DNA from: Sphaerolaimus hirsutus
Lineage: Eukaryota; Nematoda; Chromadorea; Monhysterida; Sphaerolaimidae
NCBI GenBank assembly: GCA_964036195.1
Contig: OZ038452.1
Span: 17,478,704 to 17,542,703 of the forward strand
Reading direction: 5' to 3'
DNA: 64,000 nt
A program made the translations under genes and the position numbers. Below the pieces are notes generated by a model, which was not told the origin of the DNA, did no database searches, and worked only from the letters and a program-made list of their open reading frames with translations. Below, one piece after another: positions 1 to 64,000 of the stretch; positions within the stretch are counted from its first letter, which is position 1; each line of letters starts with the position of its first letter.

Positions 1-283
1 CATGAGAAAATGTGAACTAAATTCACCCATACTTAATATGAAAGTATTTGAGAACCAATGTGATGAGAAAAAATAAAAATTTTGTATTTGTATTTTTATT
101 CAGATGGAATATGGTAAATTTCATCGTACAGTGTGCAGTGAATGGAATTTAGTGCCATATTTGGCATTTACATGATTACAGGATTTAACGATAAATTATT
201 TTTGGTCCCCCACAAGAAAGAAATATATTGAGTGACATTGAAAACGGTTTGTCTTCCAGCCTTAGCGCAATCCCCATTCCCAG
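1..283. other. TRRAP upstream intron (3' part)
   Basis: AT-rich sequence ending in the cccag acceptor of exon 1 (282-283). No other feature seen. Confidence 0.7.
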
Positions 284-3200
284 ATGCAAATCAAGTCGTT
301 GACGCTGATCGCTTTCATGGCGAAGCTTTTCACCGATATAATCAGCTTGGGAGCGGCGTCGCTTATCAAATCGATAGTGAATTTGTTCGACGCGTGCCCC
401 AACGACATGCCGATGCTGAGAAGGGAAGCTTTGATCGCGTGCCGCCACTTGACCACCACCGACTTCAGGAGCAGATTTGTGCCGCAACTGCAGTGCTTCT
501 TCGACGAGAACTGCATGATCGGCTCGGGCTGGACAGCTAATGAAGTTTTGCGGTCAGTGTGCAGTGGATAGCCTTCCAAAAATCTCGGAAGATTTGTATT
601 CTTAAAATAAATATGTGAAAAAAAATTATATTTATTTATATTTTCTCCATGTTTTTCCCGAGATATTTGATTTTATTTAGTTTATCAGAAGAAAATATAA
701 AAAATCTGTTATTTATTTGTATTGATATTTTCTCTACGTTTTTTCTCCATAGATTTTATTTTATCGTTTGCGGAATTTTCCGACATTATATTTTTTTAAT
801 TACATTTTCTGAAAAAATAATAAAACTTTTTGGCACGCTAAGTGTGGATGGCTTTTGGATGGCTTTTGCAGTTGCCTAGATAATAACTTTCTGCCAGGCC
901 TCTACTGTACACCATCCTGGTGGACCTGGTGCACCACGTGCGCACGCAGCTGCCCTGGCGCACGGTGGACACGGCGCTGTACGCGTTCGCGCGCTGTCTG
1001 CACGACGTGGCGCTGCCCGCCTACGCGCGCATCATGTGCGCCAAGGTCATGATGAACATGTGCGACCAGATCGTGTCGCAGCGCGCCGAGCGCGACCAGG
1101 CCAGCGAGCAGGGATCTATGGTGTGTTTTGGGTCTAATCTTCTACCGTATTTCTTCTGATAGAGCGACGCCGTTCTATTTTTTTCGTCCGTCAACTTTTT
1201 ACCTGCCGTTCTATTGGAGGAACCGTTCTATCGGAGCCTGCCGGTCTATTTTTTTCATCAGACGATTTCACATGATTTTCATTTGAGCATAGTATTTTTA
1301 GTGAAACATAAGCGACGTTTTAATATCAGTACATCAATGCAAATGTGAAAAAAACCTTGACTTATAGTTCGGAACACCCTGGATGTTCTCGCCGCCAATT
1401 TTCCAAATATGTTTGTTATTTGGCACTATTAAAATATAATTTCTACCTACCGTTCTATTGGAGGTGTCGTTCTATTCGTTTCGTGGGTGTAAAAAAGTGC
1501 CAAAACCTGCCGTTCTATTGAACGTATGCCGTTTTATTAGAAGAAATACCGTATGCACTTTTCCAAACCTAGTGTGTGAAGGTAATCTAAACCGCTCATT
1601 GCAGACTGTCGACCTGCTGCGCTACATGCTCGAGGTATTCATTCGCAAGTTCAAGCTCATCTCGAAGCACCATCTGCCAGCTATAATGGAACGTTACTCC
1701 AGTGGGGCGGAGACTGGCGCCACTCAAAGCGGCGCTGTGCAGCCAGCGAGCGCCAGTGCCAGCAATACTGATACGCAAGTGGAGGATGGTCAAAAGGACA
1801 AGAAGGCAGAGGAGAAGACAGGTTTGATCTGACACTTTGTGGATGCGTCAGGGGTCTCGAATGGGGGGGGGGGGTTACCCCCCCCCCAAACCGCCCAGCT
1901 ATCTATCTATCCCGGAGGCAAAATTTTGGGCTACTACCCCCTAAACCCCCCCCCCCCAAATCGCTCAGCTATCTACCTATCTGGAGCGATTTTTCAGAAA
2001 CTATACCCCAATTTTCGCTGAAAATCGCTGTTTTTCATGCCTATATATAGATTTTCACCTCCAAAATCACTGGTTCATGCGTCTAACTGCCTATTTTCAG
2101 CTATTTTAAGTACTATATGCTCTTGTATACCCATTTTGAGCTATTTTACACCTACTTTTAGCGATTTTTCTCCCTTTTCTTCCTTCTATGCCCCGAAAAA
2201 GCCTATATATCGAACCACCACAACCCCCCCCCCAAACCCCCCCCCCCAGAAAATTTTTCAGCTATCTATCCCTCCAGAGGAGCGATTTGCTATCTATCCA
2301 ACCACTCGGATGGTCAAAATTCAAGATACCCCTGGGATGCGTGTTGATAATACCTAATTTTGACCCTCCGGGGTTGGATAGGTAGCAAATCGTTCCTCCG
2401 GTGGGATATATAGCTGAAAAATGGGGAGGGGGTTTGCGGGGTTCAATATAAAAGCCTTTTCAAGGCGTGGAAAGGGGGAAATCGCTACAAGTAGGTGAAA
2501 AATAGCTAAAAATAAGTTTTGTTAAATTTGCTGAAAGTGTGCAATAAGATACATGAACTAGAGATTTTGAAGGTGAAAATGGGCAAAAATTCATAAAAAT
2601 TAGCGATTTTGAGCAAAAATTGGGGCAAAGTTTTATAAAAATCGCTCCGGATAGCTATCTCCCCCAATCCCCCATGGGAGACACCGTGTGGATGTTTGTT
2701 TTCATTCGACCACACCACGCTGCAGACCAGTCGATGAGCGCCGAAGCGCCCTGTTCGTCCACCGGCGGTGCGCCGGTTGGCTCGAGCACCGCGTCCGCGC
2801 CGGCCAGCAACGAGGGCACGCCGAGCGGGGCGCAGCGCGGCAATCGGTCAGCCTCGCCCAGCACGGGCGGCGAGAACGACTCGCAGGGCGACCAGAACAA
2901 CGAGGGTGGCGAGCTGGCCGATGGAAAGAAGCTGTCTGCCGAGGACGCGCACAAGGAAGGCATGGGCTTGGACTCGACCGCGCCCGCCACCCCGAAAAAG
3001 GTTCGATGGGCCCGCGCACACTAGTTTACTCACGAAGTTTCGAAAGCTCACAAATCAGCTTAGAACGCATTTGAGTTTTCTACAATGAGGTGTCCGTCAA
3101 CTACAGTTGACGGAGATTAAAAATGACTCATTGTGGAAAACTCAAACACGTTCAAAGCTCATTTATGAGTTTTCACAATTTCTTGTGAAAACTACTGTGC

Positions 3201-6200
3201 GCAGAGCCATTGGGGCCCTGTTGCATTTTCCGGCGAAATTTTGGGTGAAAATGTAATTCAATTTATAAAAACTAAGCCGATCGCGCAGACTGTTGGGCAG
3301 GTGTGCTCTCAGTTTTGGGGGCAGAGCGGTCAGACGTGGCCGGTGCAGGAATGCAGGAATTTGGTACGCACGCTGGTCGGTGGTGTGAAATCCATCGTGT
3401 GGGCTTTGGCAGCTGTCCAGGGGCAGGCTGCACAAGGTACTTCTTTCACGTATTTCACTTTACCGTATTTTGCCCGACGTCTCACTCAAAATGGCGGCTA
3501 TTTTGCAACCCTTTCCCTTTTTCGCTTTCAAGTTCCATTTATTCAATTTTTGAGGATGTGTATTTGGCTATTTTGCCTAATTTTTTTCTGATTTTGCCTC
3601 CGCGAGCCACCCCCAACCCCCGAGGAAAATTTCACCTGTCTATCCCTACTGAGGAACGGTATGCGATCTATCTGTACCCCCGCGTGGATCCCTCCAGTTT
3701 GGGTGTTGCGTTGGTGGGTTTTTCGAAGATTAGTCTATTTATTCACTTTTCTAGGTTCGTCTTCGTGCTGCCTGGAAACGCGACAAGCAGTGCGCTTGCT
3801 CAAATACGCATTGCCTTGCCTCGACATATATACGATAACGCTGACTCCCAGTGGCACATTCCAGCGAGGCGCCCCGTGAGTATTATTCTTTTTTTAAAAG
3901 TATTTGTTGCGGTTTTTAACGGCGTTGCTCGCGGAGCCATTTCTACTGGACTGGAGGATTATTTAATGTGGGAATACAAAAAATTCGTCGCGGTTCCAAA
4001 GCCCATATCCCAGTGTAAATAAATATTTATGCAGCGGCCGAATCGGCCCGTGCTAATTTGGGAGCTTCTCCAAAGAGTTTTATTTAAAAACAAATATAAC
4101 ATTTTTATTTAATAACGGGGTCTTTAGAAAACAACGTTTTCACCATACCTACAATATGCAATGTAATAATTACAGAACTGCGAACGTTCGAACAAAGGAG
4201 GAGAAAGAAACGCTCGACCACTTCGCATCTGTGGTACGTTACTCGAATATGAAAACAGTTTTCGTTGTTGTACAGTTCGTACACACCGCGATGCAGCTCT
4301 ACACGCCGCATGAAAAAATTACAAATTCTTTTGATGTTTCCTGTGATGGGTTTCAGTAATGTTAGAAAATCCCGATTTTTCCGGGGGGTTTTCCAATTAG
4401 TTTATCCACTTGCGGACCCAAAACACGTCGGAACGTTGAATTATTTTCTCAGTGTACCGTGCGATTTTCTCTTCAGTATATTTCTTTCCGTCATTTTTGC
4501 AAAACAAAATATTTTCTTTGCAGTTCTCCATGCTACAGTTGAATCAGTTCAAGGAAATATTCAGCATGCATATTGATGTAAGTTTCTGGGGTTTTTTTTT
4601 CTACGAAAGCTTTTACGATTCCTCACTTATATATGGATCACTGAGAAAAACTGGGCGAGAAGTAGCGTAAAATCAGTAAATGTACATAATTATTTATTGG
4701 TAATACAGCTTCAAACGTTTATAAAACGCAATGGGTTATAATAATTATGTATTTGAAGATGAAGATTGTAAAAATGAGTGAAAATGTGCCTTCTCTCTCG
4801 TAGCGAAGTAAGGCTTTCTCTCCCAACCGATAGATAGTGGTACATGATTTTTGCAACTAGTCTGATATATTTACCTGTATGTGTTGACTTGTAAACTTTT
4901 TTAAACGAGGTTAAAAAACGTGCCTACTCCAACCCCATAATTGGAGATCCCTGCAACGCGCAGATGCTGGTTGAGCGAATTTCGAGCAACTACGCTCTGC
5001 AGCTGGTTTGCAACTATTTCCTGGTGAACTCTAAAACTTCGTCGGCATTTGGGAGTATTTTGCTGCAGTATCTGGTCGATCGGCAGCACGTGATGGGACG
5101 TGAGTTACTCTTTCGTTCGGGGTGGGGCTTTTCACTACAGTGCAAATAAGGTGCAATTTAAAACAATGGATTTTCAAATGTGCAGCATGAAAAAAGCTAT
5201 TTTGATCAACACTTGTCGAATGAAATAATTGAAGTTTGCGCGAGGCACCTCTGGGCTAACCTTCCAAAATTTTGAACCATTTAGAATCGCCAGTCCCATC
5301 GATTTAATAATTTGGAAAAAAATTTGGGAATTTTTTTTGTGAGAGGATTCTCTAAAATTTAAAAACGTTTAAAAAACATTCCGTAAAATACTGTTGGTTG
5401 CAGGCGGTCCGGACGGCGGCCAGGCGGATCGCGGTGTGCTGCACTTGAAGCTGTTCAAATTGGTCTTCAACAGCGTGTCGCAAAGCGCCCAGCTGGGCTT
5501 GGGCACGGGCGAGAACGAGCTTATGCTCAAGCCGCACCTGCACGCCATGGTGCACGGCAGCATGGAACTGGCGCTCACTGCGAAGGAACCTCTCAATTAC
5601 TTTCTGCTGCTGCGGCAGCTGTTTCGTAGCATCGGAGGTGGCAACCATGACATTTTGTATCAGGAATTCCTGCCGCTGTTGCCAGCGTTGCTGCGTCGAT
5701 TGAACAGATTACAGGTGTGTGAAAGTTCCATGTTGCCATGTGTGAAAGTTCCACCGTATTCTAGGAGCAGCAGCTTTGGCCAAACGGTTTAAAAGCTATA
5801 GCGTGTGTCTGGTGCCAGTTCCGCAAAAGGTGCGACGTGAAATGGCAAGTGAAATGAGACGTGAAATTGAAACTGAAGTGAGGAGTGACAAGAAAATGCT
5901 TGAAAAATATACTGACTTAAAAATAAAAGTTAATTAATTAAAAATATTTAATCTCTATTTTTAAGCATTTACTGTGTATTTACCTTTTAAGCATTTTCTT
6001 GCCACTTCCCATTTCTGATCGCATTTCACTTGTTGAACTGGCCCCAGGTGAAGGTGATCCCTAAAAGGTACCACTAATTTACCCTATCTCGATGCGTCTC
6101 GCGCAGGCGTCCTGGCAGCGGGCGCAGATGCGCGAACTATTCGTCGAACTGTGCCTCACGGTGCCCGTGCGCCTGTCCAGTCTGCTGCCCTACCTGCCGC

Positions 6201-7414
6201 TGCTGATGGAGCCGCTCGTGTGCGCGCTCAACGGCGGCGCGCAGCTGGTTCAGCAGGGCTTGAGGACGCTGGAGCTCTGCGTGGACAACTTGCAGCCGGA
6301 TTACCTGTTTGAGAGGATGGAACCAGCCAGGGCCAAGTTGATGCAGGTGGGTCAGACTGGCAAGTCCACTTAGACATGCACATCAGATATACTTGACGAA
6401 CATCACACTTAGTATTGAAAGCTACAATAACACATCTTAATAATGAATCAAAATTTTAACTGTTAAAAAAATCAAAATATGTCCTTTTTACTATGGCACC
6501 ATTAATTACGAAATTTATCACATGATTTTTTCATTAAATTATGGTAAGATTCTGCGCAAAGCCTGCGCTTCACTCGGTATATTTACGTAAAAGCATGCGT
6601 TCGCGATGGTGGCACCAGGGGTCTCCAAGATTTTGGCCCTCGCGGGGGCTGGATAGATGGCAAATCGCTCCTCCGGAGGGATAGATAGCTGAAAACTTTT
6701 CTAGGGGGGCCTCGCGGGGGGCAAAATATATAGGCTTTTTCAATGCATAGAAGGCAGAAAGGGGAAAAAATCGCTAAAAAAACCCAGGTTAAACAGGCGA
6801 AAAGTGGGTAAAACATTTGTATAGGAATATAAACATTTGTATAGGCGAAAGCCGCTATTGTGAAGGTGAAAAAGTATAAAAGGTACGAAAATTAGCGATT
6901 TTGTTTTCTTTACATTTTACATCAGCCTACATTTTCACAAAATTTCTCAAGATCGCTCCGGATAGGTAGATAGCTGGCCAATTTGGGAGATAGATAGCCA
7001 AAAAATTTGCCTCCGAGATAGATAGATAGCTGTGCGGGCCGCCAGGATAGATATATGGCTGGCGAATTGGGGGGGCAGCCCCCCCCCCCCCCCCGCCAGC
7101 CCCCCCCCCCCCTAGGAGACCCCTCGGTGGCACGCAGGCCCTGTGGCGCACGGTGGCTCAGCGGGAAGACGAAACTGCAGCGAAGATCGCTTTCCGCATC
7201 TTGGCCAAGTTCGGCGGTTCCAACCGCAAGATGCTGGCCGAGCCGCAGACTCTGCACTGCGCCTCCGTTTGGCACTATGCCCGCGGCACTCTGTGCGTCG
7301 ACTTTGCGCACACTGACCAGCAGGCGAGCATCGAGTGCACCATGAGCGCGCCGCCCGTCAGCAGAATGGCGCACGCCAATGCCGAGCACGCTCAGTCGAC
7401 TTCCGCTGCTATTG
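284..7414 (+). CDS. TRRAP: TRRAP exons 1-12: N-terminal HEAT solenoid
   Basis: Exons: 284-552, 898-1120, 1605-1821, 2726-3000, 3349-3436, 3755-3875, 4176-4233, 4524-4577, 4964-5099, 5404-5714, 6106-6345, 7138-7414. These encode the first HEAT-repeat stretch, starting [11 protein letters not shown] (human AQIKTLSFLAY). Exons 3-4 hold a Ser/Ala/Pro/Gly-rich low-complexity linker where human has a proline-rich linker, so they align only by position. Exon 5 ([14 protein letters not shown]) resumes the solenoid. Exon 10 has [20 protein letters not shown]; exon 11 has [12 protein letters not shown]. The exon 12 acceptor lies just downstream of a hAT-like insertion (6616-7125). Confidence 0.93.
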
Positions 7415-10400
7415 GTTGGTGGGGAGGATCTTTGCACTTTGATGGATGGACCACATGGCTGGAAACGCATGCATACGCTCATTTCAAGTCGCGGTACTAA
7501 ATCAGAGTATTGAGTACTTAGCGTTGAATGTCGAAATCGTTTATTCTAAAATTTCCACATTTTTTACGGTCTCAATTTTTTGACGGCATTTAATATTGAT
7601 TAGGGATGGAAAAACGTTGTTTTTCAAAACCACCCTGAACACACCTGCATGTTTACTCCTCTGTGCAGCGGTGCGGATGCAGTTGCCAAAGCGAAACTAA
7701 ACCAGTTTCAACTGCACCACCAGTGCCCTGAAATGTCGTTCATTTTGAAAAGTCATTAACATAAATATGTTGGAAGGTGACGGCAGGAGTATTCGCTGAG
7801 CTGTATCGTGTGTTGCACTGAATTTTTGGTCTAGCGTTCGAACGGCTTAAAAAAATCGGTTTTTTATCTTTAAAAATGAATTTTTTCAATTGTTTTATTT
7901 TATCAAGGCGTCTCCCATTATCACGGTAGCAGGAATTGAAGTGTTTCAACTAGGGTTGGAAAAAAAAACGTTTTTTTTAACTCGATGTTTTTTTTAAATA
8001 AAAAACGTTTTTTTTTAAAGCTCCCAGATATGACCTTGTGTCAACATATATAGGTATATCAGACAGTTGCAATACTCTGTGATGTTATATATGACCATAT
8101 AATGGCTGTTGAGCCATGGGATAGCATTATAAGTGGTGATTTGTGTCAAAAATATCCATTTTTCGTCGACATATCGTTCGTATATCGCCTTATAGTCAAA
8201 TGTTCGTGACTTCAGGTAAAGTTTCGCACGGAATAGTGATGAAACAAGGTTAAAAAAGGAGGTTGTTACTTTGGGAGTGATGTTACACACTGTGGAGGTA
8301 CATGGAAGCACATTACCTCAATATTATATAACTACAGCAACATATGACGGCTTATTAACCCATGGTAGCACATAGAAATGGATACTTTGATACTAAAAAT
8401 GCCACAAAACCAATGAAAACAACCACCAATGTCAATTTATGTGTGAAATTGCGCGCTTGCGCGCAAAAATTTTGCAAAATACCTAGTGCTTAGTACTAAA
8501 AATTTCGGTCGATGTTTTTTTTAAAAAAAAAACATTTCGGACGTCATGTTTTTTTTTAAAAAAAAACGTTTTTTTTTAATAAAAAACGTTAAAAAAAAAA
8601 CATCGGCCAACCCTAGTTTCAACTAAAAATATCACAAAAACAAAAAAAAACAAGCTCCATTGTTGATTTGTATGCGAGATGGCGCTCCTGCGCGCAAAAA
8701 TGCATAATTACCTAGTGAAACAGCATTCGCCATCGTCTGCGTTTTTCTGAAAAAAGAAAAAACATTTCGACGCTTGCGTTTTTTTTAAATCCGAAATATT
8801 GACATCAAAAGATTAAGTGAGTCATAAGTCGGTAATAATATCATGGTAGATATACCCGTTCCACTGCTTTCAGCTGACGACGGCACAATCAGTGACTCGC
8901 ACCGCATTTACTGCTGCGCGCCGCCTGCCGCCGCGCCAGTTGCAAATGTACCCAGCGCGAAATTACCTTTGACTGATGCGGTGATGTTGGCTCGCAAAAC
9001 GCTTAACAGCAATGAAGATTACGCCACTCGGAAGGCGGCCTGGAAATTTATCAAATCGGTTTTCATGGCAGGTTTCAAGGTTAACAATTGTTTTTGCTTT
9101 TTTGTTTCGAATATTTAATCGATCGGTTCATTCATCGTCAATTCTCTATGTTTAGTCTGGCTGCCCGGACGAGGCCCCATTGCTGAACGAGTGGGCGAGT
9201 AGAGTGATGTCATTGTTGGAGCAAAGGTTGGATTCTGCTTATCGTCTTTGCTGCCTGCTGCTTACAATGTTTGCATTTTTCAATTTTTTTAACGTGTAGG
9301 CGCCAAGCGGGCGGCAGCCTGGGGGTCGCGTCGGCTTACAACGTGCCGAATCTGCACATGTCGCCGGCCGCGCGCAAGATGTACGTGAATGCCGTCACCG
9401 CCATGCTCTGTGAGCTCACCACCAATACGGGGCTCTTTTTCAATTGGTGTATCCAAATCTAATCATATGCTAATTTCATTGGCGCAGTCGCGGTGTGGTG
9501 GGAAGACCTGCGCGTCGACGTGATGCCGTTCTTCAACGCGGTTATCCGGAACTTGACCCTGTGCTCTGTTCTCGAACACACGAGCACGCAGAGCAGCCGA
9601 AATCAACAGCAACAGCAGAACAGCGCAACCGCTCAAGACTATCATATGGATCCGTCGATATTGGTGGACGCGCTCAAACAGGCGCTGGGTGACCATTCCA
9701 AAGAATTTTGCCACAGCGCCGTGCTTGCTGTGCGTTTTACACTTTGAATTGGTATACTCGGCGGACCGCATGCTGAAAGGAAACACTCCACGATGACGTC
9801 ATCGTTAACAAAATGCAATTTTTCCACAAAAAGAAGAGACGCTTCAGGAAAACAACATTAAATGCTTAACAAATTTTGTTGTTCGTATGGAACGCCTTTT
9901 TATTTTAAAAATATTTTTCTTTTTGTGGAAGTGCGTGCATAAGCTTCCTGTTTGTGCTTTATCTACTAAGACATAAGTAATTTTGGACGCATACTCTGCG
10001 GTCCGCCAAAAATATCACAGATCGTTTTAGTTTTTCTTTCTCTGTCGTTTGTTACAGGTAATTTATGTGTGCGTGCAGGTGACGCTCATCTACGACACAG
10101 CTACAGCGGCGCTGAACAGCAGCGAGCTGGCCAGTCGGCTGCCGCTGTTCGACTACCTGCTCGACCAGTTCTGCGTACTGTGCCTTAAGCCCGCCTTCTA
10201 CGCGCGTCTAGGCGCTTGTACAGGACTGCGTTTTCTTATGGACAAGATGCCCCATTGTTGGCTCAGAGCCAGAGCGCAAAAGTTTCTCAGTGCACTCTTC
10301 TGTGTGCTCAGAGACCAGTATTGCGAGGTTTCCGCCGGTGCTTTGGATATGGCAAAGGTTTGGTTTATTCTGGAAAATTGTATACCGACGGACCCGATAC

Positions 10401-13400
10401 TATGTATTTTTCTGAAGGAAAAACTCAATCATGACGTCACGTTTTATGATATAAAAATTCAGGGGAAAAAACTAAAAATAAAAAAGACTCCGCCTTCTTC
10501 TTTTTGAAATATTTTTCTTTTGTTTTGTGCGTACATAAGTATCCTGCTCACGGGGAAAGACTATGGCATAAGTAATTGTGGACGCATAGTCGCATACAAT
10601 ACGGTCCACCGAGTACACTAACAATTCCGGCTTCGATACATTTGATTGCTGCATACACTTTCCAGGGTTCCATTGTGCAACTGGTGCGCGCAGCGGTCAA
10701 AGGGATGTCTGAAGAGCCTCCAAAGGTGCAACCCGAAGATGAGATGGATGCAAACGTTGATGCGGACTCTGATGCGAAATCTCTGAGAACTTTGTGTGAG
10801 AGTTTGATGCAGGAATTGGTTCCCGTGCTGGCGTCCCCTATCGACTATGTTGCCCAGCAGGTTGGGATTTTTTTCCTGTATGAAGCCACACTTAAGTGCA
10901 CAATCAAGTGAAATTTGGTATTTACATTTTGAAAAGTCTTTGATATAAATGTGTGGGACGTGGGGGTAAAGATGTTTTCAGTCACATTTAACATTTTCAC
11001 GCACATTTAACATTTTCACGCCAGCTCCCCTCCCACTCCGTGCGTTCGAACCTGGTCCACTTTAGGGTTCAAACGGGATCCCGATCCCGATCCCGGATCC
11101 CGTGAAATTCCGGGATTTACCAGTCCCGATCCCGATCCCGAAACCCCAATCCCGATCCCGAAATCTCAAAAATACCAATCCCGATCCCGATCCCGAAAGT
11201 TTTCAAATCCCGATCCCGATCCCGAGAAACTCCCAAGTCCGGCATCCCGATCCCGGAAAAATTAGTGGAAATTATAGAAAGTGAAATAATGACGTTTTTG
11301 CATGCAAAAAAGTGGATGCAAACCCCCAGCGTCAATTTTATGCCACTTTTCTGGCATCCAACAGTGTTTTGAGACCTTTATGAACAACTGTGAATGCCAG
11401 AAAAATGGCCAAAATCTCTATCCCTAGAACCCAATCCCGATCCCGGAAAAATGCCTATCCCAATCCCGATCCCGATCCCGTGACCCCAATCCCGGCCAAT
11501 CCCGATCCCGATCCCGAAATCTCAAAAAACCAATCCCGATCCCGATCCCGAAACCCCAATCCCGATCCCGATCCCGATCCCGAAATCTCAAAAAGTGAAT
11601 CCCGATCCCGATCCCGATCCCGAAAAGTCAATCCCGTTTGAACCCTAGTCCACTCCACTTCATGAACGTTATGAACGTTATAGGCATGTGAGATCAAAAA
11701 ATTTATGGAAATAAATGAAAAACTGCGGGAGTAGCCCCAGATTACGTTTCCGGGCCTAACTCAAAATTGTAATATTTTGGACTTGTCGACTTTTAGAATT
11801 GGACGCCTCAAATATCTCGGATATGCCTAGGGTTGGCCGATGTTTTTTTTAAAACGTTTTTTTTATTTAAAAAAACGTTTTTTTTTTTTTAAACATGACG
11901 TCCGAAATGTTTAAAAAAAAAAAAAACATCAGCCGAAATTTTTAGTACTGAGCACTAGGTATTTTGCAAAATTTTTGCGCGCAAGCGCGCAATTTCACAC
12001 ACAAATTGACATTGGCAGTTGTTTTCATTGGTTTTGTTGCATTTTTAGTATCAAAACATACATTTTTATGTGCTACCATGGGTGAATAAGCCGACATATG
12101 TTGCTGTAATATATAATATTGAGGTAATGTGCTTCCATGTACCTCCACAGTGTGTAACTTCACTCCCAAAGTAACAACCTCCTTTTATAACCTTGTTTGA
12201 TCACCATTCCGTGCCAAACTTTACCTGAAGTCACGAACATTCGACTATAAGGCGATATACAAACAATATGTTGACGAAAAATGGATATTTTTGACACAAA
12301 TCACCACTTATAATGCTATCCCATGGCTCCACAGCCATTATATGGTCATATTTAACATCACAGAGTATTGCCAGTGTCTGATATACCTATATATGTTGAC
12401 ACTAGGTCATATCTGGGAGCTTTTAAAAAAAACGTTTTTAAAAAAAAAACGTTTTTTTTTTAAAAAAACATCGAGTTAAAAAAAAACGTTTTTTTTCCAA
12501 CCCTAGATATACCTATTTGTATTTTCACGCCAGGCCAAGTGAAAAATAAATAGCGTTTTGGCATGGCGCGTTTGGGCTTAAAGCAAACTGACTGAACACA
12601 TTTTTGAAATGTTGAACAGTGCTGTTTTTAAACGAGTTGATCAGTGTTATTCATCGAAATCATTCATTTTGCACTACAGGCGTGGGAAACTGTCGGAGTG
12701 ATCTGCACCGAGAGCAAAATTTCAGTCACGGACTTGTTCAAATTGGTGCAGAGGCAAGTGGAAACGTTGGTGGCAAATCGGATGGCCAATTTCGCTAGTT
12801 ACTCTATGCAAATGAAGATGGCATTCATACGGGCGTTCCACCAGCTGACCACCAAAACGGACATAATCACATTCGACAGTGACAACGATCTGCATGTGCA
12901 GTTCTGCGATGAGGTGCGATAAAGCTAGTGTACAAGTTTACAGTGACAACGATTCAATCGTTTTGAAAACTACAAAACCGCACTAAGATGATGTCGTTGC
13001 TGCAAAGCGACTCTGTATCTATGCTGCGGCAGCGCGAACGGTCGCTTTTGACGCTGGCGTCCGGCGTCGGCGCCTATTCCAGCAATGCGCCAGCGGCAAA
13101 TGGCGCCGCGGGTGGTGGCGCGCTGCACTCTGGCGCCGGTGGTAGCGTCATCGCGCAGCAGATCACCGATTTGAAGATCGCCGCTTTGGGTGGGTCCATC
13201 TGTGTACACCATACATCGGTGTTCAGCGCATTCGTAATTCAGGATCAACGTACAGTCGTTCCATTTTTGCTTATACAACGATTTTACTTTTAGCGTTTTA
13301 GACAACCGCAAAGTGCATTTAGCATTTCCCAATGATAATATTCCCTCGAAATACCCCCAGTTTTTTTTATTTCGCCATCAATTTTTGAATATTTTGATTT

Positions 13401-16400
13401 GAAATTACGGGTATCTCGAGGGGGGTCAATCCAAGGCGGGATAAGCGGTATGCAGTATGCGAAAATGCGGTGTGTAGATACTTTAAAGAATGTTCAGATA
13501 GTTCGAATTTGACAAAAGAATATTCCGCAGAGGCTCTCACGACGTGCTACTTGTGCTTGTACGACAATCATCAGCAAACTCCGGTTGACGACAAAAAGCG
13601 CACCAAACGCGACCAAATTTTGCTGTGTGTGCTGAGAAATTTGACAGCTGGTACTGTGGACTTGTATGAGACTGCGTATACCTCCCTGAAACGTGTTGCC
13701 GCAGGTGCGATCCTATTATTTACTAGTTGATTCTTGTCACTTAAGTATAGTTATGTATTTTTGTGTCTATACTCAGCTAACAGCACAGTGTGTATTCGCG
13801 CATACATGCATTACGCGCCAACGCGATAGTTTTGCGGCACTTCCTCAAAAACAAACAAACACTATTTCAAAAAATTCCTTAATCTGTTTCTTACCCGAAA
13901 TAATTTACTCCTTTTTTCAAACAATTTTTATTTTAAATTTCAATTTTTTTACTGATGACGGCAGTCGACTGCCAAGTCTACAGCGTCGTTCACTTTACAG
14001 CGGCGCCAGGGCAAACTGTGGACAGAGCCCTCTTGCACCAGGAGATGCGGCCCACTCTGAAGTTGCTCAGCGACGTGGAGAACCTGAACAGATCCACTTT
14101 GAAAAGGTTGCTGTATGTGACTCGTTTGAGCCCGGCCACTTTCAATGAGAAGTTCTGCGATCAGATGCTGATACATTTGCGGCAGTTGATGGAGAAAATA
14201 ACGAAGCAACCTCCCAGTGTCAGGGGAACCGTCGATTACGTCACACAAGTGAGACTGTTAAAACGTTTTTTTCTGTTTTATCACTGCCACGGTTCTAAAT
14301 GATTACAAATGCGCGCAGGAAATGGAATACATAAAAATTATTTTGGAAATTTTGGAGCACACACCGGCCGCCGGTGCCAAATACATTGAACCTATTGTTC
14401 AAAATGTCACTGATGCTGAGTCTCAAATTGGTTTAGAGGTTGGCTTGTATGATGACTTTTTCTCATGTCAAATTAAACGTGAAATACCTGCGAAATCACT
14501 TGTAGTCTGGCAGCCCATGGCGGGAACCGATGGCCAAGTTTCTACTGCGCTATCCACTGGAAGCCCTCAATTACTTCCTCACCGAAGCATCAATAAGGAG
14601 TACAGCGCATCGAGAATTCTTTTTGGTCAGTGTTACTTGTTCTTGGGAAAATTTGGTGGTGGTTCTTTGGAAAATTTGGGTAAGATTTCTCATAAGTCCT
14701 TTCAGATAGCTGGGTTGTTTTTGTTGCGTTTTTTTTTTTTTGGGGGGGGGGGTTCAGGGAATAGTAACCAAAAAATTTCCATTTCGGGATAGATAGATAG
14801 CTGGGTGGTTGGGTGGGGGTAACCCATCAACCCCCAACCCCCAATGAATTCAACACGATTCAGAAAAAAACTTGTTTGAGTACCTTTTCAATGATCTGAG
14901 TCTGTTTTTTTTGCAGTGCGTAATCCGTCGGCCAGATGCAACCGGTTTGCGTGATCGACTGCGGCAGAGCAATGAGCTACTTCCCGAATTATTCACCAGC
15001 AGAGTAGTTGTGAGTTAACGCGTATTAATCGCTATTTAATGTTGTAGAGTTTGGATGGAAATTTATTTATAAAAAATTCAATTATTCGATTGACTCATAA
15101 ATAATGTCTTGTTTTGATACTTGTTCGTATTCATTTATGATTAGGATATCCGCATTACCTATATATATATATATATATTACAGTATTACATATTTATATC
15201 GACATCAAAAAATCGATCATCCTCACAACACTCATCGACTGCTCACCGCCATCAGTCAATGTGAGTCGCCCTTTTGGCAGGCGTCCAGCAGCGGCGGCTC
15301 GATGGTGCACTGCGGCGCGGCTGCTCAGCGCGATGTGGAGCTGGTAGCGCTGAGACTGGTGAACGTGCTCAGCGCCAAGGCGTGCCAGGCGGACAACGCC
15401 GACGCGGGCAGGCGGCTCAGCGAAGTCGCTCTCGACCACGTGCGCAGACTCTGGAATAGCCAGCCGTTCTATGAGCGCTATGTTAATGTTGGTTTCGTGT
15501 GAGGTACCTAACTAAATTTGAAGCGATTTTTTCTTGGCAGGTTTCGCAAATTTTTGACTTTTTAGTGGCTTTTAAAATGGGTGGGAGGCAACTAGGGATT
15601 ATGGCTTTGAAATTTTCTCGACGATTTAGCTGCACTTACTTTTCCGATATTTGAAAAAATTATATGTGTATCCGATGTGCACGACATTCGGCTGTCGAGT
15701 CGATGTTGCATTGAAGTTTTTTACATCGATTTCGTATATGAGAAAATGCTCGATGCCAGATTTCGGTAGGATATCTTCCACAGGGCACCGTACATCATTA
15801 CCGCCATTGCGATAAATATTTATAACCCCGTTCATATTTCATTAAGCCCTTATTTTTCAGGATTCGCCAGAAGTTGGCAAATTTGTGGTGCCCCGACTGG
15901 CGGCCAGATTTTTGTTGGACTGCTTCAGGTTAGCCGGCTCGGCGTGCTTTGCATGAAAACATTGTGTTTAAATATTCCCCACATTTTTTCGCAGACGTGA
16001 ACCCCACAAGATCGATCTTCTGTTCGAAATAGTCCATTGTTTTGCCAGAAAGCCGCCGGCGGCCGACTTCAGTTTTGTTCGGGTGTTCCTCGAAAACGAG
16101 GTGGTACAAAACTATCCCATTCAGTGGCGGCGAGATATGTTCAAGCGGTTTGTGCATTTATACAAAACAGAGGAAAAGCTGCATGATATGGTCAGGGTGA
16201 CTTTTGTTCTTAAGGCAAGTCAAGAATATTTATTTTTAATGTCAATCTGGTGGCAGTCCCGAGCCCTGTAAAGTGTAAAGTCAAGTGTTAAATGTCATGT
16301 ACAATGTCATTCAAATTTGTCAATTGTCATACAGTGACAAAATTTCAGTAATAAATTTTTTCGTTTCGATTGAGATTTTACATGACATTTGACACTTGAC

Positions 16401-19400
16401 TTTACATGGCTCGGGACTGGCACCTGGCCTGTTAAGTAGGCGTGTATTTTTGGGTGCGTGAACGATCCTTTCTTTTCTCTTACAGCTGCTGCAGTATATC
16501 GTGATCCCGTGCGTTGCATATTCATTCGAGCAAGGGGATATCGACTCTGTTAGTTCATTTTGTCGCCAAAACCTGCATGAAAAATTTATAACCTGTGCGA
16601 CAACATTTTTCAGTTGCTCGGCACCCGTCCAGCGCCAGAGGAGGAAGCTAATGACAGCGACAATCTCGTTTCGCTCTTCATATCCGACGTGATTCTCGAT
16701 TCGAAATCCAATGTCAGTCTCGTTTTGGTTGGCACATTGCCATGACATCCAGTTTACATTATTTTCTCGCCGCAGTCGTCGCTGCCCGACGGCATCCAGC
16801 TGCTGCTCTACCAGCTGTGCGCCCTGTTCGTGGAGCACGCGCCGGCGCACATCCACGCCGCGAAGACCAAGCGGCACGAGACTCGGCTGCGCAACATCAT
16901 GGTCTTCGTGTGGCCGTGTCTGCAGGCGAACGGGCAGCACGACCCCACTATCAAGTACCACGGGCATCTGCTGCTTGCACACATTATCGACAAGTTCAAC
17001 ATTAACAGGAAGATCGTGTTACAGGTGGACCTTTTTGTGCCTTTGCACGTTGACACTGGCATTACAACACCTAACGTTTGTGTGCTCGTTTAGGTGTTTT
17101 CGTCGCTGCTGCGTGCACACGGGCAAGAGCCGCGGGCTGTCATTCGCCAAGCTCTGTCCGTGCTCATACCGGCCGTGCCGCAGCGCATGCAGGACGGGCA
17201 CTCGGAACTGGCCAACCACGTGAAGACCTTCATTGTCACCGACGGGCACTCCGTCAACCAGCTGCTGCACTTGCTGTGCGTTTCTTGCTTGAGTTTTTGA
17301 AGGAACGACGAAATTGTGCCATGAAATACATAGTATGGTTGGGATTTGAGACGAGTTTTTCCGGGCAGCTAGATTTTGAATCTCCAATTTTATATATGCT
17401 GCCTGATTCAATAGCGCTGTGATCACAAGAAAACCTGGCAGACTTGATAGCAAATCACTCCTCCCGTTGGATAAATGGCTGAAAAAAAGTCGGAGTTTGT
17501 CTGATTTGTAGGCTTTTTCAAGGTGTAGAAGGAACAGAACTGATAAAAATCGCTAAAAGTGGATGTATATAGGTATACAAGGACATAGTACTAAAATAGC
17601 TGAAAATGGGCAGTAAGCAACACCAACTTGCGATTTTGGAGGTGAAAAATGTGTAAAAAGTTATGAAAATTTGCAATTTAGGGCAAAAATTTGGGTATCA
17701 ATTCTAAAAAATTCCCTCCAGATAGTTAGATAGCTGGCCGATTGGGGAGCGAAGGTTCAATTTTCAGAGTTGAAACCATGGAAGTTATATTTATGTAAAT
17801 AGTTTCTGAAAAGAAGCATTAAAACATTTTGAAAAATGTTTTCTAGGGGAATATTCTGGCGGTGAACAATGACTGGATATCCAAAAAAATCGGGAATGTG
17901 TTCGAATTCACGAATTTATTGTTTGCCTTCCTTTACTGAAACTCCCGTTGAAAATTGAATCCTAATTCGCAAGTCCCTCACAGGAACCTGATCGTGCGCC
18001 ACCACAAAGTGTACTTTCCGGTGCGGCACGAACTGGTGCATTACATGATGACGGGCGTCACCAAGCTGGTTTTGTCCGGCCAGAGTTCCATGGACAGCCG
18101 CAAGCTGGCCATCGACGTGTGCGAGATGATCATCAAGTGGGAATTGTATAGGATCCGGGAAAAGACCGAACAGGGGACTTCGGATGGATCGGGTCAAAGT
18201 AACAAGCGGAACGACACTGAGTTGTCGTTGTCCCCCAGTACTGACGGCGCGCGGAAGTCGGACAAAAAGGAACAGAAGGAAACTTTAGATAAAGGCGCAG
18301 ACAATGAACCCATTGCCAAGCAATTCGCGGAACAAGTTATCAGTATGCTGATTAAATTGGCTTCTCACGTTGGTCACATCAAAATAGACTTTTTAAACAT
18401 CCATTATGATAGAAAATACTCGGAGCTGCACTTTTCAGCCACCAGAGACCTCGTCGCAAATATCCAGCAGTAGCGTGGATGCCATGAACAAGAAATGCAT
18501 GCAATTGCTCAAGGTAGCTCTCAAGCCGGAGGTTTGGGGCCGCGCGGTCACCGTAAACTTATCCTGGGTGGACAAGGCGCTGGCCGCATTCGAACAGCAG
18601 CATCGCGAGAATTCGGGCGCGGGAACCAGTCAGACGCAGATGCAGACTTATCTCGATCTGCTCAGCTACCTGGCACTGGTTGTGGTGAGTGTTTTTGGGG
18701 TGGGGGTTGTGATTTGTTGAGTTGACAATTATTAGTTTGTCAGTTTACATTGCTTGATTGATTTACCTCAGGGGTAGGAAAGGGGTGGGAGTCAGAAAAT
18801 ATAATCTCTCAAAAAAATCGAATCTCCCTGAAAAACGCAGAGAAAAAAATATCAATGAGAGTTTTTATATTTTCTTATCAAAAAATAAATATACCGTATT
18901 ACCTCGAATTATCCCCCCCCTTGAATTGACCCCCCTCGAATAAACCCCCCTCAAAATGGGCTGGGGAAATAATAAACCCCCCCCCCCTCGAAATACCCCC
19001 CCCCCCCTTCGGAATGATGTACGTCACGTACATAATAAATACGTCATGTATGCAATGTACATGATGTATATTACTGTTAATTTACATTGCAGCTACACAT
19101 AGACTAGTTTGTGTAGCTATCTACGTTTTTATGTCCAAATATATCCTGTTTGGACACATTTTTTACCTGTTTTGGGTATGAAAATGCCTACTATTTACTA
19201 CGGTCCTTACGAAAATTTCTGAGGAAATAATAAAACCTCCCCTCGAATAACCCCCCCCTCGAATTAACCCCCCCTCAAATTTTGCTGGCGAAATAATAAA
19301 CCCCCATGGGGGTATTTCGAGGTAATACGGTAATTCAATCTCTCGGGAAAAACGTGAAGAAGATATAAATAACTATAATTTTTTTTACGTTTTCTTGTAT

Positions 19401-22400
19401 TAAAAGATTAAATCTCCCAAGATTTTTAGAACGCTAGTTACGATTGACATTCAACACAGAAATGGACCGGATGCGAAATGCCTGAACCTAATTGATTGCA
19501 TTGTATCACCATAAAGATAGAATATAACCGCCACCCCATGTACCATACAGCCAAAGGAGTTCATCCCATCGACGTTCGCGCAAGTGCAGCGCGGAATCGG
19601 TTGCGCCCTGCAGTGCGCCTCGCCGCAGACAGTGCGCAGCCTGTTCAGCCTGTTGGCGCGGCTCATGTCCGTCACCGAGTGCGACGACACCGGCTTGAAC
19701 GACCTGCCCAAGTTGAACGAGAGCATACAGAAGTATGTGCACAGTATCCTCGCGCAATTTGATAGGTTTGTTTTTAGCATGGCCTCGTTATCATTGGTAA
19801 ATACCCCCCGAGAACTTATTCGATGATATACGGCACTAGCTTTGTGGCTTTACACTGTGTCGCAGGTCGCCCAATTGTCCTATTGCGAGTCTGTATGGCG
19901 CCATGACTGTCCTCAAAGCGGTCTGCGGTGCGAAGCCCGCCTACCTGGACAACTGCCCTCTGGCCGAACTCATGCGAGCCCTGCTGAAATTGACGAAAGA
20001 GCATTGCAATGGCACCGGCCAGACGACAGGTTATCTTGCTTGCGAGCACCCCAGCCGTGGGGATGGCAAGCAAAAATTCGAAACTTTTTCGAATTTTTAG
20101 ATCACTACTAGAAATGAACTTGAAAATCGGGGGGGGGGGGTTTCTAGAACAATTCTAATTTTTTGGCATTTTCGGAAATTGCATATAAAATGCGGGAACA
20201 AAATTCTGAACACCGATTTCACATGTATCTATTCACAGCGGCAGAACATAAATGTGCAAATGTGTCTGCGGTAACACTTTGGAAAGCCGCAACATAGAGA
20301 TGCATTCAAAATTCAGCAAAAAATTCGAGAATGCAAAAATATATTGGAAAAAATTCGAAAATTCATTTTCCAAAAAAAAACACTTTAAAATTGAAACACT
20401 TTTACACACACATTCCAAATTGTTTGCCATCGTTACCCCAGCGTCACTTTTGCATCCATTCCACCATCACCTGTGCCTGCAGACGCCAGCAAACCAGCCG
20501 CCGACGTGCTGTCCGCCTGCTTCGATCTGCTGCGTCCGCGACTGCACACGCTGCAGCCGGAGCTGGCCAAGATGCTCAACGGGCCCATCATGCTCACGCT
20601 GATTGAGAAGTCGAACAGTGCGCGCGTGCTCAAGTCTCTGGTTGGACTCGTCCACGAGTGGGTGCACATTTCTTTGAAGGTCAGTGTTTCTTTGAGCGAT
20701 TGCTGTTTGGCACAGTGTCAATATTTCTTTAATATTTAGATTTTTATGATCCACTGTGTGAACTGAAAGTGGTTCCGAATCGTTTGACAGTGTTTTGTGA
20801 CTTTTTATTCCTACATTCAGACAGTTCAGAGTAACACAATTTAGTAAACTTTTCTCTAAACATCTATGCGAGCATCACGCATCAACAAGATATTGATAGA
20901 AGCTTCCAAAAACTATCGTTAATTTGTTTATATTACAATTCAACAAGTTTACGAAACAATACCAGCATTTAACACTGACACTTTTTCCAGAACCCTAAAC
21001 AACTGACAACATCTGGTCTTCCTAAGGAACGCGCTACACTCCTCCTTAAGCTGCAAGAAGCACTGCTGCCGGATAACTCAACTGTGTCACCAAAATCTGA
21101 TGTTGGAAGCAGTTTCACGGAATCTGAGCATACTGAAATTTTGGAGCTCTACCTGAATGCGATTGAGACGGTTTATGATAGCACTGTAATATTGGTCACG
21201 AGCAGGGATCTGGTGTCCAGATTAGAGCCTTCCTTTTTTGCGGGTTTGTGGTGATTGTGGAAACAAACTATTTGTGTTCTACTTGAGTGGTACCTAAATA
21301 CCTGTGATGGGTTGGGAGTAACTGTGTTGGGCTGGAATTCGTTGTTAAAGCCACACGACAACTGTGCTGTGGCGCCATTGGCATTTTCTTTCTGTGGGGA
21401 TTTTTTTGTCATACACAGACCCTTTATAAAAATTTGTGTCAACTTCATGTTTACATCTCAAACTACACAGGTTTGCTGCACTCAAACACTGCGCTTTCCG
21501 AAAAGTTTTTCGAAATCATGCACTCTACGTTGTCAAAAAATCCATATGAGAGACTTTGGCACATTATGGCCATGCAGGTAAATAATATCAAATATCGGAT
21601 TTTTTCTACTTCCTGTTGCTCTAATTACAAATTTCCATCTTTAATCCAGTTTTTATCACTTCCCAAACTATCCATAACGAAAAAACCCTGTTCAGAACTG
21701 GGCGCACTGCAAGCGCGTGTTCTGGCTGAATCTGTGCACCCGGCTGATGCTGCGCTGCTGCGACGAGGACCAGCTGATCCGCTTGCTCGGCACCGGCGCC
21801 AGCGGCATCCCCGGGTTCGCCAGCTTGCTCAAGGTGGGCGGCGGCGTTCGCGGGCCCGATGTGGATTGGCTCACTAGGGGCGTGGTCAAGATGGAAGTGC
21901 AGGTGGGTTTGTTGGAGATAGGGGCACGTGAGAATTGAAAGGTGATTACTTTGACATTTAGGTCCTGTTTTTTTGGTTGGATCAAATTATGCTTTTAAGC
22001 AGCATTTGATAGGTTGGTATGTACGCTTTTTCCATTCTACTTGTAGTTTTGTATATTACTACCGTATTTCTACGAATTAACCCTCCTATCGAGTATACCC
22101 TTCCCTCGAAAGACCCCCAGGCTGAGTCAGCTGGGGAAAAAACCTCCCCTGAAAATACCTCCAGCCGTGAGTCAGCTGGGAAAAACCTCCCCTCGTAATA
22201 CCCCCAGGCCTGAGTCAGCTGGTGGAAAAAAACTCTCGACACACCTGAACCGTCTCTACGGGTGCAATGAGAACATGAGAATGAAAAATGATAACATAAT
22301 GTATATTTTTACTTCTAATTGGCAGCACACCTATAAGTCCTGGTGAAATCGTGAAATCTGGTCCTTTATTTATGTATGAATGGATCATTGACATTGAAGA

Positions 22401-25400
22401 AAATGCTGACGAAAAAAAAAATTTCCCTCGTATTAACGCTCCTGAAATACCCCCATGTCTGTGGGCCGGCGCAAAATAAACATGTTGTATTTCAAGTAAA
22501 TACTGTAGTTTTTTATTTAACACTGTAGCTGTCTTTTTAGAATTTTTTAAGCTTTTTGTTTCAAACATGTTTGACATTTGATCGGTCGCAGGCTGAAACG
22601 TCCGCTGGTGAGCCCGATCGCAAGCCTACAGTCCAGCAGCTGGAGAATATTGTTGAAAAACAGAAAATGTTTTTGAGTGATTGCATAAGTCTCAAGGTTA
22701 GAATCTACTGTAGATACTCATTTTGATTGTCATTTTGACGCTGAATTTGACGCCCGCAGAGTCGTGATATAGTCGGCGCACTGAGCGAGTTATGCCGTCA
22801 AAGCGACCAATTATCCCGTGTTGTGTGGAAGTCTCTGGTCGCTTCTTTATGGTCAACGTTGTCCAGCGAACAAAGGGATGTGAGTATTTTCTTCCAAGCT
22901 CGCACTGTCTATTTTCAACAAAATATTTTCCCCATTTCCCTTCGTCCGCCGCAGTGTCTGTCGCACGAGATCACGCCGTTCATGACTTCGGGCGCGCACG
23001 TGGCGCAGGGAATGCAGGGTGGCGATTCCGTGATAGCTACGTTCCTGGATACCATACTGGCGTGCAGACCGCAGATCAGCGTCAAGCCGAGTATGATCAA
23101 GGTGACTATTGCAACATGATGACAAAACTTTTTGTGGTGCTTGGTGATTATGAACAGTGCACGGCGTATGCCAGTCGGCCAGTGGTGTCAAAACACATTT
23201 GAACTCAATCAGTTTCTGCTTTTGTGGGTAAAAACTGTTGTTGTTTTTTAATGCAAAAACCCAATTTTTCACAAAAACACTAGTTTTTTTTTGCAAAAAA
23301 ACCCCTCAAAACACATGAAAATGTTTTTGAAGACCAAAACTTACCATCTTTTTCCCGCAGCACATCGGCCGTTGGCACGCGCGGCAGCAGCGGGGCATCT
23401 TGGCGCTGGAATCGCACGTGAACTGCCTCGCCTCGCCGGCGATCGCGAGGCGTTTGTGGTCGCCGCCCGAAGTGCTGCGCGACGGCTACGCCAGTGTGAA
23501 ATGCGAGGGCATCCTGCCAGAGTTCGACGGCGATGCGCGCATGGAAGAGGAGTACCTTGTTAGTTTGTGGGGGACTGATCGTGGGGCGGACGTGCCATGG
23601 CATCACGATATCGTATATGAATTACCGTTTTACGTCGAAATACTTTCCCATAATTACAGTAATTCTGGAAGGGGTATTTCGATGGGGGTTATTTTTCCTC
23701 AGCTCGCTCAGACCTGCGGGTATTTCGAGGGGGCATTCTAGGAAATACGGTAATAACGTTTTCGTATCTATTCGTATCACCTGTTCGTATTTAAGACAGT
23801 TCATATATACATAGGGTTGGAAAAAAATCAATTTTTTTAAACGCCTTGATAAAAAAAACAATAAAAAATGATTTTTCAAAATTAAAATCAGATTTTTTTA
23901 AAATCGCCGAAGATGGGAGTATAGAGAAAATATATGTGTATGTTAAGTGTCAGACAATGTATTGATATATCTATTGTGGTCATATTGGGCCCACACACGC
24001 TAGTTGACATCGCTAATTTGTGTCAACTCAATGTCAACTAAATAACACAAAAATATGCATAGCATGACACTTAACAGAAACAATGAAAACAAAGTGTCCT
24101 GGTGTAAAATTTACTATGCTCTATCAGATATTTAAGTTGAAATCACATAATTCACCAAAATTTAGTTGACACGAATTCAGTAGACATCCAGCATGTGTGG
24201 TGCCATTATGACTGTGGAGTCAATGGGATAGTATTATAAGCAGTGATTTCATTCAAAAATATCCATTTTACGTCGACTTATTACGTATATCGCCTTTTGT
24301 CGAACGTTCGTGACTTCAAGAGAAGTTGAGCATGGAATAGTGCTTAAATAAGGCTGTAAGAAAAGGCTAATACATTGTCAGTGATGCTACACACTGTAGA
24401 AGTATGTAGGAGCACATTGGCTGTAGGGTTCAAACGGGACCAGTTTTTCGGACCGGGACCGGGACCAGAAATTTTTCTTATCGGGACCGGGACCGGGACC
24501 GGGACTAGGTGGTCGGGACCGGGACCGGGACCGGGACTGGCATTTTTCAATTGTCGGGACCGGGACCGGGACCGGGACTGGGGCATCCGGACCGGGACCA
24601 GGATTTGCCGAACCAGGTACCAGGACCACAACCCCCTTTTGAGCCCTTTCGGGACCGATAACCATTTGAATGCATATTTTCAGAAGTTTCATATGATTTT
24701 CACACTTCATTCAATCAAAATTGTCATTAAAATTATAATAAAAGTCACAAAATTCAATTGAGTCACTAAAAAGGACATAATGCATGAAAATTATGACAGT
24801 GAGTATTGATACATAAGCTGGCGCAGTGCTTTCTGAAGGAAAATAAATTTTTCAGCCTTCTCTGATGCCAAATATGAATGAGAATGTTTGGAACTCACCA
24901 AAAAAAAACGTCAAAAATTCGTCGACTGAATGAGAATGCGCCGACTGGCGCAAATTTTTTCAAATTTTACAAGTATTTAAAGGCAAAATTTGGATCCAGT
25001 CCGGTCAATTTTTCTTATCGGGACCGCTGAAAAATTCCGGGACCGGGACCGGGACATGGACTGGGTGGTCGGGACCGGGACCGGGACCGGGACTGGCTTT
25101 TTCAATTGTCGGGACCGGGACCGGGACTGGGGTGTCGGGACCGGGACCGCCCCAGTCCCGACTTTTTGCCGAACCATGTACCGGGATCGCGGTCCCGTTT
25201 GAACCCTAATTGGCTGGGTATCATATACTACACTAGCATATCACGGCTTATTATTACACCGTAGCATGAATAAATGCAATCTTTTACACTAAAAATGCTC
25301 CAAAACCCATTTAAACGCCACCAATGGTAATGTGTATTGGAAATTGCGCGCTTGCGCACAAAAAATTGCAAAATACATAGTGCAAGTCTACCAGAAATTT

Positions 25401-28400
25401 TTCATTTAGATTTTTTAAAATTAAAATCAGTTTCCACCCCTTGATTTTTTAAATAAAAAAATTAGATTAAAAAAAAAACCAGTGTAAAAAAATCAAGTGC
25501 CAACCCTATATATACATCGAAAAGCCATTGTCAAATTAATTAAAAGTCGAACCCCAATGAAATTGTGCAGGAAACGCTCGACTCGCTCATTCATTTGTAC
25601 ATCGATCTGGACGAGTTCGATCTGCTGCGCGCCGCGTGGCGCACCAGGGCCAAATTGCCGAGCATCACGAGCAAATGTTTATCGTTGAGTCAGTTTGGTA
25701 ACTTCGACAAATCGCTCGTTGTGGCTGAAGGGGCTCTGGGTGCTGTTGGTGACAAGTTCCATGCTGAGGCGGGCGAGAGTGGTGAGTATGGGCTGAGATT
25801 TAGAGATGGCCGGAGTTTTTGAACGATTTAAAAAAACGCAATTACTGAAAACATTTATTGACCGCGGACCGCAAAGTATGCATCCATAATTACTCATGTT
25901 TTCGTCGACAGCGCGGGAGCTCGCGACACTCATGCACGCACTTTTAACAATCAAAGAAAAATATTCTTAAAAAGACAAAGGAAAAAGAAATAAGGGTCGG
26001 GTACAAGTATCGAATCATGAAACGTTATTTCTTCCTAAACAATTTCTATTAACCGTCACATCATGATGGAGTGCTTCCTAGGGTTCAAACGGGATTGGCT
26101 TTTCGAGATCGGGATCGTTTTTTGAGATTTCGGCATCGGGATTGGCCTTTCGGGATCGGGATCGGGGTTGGCGTTGTTTCGGGATCGGGATTTAGGCCTC
26201 AAAATTGGTTTTCAGGGTGTTTCCCCTGATATTTCAAAAATGAACCAAACTCCAAAAACAATGGATGCCAGAAACAAGGAATTAAATCGGCATACAAAAC
26301 AATGCTATAGATTCATTTAGGAACTGCGCAATGGGCTGCTTGGCATTGTCATTCACACCGCTGTCTACCATATATGCATGTGTACCTTTTACTATGGTAA
26401 TGGGCACTGTATCGAGTCCATTTGTAGTGGTGTCCATGCCCAACCAACAGAGATATAGAGGGGGTGTGGAAATGCTCGCTTGCGCGCAAAATTTTGGCAA
26501 ACTGCATACAAAATGGTCCTTTAAAAGTGCCATTAATGGCACCTTTTGTGTCTGAATTTTTTCGGGATCGGGATTGAGGCATTTTTTTCGGGATCGGGAT
26601 TGGGGTTTTCAAAATCTCGGGATCGGATCGGGATCGGCTTTTTCAAATTTCGGGATCGGGATCGGCATTGAGGTTTCGGGATCGGGATCGGGACCACAAA
26701 ATCCCGAAATTTCTCGGGATTCGGGATCGGGATCCCGTTTGAACCCTTATGCTTCCTTCAGAAAAATGCATAGCATGCGGTCTGCGGAGTATACCTAGTG
26801 AAAAGGGTTTGAAAATATAAGTTGCCGTTTTAGAAAAACAGTTTCGATGCTTAAAACAACTTTTACAGACGTTTAAAATCAATCAGAATGTAGCACATTT
26901 TGCATTCAGGCGCCACTTCTGACTGGCCGGTAAATTTATGGAACTATGGCGAGACGCGCGTGTGGCTCTCGGAGTGGGTGGAGTCAGTTAAACAGACCAA
27001 TCAATGGGAGACTCTGCGCCACTTCGCAAACAGTACGCAAATCGGCGACCCGCTGCTCCTGGCCGATGGCGCTTGGCGGTCGGCGGACACAAAGCTACTT
27101 GTCGATAGTTTAAACGTGGTTCGTTTTGCACCTTGCCATGTGTTGCCACATTTCAATGATGGAACACCAATTCAAATGCTCGCCGCACAGGCGGAAACTT
27201 CATGCACACCGGACAGACGGTGGCAATACCACCTGCTAAGGGGCTATTCTTTAGTCATGCAGCAGGGGGACATTTCCGCGCCAAGCGGCTGTGGTGCGCA
27301 GCGCCCCTCTGCCGCCGACCAATGCAGCCAAGTGCAGACGTGCGTGGAGAACGCCACTGATCTGCTGATTGATCGATGGCGTCGACTGCCCGCAATTATC
27401 GACTACGCTCACGTGCCCATACTGCAGAACGCCCACCGAGTGCAGGAACTGACTGAAGCGCAGCAGGTTTGTTATATCGATCCGGCCAGATTGATTTCGA
27501 TCAAGATGATTGTGAATGTACATGCAATGCGTCACAAAATGTAGGTCGGAGCCACGATAGGGACGAGTGGACAGCAAATGAATAACCAGACACTTGGACA
27601 GCTCATCAGTGATATCAAGTCCATAATCAAAACTTGGAGGTTTGTCTTAAATCGCTACTAACAAAAAATCCTATATCGTCTTATTAAAGCTCATTGAAAA
27701 AATATTCCGCTAAGAAATCGCGCCCCGGTCGCCTCCGATCCCATGTCGCATTGGCTGGACGTGCACACGTGGCGCCTGCTCCATTACGCCATGGTGCTGA
27801 AGTTGTTCGAATCTGGCGCCGTCGGTGCCGGTGGGCAGCAAGGTGCCGACGCCCACTCTAGCAACCAGATGTTGTTGCCCACGCACAGCTGCGCACAGTG
27901 CTTCGTGGCCATGTCGAAGGTGGCCAGAAAAAAACATCATTGGAATGTTGCGTGTCAGTTTTGCGCTTGATGGCACCACGGGGCAGTCCCAAACCCTGTA
28001 TAAGACCCTGTAAAGTGTAAAAGACCCTGTAAGCTGTCAGGTGTCATGTAAAAGATCCTGTAAAGTGTCAAATGTCATGTAAAGAACCCTGCTGAGTGTC
28101 ATGTGTATCCAAATGTCATTGTATCATATCCAAATCTGATGTTTTGTATCCAAATCTTATGTCACAAAACATAAGATACAATAAGATTTGGATACACATG
28201 ACATTTTACAGGGCTTTTTATGTGACATTAGATAATTTTACAGGGTCTTGAACTGGCACCACGTTAACCTCCCTTGTACTGTCCGCAGCCGATCTGCTGG
28301 CCCGGCTGCACTGCATCCCCAACTTGCCCGTGCTGGACGGCTACAGCAAGCTGTACCAGCAGGCCAAGTGCTGCCTCCACGAGGGCGACGTGGTCGCCGT

Positions 28401-31400
28401 GTCCCATGCCGATGTTAGGAACGGGTCGCTCGATGTGCTCAGGGTCGACGGCGCTAAAAACAAATGGCTAGAAGGGCTCGACCTTATCGACAGCGCCGTA
28501 TTGACACATTTTTCGAAGGACAACAATGCGAGATTACTCAGCTTGAAGGGGACGCTGTGTTCTAGATTGAGCAGGTTTGCCCCTTTACAAATATTTACAC
28601 GCTGCCTGCAGCTATTGCATTTTCAATCTCACTACGATTCTCAATGACGTTTGTTTTAGGCCCGAGGATGCGTCGCGATCGTTCAGCACGGCGCTGCAGC
28701 TGAGCGACGTGACGCACGCGTGGGCCGCCTGGGCGGAGCACTTGCAGAAGATCTTTGACCACAATTGTGAAATCTCGCCCGGGTAGGTTGTGTTTTCGGG
28801 GGTTGGCGAGTTTTTTAGACGTTTTTTGGAAAAAAACTATATTCAGCGGATTGCACGCTATGCATTCTTCTGAAGGAAACGCTCCACCATGACGTCATCA
28901 TTAAATAAATAAAATTGTTCCGATTGTTCCAATTGTCCAATAAAATTGTTGCCTTTTTCATAAATATATTTATTTTTGTGAAAGTGCGTACATAAGTATC
29001 CTGCCCGCGCGTTATCGACTAAGACATAAGTACGTTTGGGCGCATACTTTGCGGTCCGCCGAGTATATGTATCTCTCCAATCTCTTGCTCTCAGCGCGCC
29101 CGAATCAGCGAGCGTCGGTGTGGAGGCACTAGTCTGCTCTCTAGAGGCGGCCAGGGCGGAGTCCGAGCCCAAAGCCCGGCGGCACATGGGCCGCGCCGTG
29201 CACATCCTCACCAAGCTGTGCGAGCTGACCGCCGACGCGCGCGTCGTCGCCGCGTCGCCCGTCGGTTTGGCCGCCGACCGCCGCGCCGTTTTGGCTGGCT
29301 TGAGGAAGGAAATCTACATCAAGGTGCTCGACAGGTTCCCCGGGCAGAGCCCTGTGCTCAACTGGGTCGTATGGTCGGTGCTTCAGATTTTGTATAACCG
29401 ATTGGCCAATTTTAAAGGCCCTCTCACCTTTGCAGGCTGCCTCAGCTGGTCAGCTTGGTTGAAAAATACGGGTGGACCTCTTTGGCGAATGTGATTGCAT
29501 CAGTTGCCAGATTTCACCCTCAGCTAGTCTTCCAGCAGCTAAGACCGATGTTCAATGAGAACTGCGATTGGAGGACACAAAACGTACATGAGGACAAAGA
29601 ACTCAGTGAGTAAAGTGATAATTATGTTCTAAAGTGCATTGTTGATAAAAAATATTTACGTTTACTTACTCGAAAAATACGTATGCTCGAGTACTGAGTA
29701 AACACGTTTACGGTTTTTCGTCCGGAAAAAATATTTACCAGTACTCATATTTTCGCGTAATTTTTGAAAAGTACGCAAGTACAGAAAACGCAATTGGGAA
29801 AAATTGTAAAGGAAGCGACGACCCTCGCTTTTACTTTTACTCATTTTTATCTTTCCTAGGTACAAACTAAAAAAATTTTCTCTCGCTTTTACGTTTTCCC
29901 TGAGTACAAATGTTTATTGGTGTTTACGTTTACTCCCCTTTTACGCAGCGTTGAAGTCAGAAAATTTTACTTTACGTTTTCTGTACCAAAAGGTGCGTAA
30001 AATACGTATAAAACGTATAAATAGTACCTTTAACAACTCTGTTAAACTGCACCACTCGACTTTCCATCCACACAGGTTTGGGCAGCATATTCAACCGGAC
30101 ATTGCACTCTGTGAATCTGCCACTAGCCGAACCGTCAGCCGACCAGCCGTCCACGTCGACGGCGGCGGACGGGTCGCAGTTGAGCGACGCCATGAACGCC
30201 AAGCTGTTGCTGGCAGCCAACGAGCACGCGGCGGTCAAATGTGGCGCGGCCATCGGCGGCGAGCACGAACTCGCGAAGCCCCTGTTCGCCAGTCTTCTGA
30301 GACAAATGCTCGCCGTTTATCCTAGTGAAGTGCTCGCCATGGAGACAGTTTTCGTTGAGGTGCCATTTTTGTTGATTTCGTTGAATTATTGATGTGCAGG
30401 AGATTTTTCAACCCATGTGTCACAATAAACATTGAATTGAATTTTTTTCTGATGCAGATGTCCAAGTTGTCGGAGCACTGGTCTTGCGCGGCGCTGCACG
30501 CAGTGCGGACGGCGCTTGTAGCTACGCAAGATGCCGCGATGGGACAGCTTATCGCTTTCGGCTCCGCCCACTTTTCCAACGAAATCAGCGATGATGTAAA
30601 GGCTTGCGCAAGTCGGGTGGTCGACACGTTGAGGAATGAAAAATGCGAAATTGGGTGAGTAATGGTTTTGGAATTGAAGACATGTTACAAATTTTGAACA
30701 TCCATGAAAAGACTATGACATGAGATGATTTTCAAGATGAATAAAAATTCGATGTTCAGCAGTGGCCACAATTGATTGTAAATTCCTGAATTCCTTCCAC
30801 GTGCTACTCTATAATTTCCTGTCTTTTTCATTGCAGAGGGACGATGCTGGATGTTGAATTCTCTTCGATGCGCGAGTCTATGGCCAACGACTTGAACGTG
30901 GAGTTGGGGCAGGCGAGAAAATTGACCGTGTTTATGTCTGTGCTGGCAAAGTGGGAGAAATTATTGGCCATCAGAGTGGACCAACTAAAAGAGTGTGTCT
31001 TTTTATTTTTGTACTTTCTGGTTGGGCCGTTTTGGCACTGGCTTTGATGTTGACGAAGCTCTAGTCCTGCATGCAGTTGATCCTTTGATGCAAATTAAAA
31101 ACGATTCAAAGTAAAATGTCTACAAGTTTGACTGTGATCTCTGCAGCTGCTAGCCATGAAAACCACTAACTACCCCGATAATTCCTAAACATACAAAGTA
31201 TTTGTGTCCATCTTTAACTCAATGGTGTTCCCTCCCACCATTGCAGTTGGTGGCAGCTTCGCGATGTCAGCGGTTATCTGTCTGAGTTCTCTGGCCAATT
31301 GGCTTGTCTGCATGTTCCAACGGAGATCAGCCCTTCAAAGGTGCCCATTGACATTTTTTATCTGTTATCAATAGCTATGTGTTTCATTTTGTCGCTTCCA

Positions 31401-33718
31401 CTGGCAGCATGTACCAGAAATCGTTCTCTTCAACGGTCGCGTAAAGTTGGTGCGGCACTCGACCAAAACGTTCCTGAGACTGAGCGTTAGAGCACACAAT
31501 GGCAAAGTTCGTTTCAATTAGCCGCTTTCAAAATGCTTTTTATTTTTTATGTATGCCGGCGTAATTTTGAAGTTTATCATGGCGACCTTTGATATAAGAG
31601 GCGGGATGATGTTGAACTGAATTAGGGATAATTGCATTATAGAGTTGTGTTTCATATAATTGCGTTTGTAAAATACCTTTTCTGGAGGTGACGTCAATCA
31701 ATACTATTTTTCCCATCAGCTTTTAGTGATGTGTCAAGGTTTATTACTAAAATTTTACCCTCCTGTAGCGCGAATGGGGTATTAATCTAAAGCCATTCCA
31801 CTTTTCAGAAATACACCATCGATATCGAGCGTATGCAGAAACCGGAGGTTGACCGAGCTCAGTGCCTGGAACATTTCTTCCAGTCATTCAATCTGTTGCT
31901 TGCCAAGGAACCGGTGCGTTTGTGTACTGGGTAACTTGAGCTGCTATGAAAAGCACCTTTTATTGTTCATTTGAAAAGGTAGTACACGGGGTCTCCAAGC
32001 TTTCGGCATTCGCTAATGTTCGTAGGAATGGAATGAGTTAAATGATTTGCGAGTTTTTGTTTTATGGCTGAAAAATTGCCTGACATATTATATTGTCTGA
32101 GATGTTGTATGACCTGCATTTCTTAATGTAAAGCTAGTGCGTTTTGGGGTAATCTTCGAACTTGGAGACTCCTGCTGCCAGTCCCAAGTCCAGTGAAGTG
32201 TAAGTGTCAAATTTCGTGGCAAATGTCATACAAATTTGTCAATCAGTTCTTTTTTTTGTTTTCATTGACATTTTACACTTGACATTACAATTTACAAGTC
32301 TGGGGACTGCTCCACAAAGTTTTTGTTTTAATTCATAGCTAGTTTATCTATCACAGGAGTCCTCGCGACGTCTGCTGCGCGTAGTGTCGCGGCACCGCGT
32401 CGCATTGAACCACGACCGATCACTCGTTCCCGGCAACCGCACGGCCGCCTACGCTAGCGACATAGTTGCCAATGTACTCAATGAAAAGGGCGCCTCTATT
32501 TATGATCTCATCGTGAGGTTTTATGAGAAATACTCCCTGGCACAAACGCTGCTGATGCCGGGCCAAAGCGTGGATCGGGAAATGATCGTGAAAGAGCTGG
32601 GCAAAAGCTTCGTTCCCGTGGCTACGATGACCACGTTTTGCAGTCACATTTATACCAATGCCAGCGATTACTTCACTTTTAGGAAACAGGTTCGTTTTAA
32701 TGCTCCTCAAAATATTATCCTGAATTTTCCTGTTAAATACATAGCTGACATCAGTTTTCAACCAAATTCCAACTAAAATTTTTCAGCTTTGCAACCAGTT
32801 GGCGATGTTCGCGATGATGTGCCGGGCTTTCGAACTGCCGGACATTGATCCACAAGATTTATTGTGTCGACTGAATGATGGCACCATTGTGTGGGATGGA
32901 AACGGATTGAACGGTTGGTAACTGCGTCAAACAGGGGTCCCCAGGATTTTGACCCTCCCTGGTTTTGGATGGATTGTAAATCGCTCCTTTGGAGGGATAG
33001 ATAGCTGAAAAAGTTTTGGGGGTCAATGTATAGGCAGGCTTTTTGAAACTGAAAAATGTGAAAAATCACTAAAAATAGCGGAAAATAGCTCAAAATAGGT
33101 AAACAAGGGATATATAGATAACTGAGCGGCTTCCGGGTTAGATAGATAGCTGGGGGTTTGGGAAGGTTACTTCCCATTGCGAACACTTGGCGTCAAAAAA
33201 TCAGTGATATATTGATTTGGACCATTTTTGATGATGCTGGTTGTCATAAAAACTCTTGCGTTTCCGTTCGCACAGGCAAACATCGCACCAGTCGACCTCT
33301 GCTGCGATTGACACGTTGCATCGAAAACTTCATTGGCCCATTTGCGATCAGGGGCCACATGTACGCCGCTCTGGTCGCCTGCAGCAAAGCGGTTGTGCGA
33401 GGGGGCGGAGCCAGGACGCACGTGGCTGATTGGCTGAGGCCTTTGTTGACGCAGCTCGCGTCTGGTGACAGCCAACTGGAGAAATGCCTGAAAGCGGAGA
33501 GTGTGGTCAAGAATTCGTTGATTGTTTGCAGAGGTTGGTCAATAATTTTTGTTCGATGATGATTGTCACGTTGTGAATGTTCACCTGGTCATTTCACAGA
33601 GTTGTCCCAAGTTGAAGCGAGAAACCAAGAGAAGACTGAAGTAGAGAAGTGGATATTGGAATCGTTAAGCATGCAGACCCAATCTGAAATGGATCCATCA
33701 TATCACCCTTGGTTTTAG
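284..33718 (+). CDS. TRRAP: TRRAP, transcription-associated PIKK-family pseudokinase (5' end off window; 62 exons)
   Basis: TRRAP is the very large HEAT/FAT/pseudokinase scaffold that recruits SAGA and NuA4/TIP60 histone acetyltransferases to activators in the nucleus. I recognise it by collinear matches to the human protein over nearly its whole length, for example [19 protein letters not shown] (exon 11), FGGSNRKML (exon 12), KFCDQM (exon 22) and the C-terminus MDPSYHPWF, where human ends MDPAWHPWL. The 62 exons I placed have matching phases and sum to 11,709 nt, giving 3,902 residues plus TAG. Exon 1 corresponds to about human residue 275, so the N-terminus lies to the left. All 61 introns are GT-AG. 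Exons are GC-rich and introns AT-rich and loaded with mobile elements. Exon coordinates are in the six block entries. Some boundaries could be off by a few codons where the human match is weak (exons 3, 4, 20, 28, 33, 44, 45). Confidence 0.95.
1849..2334. mobile_element. hAT-like miniature element with 8-bp target duplication (TRRAP intron 3)
   Basis: Starts CAGGGGTCTC, ends CCCCTG, and is flanked by a perfect duplication GGATGCGT (1841-1848, 2335-2342). It contains C-runs and repeated GATAGATAGCTG motifs. A second, opposed, partial copy of the same family fills about 2356-2675. Confidence 0.8.
6616..7125. mobile_element. hAT-like miniature element with 8-bp target duplication (TRRAP intron 11)
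   Basis: Starts CAGGGGTCTCC, ends GGAGACCCCTC, and is flanked by GGTGGCAC (6608-6615, 7126-7133). The right duplication is followed at once by GCAG, the exon 12 splice acceptor. Confidence 0.85.
7951..8615. mobile_element. hAT-like element (TAGGGTTGG ends), TRRAP intron 12
   Basis: Starts TAGGGTTGG, ends CCAACCCTA, with perfect 8-bp duplication GTTTCAAC (7943-7950, 8616-8623). The ends carry alternating poly-A/poly-T blocks with AACGTTT; the core is unique sequence shared with 11828-12505. Confidence 0.85.
8874..14248 (+). CDS. TRRAP: TRRAP exons 13-22: central HEAT solenoid
   Basis: Exons: 8874-9079, 9156-9226, 9300-9409, 9488-9729, 10079-10357, 10666-10860, 12680-12913, 12988-13189, 13531-13704, 14001-14248. 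Exon 16 aligns with human DLRPSALPFV (here [10 protein letters not shown]). Exon 17 aligns with the LPLFSYIVERLC region, and exon 22 with SVTRLFPNSFNDKFCDQM (here [18 protein letters not shown]). Exon 20 is Ala/Gly-rich and weakly conserved, but its phase fits both neighbours. Introns 12 and 18 each carry a copy of the same ~670-bp element in opposite orientation. Confidence 0.9.
9750..10013. mobile_element. GCGGACCGC-end element (TRRAP intron 16)
   Basis: Left end CGGCGGACCGCATGC, right end GCATACTCTGCGGTCCGCC, with a conserved interior (CACGATGACGTCATCG and AAGACATAAGTA). Further copies lie at about 10386-10615, 25858-26790 (interrupted) and 28848-29062. These fill much of TRRAP introns 16, 17, 45 and 50. 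Confidence 0.7.
11063..11646. mobile_element. hAT-like element filled with GATCCC hexamer arrays (TRRAP intron 18)
   Basis: Ends TAGGGTTCAAACGGGAT and its reverse complement. Flanks GTCCACTT/GTCCACTC agree at 7 of 8. Both arms are made of (GATCCC)n runs separated by AAATCTCAAAAA-type spacers. Confidence 0.8.
11828..12505. mobile_element. second TAGGGTTGG element, inverted relative to the first (TRRAP intron 18)
   Basis: Same family as 7951-8615; the core reads as its reverse complement (for example the tract around 12125-12180 against 8270-8325). Flanks GATATGCC and GATATACC agree at 7 of 8 positions. Confidence 0.85.
14319..18684 (+). CDS. TRRAP: TRRAP exons 23-34: central solenoid
   Basis: Exons: 14319-14446, 14514-14625, 14917-15009, 15281-15487, 15861-15928, 15995-16196, 16486-16548, 16614-16712, 16776-17024, 17094-17275, 17984-18368, 18439-18684. 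Exon 24 starts with the split residue of GFPWREPM (human GSPFREPL). Exons 31-33 are strongly conserved: [43 protein letters not shown] and [15 protein letters not shown]. The exon 23 donor (TT|gtatga) was chosen because it alone restores the frame. Exon 33 carries a charged Ser/Lys/Glu-rich insert, and the exon 28 donor is the least certain. Confidence 0.9.
15161..15180. repeat. AT dinucleotide repeat (TRRAP intron 25)
   Basis: Simple (TA)n tract. A similar (AT)n tract lies at 41410-41431 in nAChR copy 1 intron 3, and a (GT)n tract at 39697-39712 at the nAChR exon 10 acceptor. Confidence 0.8.
16249..16424. mobile_element. same inverted-repeat family, copy in TRRAP intron 28
   Basis: Ends read GGTGGCAGTCCCGAGCCCTG on the left and GGTGCCAGTCCCGAGCCATG on the right (reversed). 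It sits inside a GT-AG intron and so is a passenger there. Confidence 0.75.
18894..19330. mobile_element. TA-flanked element with CCGTATTACCTCGAA ends (TRRAP intron 34)
   Basis: Inverted ends CCGTATTACCTCGAA / TTCGAGGTAATACGG are flanked by TA on both sides, a mariner-like insertion pattern. The interior is rich in C-runs. Related pieces occur at 13350-13430, 22060-22460, 23620-23750 and 49300-49600. Confidence 0.65.
19551..23558 (+). CDS. TRRAP: TRRAP exons 35-44: distal solenoid approaching the FAT domain
   Basis: Exons: 19551-19765, 19866-20029, 20483-20679, 20991-21243, 21471-21577, 21696-21902, 22592-22696, 22760-22879, 22955-23101, 23361-23558. Exon 35 has [12 protein letters not shown] and [12 protein letters not shown] (human QRGIAACMTC, HSLLSRLMS). 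Exon 39 has [19 protein letters not shown]. Exon 40 has [14 protein letters not shown] (human NWEAMGNHFWIKQC). Exon 41 ([18 protein letters not shown]) leads into the region preceding FAT. Exon 38 has no ORF of its own starting at ATG but is open and in phase through 21243; a GT at 21186 is not used, because reading on matches LEPSFFAG. Exon 44 is only weakly conserved. Confidence 0.9.
23812..25508. mobile_element. TAGGGTTGG element with a nested hexamer-array element (TRRAP intron 44)
   Basis: Outer element: perfect 8-bp duplication TATATACA (23804-23811, 25509-25516). Inner element 24424-25208: ends TAGGGTTCAAACGGGAC, perfect duplication ATTGGCTG (24416-24423, 25209-25216), arms of (GGGACC)n. 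The nesting shows the inner element arrived later. Confidence 0.85.
25571..30359 (+). CDS. TRRAP: TRRAP exons 45-53: FAT domain
   Basis: Exons: 25571-25781, 26910-27466, 27545-27639, 27715-27953, 28289-28574, 28660-28782, 29095-29373, 29436-29605, 30076-30359. These match the TRRAP FAT domain: [19 protein letters not shown] (human EILDSLAELYSLLQEEDMW), [17 protein letters not shown] (human WRRLPHVVSHVHTPLLQ), IKTWRNRAP across exons 47/48, [13 protein letters not shown], and [14 protein letters not shown]. Exon 46 (557 nt) is the longest exon of the gene. Intron 44 is long because of a 1.7-kb nested element insertion. Confidence 0.92.
26079..26749. mobile_element. hexamer-array element nested in a GCGGACCGC element (TRRAP intron 45)
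   Basis: Ends TAGGGTTCAAACGGGAT and near reverse complement, flanked by TGCTTCC on both sides, arms of (GGGATC)n. The host is a GCGGACCGC element spanning about 25858-26790. Confidence 0.75.
27980..28260. mobile_element. same inverted-repeat family, copy in TRRAP intron 48
   Basis: Ends GGGGCAGTCCCAAACCCTGT and GGTGCCAGTTCAAGACCCTG (reversed). The arms contain tandem AGACCCTGTAA-type units and an internal palindrome around 28115-28180, which makes this the longest copy. The host intron is GT-AG. Confidence 0.75.
30458..33718 (+). CDS. TRRAP: TRRAP exons 54-62: PI3K-like pseudokinase and FATC end
   Basis: Exons: 30458-30654, 30837-30992, 31247-31340, 31408-31506, 31809-31913, 32357-32689, 32787-32913, 33276-33533, 33600-33718. 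Exon 57 has the [11 protein letters not shown] strand (human RRLYIRGHNGK); exon 59 has [11 protein letters not shown] (human NATDYWTFRKM). No PIKK catalytic loop or DFG triplet is visible in exons 59-61, as expected for the inactive TRRAP kinase fold. The last exon ends DPSYHPWF then TAG, matching the FATC terminus. Intron 58 contains a copy of the element family that forms introns in HCCS and COX15, here as a passenger. Confidence 0.93.
32174..32313. mobile_element. same inverted-repeat family, degenerate copy in TRRAP intron 58
   Basis: Ends GCTGCCAGTCCCAAGTC and, reversed, GGAGCAGTCCCCAGAC. It is shorter and more diverged than the other copies. Confidence 0.6.
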
Positions 33719-35479
33719 TTCCTTTTATCTGTGCGTAACAGTTGTGTGAGTGACATTTAATTGTAACAAACCAGTTCAATCAACTGGTTTGCATGGATAT
33801 TCAGATACCGTATTTCTTCTAATAGAAGGGCGCCCGTATATTTTTCGTCAGCTTTTTTACCTGCCCTTCTATTGGAAACCCCCTTCTATTCTTTTCGTAA
33901 ACTTTGCGACCAATCTTTTTCAAGTTCTGCCAGCGTTTTTCGAGGTGTTACGTCACTACAGACAGTTCATAGAATGGCGATACATAGGGTTCATTCAACA
34001 TTTGATATTAAAACAGCACAAAATCAGTAAGCCAATGCCATTAAATCACGGCGTCCGCTGATATTTTTTTGCATTTGGCACAATTCCTGCACTTTGTCCT
34101 TTTATTGGAGACCACCCTACTCTTTATTTCGAGGCCCAAATTAAGTCGAAAAAGTGTACCTTCTATTGGAGACTTCTTTTTGAGTCCCGCCCTTCTATTA
34201 GAAGAAATACGTTATTTAGAAGAAGAAAAACTGAAAAATTAAAATAATAATAATGCATTGTAGGGTGAAAATAAGCGCGCTTTTCAGTCAACACTATCTA
34301 ATGATTTGGGGTGCTTTACTCAAGTTGTTGAATCAGATTTGATAGTAAGTTATCATATTTATTTGTATTTATATTTATGTGAGAAATTTTTTAACCCCGA
34401 CAATTAAATCTGTATGAACAGTCTCCATATTGAGTAGTCTCCAATGTGAACATTTGTGATTAAATCGCCGCGCAAGCTCAATCATTTGTGTTTGCATGAT
34501 CAGCCGTGCACGTTCATCACTGCACAAAATTTAACATTCTCGTAAAAGTGTTATCCTTTTTGTTCGTTCTCGTGGAAACGGAGGAACATATTTTTGGATT
34601 AAAAAGTGGTCACCACAAAAAGTGGTAAAAAAGTCACAATTGCGGACGTATTTTTGCGAATACAAGTGTGCTAGCCTGTGTATCCATCCATATGCGTCCA
34701 TTTCCGTCTAGTAAATATTTCCTTTATTTTATTGTTACAATATTTTTATTCGTTTTCCTTTGTCTTTGTTGTATTTGTATAGGTCGTTTCATTTGAGGAC
34801 CCTTAGGTGCGCTCCACACTGAAATTTTGGTTTATGCGGTTGAACGTACAAATGCAGAATTAAAAAAATTTGCCGAACTAAAACCAATATAAGGAAAAAA
34901 GTTGGGCATAATTTTTGATAATATGAGTCCCGCTTCCGCATCTAAAAAACCGTTCGGACGCATAATACAAATTTCAGTGTGTGGTGCTCCTCAGTTATAC
35001 GAATGAAAATGCTTTATTCCGAATTCGTGTCCAGTTTTTAATGTCCCGCTTCACATGTCATGCAGCTCACGACACATAGTTGATTCAAGGGTTCCAGAAT
35101 TTCGGCCTTGGAATGGGTTCAGATAGATGGTTAAATTTCTAGCTGAAAAAGATCACAAAAGGTTTTTCACTGGGGATAGTTCGGTCGGCTGAACCTCCAT
35201 AATTGCAGAAAAATGTGTGTAGGGGAATCCTCAACCTTAATCCCTGAGAAGTAAAGGTAACTGCAAAAATAAGTGAAATTAGTTTAACATACTAATTAGT
35301 GAAATTAATTTGACAGTTACAACATGGTAGCTGGAGCGTTTTGGGTTTCCCCCACGGAGAACCCCGTGTCGATTGGTCTACACCAAAAATACCTATTCAC
35401 AACGCTGTCATGTTGCCCACAACTGGTTTGGTTGTCCGTTGAAGCACTACAAAAGTAGCGTGACTGCCTCGATTCGACA
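33719..35479. other. TRRAP-HCCS intergenic region
   Basis: Holds the TA-flanked element 33808-34212 and an eroded GATAGATAGCTG fragment (35090-35160). The rest is AT-rich with no coding potential seen. The HCCS promoter must lie here. Confidence 0.6.
33808..34212. mobile_element. TA-flanked element with CCGTATTTCTTCTAATAGAAG ends (TRRAP-HCCS intergenic)
   Basis: Ends are CCGTATTTCTTCTAATAGAA and its reverse complement, with repeated CTTCTATTGGA motifs inside. A related copy lies at 1145-1551 in TRRAP intron 2. Confidence 0.65.
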
Positions 35480-37977
35480 ATGGGTGGAACAGCGTCTACT
35501 CCACAGAAAAATGCCGCCGCCACTCCACCCGCAGGTGTGCTTGCACTCATTTCATCCTGTTTCCCGGTGCCACTCCCGGACCCTGTTAAGTGTTTTAAAT
35601 GTTCTAAAATTCCTCGTGAAATAACTACTGGCAAACAAGGAAGTTTGACACTTTGCAGGGTTGCGTCGTTTGTGCCGTAAACTGAACAGCTAGCTGCTTT
35701 ATTTATGTTGGATTTCTCTCTCAGGCTGTCCAATGAGCGGCGTAAACGATCCACCCGAGCCTTACGCCGGCGGGTGCCCCATCAACTCTGCCGCAGGGTC
35801 AGATTTTAATCCAGCCAACATGGTGAGCCTTTTTGCGACATTTTCCAGGCCGTAGTACTCTCCACATCCGACGCGTCCCAGATGCCGGCGCCGAACCAGC
35901 AGCCGGCGCCCGACCAGCCGTTCCCGCTGGCCACCGACCGGCAGAAGTCGTCCATCCCCAAGGCGGGCGGCGACGACGCGTGGCACTACCCCTCGCAGCA
36001 GGGGCCAGCCCCAGACCCTGTTAAGTGTCAAATGTCATGCAAAGTGTCAAAAGTCACGTATAATGCCCTGCGAAATGGCAACCGAGTTGACATTTTGCAG
36101 GGCATTTTATGTGACTTTCGACACTTTGCATGACATTTGACATTTTACAGGGTCTGGAACTGTCACCAGATGTTCTGGAACGCGATGCTGCGCAAGGGCT
36201 GGCGCTGGCGCGACGACGCGCTCGAACAGAAGGACATGGACGACATCATCAAGATACACAACGCCAACAACGAACAGGCGTGGCACGAGATTCTCAAGTG
36301 GGAGCGCATGCTACATTGGCGGTGGGTTGTGTGAAAGTCGACATTGAGTAGGGTGGGAAAGTTTCCGTGACGGGTCGTTTACCGGCTACGTGTAACCTTA
36401 AATCTGAGTGAAAATGTGGAAGTTGTGGTCAATAACATTGAGTAGCGAATTTTGCGTATGCGGTGGTATGGTACAAACGGGATCCTGATCCCGAAATCTC
36501 AAAAAAGGAATCCCGGTCCCGAAACCCCAAAACATGAATCCCGGTCCCGAAACCCCAATCCCGATCCCGCAATATCACAAAAAATGAATCCCGGTCCCAA
36601 ACCCCAATCCCGATCCCGACCCCGAAATCTCTAAAAACCAATCCCGATCCCGAAAAGTCGATCCCGTGTGAACCCTATATGGCGGTAAAAGTTTGCTGAT
36701 TCTGTTTTCTAGCGCGTATAAATCAGCGATTGTATTTCTATTAGAAAAGTGAAAACTTATCGTCCAACACATCAACTCGATGGTCCAACACATTTAGGTC
36801 TGTGCCTTTTCCCACCCACATTTAATAAATACCACGAGCCTCGTGTCAACCTATCAATTCGTACCACTCGCCAGGGAGTGCGACTGCCCGAAGCTGCGCA
36901 GTTTCAAGGGCGACGCGAAGCGGTACACACCGCGCGCCAGGTTCCGCAGCCTCATGGGCTACGAGCTGCCCTTCGACCGGCACGACTGGATCGTCGACCG
37001 CTGCGGCAAGGACGTCAGATATGTCATCGATTATTATGATGCGGCAGCAGTCGATAAAAACACATTCAGGTGTGGATTTTGTTTGGTTGTGTTTCGAGCG
37101 AGCCTGTGCCTCTGTGCATTTTTACCCGCTGTGCATGGTTACCCAGCGTGCATTTTTCGCTGCCCGTTGTGCATGGTTGCCCGGTGTGCATGGAGGGGCG
37201 GCCGCACAGCGGGTAAAAATGCACAGAAGGTCTGAGTCGTTTCGAGCGCTTCCGGAATTTCTGTGCAAGTAAGCTGCACTGCATGTAGTAGCGACATGCA
37301 AGTGATTATCACTGCTCTGCAAGTGTTCTCACCCTGAAAGTATGCAGCCGTGCGAGCATTGAAAAAATTGGTGATTTTGATAAAAAGTAATTAAATATAA
37401 TCTCAGAAGATGTCTCAAAACGAAAATAGCATTTAAAAATTGGGGAGATTTATGTTTTTTAAATATCAGATAGTATAAAAGATGATAAGAATGTGTTTTT
37501 TTACATTTAGCCCAGCTTTTTCCATACGAGAAGAAAATATATATATCTCATTGATATATTCTTATATTTTGTGGGGGTTTCAGATAAATTTAATTATAAA
37601 TATTTTCATTTTGAGAGATTTTCTAAGATTATATTCAATTTCACTTTCACAAAATTACACATTTTTGCAATGCTAGCTGGAGTGCATTCTTGCAGGATGA
37701 ACGCACTTAGCTGCAGCTGTCATAATTACTTGCAGACCGATACTACTTGCAGGGAGAGATTACTGGCAGAGAGGTACAACAAGGTCACATGAAACACTGG
37801 GTTCTGATATTCACGCGTAAAACATCGTTCAGATTCGCTCATTTGGACGTGCGGCCGGCCATGGACTCGTTTCAAAATGTCTGGGACAGAATGACAGTGG
37901 CCTATGTGCGTTTTCGTTATGAATATTTGGGCTTCACTCCGCCGCCTCCCGCCCAGAGCAGCGGCGAAGCTGCCTAA
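35480..37977 (+). CDS. HCCS: HCCS, holocytochrome c synthase (cytochrome c heme lyase)
   Basis: HCCS attaches heme covalently to apocytochrome c in the mitochondrial intermembrane space. Exons: 35480-35534, 35725-35822, 35882-36001, 36170-36321, 36875-37069, 37833-37977; 254 residues plus TAA. Two N-terminal CP motifs (GCPMSG, GCPINS) are the heme-regulatory type. Conserved blocks are [69 protein letters not shown] and VRYVIDYYD. The C-terminus has [17 protein letters not shown]. Introns 1, 2, 4 and 5 are GT-AG. Intron 3 is a whole transposable element, and between PSQQ and MFWNAM no GT-AG pair gives the family sequence exactly (see finding). A GT-AG pair at 36020-36169 would keep frame but add six residues. 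The gene starts 1.8 kb after TRRAP, on the same strand. Confidence 0.93.
36000..36167. mobile_element. HCCS: inverted-repeat element forming HCCS intron 3
   Basis: This 168-bp near-palindrome has outer ends AGGGGCCAGCCCCAGACCCT and (reverse complement of the right end) GGTGACAGTTCCAGACCCTG. The arms continue to pair almost to the centre, around the GGCAACCGAG loop. Deleting exactly this segment joins TCGCAGC to AGATGTTC and gives PSQQ-MFWNAM, the family sequence. Read through, the segment contains in-frame TGA. Because CAG flanks both sides the cut can slide 3 nt: no position gives GT-AG, though one gives GG-AG. Confidence 0.85.
36472..36676. mobile_element. short hexamer-array element (HCCS intron 4)
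   Basis: Same design as 11063-11646 (ends ACAAACGGGATC and GATCCCGTGTGAACCCTAT, internal GATCCC units), with diverged ends. A further eroded relative (GAGACCGA units) lies at about 40607-40780 in nAChR copy 1. Confidence 0.65.
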
Positions 37978-38876
37978 ATGTACCTGTCGATGTCGATTCT
38001 GTCTTGTCTGAAATTGCCTCAAAGCGATGTTATTTATTCTGTGACGTTGAAGTATTTTCTAGTTTTTCATAATTTAGTTTGTTATTTTGAATCAATCTCA
38101 ATATGCATCAATATCTTAACCGATAGGCGTGAAGCTTTCATGGAAATACCGTGCTGGTATCAGAAACAATTGTTTGCCAGTCCTGCTACCATAAAATCCT
38201 GAAATGACCTGTTACACTATCCGTAACAACATCAAAATGGTGCCTTTTGAATAATATTGGTGTGCATAGGTTAATATTTATAGTACTGTTCATGTACCTA
38301 CTTTCTTATTTATACTAGTTTCGTGAGCTAGAAAAATGTTTTTTGGTTATTTGTTTGACATTTTCAGTTATTACGATTAGTATACCATGCAACGTATTCG
38401 TCTGTTCTGAAACTATTGGGTTGGGACAGTCCGTTTGTTGTGTTATGGAACTGTTTTGTTATGGATGTTGTCACCGAATCAATACTCTGCTCGTTTAAAG
38501 AAGTAGAATTGATTTCGCATTTTGGCAAATTTTCAAAATACTGTGATTGCGAGAAACAAGAAAATCTCATGGGTATTCCACAAATACGAAAACATTTTAA
38601 CACACCCGCTCAGTAGTTTCTGGACATTCGAAATATGTGAATAAATGAAATTCTGGTCAGTAGTCATTGACGTCATGAATATCTCTAAACGATTTACTTC
38701 AAAATAGAAATATGTATGGGAAATAACTAGTTTGTAATGTCCTCATGGTGAAGGTGGATGAATGCCTTACCGCTCTGCACCCGAGCATTTATCTTCTCAA
38801 ATACACTCAAATAGGTACAATTCACCAGTCACACACAAAAACGCTCTAATAGGCCAGTCAACACTGGTGCAGTCAA

Positions 38877-41800
38877 ATGTCGATCTCACTGCTGGGCAGC
38901 CGTGTGCTGTGCGCCGGCGCGGCCGCGTGCAGGTGCAGCAGGCTACCAGCGCCCGCCGTCAAGTGGACCACCAGTCTTCTCGGGGTTCGGTGTGTTGGAG
39001 TTTGTTTTTTGGCGTAGTGTGTGGTTTGTGTGTGTACGTTTTGACGCTTGTTGTTTGTTTGATGGGGGATTTATTGGCGGTTGTGTGCAGCGTATCTATC
39101 ACATTACCCAGCGAAGATGCGGTCATGTACTAATTTCAGGTTTTTGTATTATGTGGGCGGCCCGCACAAGTTGACACATCTGTGTCATCTGATCTGCGTC
39201 TATTTACTCGGATTTCGGCTTCACGTGTGGCAGAACGATCTTAAATACGACATTTACGAGCGACATTTTTTTTCAACGCTGCAGCATATTCATTTGGAGA
39301 TTTCTCTGCGATACGTGAACCCCAAATCGGAGTTGACACAGACCCGTTTCCACACAAGTGTCAACTAGTGTGTGGGCAGCCATTCGTGTATAAATATTCA
39401 GCATCATTCAATCTTTATATCCGTTCATCACTGCCACCTCTGGGTCGGTCACAGTAACCGTCAGGTAGGGTGCCCTGCGTTTGGACATTAGATTTACACT
39501 GCGCTTTGAGTATTCTAATCGCTTGCGTAGCGCACATCTTGGCTAACTTGAATAGTATGAAGGTAGAACTGAACACTATGAAAAGCGTGAACATGTAGAG
39601 GCAGGCGCGGTCTATGGCCATGGCTGCGAATATCCACTGCGTGCGCCGTTCCCCCGTTTCGTCCTCGCCGCGCAGACGGTCTGTCACCCGCTGCGTGTGC
39701 GTGTGTGTGTGCGCGTCGCGAATGGCGCCCCAAACACTAGTTGACACACGTGTGTCAACTGGTCTGTGTCAACTCAGAGCTTGGCTTCACGTGTCGCAGA
39801 GCCATCTCCAAATGCACACGCGGCAATGTTGAAAATAGATATTACGGCAAGTGCATTGGAAGATAGCTCTGTGACGTGTGAAGTTCAAATCTAAGTTGAC
39901 GCAGATCAGTTGACACACATGTATCAGCTAGTGCGTGGGCCGCCAGTATATGCTGCGCGAGTCGAATGCGCGGCTGCGGCTCACTTTGACCCTGCCGTGT
40001 ATGCTGTAGAGCATGACCAGCACGCCCTCCTCGTACGTGCTCAGCCCCATCTCGCCCCTGTGCTCCGCCAGCCGCGCGTACACCTTGTCGATGCGCCGCG
40101 CCACGTCCCGCTCGCTGCGCACGCTATCGCCGCACCCCTGGCAAGTTACCAGCTATTTGGTGCAGATGTTTGCCGCATTCAGATTCAAGTGGTCCACTCA
40201 CCTTCAACAACTCTTTCGCCTGCGGGGAGATGCACTTGACCAACCACTTGGGCGCCATTTCTTTTGCCTTGGGTCTCCTCTCTTTGCCGCCCGACCTGTG
40301 CATGGCCACCAGCCACGGCAGCCACTTGAGAAGACAGTCTCGAATCTGCAATTTCTCATTCTCGCATCCATTTCTACAATAGTTACAAAAATAAATAGTC
40401 TTAATGGTAACTTCAAGGCGAGCTGTTATTTACCTTTGGTGATATTTCTGCTAAATCTGGGTCGAAAAGGTGCCCAGCTAGCACAGCCACGGTGAGCACC
40501 AGCGCCGCTGCCACGATCACCATGCTGGTGCTAAAAAAGACGCCTGAGTGCGTTCGGCAGGGGGTTTTGTGTTTAATTATATCGTGGTGAAACCACGTGG
40601 CGGGTAGGTTCAAACGAGACCGACTTTTCGAGACCGATACCGAAACTGACATTTTATTGTTTGAGACTGGGAGTGAGACCAGAGTAGCTCGACATTTTTG
40701 GGCTGAACATTTTGAAAGTCATAACTTTACAAGAAATTTTCGACACCGATACCGAGACCGCGGCTTCGTTTGAACCTTGGTCGAAGGTAAGTACCTATGA
40801 TAGGTACTGCGAATGAAGTGGCGGGCGTCATGCGCGACACGTAGTCCAGAAAAACGGTGATCGCCAGCAGCACAGTCACCTCTGCGTGTGCGCCGTGAAT
40901 TCACATCACTACCATTCTCATCCACACCATTTTATCTCCATTAAATTTGTCTCACGCAATCCGATCTTCTCGCCGCAGTCGGGCGGCAACAGGAAGCCTA
41001 TGAGGCACATGATGGTGACCAAAATGCACGGCAGTATCAAGTTCAGCCCGTAGTAGAGCGTGCGCCGGCGCATGTGCAGGTAGAACTTCAGATCCAGGTA
41101 GGGCTCTGGGCAACAGTCGTAGAACTGTTGGTTGCGCACCGCGCGCGCCCCTGTGTGTAATGATACGTGTAACTTGCGTTTGTGGGTGAAATGTGTGAAG
41201 TGGTGCTGTTCAGTGCCCTACTGAAGATGTCCCATTCGCCGTTGATCATGTACTCGCTCATGTCGATCGCCTCCGGCTGCAAGTCGATTTTCGACCCGTC
41301 GTAGGTCCACGATCCGAACTGCGACGAGTGTGAAATTTCGCGCTTTGTAAATCATTTTTCGTGCATGGCGCCTCCTTTTTTCTAGCGTCATTACATCGTA
41401 AACGTCGATATATATATATATATATATATATTTAAATTAATATTTCTTTATTTTGTGGCGTGACAGGCACCTTGAAGTGGCAGGTCTGCTCGTCGAATGG
41501 GAACCAGGTGATATCAATCTCGCAGCTGATCTGGAAAATTCCCGGCGGTATCCAGTTGACGGTGCCGTCCGAGTAGATCACCATGTTCGTGGGGTAGGTG
41601 GAGTCGAATTCAGCGTCCACGCTGTTGTACAGCAGCACGTCGGGCATCCACACCGACCCGTGGGGCATTCGCGTGTCCGTGATGCCGCCGAACTCGTCTG
41701 GTGTCCAGCGCAGCGACCAGTCGTTCCATGACTACATAAATCAGACTATCTTTGTCACTTGACAGTGTGCGTAATTGGCACTTAATAACATTCAAGTGAA

Positions 41801-44800
41801 CTTAAGCTGAGCTGAGCGGTATTTAAGCTGCGTTCATATCTAGATTAATTTTGCGCGTGAACATGTGTCGCCTATTTTTTTTAATACCTAAAACCTGGTG
41901 TGGTATTTTTTATGCCCAACGCCCGTTTTTATTGCGTGTTAAGATTTCCACGCAATTAAAATTATGTTTTAACGCAGTTAAAATCGAAAGGAAACTCACG
42001 TATTTCAGCCAGATGTTCAGTGTCACGATCTGGTTCTTTTCGTCCTGCGTGCGCTTTCAAATATTTATAATAATATAACGGCGGCCCGCAGTCCGCACAC
42101 TAGTTGACACATGTGTGTCAACTCTCAAATTATCTGTGTCGACTCGGACTCCGGCTTCACGTGTCGCAGAGCGATTTTCCAATGCACTTTCAGCCGAAAT
42201 CTGAGTTGACACAGACCAGTTGACACACAGGTGTCAACTAGTGTGTGGGCCGCCAAATAAATGGACACGAATATAAATAGATAGTAAATACAAAGTACGA
42301 ACCACATCGATGATCTGCTGCAAGCTGATGCCCAAGTTGACTGTGACAGGCTGTGATACATTGGCCACTGGTCTGGCCAGCTGCAAATAGTTGTGCTGCA
42401 GATACTCCAGCAGCAGGTGCTCTTCCTGTGAGCTGCTTGCAAGCCGCGCGAAAAGTGTCAAGATTAAAGTGATAAGGTACATTGCCACTTTCCTTTGGCT
42501 GCTTGTTTTATGCTCGGGGACATGCGCGTTTGTCTATTATGAGTCCATCGCGGGTGCGCTTGCAATGTATTTAAAGTGTATTGGTAGGAATTTAGATACC
42601 GAAACGAAGCATTGTAAATCGATGCACTACAGCGCTCTGCCTCGATCTAAGCTAGGTGCAGCTTTTCAAACTTGACAACTCGAACTAAGCAAACATAAGC
42701 TTCACTTATTTTCTTTGCTTTACCGCTGGGCGGATTTCGGCGCGATAAGTATTCCTGTAAATACTGGCGCTAGTAAATACTCATAATCTAAATATGGAAG
42801 TAGAACATGAGCCGCTTCACATTACTTTTGCTCGTAGTTTTGCGACACTGTTATCTTAATGGAGCCTTGGGAACGCAACAGCGCCATCACGGCTAAAAAT
42901 ACAGCTTTGGTAAGCTTATGTCTTTAAGTAGTGGAATTTTAGAGGCGTTACATCTGTCACATGAATTCATGTTCGTCCAGTTGCCGTTTATTTTGCATGC
43001 GAATAACTGAGTAGAACTTTGTAGGCGGATACAAAAATGGTGTAAATTTGTATTTACAAATATAAATATAATGCATTTCACCGGGACAGTAGCGCTCTAC
43101 CGATGGGAACAACAACTGCGGAAAATGGCTAATCACAATCATCAATTAGGCCGGCTCGTCGCCGGTGAGATAGGGCGTGCTGAAGAATATGAAGCAGGTG
43201 GAGCCGCAGATGAGCACCGTGAGGATGACCAGACAGAGGCGGTCGAGCGCGTTCGCCGCGAACACCCAGTCGTTGCGCTGGTCGCCCATCTTGTCCGCCT
43301 CGATCATGCGCCGGGTGATCGCCTGCGCCCGGTCATACTATTTAGATTTTGACCCTCCGGGAGGGGAATGGATAAATAAATAGCAAATCACCACTCCGAA
43401 CGGATAGATAGCTGGAAAAAATTGTTTGGGGGGGGGGGGGTTGCGAGGGTTCATTATATAGGCTCGAGGTATAGAACGACGAGAAGGGATAAAAATTGGT
43501 AAAAATAGGCAATCAAGCACATATATACCTAGCCAGAAATAGCTGAAAATAGACAATAAGACACATAGAATAGTGGTTTTGAAGGTGAAAATGCGCAAAA
43601 AGTCTTGGAAATCAGCGATTTTGAATAAAAATTGGGACAAAACCTCTCAAAAATCGCTCGGGATAGTCAGATAGCTGGCGGATTTTGGCACCCCCACCCC
43701 CCCCCCCCCACTTGGAGCAGAGGCACTGGTCTATCGCAGCCGCGCAAACGCTAACCCTGATCTGCGTGTAGCACATGTGCAGCACGACGATGGTCGCCTC
43801 GGTGGAGGCGTCGTTCAGCTGCGCCTTCTGCTCCGCCAGCAGCTTGTAGCAGTGCGCGATCCGCTCATCCACGTCGCCCAGCTCTTCTTCGTTGTCATCC
43901 TCGCCCGACTTTTCTGCGCGGGGGCACTTTTTGGGGGTCGGGTTCGGGATGGCTTTTTACACTTGAATCACTGCGATAGAATTTGGCAGCCGCTTTTTCT
44001 GGTGGACTTTTTTGGACTTTTCGAAATCACAGCTTAGAGTTGGCTACTGAACAGCGCTTTTAACAGATTTTTAAAGGGGATGGCATTGGAAAAACGTTTT
44101 TTAGCCATCCGTAAATAAATACGCTGCCAGACAATCGACGCGTGTGGCTAGATAACACTTAGCAGAGGCTGACTTCTGTTTTGCAGATACTCGTCAATCG
44201 GGTTCGGCAATGTTGCTCGGCTGATAGTTTTGCCCGGTCTGCTCATCAACAGCAGCCAGGGAATCCAGCTAAGTAGGATCGCGCGCGCCTGGGTATATAC
44301 ATAGGATGAATATCACTAATTTACAACCTCTAAATGTAGCCAAGGCTAAAGTTCGCGCCTACCACTGGCCCCATGGTATTGAAATCTGGAGATCGATGGT
44401 GCACAGCTAACACGGCCACTGTCATTGTGACCGACGCGGCCACCAGGAACATCGTGGTCGAGAAAAACACGCCTGCGAGTCGACGCTTTTTTCTTCACTC
44501 ACTTCTCAGGGGTCTATTACATAGTACGGTTCACCTAAGAGCGGCACTGCCTCTGAAGTCGGCGGCACCATGTCCGACACCATGATCAGGAACACGGTGA
44601 TCGACAGGAGCACGGTCATCTCTGCGCAATCATCTCTAGTTTGCTACGTGCATTACCGATGCTGGGACAAGCGAAGGGTCGTTCACACGGATGTTTTCCG
44701 ACAACCACAGTTGAAAGAGTTCCATATTCAAGTGAATGGTTCCATATTCAAGTGAATAGTTCCATATTCGAGTGAAAATGTAGCGGAGTATATATGTTAT

Positions 44801-47800
44801 AAAAAAAAAATACTAAGGCGCACACACATACCAAACAGCAATCAATTTTTCGCTTTTGCTCTAAAATTGTAAACTTTTTTAAATGTCATCGATTGTCATC
44901 AGTTATGGGTATTATACGACAACAATCTATGACAATTTTCAAAGTCTACCTATAACTTTTAAGTAACAATGAGAAATTATTTGCTATTTGGCATGTGTTA
45001 GCACCTAAGTAATATATGTGCTTCACCACATTTTCACATGAATATGGAACTATTCACTCGACATATGATACTTTTACATGTGTTGTCGTTGTCGTCACGA
45101 AAAATCCGTGTGAACGGCCCTCGAACGCGCACGCTCGGATGCACTAACGCAGTGTGATCTTCTGGCAGCCGTCGCTGGGCAGCGCGAAGCCCAGTATGCA
45201 CATGAGCGAGATGAGCACGCAGGGCACGATCAAGTTCACGCCGTAGTACAGCGTCCGCCGGCGCATGTGCAGGTAGAAGAACAGCGCCGGGTATGGCTCG
45301 GGGCAGCAGTCGTAGAACTTCTCGTTGCGCACCGCTCGTGTTTCTGTGACGGGTCACGTGTGTCTCGGAAATGTTTTGCGACTTTGGCCCTATACACACT
45401 AGTTGCCAATGACACCTAATGTCAACTGGTTCCGATTCCAATTCAGAGCTTGCTAGTGAGTGAGACTACTCATCATTGTAGAACACATTTATATTAACTT
45501 CATTTGACATATTTTGGCGCAATATTTTTTCAACACTACAACTTCATTTGCAAGATGATTCATAACTTGAACATTTTAGCGTCGTTCATCGGGTCGCCAG
45601 CAAGTATTGAATTGGGATCGGAACCAGTTGACTTTAGTTTCATTGTCAACTAGTGTGTGTATGGCCTTTGTTCTAGCCAAGCCATCCACCGTATACTGAC
45701 TTACTGTATAGGTTCCACTCGCCGGAGACCATGTACTCTGACATGTCCATTGTGGCTTCACCTTTCTCGTTGACCTCCGGCTGTAAGTTCAGCTTGGTAC
45801 CGTCGTACGTCCAAGAGCCGAACTACAAATGCAAAGCAGCCATTACGGCGTGGATATCAATCTACGCCTTTAAAGATTGCTTAAGACATAATAGAAATCA
45901 ACCGGCATTTATCTACCGCTTATCAGCTGAGACGCACTTGGTCACAAGTGAACGTTCTGTGCGCCTCACCTTTAGAAAGCACCTCTGCTCATCAAACGGG
46001 AACCAAGTGATGTCCACCTTGCAGCTGACAATAAAAATGCCTGGCGGTATCCAGTTGACCAGCCCGCCCGCGTAGAGCACCATGTTGCTGCCGTAGGTAG
46101 AGTCGAACGTGGAGTCGACGCTGTTGTACAGGAGCACGTCGGGCGCCCACAGCATGCCCTTGTGCAGCCGCACGTCGGCTATGCCGTCGTAGTCTTCCGG
46201 GTCCCACGCGAGGCGGTAGTCGTTCCACGTCTGCCGGTTTACATGCGTGTACGCGTGTTACTTTTGGTTCTTTGCTTAGTGGGCACTTACGTATTTGAGC
46301 CAGGCGTTGATGGTCAGCTGCTCGTTTTTCTCGTCCTTTGAGTGATAGGCGACAATTTTTTATGTCAGTTCAATGTGTATTGAGTTGACAATGGCGCCAC
46401 ACGCACTGAATGTCAACTGGTTTCGGTGTCAACTCGCTTTTACTTCAATATAGGTTGCAGGACTATTTTTATCGGGTATCATTAAATGTCAACTGGCAGA
46501 CTATTTTCCATTAAGATTTTAGTTGATGGGTTGCGAAACGGTGCTCAAATGGACATAACGACATTGGTTCCTTTTCGACATTGCCGCATGTGCACTGGAA
46601 AATTGTCCTGCTACAAAAATCGAGTTGACACGGAAACAAGCTGACATCTAGTGTGTGTGGCGCCATTGTTAAGTTTGCACACGGCGCCAACCAACCATGT
46701 GTATAATCTGCTGGAGCACGACGCCAAGTTTCACTTCGACCGTCTGCGTCACGTTGGCGACCGGTCGCACGCGGTTGTCGTAGGTGCTCAGCAGCTTCGT
46801 GTACAGCTTGTGTTCCATCTGCGAACCGTCGCACGTGCCCAAGTGCCGCAGCACCAGGAGAGGCAACAATAAGCACATAAATCCATCGGCTATTGGATGC
46901 AATGCGGACATGTCGCCGCGGTTCTGCTCATGCAATTTTTTGCATTAAAAAATGTATTTACTTATGTTAAATAAAAGAGCGCATGCGTTATCGAAATGAG
47001 CGTGAGCGACCACGGCCTAGACTGGATCGCAGCTGGGTTTGACAAGTGTATCATATTTGCATGATTATTAAAAGGATGTGCACACGCGGCGCAGATGCTA
47101 CTGCAATAATAAACGCGGCAATCACTGAGATGAATGCGCTGCAGCACGGCCGCGCTTGAACACCTATACGGAGTGGTTCTGAATATGTATATTTGCACAA
47201 ATATAAATATATCTAGAAAATCAGCGGTTCGCAATACGAAACGCCTCCGCGCTAAAATTGCAAAAAAAATCCAGCTCTTTCAATAAAAAAGTGAATCAGC
47301 CGGCACAGAAGTACCTCGGGCAGTTGCTTCGAAATACCGCATCGCTCTCGGACATTGTCGTCTTAGCGCATTGTGCGCACTGCGGCCGTCGGGCGGCATT
47401 ACCGCCGCCCGTTGCCAGTCGATATTGTGTTCTGTGCAACGAGAGGCAGCTATTTACTTTGAAGCACGTGTATTTGCGTCCGCGCGCACGGGAAGTACGT
47501 GCTTCGATGCGGCCGGGCCCCTACACCCAATATCGCTGCGCGGCGGCGACAAATTCAATTATGAGACTTGTCACTTCCGAAATGTATCCAACGGGATTAT
47601 TGTGGTGGGGAAACTTGCAAACCGGGAATAGATAAGGTGCGAGACACTAGAAGTAAATGGGGCGCTATTTAATTCAGAGTTGTCTAGCTAAGTAAAGTTG
47701 GTGGACAACTCGGATTTTGTTTTTGCAAGCGCAGAATCTATGTGGCAAGATCACATCGAGCAGACAGGAAAATTTGCTCTGTGAATTTGTGGTTACCTTT

Positions 47801-50800
47801 TTCTCTGTGTGCAGCTTTTTAATATCTCAATGAGCTACAACATTTGTTCTGCTTCACAAGCTTGCGCAGTCACTAAGGCGTTATTTCGGAAGCTCGGCCG
47901 AACTGTCTGTAATTGTGAGCTCTGGCACTTGGCAGTTCTCTGCACGCTCATCGCACATTTTGAGCTGAAGTTTGAAGTTCTGAGGGGTACTTTTTCAAAA
48001 CCATTGAAAGCTTAAAAGATTGCGCACGCATAAATATTAGAGAGAATTGAACTTGCGAATTGTTGGTGTGAAGTGATGTACAATGTACAGAACAAAAACA
48101 TGTTTGTTCAATCCTTTATCATTGTCAGTTCAAACGGAGAAGTGTGGCAACTCTCTTCAGTATCCAACGATCGTAATGCATATTGATCTAATTGCGAAAA
48201 TTCATGCCTGACATGTGCTTCTTATTTTAAGGCGGTAAAACAAATGAGTGGCTTTTTCGGATGGCTCACGATGGGGAATTATTTGAAAAAATGTGCGTTG
48301 CTGTGGAGGGTTCGTAAATACTGCGTGTCGAAGCTAATAATCGAAATTGCCATAATAAATACACATGGAACCATTCAGAAAAATGCTTTCACGCTGATGA
48401 AAACGTAATGCGGTTTGTGCGGCGCTACATTTTCGCCCACTGGCCACAAGTATTTATTTACAAAATAAATCGAGTTGCCGCAACGAAAACCTACGCTGCC
48501 CGTTAATTTATGGCCCAAAAAGCGGCGGGTTAGGGTAAAAACTGCATGCAGCTGCAGCGGAATGCACGCCTCAGTCGGGCTGCACAATGAGCCCGGATTT
48601 CACGATCTTCGCTACTACGCCGTACTAGAGCCAGCTAACTTTGCTAATGGTGCTCCGTGATGCGGAAAACATACCTTCGTGTGTGCCCGGCACCGCGGAC
48701 GCTTTTGCTGCGAGAGTTTTTATTGGATGGATGAAAGTGCGCTCTGCGTTTAGTCCATGCGTTCTGTTTTTGCCTGGGGGCGGTCCCAGACCCTGTAGAA
48801 TGCCCTGTAAAATGTCAAATGTCATGCAAAGTGTCAAAAGTCATGTAAAATGCCCTGCAAAATGGGAACCGACTTCCCATTTTGCAGGGCATTTTACATG
48901 ACTATTGACACTTTGCATGGCATTTGACATTTTACAGGGTTTGGGATTGGCGCCTGGGCCATGGTCAATGCGGTGCCTTGAAGTGCAGCTGCATGTGCAT
49001 GTATCTCACGCGTATCTAATTTTTTCGTCAAGCTTGTATTGTACATCGGGGCCCACTTGAATACGGATAAAAGAATTAAACAACTTCGAAAGATCATCAA
49101 ACGGTGAAACTTCAAACTACTTGATATTGCACATAGAATTTGAATGACCTGACGCAGAAAGTTTTCGAGCGATGGACTGAGTTCGTCGCGGTGGCGCCAG
49201 CGCACAGTGGGCACGTGGCTGTTGGCCTGCGGCGGCATGTGTCTCGGCGCCATTGGGCTAGGGGGCGTAACACGGTTAGGCGACATTTTTGTCTAGTTTA
49301 CTGTAGTGCCTCGAATAACTCCCCCATCTAGAAGGACTACCTACCCAGTGTCAAGCAGTCGTGGAAAAAACTATCTCGTTGCTCCGCCTTCGGTTGGTAG
49401 CACATGCTACGCATGCCAAAAACATGAATTTAACATGAACTCTGAAATTAACATGCATAGAGTACATCTTCATTGAAATTGACATTAGGTTCTTATGGAA
49501 TTATTGATGGAAAATACCCCTCGCCCGGAAAACATCTCATTATTTAATGATTCCCCAGTCAAACTGTGAAAAAACACGTGAGGTGTTATTCGAGGCGATG
49601 GCATAGGCTCGCTTGGTATGTAAACTGCGTGGCATGTAGACCCGTTGCGGGGGTCCCTCGGGCGGCTGCTCACCTTGCTATTTATCCATAGGCTACTATT
49701 CCCTAAGCACTGCCCCCAAATCGCTCAACCATCTACTATCTAAGTGGTGCGAAATTTGAGCGATTTTTCACAACCTTCACCCAAAATCACCAAATTGTGC
49801 TCCATTTTGTCAATTTTGCAATACATGTTTATATATAGTGTGCCCCAGAATAATTTTCAGCTATGTATCCCTCCGGTGGAGAGATTTGTTATCTAAACAC
49901 CTGCCCGATCAAGTGGCCCCCAATTTTTTATTTTACTTCTGACGTCCTATCGGATGCACCAGAAGATGTAACTTGGGGTAGATAGATATTGGCGCAACCC
50001 CCCTCTACTTCGCATGGATTGAAGAGGTCGCGGCGACCCCCTACAGGGTGGGTCGCTGAGTGCAAAAAAAATTTTGCAGCTTTTTTAGAGTGCCACACAG
50101 GTCTGGCCCCCACTGATTTCTTGAGACCTTGGACCCACTTGAGACCTTTAACCCTCCCCCATAAATTATTGTAAACCAGCCATGCAAGTGTCTAATAAAA
50201 AAGTTGTAAAATCTGATATTTTGTCAGCCACCTGGGGGGAGGGGTTCATGTGGTGTGCGGTTTTACGTCGGATAATATATTTTTAGAGAATATTTCATGC
50301 TTATTTCACATTGTCAACCACATTAGTGTTAAAACAACACAAAAGTGTCCATTTTTTTAAATTCAATTGAATGCTGGACTTGTGTGGGACAGTAACATTT
50401 AAATAAATTTTAAACGTTGCACCCCACACTGTGGTGAGTTTCCAAGAGCCACCTGGCCAGTGTATAGTAGGGGAGGGGTGTTGGGACACATCCTTAAAAT
50501 TTTAGATTTATACCCCTCCCACAGCTGGAGATACGGCACCCGCAGCGTAAGAAATCAAGTGGGGGCCGGACCTGTGCGGGACAGTGAAAACGCTGCTAAT
50601 TTTTTTCACATATACGGCGACCCCCTCTATAGAGAGTCGCCGCTGCCCCATTTATTCATGAGGGGTAGTGGGGGGTTGCGCCTATATACCACCCAAGTTT
50701 TAGTTTTCCACCCCTCCCACAACCGGAGATATGGCCTGATAAGTGAAAAAAAATAGGCGGCCGGACTTGATCGGGCAGGTGTTTATGATGCTGCCGCGAT

Positions 50801-52726
50801 AGTCAAAACCTTGGAATTGCCTGATCCGCTGTCTACATGCCAAACGGGTTACATGTCAAGCGACACAGGCCCGCGGCGATATGGTAGATAGATATGCCAT
50901 AGGCCCTCCACACGCTAGTTGACGCCAAAATTAGCGTCAACTCAGAGTCAACTGGTCAAAAATTCAATTGACTCTGAGCCATTTACAATATGTATCCAAA
51001 AAATCCCCTTCTTTCATTCTACATCAATCGACTTCTCAATATTTCTTAATCAACACATGTGAAAAATTAAAAATAGTTATACTTAAAACAGTTGACTCTG
51101 AGTTGACTCAATCGACTTCTAAAAAGTAGCGTCAACCACCGTGTGGAGCGCCATAGACACGACCATTAAAATCCGATCCGTGAATGTCAGGCTCACAGAA
51201 TCTGGTCTGAGCATGGTGGATTGGCGGCTGATCAAAGGCATGCGCCCGCCGCTCACCGACGACGAATGGCGCGCCGAGTTCGACAAATACAAGCAGTACC
51301 CCGAGTATGCGTTGTGAGTTGAGCAGCGTTTTTTAGAGTTGAGCGGCCGGCACGTCTTGTTTGTTGAACCACTCAGCAAGTCTGGCGACCAGAAGATGAG
51401 CCTGTCCGAGTTCCAGTTCATCTGGCGCATGGAGTGGGCGCACCGCATGTGGGGCCGCGCCATCGGCCTGGTGCCATTTCCAGACCTTGTAAAATACTCT
51501 GTCAAATGTCAAATGTCATGCAAAGTGTCAAAAGTCGTGTAAAATGTCATGCAAAATGGCAAACCTACGTTTGCCATTTTGCAGGACATTTTGAGTTTTG
51601 ACACTTTACATGACATTCAACACTTACAGGGCATTTTACAGGGTCTAGGACTGCCCCCCGGTCTTTTTCGTGCCGGCGGCGGCCTTCTGGGCCCGCGGCT
51701 GGTTCAGCGCCGCCGTGAAGAAGCGAGTCGTGCTGGGCGGCGTGCTGCTGCTCGGACAGGGGCTCCTCGGCTGGTACATGGTCAAGTCCGGCTTGGACCC
51801 GTCCAAGAACACCGATAAGCATATTCCCAGAGTGTCGCAGCACAGGTAATAATTTAGCTTGGCTTCGTGTAGAGATTACTCACTCACAGCGGAATTGTGC
51901 AGATTAGCAGCGCACCTGACTGCAGCGATGGCGCTGTACGCGTTGCTGTTTTGGACCGGTCTAGGTCAAATTTTGACACCCGTCGCTCGAGAGGTGTGTT
52001 TGATGCAGTGGTTCCCTTAGACAGTCTCAATCAACTTTTCGAGTGACCCCCTTGCGCTCAGGTGGCGGGTATGGGGCGTCTGCGCGCATTGACCCACAGC
52101 ACCAAGGCGGCGGTTTTCACCACTGCTTGCATTGGTAAGATATATGTTGCATTCAATTTGTATTTATTCATTTGTTTCATTTATTCATTGGGTTGTTCCA
52201 CATACCGCGGTCGTGCTAAATGTATACATCGTGAGCTTGATCGTGATGAAACTGCGCAGGTGCATTGGTAGCCGGTCTAGATGCGGGTCTGGTCTACAAC
52301 TCGTGGCCGTCTTATGCGGGCAGATGGGTGCCCGAGGACATCTGGGTCAAGGAGCCTGCCTGGCGCAACTTTTCTGACAATCCCGCAATGGTGCAATTTA
52401 TCCACAGGAACATGGTTGGTTTATGAAGTGTACAGTTTCATGTCATTTTCATCCTGTGATGCACGCGGCAATGCGCACAGGCCTACCTAACAGTAACCCT
52501 GGTCGCCGCCACTTGGCTGGCGGGCAGACGAGTGCCGCTGCACGGTCGCGCCCGCGTCGCGCTGCACGTGCTGCTCGCGGCCGCCGGCGTGCAGGCGGGG
52601 CTCGGCGTGACCACGCTGCTGTTGTACGTGCCCGTGTGGGCGGCCGCCATGCACCAGCAGGGATCCATGCTGCTGCTGTCGGCGGCGCTGTGGCTCAGTC
52701 ACGAGATCAGACGCGTTCCCAAGTGA
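38877..52726 (+). CDS. COX15: COX15, heme A synthase
   Basis: COX15 oxidises heme O to heme A for cytochrome c oxidase, in the inner mitochondrial membrane. Exons: 38877-38989, 49158-49274, 51191-51313, 51377-51470, 51661-51845, 51903-51993, 52062-52134, 52260-52414, 52481-52726; 398 residues plus TGA (human 410). Family sequence: [45 protein letters not shown], and C-terminal HEIRRVPK. The four heme-ligand histidines are visible in [20 protein letters not shown] and AMHQQGS. Exon 1 is inferred: a basic, Arg/Ala-rich presequence starting at 38877 with a donor in the phase exon 2 needs. If correct, intron 1 spans 10.2 kb and hosts two receptor genes on the other strand. Intron 4 is an exact transposable element. 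AATAAA follows the stop within 10 nt. Confidence 0.9.
39415..42482 (-). CDS. nicotinic acetylcholine receptor alpha-type subunit, copy 1
   Basis: This is a Cys-loop ligand-gated cation channel subunit. Exons in coding order: 42482-42303, 42044-42000, 41731-41471, 41318-41222, 41150-40956, 40881-40795, 40543-40434, 40345-40202, 40137-39985, 39690-39415; 515 residues. A signal peptide starts [17 protein letters not shown]. The Cys loop is [15 protein letters not shown]. Vicinal cysteines (FYDCCPEPY) mark an alpha subunit, resembling the alpha7/ACR-16 class. M1 is in exon 5, M2 in exon 6, M3 in exon 7, and M4 ([19 protein letters not shown]) in exon 10. The M2 ring is unusual: Glu is kept at -1', but 2' is Gly, 16' Asp and 20' Arg ([20 protein letters not shown]). 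All introns are GT-AG. The gene lies inside COX15 intron 1 on the opposite strand, 0.66 kb downstream of copy 2. Confidence 0.92.
39724..39944. mobile_element. GGCGGCCC/TAGTTGACAC element (nAChR copy 1, intron 9)
   Basis: Ends GGCGCCCCAAACACTAGTTG and, reversed, GGCGGCCCACGCACTAGCTG, with internal complementary ACACACGTGTGTCAACTGGT motifs. It lies inside a GT-AG intron (39984-39691, minus strand). Confidence 0.75.
42080..42254. mobile_element. GGCGGCCC/TAGTTGACAC element (nAChR copy 1, intron 1)
   Basis: Same family. Others in the window: 39156-39381 (COX15 intron 1), 45392-45666 and 46393-46664 (nAChR copy 2), 50902-51152 (COX15 intron 2), 53551-53960 (interrupted), 57943-58175 and 58443-58654 (ShKT/DB gene). 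A more distant relative is 3009-3205 in TRRAP intron 4, resembled by 63760-63960. Confidence 0.7.
42483..43145. other. region between the two receptor genes
   Basis: Runs from the copy 2 stop to the copy 1 start (minus strand). It must hold the copy 2 3' end and copy 1 promoter unless the genes are co-transcribed. No repeat element or open exon recognised. Confidence 0.5.
43146..46911 (-). CDS. nicotinic acetylcholine receptor alpha-type subunit, copy 2
   Basis: Exons in coding order: 46911-46696, 46335-46291, 46230-45970, 45822-45705, 45343-45149, 44621-44535, 44472-44363, 44288-44174, 43913-43756, 43322-43146; 493 residues. It has a signal-like N-terminus, a Cys loop ([15 protein letters not shown]), vicinal cysteines (FYDCCPEPY), M2 [21 protein letters not shown]3 in exon 7, and M4 ([19 protein letters not shown]) in ex. 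10. Exons 2, 3, 5, 6 and 7 have exactly the lengths of those in copy 1 (45, 261, 195, 87, 110 nt), so the two are tandem duplicates. Here the intermediate-ring residue at -1' is Gln, not Glu, while 20' is Asp. The start is the first ATG before the hydrophobic stretch. Exon 4 carries a short NEKGEAT insertion relative to copy 1. Confidence 0.92.
43341..43712. mobile_element. GATAGATAGCTG hAT-like element, eroded (nAChR copy 2, intron 9)
   Basis: Shares the GACCCTCCGGGAGG, GATAGATAGCTGG and long C/G-run signature with 1849-2334. Other eroded copies: 14730-14850, 17440-17750, 32934-33170, 35090-35160, 49640-49920. Confidence 0.6.
46912..49157. other. distal part of COX15 intron 1, upstream of receptor copy 2
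   Basis: Apart from the inverted-repeat element at 48776-48954 I see no exon. The copy 2 promoter should lie at its left end. A 125-codon open frame at 47258-47635 starts with TTG and is not supported. Confidence 0.5.
48776..48954. mobile_element. same inverted-repeat family, copy in COX15 intron 1
   Basis: Ends GGGGGCGGTCCCAGACCCTG and, reversed, GGCGCCAATCCCAAACCCTG; the arms are almost perfectly complementary, centred near 48873. It lies 203 bp upstream of COX15 exon 2. Confidence 0.75.
51470..51659. mobile_element. COX15: inverted-repeat element forming COX15 intron 4
   Basis: This 190-bp near-palindrome belongs to the same family; its left end is GGTGCCATTTCCAGACCTTG and its right end, reversed, GGGGGGCAGTCCTAGACCCT. 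Deleting it exactly joins GGCCT to GGTCTTTTTC, giving [16 protein letters not shown] against human GRLVGLV-YILPAAYFW. Left in place it would both shift the frame and add a stop (TAA 24 codons in). The cut can slide within a GGT repeat; one position starts GT, but none ends in AG. Confidence 0.85.
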
Positions 52727-52733
52727 CTGTCCA

Positions 52734-52739
52734 AATAAA
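52734..52739 (+). promoter_or_regulatory. COX15 polyadenylation signal
   Basis: AATAAA begins 8 nt after the COX15 TGA, so the 3' UTR is probably very short. The next 495 bp to the stop of the convergent ShKT/DB gene show no other gene. Confidence 0.5.
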
Positions 52740-53234
52740 TTTACATATATTTCACTGGCGTCCGCTCAGCTTGGGTTTTAGGTACATATTTATTTCTGGG
52801 TAGAGCTCCGTGAGTAACTAACTAGTTGTGTCGTTGCTCAATAGTATTATTGCGGTTATGCAGTGTTTAGCCATCGTTCCCATTTAAATATAAATGCATA
52901 TCACTTCTCCATTAAACGCATTGTGACAAACAAAGTTTCGGTTACCTTGGTTACTTGGTTGTACATTTGTGCGACGAGATCAAGCGTCACGCCGAGTAAA
53001 TGTGAACTTTGACTTTGTGCTTTGCAAACATTGATTGAGCCCGTCGGGATCTAGTCAAAATTGGATTTTTACGAATTTCTTTATCTACAATTCCTCATGG
53101 GACCGTTACAAAATCTTTATAGATATTAAATACTTACTGTATTACTATCCCAGAACGTTTCCTTGTAATTACTGTAGTGCGCATCAACTTTAAAACGCCA
53201 CCTGTCTTCAAACATCATCTCGAAAGTCAATCTT

Positions 53235-56200
53235 CTATCCATTGTATCCCGACTTGAAACAGCCCTGCATTTTATTCAAGTCGTCGAGACACGGCAGCAG
53301 CTTCGCATTGACCTCTGGCAGCCCGCCGGACGGGTTGCAAAATGGCAGGCACAGCGATTGGACCCCTTTGGACTTGCAGCACGACTTGTGGTCCTTTTTG
53401 TTCGTCAGGCACTTTTCCAACCACGGCAGCAGCGCGTTCCGGGGGCAGGTCTTTCTAATCCAGATTTCCGTCAGCTGAAAACATTGGTATGGGATGCGGC
53501 ATAAAATACGTACTGCTCAGCTTTTTGGGTATAATGATTGCAGTAGAAATGGCGGCCCACACGCTAGTTGACACATGTGTCAACCGGGGGCAATCCCAAG
53601 CCCTGTAAAGTGTAAAGTAAAGTGTCAAATGTAAAGTCAAATGCAAAGTAAAGTGTCAATCAAATCAAAAAAAGAAAATATTTTATTACTGAACTTTGCA
53701 TGACAATTGACACTTTACTTTGCATTTGACTTTACATTTGACACTTTACTTTGCATTTGACTTTACATTTGACACTTTACAGGGCTTGGGATTGCCACCT
53801 GGTCTGTGTCAACTCAGAATTCGGCATCAAGTGTCGTAGAGCAATCTTGCAATGCACTTGCCATAATATTTTTATCAAGATTGCCGCATGTGCATTTGGA
53901 GACCGCTCTGCGCCGGGTGAAGACGAAATCTGAGTTGACATAGACCAGTTGACACACCGTCAATCTGGGACGATGAGGTTTTTCTAATTGTTTGCAAAGT
54001 TTGCGTGTGCGGCACCTCAGTTTGCGATCGTGATCCCGAACCCGATTCCAATGCTGAAATTTGAAACCCTTGTTACTAATTCCGAAAATTTCCTAATCTC
54101 AACCTGATCCGGATAAATTTTATAAATAGTATGCATGTCTAGTGGTCACTTGTCACAGTAACCTTATAACTTTACTTGCCACCTTTTTTCTCACTTACCT
54201 ACTTTCACAATTGACTTTGGCACCAGGTGGCAGTCCCCAAGCCCTGTAACGTGTAAAGTCAAGTCTCAGATGTCATACAAATTTGTCAGGCAAAGTGCAG
54301 TAATTTTTGTTTTGTTTGACACATTACATGAAATTTGACACTTGACTTTACAGGGCTCGGGACTGCTCCCTAGTAAGACACGCTGTAGACACCGTTTTCT
54401 CAAGTTGCATGAGCTATCGTCCTGCATTCGCACTCACCGACTTTCTGTTGAAAGCGCTGAATTTGCAATACTGGTAGCACTGCGATGGTATCTTACTGTT
54501 GCTTTTGCAGCATTCTTCCACTTGTGCGTCTGTGCCAGGCTGCGTGCGCGAAAATGAATAGTGAATATAGATAGACATCATATCGTAATGAGACCAGGGG
54601 CCAGATTTAATACTCCCTACAGATTTGTAGGGTAGGGCGTACGCCCGATAGATTTTTCAAAGTTCAGCCGCATCGACGCACATGCACCGAGAGCAAGGCG
54701 GTTCATAAAATACACTAAACTATCCCTTAACGTCGCCGATATTGCAATCTGACGGTTATCGCTTCGATTTTGGCTCGGAAATCACGATTTCGTCATTTCG
54801 TGGCCGTCTGCCAATTCGTTTTTTTTTTATTTTGTCGGGCAGGTTACTCGCATAAGTCGCGCTTTTGTACGCTCGTGCATGCATTTCTTTCTTGTCGCTG
54901 CCCTCATGGTTTCGGTTGCAGACAGTGAACACTAAAAAAGTGACCACCTGACTACACAAAAGCGTGACCTATGCGAGTAACCCGCCCGACAAAATAAAAT
55001 AAAAAACGAATTGGCAGACGGCCGAGAAATGACGAAATCGTGATTTCCGGGCCAAAATCGAAGTGATATACGTCATATTGCAATATCGGCAACCTTAAGG
55101 GATGGTTTCGTATATTTTACGAACCGCCTTGCTCTCGGTGCATGTGCGTCGATGCGGCGAAACTTTAAAAATTCTGTCGGGCGTACGCCCTACCCTACAA
55201 ATCTGTAGGTAGTATTAAATCTGGCCCCTGGGGTCTCCAAGATTTTGGCCCTCGCGGGGGCTGGATAGATAGCAAATCGCTCCCCCCGAGGGATAGATAG
55301 CTGGAAAAATTTTCTGGGGGGGGGGGCTCGCGGGGGCAAAATATAGGCTTTTTCAGTGCATAGAAAACCGAAAGGGGAAAAAATCGCTAGTAATCGGTTA
55401 AAAGTGGCTAAAAGTAGGTTTAAAATGGCTAAAAACAGACATACAACCACGCATGTAGCCGGAGAGCACGAATTTGAAGGTGAAAAACTATAAAAAGGTG
55501 CGAAAGTTAGTGATTTTGAGCGAAAATTGGGGCAAAATTTCTCAAAAACCACTCCAGATAGATAGATAGCTGAGCGATTTGGGGGGGGGTCTTTGGGGGT
55601 AGTAGCCAAAAATTTTGCCTCGGGATAGATAGATAGCTGAGCGGCCTCCTGGATAGATAGATAGCTGGCGGATTTGGGGGGGGGCAGCCCCCCCCCAGCC
55701 CCCCCCCCCAAGGAGACCCCTGAATGAGATCACAGTGGGGTTGTCTGAGCTCCGTGGGGACCAATACCGCTACAGCTATAGATACTGGGCCACGCAACAG
55801 GGACGTATCCAGGATTTTTGAGCGGGGGGGGGCTGCTTGTTTACGGAGCCCGGCGAGGGGGGGGGGCTCAGCCCCCCCCCCCCTAAAATTTTAGCTACAT
55901 AGTGGCGGAATGGCGCCATGGCGCTGGCGCCATTAGTAGGCGCCACGCCATGGCGCCATTGGCGTTGGCGTCAGCGCCATGGAACCCTGTATATGTATGT
56001 AAATATACATACAAAACAGCAAAAAGCACAACATTTTTAATGATTTGCGGCCACATGGAGCAAATCTGATGATAATAACTTATATCTGGAGAAGAATGCG
56101 CGCTTGCGCGCAAAATTTTTTACGCTGACGTTGAAAAAGTCGCATTTTCTGGTCACTTTCTGGTCTCGCCCCGGGAGGGGGGGGGGCTGCAGCCCCCCCC

Positions 56201-59200
56201 GCCCCCCCCTGGATACGGCCCTGCCACGCAATGAGTATAATGTACAGCGCCTGTCTTTTTCGAACTGGGCACTGAACACTTTTCCGAACTGCCTTTCACT
56301 TCGTGTCAATTCGGCCCGTTGCCCGGGTATTTTTGGGGTGTGTCCTAGTGGGCGGGGCTTCGGGGCGCGGGGGTAAATTCCGCAAGTGTAGAAGTGCAAA
56401 CCATTTGAGAAGTTAGGAATAAAATGAGTGGCGAAATGAGAAGTAAAAAGTTTACTTCGCTTAACCTTTTTAATTCTTATTCAGTTCTCATTTTACTTCT
56501 CATTTCACTCTTCATTTTACTTCTCACTGTATGGTTTTATACTGTGCGTTGTTTCTATTGGGTCGATGGTTTATGCAGGAAGCGAGATTTGGCCGGTACG
56601 CGGGGGTTTTTATAGTGAGATTTTTCAAGGTGTATAATTCATCCAAGCGTAAATAAGCAACATTATTCGCTGAAACTAAATCTAGCTCACCCCTGATTTG
56701 GATCCCCCACTGGGCTTCGGCTGTGGCTTCGGCTGTGGCTTTGAAGGTTGCGGCTTAGGCTGCGGTGATTTCTTGGCAGGCTTGGGTTTTGGTTTCGGCG
56801 CCGCCGGCTTGGGCTTGCTCTTTGGTTTTCCTGCATGTGTGGCTGGTGTGACTTTGCTTAAGAGTTTCTAGGTGGCAATTCTGTGATATTTAAAATGACA
56901 AGTCAAGTGACAAGAAACTTTACTGACAGTTTAAGTGAAGTGGAAATACTTCTCACTTACAAAATTGCTTGTCACTTAAAATTTTGGACTGATTTTGAAA
57001 CCAAGCCAACCTTTAGCCGCTCCATTTCCATTACCGTTTCCTCCATTGCCGTCTTTGCCCTCGCCGCCTTCTCCACCCTCGCCACCTTCTCCACCTTCTC
57101 CACCCTCTCCACCTTCACCTCCTTCACCACCTTCACCTCCCTCTCCTCCTTCTCCACCTGAGTGTATAGGGTGGTTCATCTTCTTTGCACAATCTCATTA
57201 TGGAATTATAGCCTCTCTTTTCCATGGCCATGGAACAATGGATATTTTTGTGCATCATGCAATCAGACCTTAGCATTCTTTTGAAAGTTTCAGCAAACCT
57301 TGTAAATACAAGTGGATTGATTAAGTCCCAACGATAGAACATTATTTTCACACTAAGTCAGTGCACAGTTGCGCATTTAACTTTCAGTTGAAATACGTTG
57401 ACAATCTCTCAGCCAATTTTCATGGTGAAACACTTCAAACAATGAAAAGACTGTCTGATGAGTTTAAGTATTCAATTATGAAAATCGGTTGAGAAAGTCG
57501 GTAATTTCCAAACTCAAACTTGGATTGTTTTACTATGGTTCTGTCTGAAACTATCAATCTAATTTCGAAACACAATAAATCCACTTGTGTATTGGTACGT
57601 GAAAATTTCGAACAAAATGACCATGTATCTATTGCATGTATGAAAAATAACTGACAAACAAAACCATTCATCAGATACCTACAGAAAATGCAGGTAGGTA
57701 TAAACCTGTGGCTGCGGGTGCACAATCAGCATAATTACTCAATGGAAAAGTTAAGCTTTTGGGATGAAATGATGGATTCAAAATCTCCCACCTTAATGTT
57801 AAGTAAAAGTTAAAATACTGCATTTTATAGTATGTGCTGTCAACAGCTTTTCTAAGCCACTGAGTGAATTGAACAAAACTATGTTTAAAATACCTAAAAT
57901 GTTCATTTCAGTTTGCTTTCTTAAGAATAATATGCAACAATGTGCCCACACACACTAGTTCTCACCGTGACTTCGTGTGAAAACTGAAATTTTTCAAATG
58001 CAAATTAACGAACATGGTTGAATGATTTGATCTAATTTAAATTTGAATTTAAATTAATGACAGTTAAAATTTTTAAACTCAAACATCTAGCATAGAATAA
58101 GAGTAGGCTGGATGTCGCCATGTCGCCATTTCAGTTTTCACATCAGTCGCGGTGAAAACTAGTGTTTGTAGGGCCACTGGCTCTGTGAATGTAAATTTCA
58201 CCGCCGCAATGTAAATTTCGCAGCTGTCGCCCACCTCCACCGCCGCCACTAGGCGCCTTCCACACTTCGGGCAGGCCGGCCGGGTCGCCGGGCACAAAGG
58301 GGCCCTCGGGGTCGAAGGCGGTCTCGTTGACAGACACCGTCTCGGCGCCCTCGGCTGGCGCCTTCCACAGCGGCCCGGCGTCGCCGTCGCTGCAGTTATG
58401 ATACAGGTCGTCGCGTTAGCTCGACAATCGCCACGCCGCATTGGCAGCCCACACACTAGTTGACACATGTGTGTCAACTTAGATATCGGCTTCACACGTG
58501 CCAGAGCGATCTTCCAAGCACTTGCTGTAATGTTTTTTCTACAACATTGCCGCATGTGCATTTGGAGATCACTCAGCGACATTGGCACTGATTCTGAATT
58601 GACACAGACCAGTTGACAACTTGACACAGTTGTGTCAACTAATGTGCGTGCCGCCATTGTGAGTGAGTGTTTGCGTGCGACTAACCCTGCTCCAGCGGCT
58701 TCAGCGGCTGCTGCCGCGGCGGCTGCTTCCTCCGCTAGCGCGTCGGCGATGGTGCGCTGCAGCTCCGGGCCGAAGTAGGGCCGCTTGGGGGGCGGCGGCT
58801 CGTCTGGCGGCGGCCGGTAACTGACAATGTGGTGATAAATGTTGCAGTATCGGTTATGGGCCACAGTGATCGGTATACAAATCGGTCCATCATTAAACGA
58901 ACACATAAATGGGTAGGCTGTCAGCGGCGCCGGCGCTCGCCAGACTCGGGTCGACCGTGAACACCGGCTGGAGGCGCGTTCTCTGCGACGGTGACTGTTT
59001 TTGTTAAGCAGTGAGCTACCGTCTGGTGCCCGTCCCAGACCCTGTAAATTGTCAAATGTCATGCAAAGTGTCAAAAGTCATGTAAAATGCCCGGTAAAAT
59101 GGCATTTTACATGACTTTTTACACTTTGCATGACATTTGACATTTTACAGGGCTTTTTACACGGTCTGGGCTGCGCCCTGATCTCCGAAAGATACTGACC

Positions 59201-59409
59201 ACTGGCTGGGGTGTCTGACCGCCCGGCTGCGTGCAGCCGCCGCACTGGGCTGCGCACTCGGATGCGAAGCGCGACGTCTGGCACAGGCCATTGGCGCAGT
59301 TGGACGCCACGTCGCACGGCAGCGGCGCGTTGCACACGCTCGTCATCAACGCCAGCAGCGTGATGACCAGCGGCCGCAGCGCCGTCGATCTTTGGCCGAC
59401 CGATGTCAT
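53235..59409 (-). CDS. secreted modular protein: signal peptide, ShKT/NC6-like module, low-complexity linker, DB module
   Basis: Exons in coding order: 59409-59200, 58982-58903, 58820-58686, 58389-58241, 57157-57002, 56830-56691, 54539-54438, 53474-53235; 403 residues plus TAG, all phases consistent, all introns GT-AG. Residues 1-30 are a signal peptide (LRPLVITLLALMTSVCNA). Six cysteines follow in ShKT spacing (CDVASNC, GLC, ECAAQCGGC). The middle holds a Pro-rich stretch, a poly-Ala run, a Gly-Glu-Gly repeat exon (exon 5) and a Lys-Pro repeat exon (exon 6). Exons 7-8 encode 12 cysteines in DB-module order: ECCK, QCYQYC, TCPRN, KCLTNKKDHKSCC, LCLPFC, LPCLDD, GCF. DB modules are known chiefly from nematodes; their function is unknown. 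The linker suggests an extracellular matrix or cuticle role, which is inference. The gene converges with COX15. Confidence 0.8.
53586..53799. mobile_element. same inverted-repeat family, nested inside another element
   Basis: Ends GGGGGCAATCCCAAGCCCTG and, reversed, GGTGGCAATCCCAAGCCCTG. It interrupts a GGCGGCCC/TAGTTGACAC element at a motif that is intact in the copy at 39724-39944, so the empty site can be read directly. Confidence 0.75.
54226..54370. mobile_element. same inverted-repeat family, copy in intron 7 of the ShKT/DB gene
   Basis: Ends GGTGGCAGTCCCCAAGCCCT and, reversed, GGGAGCAGTCCCGAGCCCTG. Host intron (54437-53475, minus strand) is GT-AG. Confidence 0.7.
54595..55722. mobile_element. 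composite of two hAT-like miniature elements
   Basis: Element A, 54595-55230: long inverted repeat with ends CAGGGGCCAGATTTAATACT and its complement. Element B, 55231-55722: the GATAGATAGCTG family, ending GGAGACCCCTG. The pair is flanked by AATGAGAC (54587-54594) and AATGAGAT (55723-55730). B has lost its own first bases, so A probably inserted at B's left end. In intron 6 of the ShKT/DB gene. Confidence 0.75.
55798..56223. mobile_element. hAT-like miniature element with perfect 8-bp duplication
   Basis: Ends CAGGGACGTATCCAGG and CCTGGATACGGCCCTG; flanks CCACGCAA at 55790-55797 and 56224-56231. The interior has palindromic GGCGCCATGGCG motifs near 55912-55980. Confidence 0.85.
59025..59178. 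mobile_element. same inverted-repeat family, copy in intron 1 of the ShKT/DB gene
   Basis: Ends GGTGCCCGTCCCAGACCCTG and, reversed, GGGCGCAGCCCAGACCGTGT. The 217-bp host intron (59199-58983, minus strand) is little more than this element, but it is bounded by normal GT and AG outside the element. Confidence 0.75.
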
Positions 59410-59646
59410 GCTACCGGCCCTGCTTGATGTGGCGATAATTTCACCACGAAAGAAAGTCGTCGTTACAAAATGACCTAAAAGGAATAGTGATGAGGTTGTG
59501 TGATGATTGAATATAAAATGCGATGCGGTGCAGAATATTTCTCCGGGCGGAGACGCTGTCACTGTAGGATGATAAGTTCGCAGAAAACAGCTGCCAGTGA
59601 TCGATGACAGATTTCAGTTGACGCGGTTGTAGCCCAGTACGTCACC

Positions 59647-59989
59647 ATGGAAAGACGTTCCGCTATGCACCGACGTTTGTTGTGCAGTCCGGTTAGGTTC
59701 GTTTGTGGGAGCATGGGTAGAGAATCCACTGTGGCTAGATTGATTTCACTAAGTGGCTATACTGGGAACGATGGTTTGAATTGCTTGCATCGATCGAAAT
59801 CGATCATTTCAAGCGGCACAAAATTGCCAAAAAAAAACAATAAACCACAAACAATAACTTAGTATGCCAAAAATCGACTTAACTTTATGTATTTCCCGCT
59901 TATTTTCCGGCAGTGCTGGCATGTGATAATTTTCCACTGCTGGCACACGCACGCCGACAACCAGAATATTATTTTATATCAAGTAGAAG
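59647..59989 (+). CDS. possible small divergent gene, two candidate exons (uncertain)
   Basis: An ATG in good context (gtcaccATGg) lies 237 bp from the start of the ShKT/DB gene, in divergent orientation. The frame is open to 59862 (71 residues, Arg- and Ser-rich start). Alternatively a donor at 59692 (CCG|gttagg) leaves phase 0. A second exon-like segment, 59914-59989, has a good acceptor (ttttccggcag) and a strong donor (gtaagt), is open, and begins CWHVIIFHCWHTHAD. I recognise no family and found no convincing continuation. Confidence 0.2.
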
Positions 59990-62668
59990 GTAAGTAACCC
60001 CGCGCTTTTACACCCCAGCCGCACTTCATTACATGACGTTTCTTTGTTTTAATTTGCGTACTCATGTTCATTGCCATTGCCATATTCATGCATGGTTTGC
60101 GCGTGGATTGCTCGTAGACGTGTAAAATGCAGAGTTTTGAAAACGTTTTTATGTTTACCCGGAGACCCGGGTATTTCGGGTATTTATACTTTCATTTACG
60201 TTTTCCAAAAATACCGTTTGTATGTATGTTTTAACTATTAAAAAATTACGTTTACATTTTTATTTTACATTTTTCCTGGTATTTTCGAAATATAAAAAAT
60301 ATATATTTACTATTTACACGAAACTTAGAAACTCTTTACATTCAAGTTTATCGAAAAATACCGGTATTTTAACAACTCTGGTAAAGTGCTCATTCAGCGA
60401 CCGTCTGTAAAAAGTGTCATGCGGTATGAGAAAATGTAAATATTTACATAAAAATATCCATTTCGTTATATTAAATTAGGTAGGTTTACACCTATAAGTA
60501 TTCAAATGTATCTTATCTTCTGTTAATATAAATATTTGTAAATATTTTAAATAAGGCTCTTTCTAACTCACTGCAACATCTCTCACTTTGGTATAAAAAA
60601 TAGATTATAAATAGATTTTTACCGCTTCCTAACTTTTTTGTAGCAGATACGCAAAGCATGCGTAAAGCGTATACAGCTAAAATGCAGCCGAAGGTAGAAC
60701 GATTGATTTTCCAATTGACAACCGAAAGTTGGTTCAAAATACACCACAATAAAGCATCCAGTAAATAGGTATGATGGTTCATTTTCACAGCCAGGTCCTC
60801 TACTTATTCCAGATGAAGTAGCATAAATATTTAAATTGGCACTCCGCCTACCAGTTGACAGGTTATAATTGAAGCGTCTAATTCTAAAAGTCGACAAGTC
60901 CACAAAATGCGATTTTGAGTAAATCGCATTTTAAGTTTCAAACCCAATTCCAGGCCCTAGGTGCGTGTCCAATTTGGCTCTCTCATGCTTTCCATTAAGT
61001 TCCATATGTTGATAATAAAGTGTCAAATTTTCAGCCCCTAATCTCAACCTTTACGTGAAAAATGGGGTGTCCATAAAATTCCATTCGGTCTGAGCAAAAC
61101 TGTTTTAGGGAGGGAAATGGACTTGTCGCCTTCTTGCACTCGAGAACATTTTTGTTCCCGCCCGCGTTGGGCCTGCCTTATGGGAAATTTATGCACTTGT
61201 CGACTTTTAGAAATCGGTGCCCATAGTGGACTTATCACATTTCTTGCGTTTTTTTCTTATAAAAAAAGGATGCGGTTGCGGAGGATGGACTTGTCAACTT
61301 TTAGCCCGAAACTAAGTGGACTTGTCGACTTCTTGCCCAAATTTTTTGCATTTTTCCCGAAAAATGTCAAATTTGGCACTATGCAATTTATGGACTTGGC
61401 GACTTTTAGAAATCAGTTTCCATAGTGGACGTATTACATTTCTTGCTTTTTCCCAACAAATGAAGCTGATGAAGGTGGACATGTCGGCTTTTAGCCCAAA
61501 ACTAAGTGAACTTGTCGATTTCTTGCCCAATTTTTTTGCATTTTTCCCAAAAAATATCCAATATGGCACTACTGTATATAGGCATGTGAGGTCAAAAAAT
61601 TTATGGAAAATGATGAAAAATGTGCGGAAGCAGCTCCAGATGACGTTTCCGGGCCTAAATCGAAATTTTCATATGTTGGACTTGTCGACTTTTAGAATTG
61701 GACGCCTCAATTGGAACATTTTATATATTTTCAACTCAATTCATAGTACCTAATACAGGAAAAAGCCCAAGGTGGTGCATTCAGTTGCTCCTTTAAAATT
61801 TTTCAACACATCATTCCGGTTTCCATCATTCTGGGAAACTTGGGAACTTTGTGGCTCCAGCAACTAAAAATGGTATGGTATACTCGGCGTACATGATACT
61901 CTGCCCTCGCACTCATTTATGTCTCACGTTGGAAGCGTGCCAATAATGATAAAGCATGCCTTTTTGTATAAAGATGAAAAAATTGCTGTTGTGAATAAGT
62001 TTACGTATACCGTTATAACAGGGATGACTTTTTCAACTTTGTATGAAAATCGCATGCGTAAAAAAATTGTTGGCACATTTCCAGCGGGAACCACGCGTGC
62101 AGGGTGTAAAGTGACTGGAGTATACCTGTTTTCAACTAAAATGCAAATGGCAGCCTATGCTCCGCCCACAAGAAGAGCAAATCTAGGTATAATATTTCAG
62201 ACAACAAAAACCCTTCGTATTTACATTTGAATGAGTTGTACAACGGTAAACTAGTGTGCGGGCCCGCATTATGCGGATAAATGCTTTACATATGATATAG
62301 GTAATTGCTGCCAAATGCTCATATGTGAAATGTGGCAATGCTTGCAAGTCACTCCTCTGCTATCCCCTTCAATCATAGCAAACTCCTAGATTATAGTGAG
62401 TGTAGATGTCATCGACTTTGAAGAAGAACTACTGTTTTCCAACAGAATGGCATGTTGAGAAAAGCGAACAGGTAAATATAATAATATGTATCATAAATAC
62501 AATCGTCTCGGTAAGTCTAAAACAATGATATCGAGTAGCAGTCACCTTCAGTAATGATAGGTTATTTACGGAGCGCAAAACTTTTTCCCCCAACTTTTGC
62601 AGTGCACGCATTGCAATTTTGTTTTGTTGCTGTTTGAGATCACAAGGTGTGTTAGGCGGCACAATTCC
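59990..62668. other. repeat-rich region with no convincing gene
   Basis: Contains a TTTACG-type repeat (about 60120-60380) and a tract of diverged repeats of the phrase GTGGACTTGTCGACTTTTAG (60885-61710); one unit of this (GGACTTGTCGACTTTTAG) also occurs at 11780-11797. Only the weak 61919-62230 ORF is open. Confidence 0.5.
61919..62230 (+). CDS. uncharacterised 103-codon ORF (weak)
   Basis: This is an ATG-initiated open frame with no recognisable domain, in a repeat-rich stretch. A sequence resembling the GCGGACCGC element family ends just before it. It could be chance or part of an unannotated element; I see no signal peptide or membrane segment. Confidence 0.12.
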   Translation: MSHVGSVPIMIKHAFLYKDEKIAVVNKFTYTVITGMTFSTLYENRMRKKIVGTFPAGTTRAGCKVTGVYLFSTKMQMAAYAPPTRRANLGIIFQTTKTLRIYI

Positions 62669-62814
62669 TCATTTGTTGTCGCACCGGCGGCAAAAGCTCT
62701 TCAGGTAGTCGTAGCTGCACCTCTGCTTGCAGCATTGCTTCACCACGTCGCTGCTAGTACGCACAGAGGACTTCTTTCCGCGCCACGAGGAACCGCCAGG
62801 TGACGCCCAGGTTA
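62669..62814 (-). CDS. insulin-like peptide, last exon (A chain)
   Basis: The exon opens after a cag acceptor (62817-62815) and runs to TGA at 62669. It contains a basic site (WRGKK), a short linker, then VVKQCCKQRCSYDYLKSFC. This is the insulin A-chain pattern, CC-x3-C-x8-C, with the usual hydrophobic and aromatic positions. A further cysteine follows (RRCDNK, then stop), as in some nematode insulin-like peptides with an extra disulfide. The reading frame is closed by a stop just upstream, so the B chain must be on a separate exon to the right, ending in phase 1. I found no B-chain exon between 62815 and 64000, where a TA-flanked element occupies 62857-63706. The start given is the exon start, not the protein start. 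Confidence 0.6.
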
Positions 62815-62856
62815 CTGCCGTTGCGAAAGTAGTTTAATAAAATTGAAAAGTATTCA

Positions 62857-63706
62857 CCGTATTTCCTCGAAATACACAGAGGGGTTATTATTTCGCCAGA
62901 AATTTTATGAAATTCTACATGGGTACTTCATTGAGGACGCAGCGCTGGAGACCATAGTTGTTAAAACATATTTACTTTTACTCGATAAATACGTATACTC
63001 GAGTACAGAATAAATACGTATACGTTTCCTCAGAAAAAAGTTCTAGTACTCGCTTATACGTATACTTTTTGAAAGTATTCGGGTACAAAAAACGTATTTT
63101 AGATTGTCTTTTATATAGGCTTTTAAAGGCATAGAAAGGAAAAAGGGAGAAAATGAGCTAAAAATATGGGAAACTAGTCGAAAATGAGTATAGAACCAAA
63201 AATATAGTCAAAAATTGCATAAAATGGGCAAAAAGTTATGAAAATGGCTGATTTTGAGCGACATTTCTCGATAATTTTGGCGACATTTCTCAAAAGTACT
63301 CACGTTTACGTTTTCTGCGGGGAAACGTACGTTTACTCACGTTTACTCATGAGTAAAAGTAAAAAAATTACTTAACGTTTTCTGTACTCAGGGGGTGAGT
63401 AAAAAATAAATACTTTACGTTTACGTATACTTTGAAAAGAGTTCGGTACTTTTAACAACTCTGCTGGAGACATGGATGCTATAAAATTTATGTACATCTC
63501 TTAATAGAAAACATTCATTGTTTTTAACACGCTTTCTGCATCACATTGGTTATAAATTGCAGTTTTGTCATGTATATCTTCTTTACACTCAATGGAGGTG
63601 GGTGGGGGTATTTCAAGGGAGTACTATTTCCCTAGTTCGCTCCGGTTAGACCTGGGGTTATTTTGTGGGAGTCAATTCAAGGAGGGGTTAATTCGAGGAA
63701 ATACGG
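62857..63706. mobile_element. TA-type element with internal secondary insertion
   Basis: Ends CCGTATTTCCTCGAAATAC and its near complement. Inside, about 62955-63460 is a separate repeat (ends GTTGTTAAAA / TTTTAACAACTC, runs of TTTACG) that also occurs at 29640-30045 in TRRAP intron 52 and 60120-60380. It lies immediately upstream of the insulin-like exon. Confidence 0.6.
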
Positions 63707-64000
63707 TAATGTGTCCAGGTAGTGTTTTGCATAGTAGTCCAAATACCCACAACAGACCAGGTATTTAGTTTTCAACAGAAATTTTGAAAACTCACAAATT
63801 AGCTTTGAATGCATTTCAGTTTACCAGAATGAGGTGCCCATCAAGTACAGTTGATGTGATTTAAACATGACTCATTGTGGGTAACTCAAATGCCTTCAAA
63901 GTTGATTTATTAGTTTTCGAAATTTTGGTTGAGAACTATTTGGTGTGTGCAGGCACACCGGTAGTATCGGCGAACGTACATAAATTTTCATCCGGATGTT

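Follow-up and report, generated by a model that had tools for sequence, protein, structure and literature searches.

The survival pattern of a hairpin transposon family in genes of the nematode Sphaerolaimus hirsutus suggests intron-like removal, often without a 3' AG

A high-copy hairpin MITE lies inside many coding genes of Sphaerolaimus hirsutus, and the pattern of its survival there suggests that it is cut from mRNA like an intron, often without an AG at its 3' end. We consider it likely that this MITE is an introner, with its GT end as the 5' splice site and the second copy of the duplicated target as the 3' splice site. A further proposal is put forward more tentatively: these hairpin-transposon introns would need a 5' GT and no 3' AG, the base of the paired hairpin would set the 3' cut, exact GT-TG or GT-CG introns would result (COX15, PKG, laminin-beta), and ordinary introns would keep GT-AG. 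RNA splicing as the route of removal, like the exact cut points, is what we infer from the genomic sequence.

The window analysed here is a 64-kb stretch of DNA (45% GC, without N) from a 348-Mb assembly of 762 contigs. An earlier note on this DNA had placed two copies of one inverted-repeat family inside coding exons of HCCS and COX15, and both are confirmed at those places (Table 1). With the first target copy left out and the second counted in, the HCCS insert spans 36002-36169 (168 nt, 0 mod 3) and the COX15 insert 51471-51660 (190 nt, 1 mod 3). Read-through of either insert meets in-frame stops, and the COX15 insert also shifts the frame, again as the note had it. Removal of the inserts from our hand models gives open proteins, HCCS from start to stop and COX15 without its first part; the insert-free models score 209.7 bits to Pfam Cyto_heme_lyase (HCCS) and 305 bits to Pfam COX15-CtaA (COX15). 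The remaining introns of the two models are all GT-AG (9/9), which gives no sign that AG recognition has broken down generally.

HCCS and COX15 are single-copy genes as far as a search of the 348-Mb genome goes: all seven COX15 matches and all four HCCS matches fall at the one locus of each gene. Since each gene matches one locus only, the possibility that these are pseudogenes with intact copies elsewhere was rejected. The elements in HCCS and COX15 diverge from the family consensus by 7.9% and 10.3%, respectively, compared with a median of 5.3% for coding copies. Single-locus host genes and above-median divergence thus make it unlikely that the two inserts are fresh mutations. It is very improbable that the insertions represent damaging alleles or assembly choices, with intact alleles or gene copies in existence. 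At least one extra contig does resemble an alternative haplotype (C720 repeats a gene of C14), but the single loci of COX15 and HCCS, the 8-10% divergence of their copies and the many coding genes affected, with an orientation bias described below, argue against this account.

Table 1. Host genes, copies of the element family and candidate splice sites in the window
Feature	Position	Strand	Remarks
HCCS gene	35480..37977	+	six-exon hand model; Pfam PF01265; sole locus matched in genome
HCCS exons	35480-35534, 35725-35822, 35882-36001, 36170-36321, 36875-37069, 37833-37977	+	hand model
Degenerate one-ended copy in HCCS intron 1 (GT-AG)	35566..35670	+	right limit approximate
HCCS left TSD, CAG	35999..36001	+	last codon before insert
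MITE copy in HCCS exon	36002..36166	-	GG end at gene's 5' side, GT end 3'
Alternative 5' splice site GTTAAGT inside HCCS element	36020..36026	+	in frame; +18 nt, would add GPAPDP
HCCS right TSD, CAG	36167..36169	+	exact 3' splice site
COX15 gene	51187..52726	+	start outside model; Pfam PF02628; sole locus matched in genome
COX15 exons	51187-51313, 51377-51470, 51661-51845, 51903-51993, 52062-52134, 52260-52414, 52481-52726	+	seven-exon hand model of available part
COX15 left target copy, CTG	51468..51470	+	Leu codon
MITE copy in COX15 exon	51471..51657	+	GT end at gene's 5' side
COX15 upstream AG (...GGGTCTAG)	51639..51648	+	in frame; would add DCPP
COX15 right target copy, CCG	51658..51660	+	exact 3' end, GT-CG; probably mutated from CTG
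Family copy outside HCCS and COX15	16250..16423	+	CTG/CTG target
Family copy	27980..28259	+	CAC/CAC flanks; intronic by eye; host presumably a TRRAP-like gene
Family copy	48777..48953	+	CTG/CTG target
Family copy nested in another repeat	53587..53798	+	CCG/CTG
Divergent family copy	54227..54370	+	
Family copy	59026..59178	+	CTG flanks; right-hand limit one base off in the copy table

The element is a near-palindromic hairpin MITE whose ends are unlike (GTGCC versus GGGGC); the family reads GTGCCAGTCCCAGACCCTG on one side and GGGGCAGTCCCAGACCCTG on the other. In an alignment of 93 copies of 150-200 nt, most are ~165 or 189 nt long, and inverted repeat makes up nearly the whole element. The two inserts fold into hairpins of -120.5 kcal/mol (HCCS, z -18.7) and -103.1 kcal/mol (COX15, z -13.9). 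Chance similarity as the source of the family was rejected by a reversed-sequence control, which gave 0 matches. The target duplication is a 3-bp CWG within a roughly palindromic CCWGG. Among 103 orientable copies, CAG stands on both sides of 48 and CTG on both sides of 24 (72/103 together, after boundary shifts of at most 2 nt that were allowed where they favoured CWG); when boundaries are left unshifted, 12 of 27 end pairs are identical, and 11 of these pairs are CAG or CTG. The copy at 53587 lies inside another repeat, and an unfilled relative at 39753 has a single CTG. Across the whole genome, exact 23-mers of the GT end are preceded by CAG in 649 cases and by CTG in 563, a small excess (p=0.015).

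A 3-bp CWG duplication and inverted ends starting GGG have been described for the NuwaI group of PHIS (PIF/Harbinger-like) transposons (PMC4482050, excerpts). The present family shares the CWG duplication and one GGG end (GGGGCAG); its other end, GTGCCAG, is unlike. The transposase domain family PF13359 (DDE_Tnp_4) has 163 matches in the genome.

Each of the two sites carries a 3-base direct repeat, CAG/CAG in HCCS and GGT/GGT in COX15, and an exact cut can therefore be placed in four ways per gene. None of the four gives GT-AG in either gene, in agreement with the earlier note. Its statement that no duplicated target is left behind does not stand: both sites have a 3-bp target-site duplication, of which exact removal keeps one copy. 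Deletion does restore both proteins, as had been claimed, but this carries no weight as evidence of removal, since any insertion into an exon that duplicates its target would give the same result. Frame restoration as proof of removal was rejected on the same ground, as it follows from insertion alone. At threshold 4, exact joins fall in frame 0 in 16/16 non-AG and 19/22 AG copies read GT-first, and in 7/9 non-AG and 3/6 AG copies read GG-first (the GG-first figures include strand shadows). Any insertion with a target-site duplication restores the exon on deletion, and the frame test thus shows exonic insertion only.

Orientation is more informative. Among coding copies in a sample of 120 with codon-scored flanks, the GT end lies at the gene's 5' side in 36 and the GG end in 4 (p=1.9e-7). 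The ratio ranges from 47:7 to 26:4 at other thresholds and is 35:3 without HCCS and COX15. With a 3' target copy other than CAG, GT-first copies outnumber GG-first copies 17:3 (p=0.0026). The four GG-first copies are HCCS, L047, L026:5002 and L027:5002. We judged the last three by eye to be shadows of an opposite-strand gene, since joining them GT-first yields coiled-coil, Gln-rich and membrane segments; leaving them out leaves HCCS alone and a non-CAG ratio of 17:0. The target itself is asymmetric in coding flanks (CWGG 110 vs CCWG 86), which does not account for the orientation bias. Because the element is a near-palindrome whose strands differ mainly in their terminal bases, the bias points to 5' splice-site use of the GT end, and the family is probably an introner. 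Many similar copies inside coding genes, with inverted ends and a target duplication, are found here as in introners. The earlier note's proposal that a DNA element has been recruited as introns is thus supported by the orientation bias, the single-locus host genes and the divergence of the HCCS and COX15 copies.

Two of the 36 GT-first copies, L016 and L020:5002, appear to occupy splice sites that were already there, not the exon interior; the ratio is 34:4 overall and 16:3 in the non-CAG class when they are set aside.

The flanks of each copy were given scores for both strands by a codon model, for which 991 codons from genes in the window, HCCS and COX15 among them, served as training set. 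Of 227 places with an exact internal loop, 100 were listed and 80 of these sampled, 10 being dropped as lacking paired ends. Twenty stretches of 10 kb and the window contributed a further 50 copies (22 were completed by hand), which brings the total to 120. Other fragments among 79 matched places were left out, and 17 of the 120 had no clear orientation. The sample favours copies that have an exact loop or are similar to the HCCS copy, and the count of 36 misses the clear Pfam-supported cases L056, L025 and L040. The left target copy of coding copies is CAG rather than CTG in a ratio of 27:14, compared with 179:210 in coding sequence (p=0.02); set against noncoding copies (12:16), this CAG preference, a further but modest indication of removal, falls short of significance (p=0.08).

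SOS splicing is triggered by paired inverted repeats and acts independently of strand and of splice dinucleotides. In this process, unknown nucleases excise DNA transposons from animal mRNA and RTCB ligates the product (review PMC13247085, excerpts). Such structure-directed, spliceosome-independent removal with RTCB religation is, in our estimate, an improbable explanation of the family. The folds of both inserts are strong hairpins whose inverted repeats could pair in mRNA, as in SOS substrates, and removal free of dinucleotide demands would suit HCCS and the CTG class. SOS splicing should be strand-blind, however; it would account for removal without regard to dinucleotides and leave the strand bias unexplained. 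A system that reads only the paired arms should ignore which end is 5', whereas the GT end is 5' in 36/40 coding copies and in the non-CAG class by 17:3 or 17:0; the enrichment of CAG in coding copies also argues against it. HCCS alone could fit. Strand dependence bears in the same way on programmed DNA excision in body cells, as for ciliate IESs. Exact joins that keep one target copy would be compatible with transposase-like excision, but for a near-palindrome the strand of the gene should make no difference to DNA excision, and we regard this account as extremely improbable.

Returning to the introner reading, exact removal of the 36 GT-first coding copies would use CAG as the 3' triplet in 19, CTG in 13, CCG in 3 and CGG in 1. 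Exact cuts thus give GT-AG in 19/36 and a TG, CG or GG end in 17/36, and the earlier view of non-GT-AG removal as a need of the entire family is not upheld. GY-AG at the exact borders, a mark of introners, would be present in those 19 but absent from the other 17 and from HCCS. The CAG class includes an intermediate filament protein (L048), a cuticle collagen (L089) and an MFS transporter (L111). Two further CAG cases lie outside the count: an RNA polymerase that we take to be mitochondrial (L056, exact join LPVQQ/DGSCNG, the slash marking the junction) and an ETF-QO protein (L040, NHEEDQ/PAHLTL) whose copy has GT at both ends. The CTG or CCG class (16/36) includes PKG, laminin-beta, THOC3 and COX15; a CTG-class protein with an STI1-HOP_DP domain is taken for Hip.

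Conserved proteins read on across such exact joins. In the CTG class, GT-TG removal joins GGFGRVEL/V in PKG, FHFTHL/VITFKTF in laminin-beta and GGNDAL/VTLW in THOC3, and the PKG and laminin-beta joins are gap-free at the junction against the solved structures of PKG I and laminin beta-1. Junction-spanning Pfam matches have equal query and profile spans for RNA_pol, Fer4_ETF_QO and Col_cuticle_N, and spans 1-3 positions apart for Laminin_N, the THOC3 beta-propeller, Pkinase, Filament, MFS_1, CG-1 and VWA. Among 30 joined peptides, 21 have a Pfam match at E<=0.01, some on one side only, and 9 have none.

Canonical splicing at a nearby GT and AG, with a few residues added, lost or changed, would offer a more conventional account of the same genes. 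Of 20 copies examined that have a non-CAG triplet on either side, 18 offer one or more GT-AG choices that keep the frame in the range scanned; among the choices listed, length is unchanged for L084, L024 and L019, and several change it by no more than 3 residues. Gain or loss of codons at introners has also been described (PMC9860276, excerpts). Against this stand the two copies without any such choice and PKG, in which the three nearest in-frame GT-AG choices lose five to nine residues beside the junction, where the relative aligns gap-free. A common upstream site, TTTTACAG, leaves 19 nt and shifts the frame, whether it is paired with the exact 5' cut or with the +18 GT. With an in-frame choice in 18/20 copies and none in 2, exact cuts are the simplest reading, although not the only one.

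The COX15 junction bears most directly on this question. Its exact cut is in register with the target (CTG/GT...CCG/). The GT-AG alternative would combine the exact GT with an upstream TCTAG, keeping 12 nt that are in frame, free of stops and insert DCPP. A set of heme A synthases was assembled from the best 80 of at least 580 relatives found by peptide patterns, all 80 of them bacterial. In this best 80, nine residues before and ten after the junction align without a gap in 80/80, and R, G, R, G, P and F are invariant in the stretch. For COX15 the earlier note's claim is thus well supported by the conserved spacing, and exact or nearly exact non-AG removal is the best reading of its sequence.

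The HCCS copy is reversed, with the GG end 5', and an exact cut (CAG/GG...CAG/) would therefore be GG-AG. An alternative GT-AG intron would pair an internal site (CCT/GTTAAG) with the exact 3' CAG; it is in frame, free of stops and would place GPAPDP between YPSQQ and MFWNAM. The earlier note's exact non-GT-AG removal thus holds as the best reading for COX15, but HCCS has this in-frame GT-AG option at a cost of six added residues. The exact HCCS protein scores 11 bits above the GPAPDP version in Pfam, and any insertion might cost that. We looked for a solved structure related to HCCS and found none. Candidate routes for HCCS are GG-AG removal, the internal GT and SOS-type removal. Taken over both genes, canonical splicing gains from the plausible GT and exact CAG of HCCS and from the stop-free, in-frame options at +18 and +12 nt. 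It is disfavoured by the gap-free COX15 site in the best 80 relatives and by Pfam scores ~9 and ~11 bits lower, though any insertion would cost a similar amount. We consider it an unlikely explanation.

The mechanism we favour, in which the element acts as an introner, can be put as follows. The MITE would insert at approximately CCWGG with a 3-bp CWG duplication, its GTGCC end supplying the 5' splice site and the second target copy the 3' splice site. A GT-first landing in a coding CAG would create an exact GT-AG intron. A copy in CTG would be cut out at those same positions, giving GT-TG or, after mutation, GT-CG; COX15 would fall in this class. The paired arms would hold the exon ends together and hide internal AGs; with the exon ends joined in this way by a hairpin, GT may be enough at one end while the base of the stem fixes the other. 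HCCS would be a rare reversed copy, removed exactly (GG-AG) or through its internal in-frame GT. Beyond its GT, the end GTGCCAG is presumably a weak 5' splice site when compared with the consensus.

Set against this explanation, a better-looking 3' site, TTTTACAG, lies 19 nt upstream and would go ignored.

Published systems offer partial parallels, as far as the excerpts cited here extend. Some introner families carry a 5' splice site and co-opt the 3' site from the target copy (PMC9860276). DNA-transposon introners of that report resemble the present family as repeats found in many genes, with inverted ends, a target-site duplication and one splice site carried by the element. The present family differs in that 17/36 copies would end in TG, CG or GG and in that the whole element forms one long hairpin. 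Introners of the dinoflagellate Amoebophrya, backed by RNA-seq, have direct repeats of 3-5 nt, folding inverted repeats that join the exon ends, and non-canonical ends (PMC7789003). Among the parallels drawn in the earlier note, that of introners has a counterpart there in hairpin introners whose ends vary. Direct repeats at the borders, folding inverted repeats and non-canonical ends are common to both cases, with splicing inferred in ours. Unlike in Amoebophrya (PMC7789003), the host is an animal, one CWG-targeting family is involved, a 5' GT is apparently required and nine ordinary introns are GT-AG.

In the larvacean Fritillaria borealis, fewer than 10% of introns follow GT-AG, the U2 spliceosome processes the non-GT-AG introns and a duplicated U2AF reads non-canonical 3' ends (PMC13326754, excerpts). 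The parallel with Fritillaria in the earlier note holds for non-GT-AG introns and the U2 spliceosome; the MITE origin that it gave for them was not found in print. Two U2AF1-like genes are likewise present in the S. hirsutus genome, and one has a diverged middle region. Unlike the situation described for Fritillaria, the nine ordinary introns are GT-AG, and both genes keep zinc fingers resembling those of the human query in the exons read.

GT-TG introns have been described in the single human genes GNAS and TSPYL2 (PMC4176328, excerpts). In the open-access literature searched, we came across neither a GT-TG introner family nor a paper that joins introners, intron gain and MITE. What seems new, in combination and for an animal, is one CWG-targeting hairpin family that demands GT and shows apparent freedom at the 3' end.

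These observations bear on how introns arise and on how far the 3' AG rule relaxes. One family in one genome provides matched natural cases that differ mainly by target base (CAG/CTG) and orientation, and with these it can be asked whether a hairpin replaces AG recognition and whether removal is spliceosomal or of the SOS type. Conserved genes of the Sphaerolaimus hirsutus genome may also come out broken or truncated in gene prediction.

Among the 103 orientable copies of the hairpin family, the left and right target copies that flank an element are frequently unlike in the middle base alone, with CTG/CAG found seven times, CTG/CCG four times and CAG/CTG three times. Mutation alone looks insufficient to account for this mismatch, and the base was perhaps carried over during insertion.

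Two family copies apparently sit on splice sites (listed below). Two zinc-finger paralogs, on the fetched stretches L044 and L068 (PGPKFGCTLCGSKFPC), carry a copy at the identical codon, with differing target copies (CAG/CAG and CTG/CAG, respectively). Because the same codon is occupied in both paralogs, the insertion may be older than their duplication. Another host protein, on L089, contains a Col_cuticle_N domain, found in nematode cuticle collagen, a hint that the animal has nematode affinities. In the window, the copy at 59026-59178 coincides with, or is close to, the end of a minus-strand reading frame that is rich in Cys.

Family copies apparently at splice sites, U2AF1-like genes and tandem arrays
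Feature	Position	Remark
Family copy	L016:5000-5165	apparently exactly at pre-existing splice site, 3' side
Family copy	L020:5002-5166	apparently exactly at pre-existing splice site, 5' side
U2AF1-like gene	C14:3032343-3038016	stretches for both genes L116-L122
U2AF1-like gene	C16:15183246-15191469	stretches for both genes L116-L122
Imperfect tandem arrays, ATCCCG / CGGGAC units	window 11070-11637, 24482-25168, 36472-36670	

The genome encodes two U2AF1-like genes. The one on contig C16 has a diverged middle region and intact-looking zinc fingers, and most of the C14 gene is present again on C720, which is probably an alternative haplotype.

DDE_Tnp_4 is matched 163 times across the whole assembly. 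Many of these matches share the same score and have four in-frame TGA codons apiece, which perhaps mark an intron within the transposase gene. They represent a Harbinger-like family whose activity looks recent.
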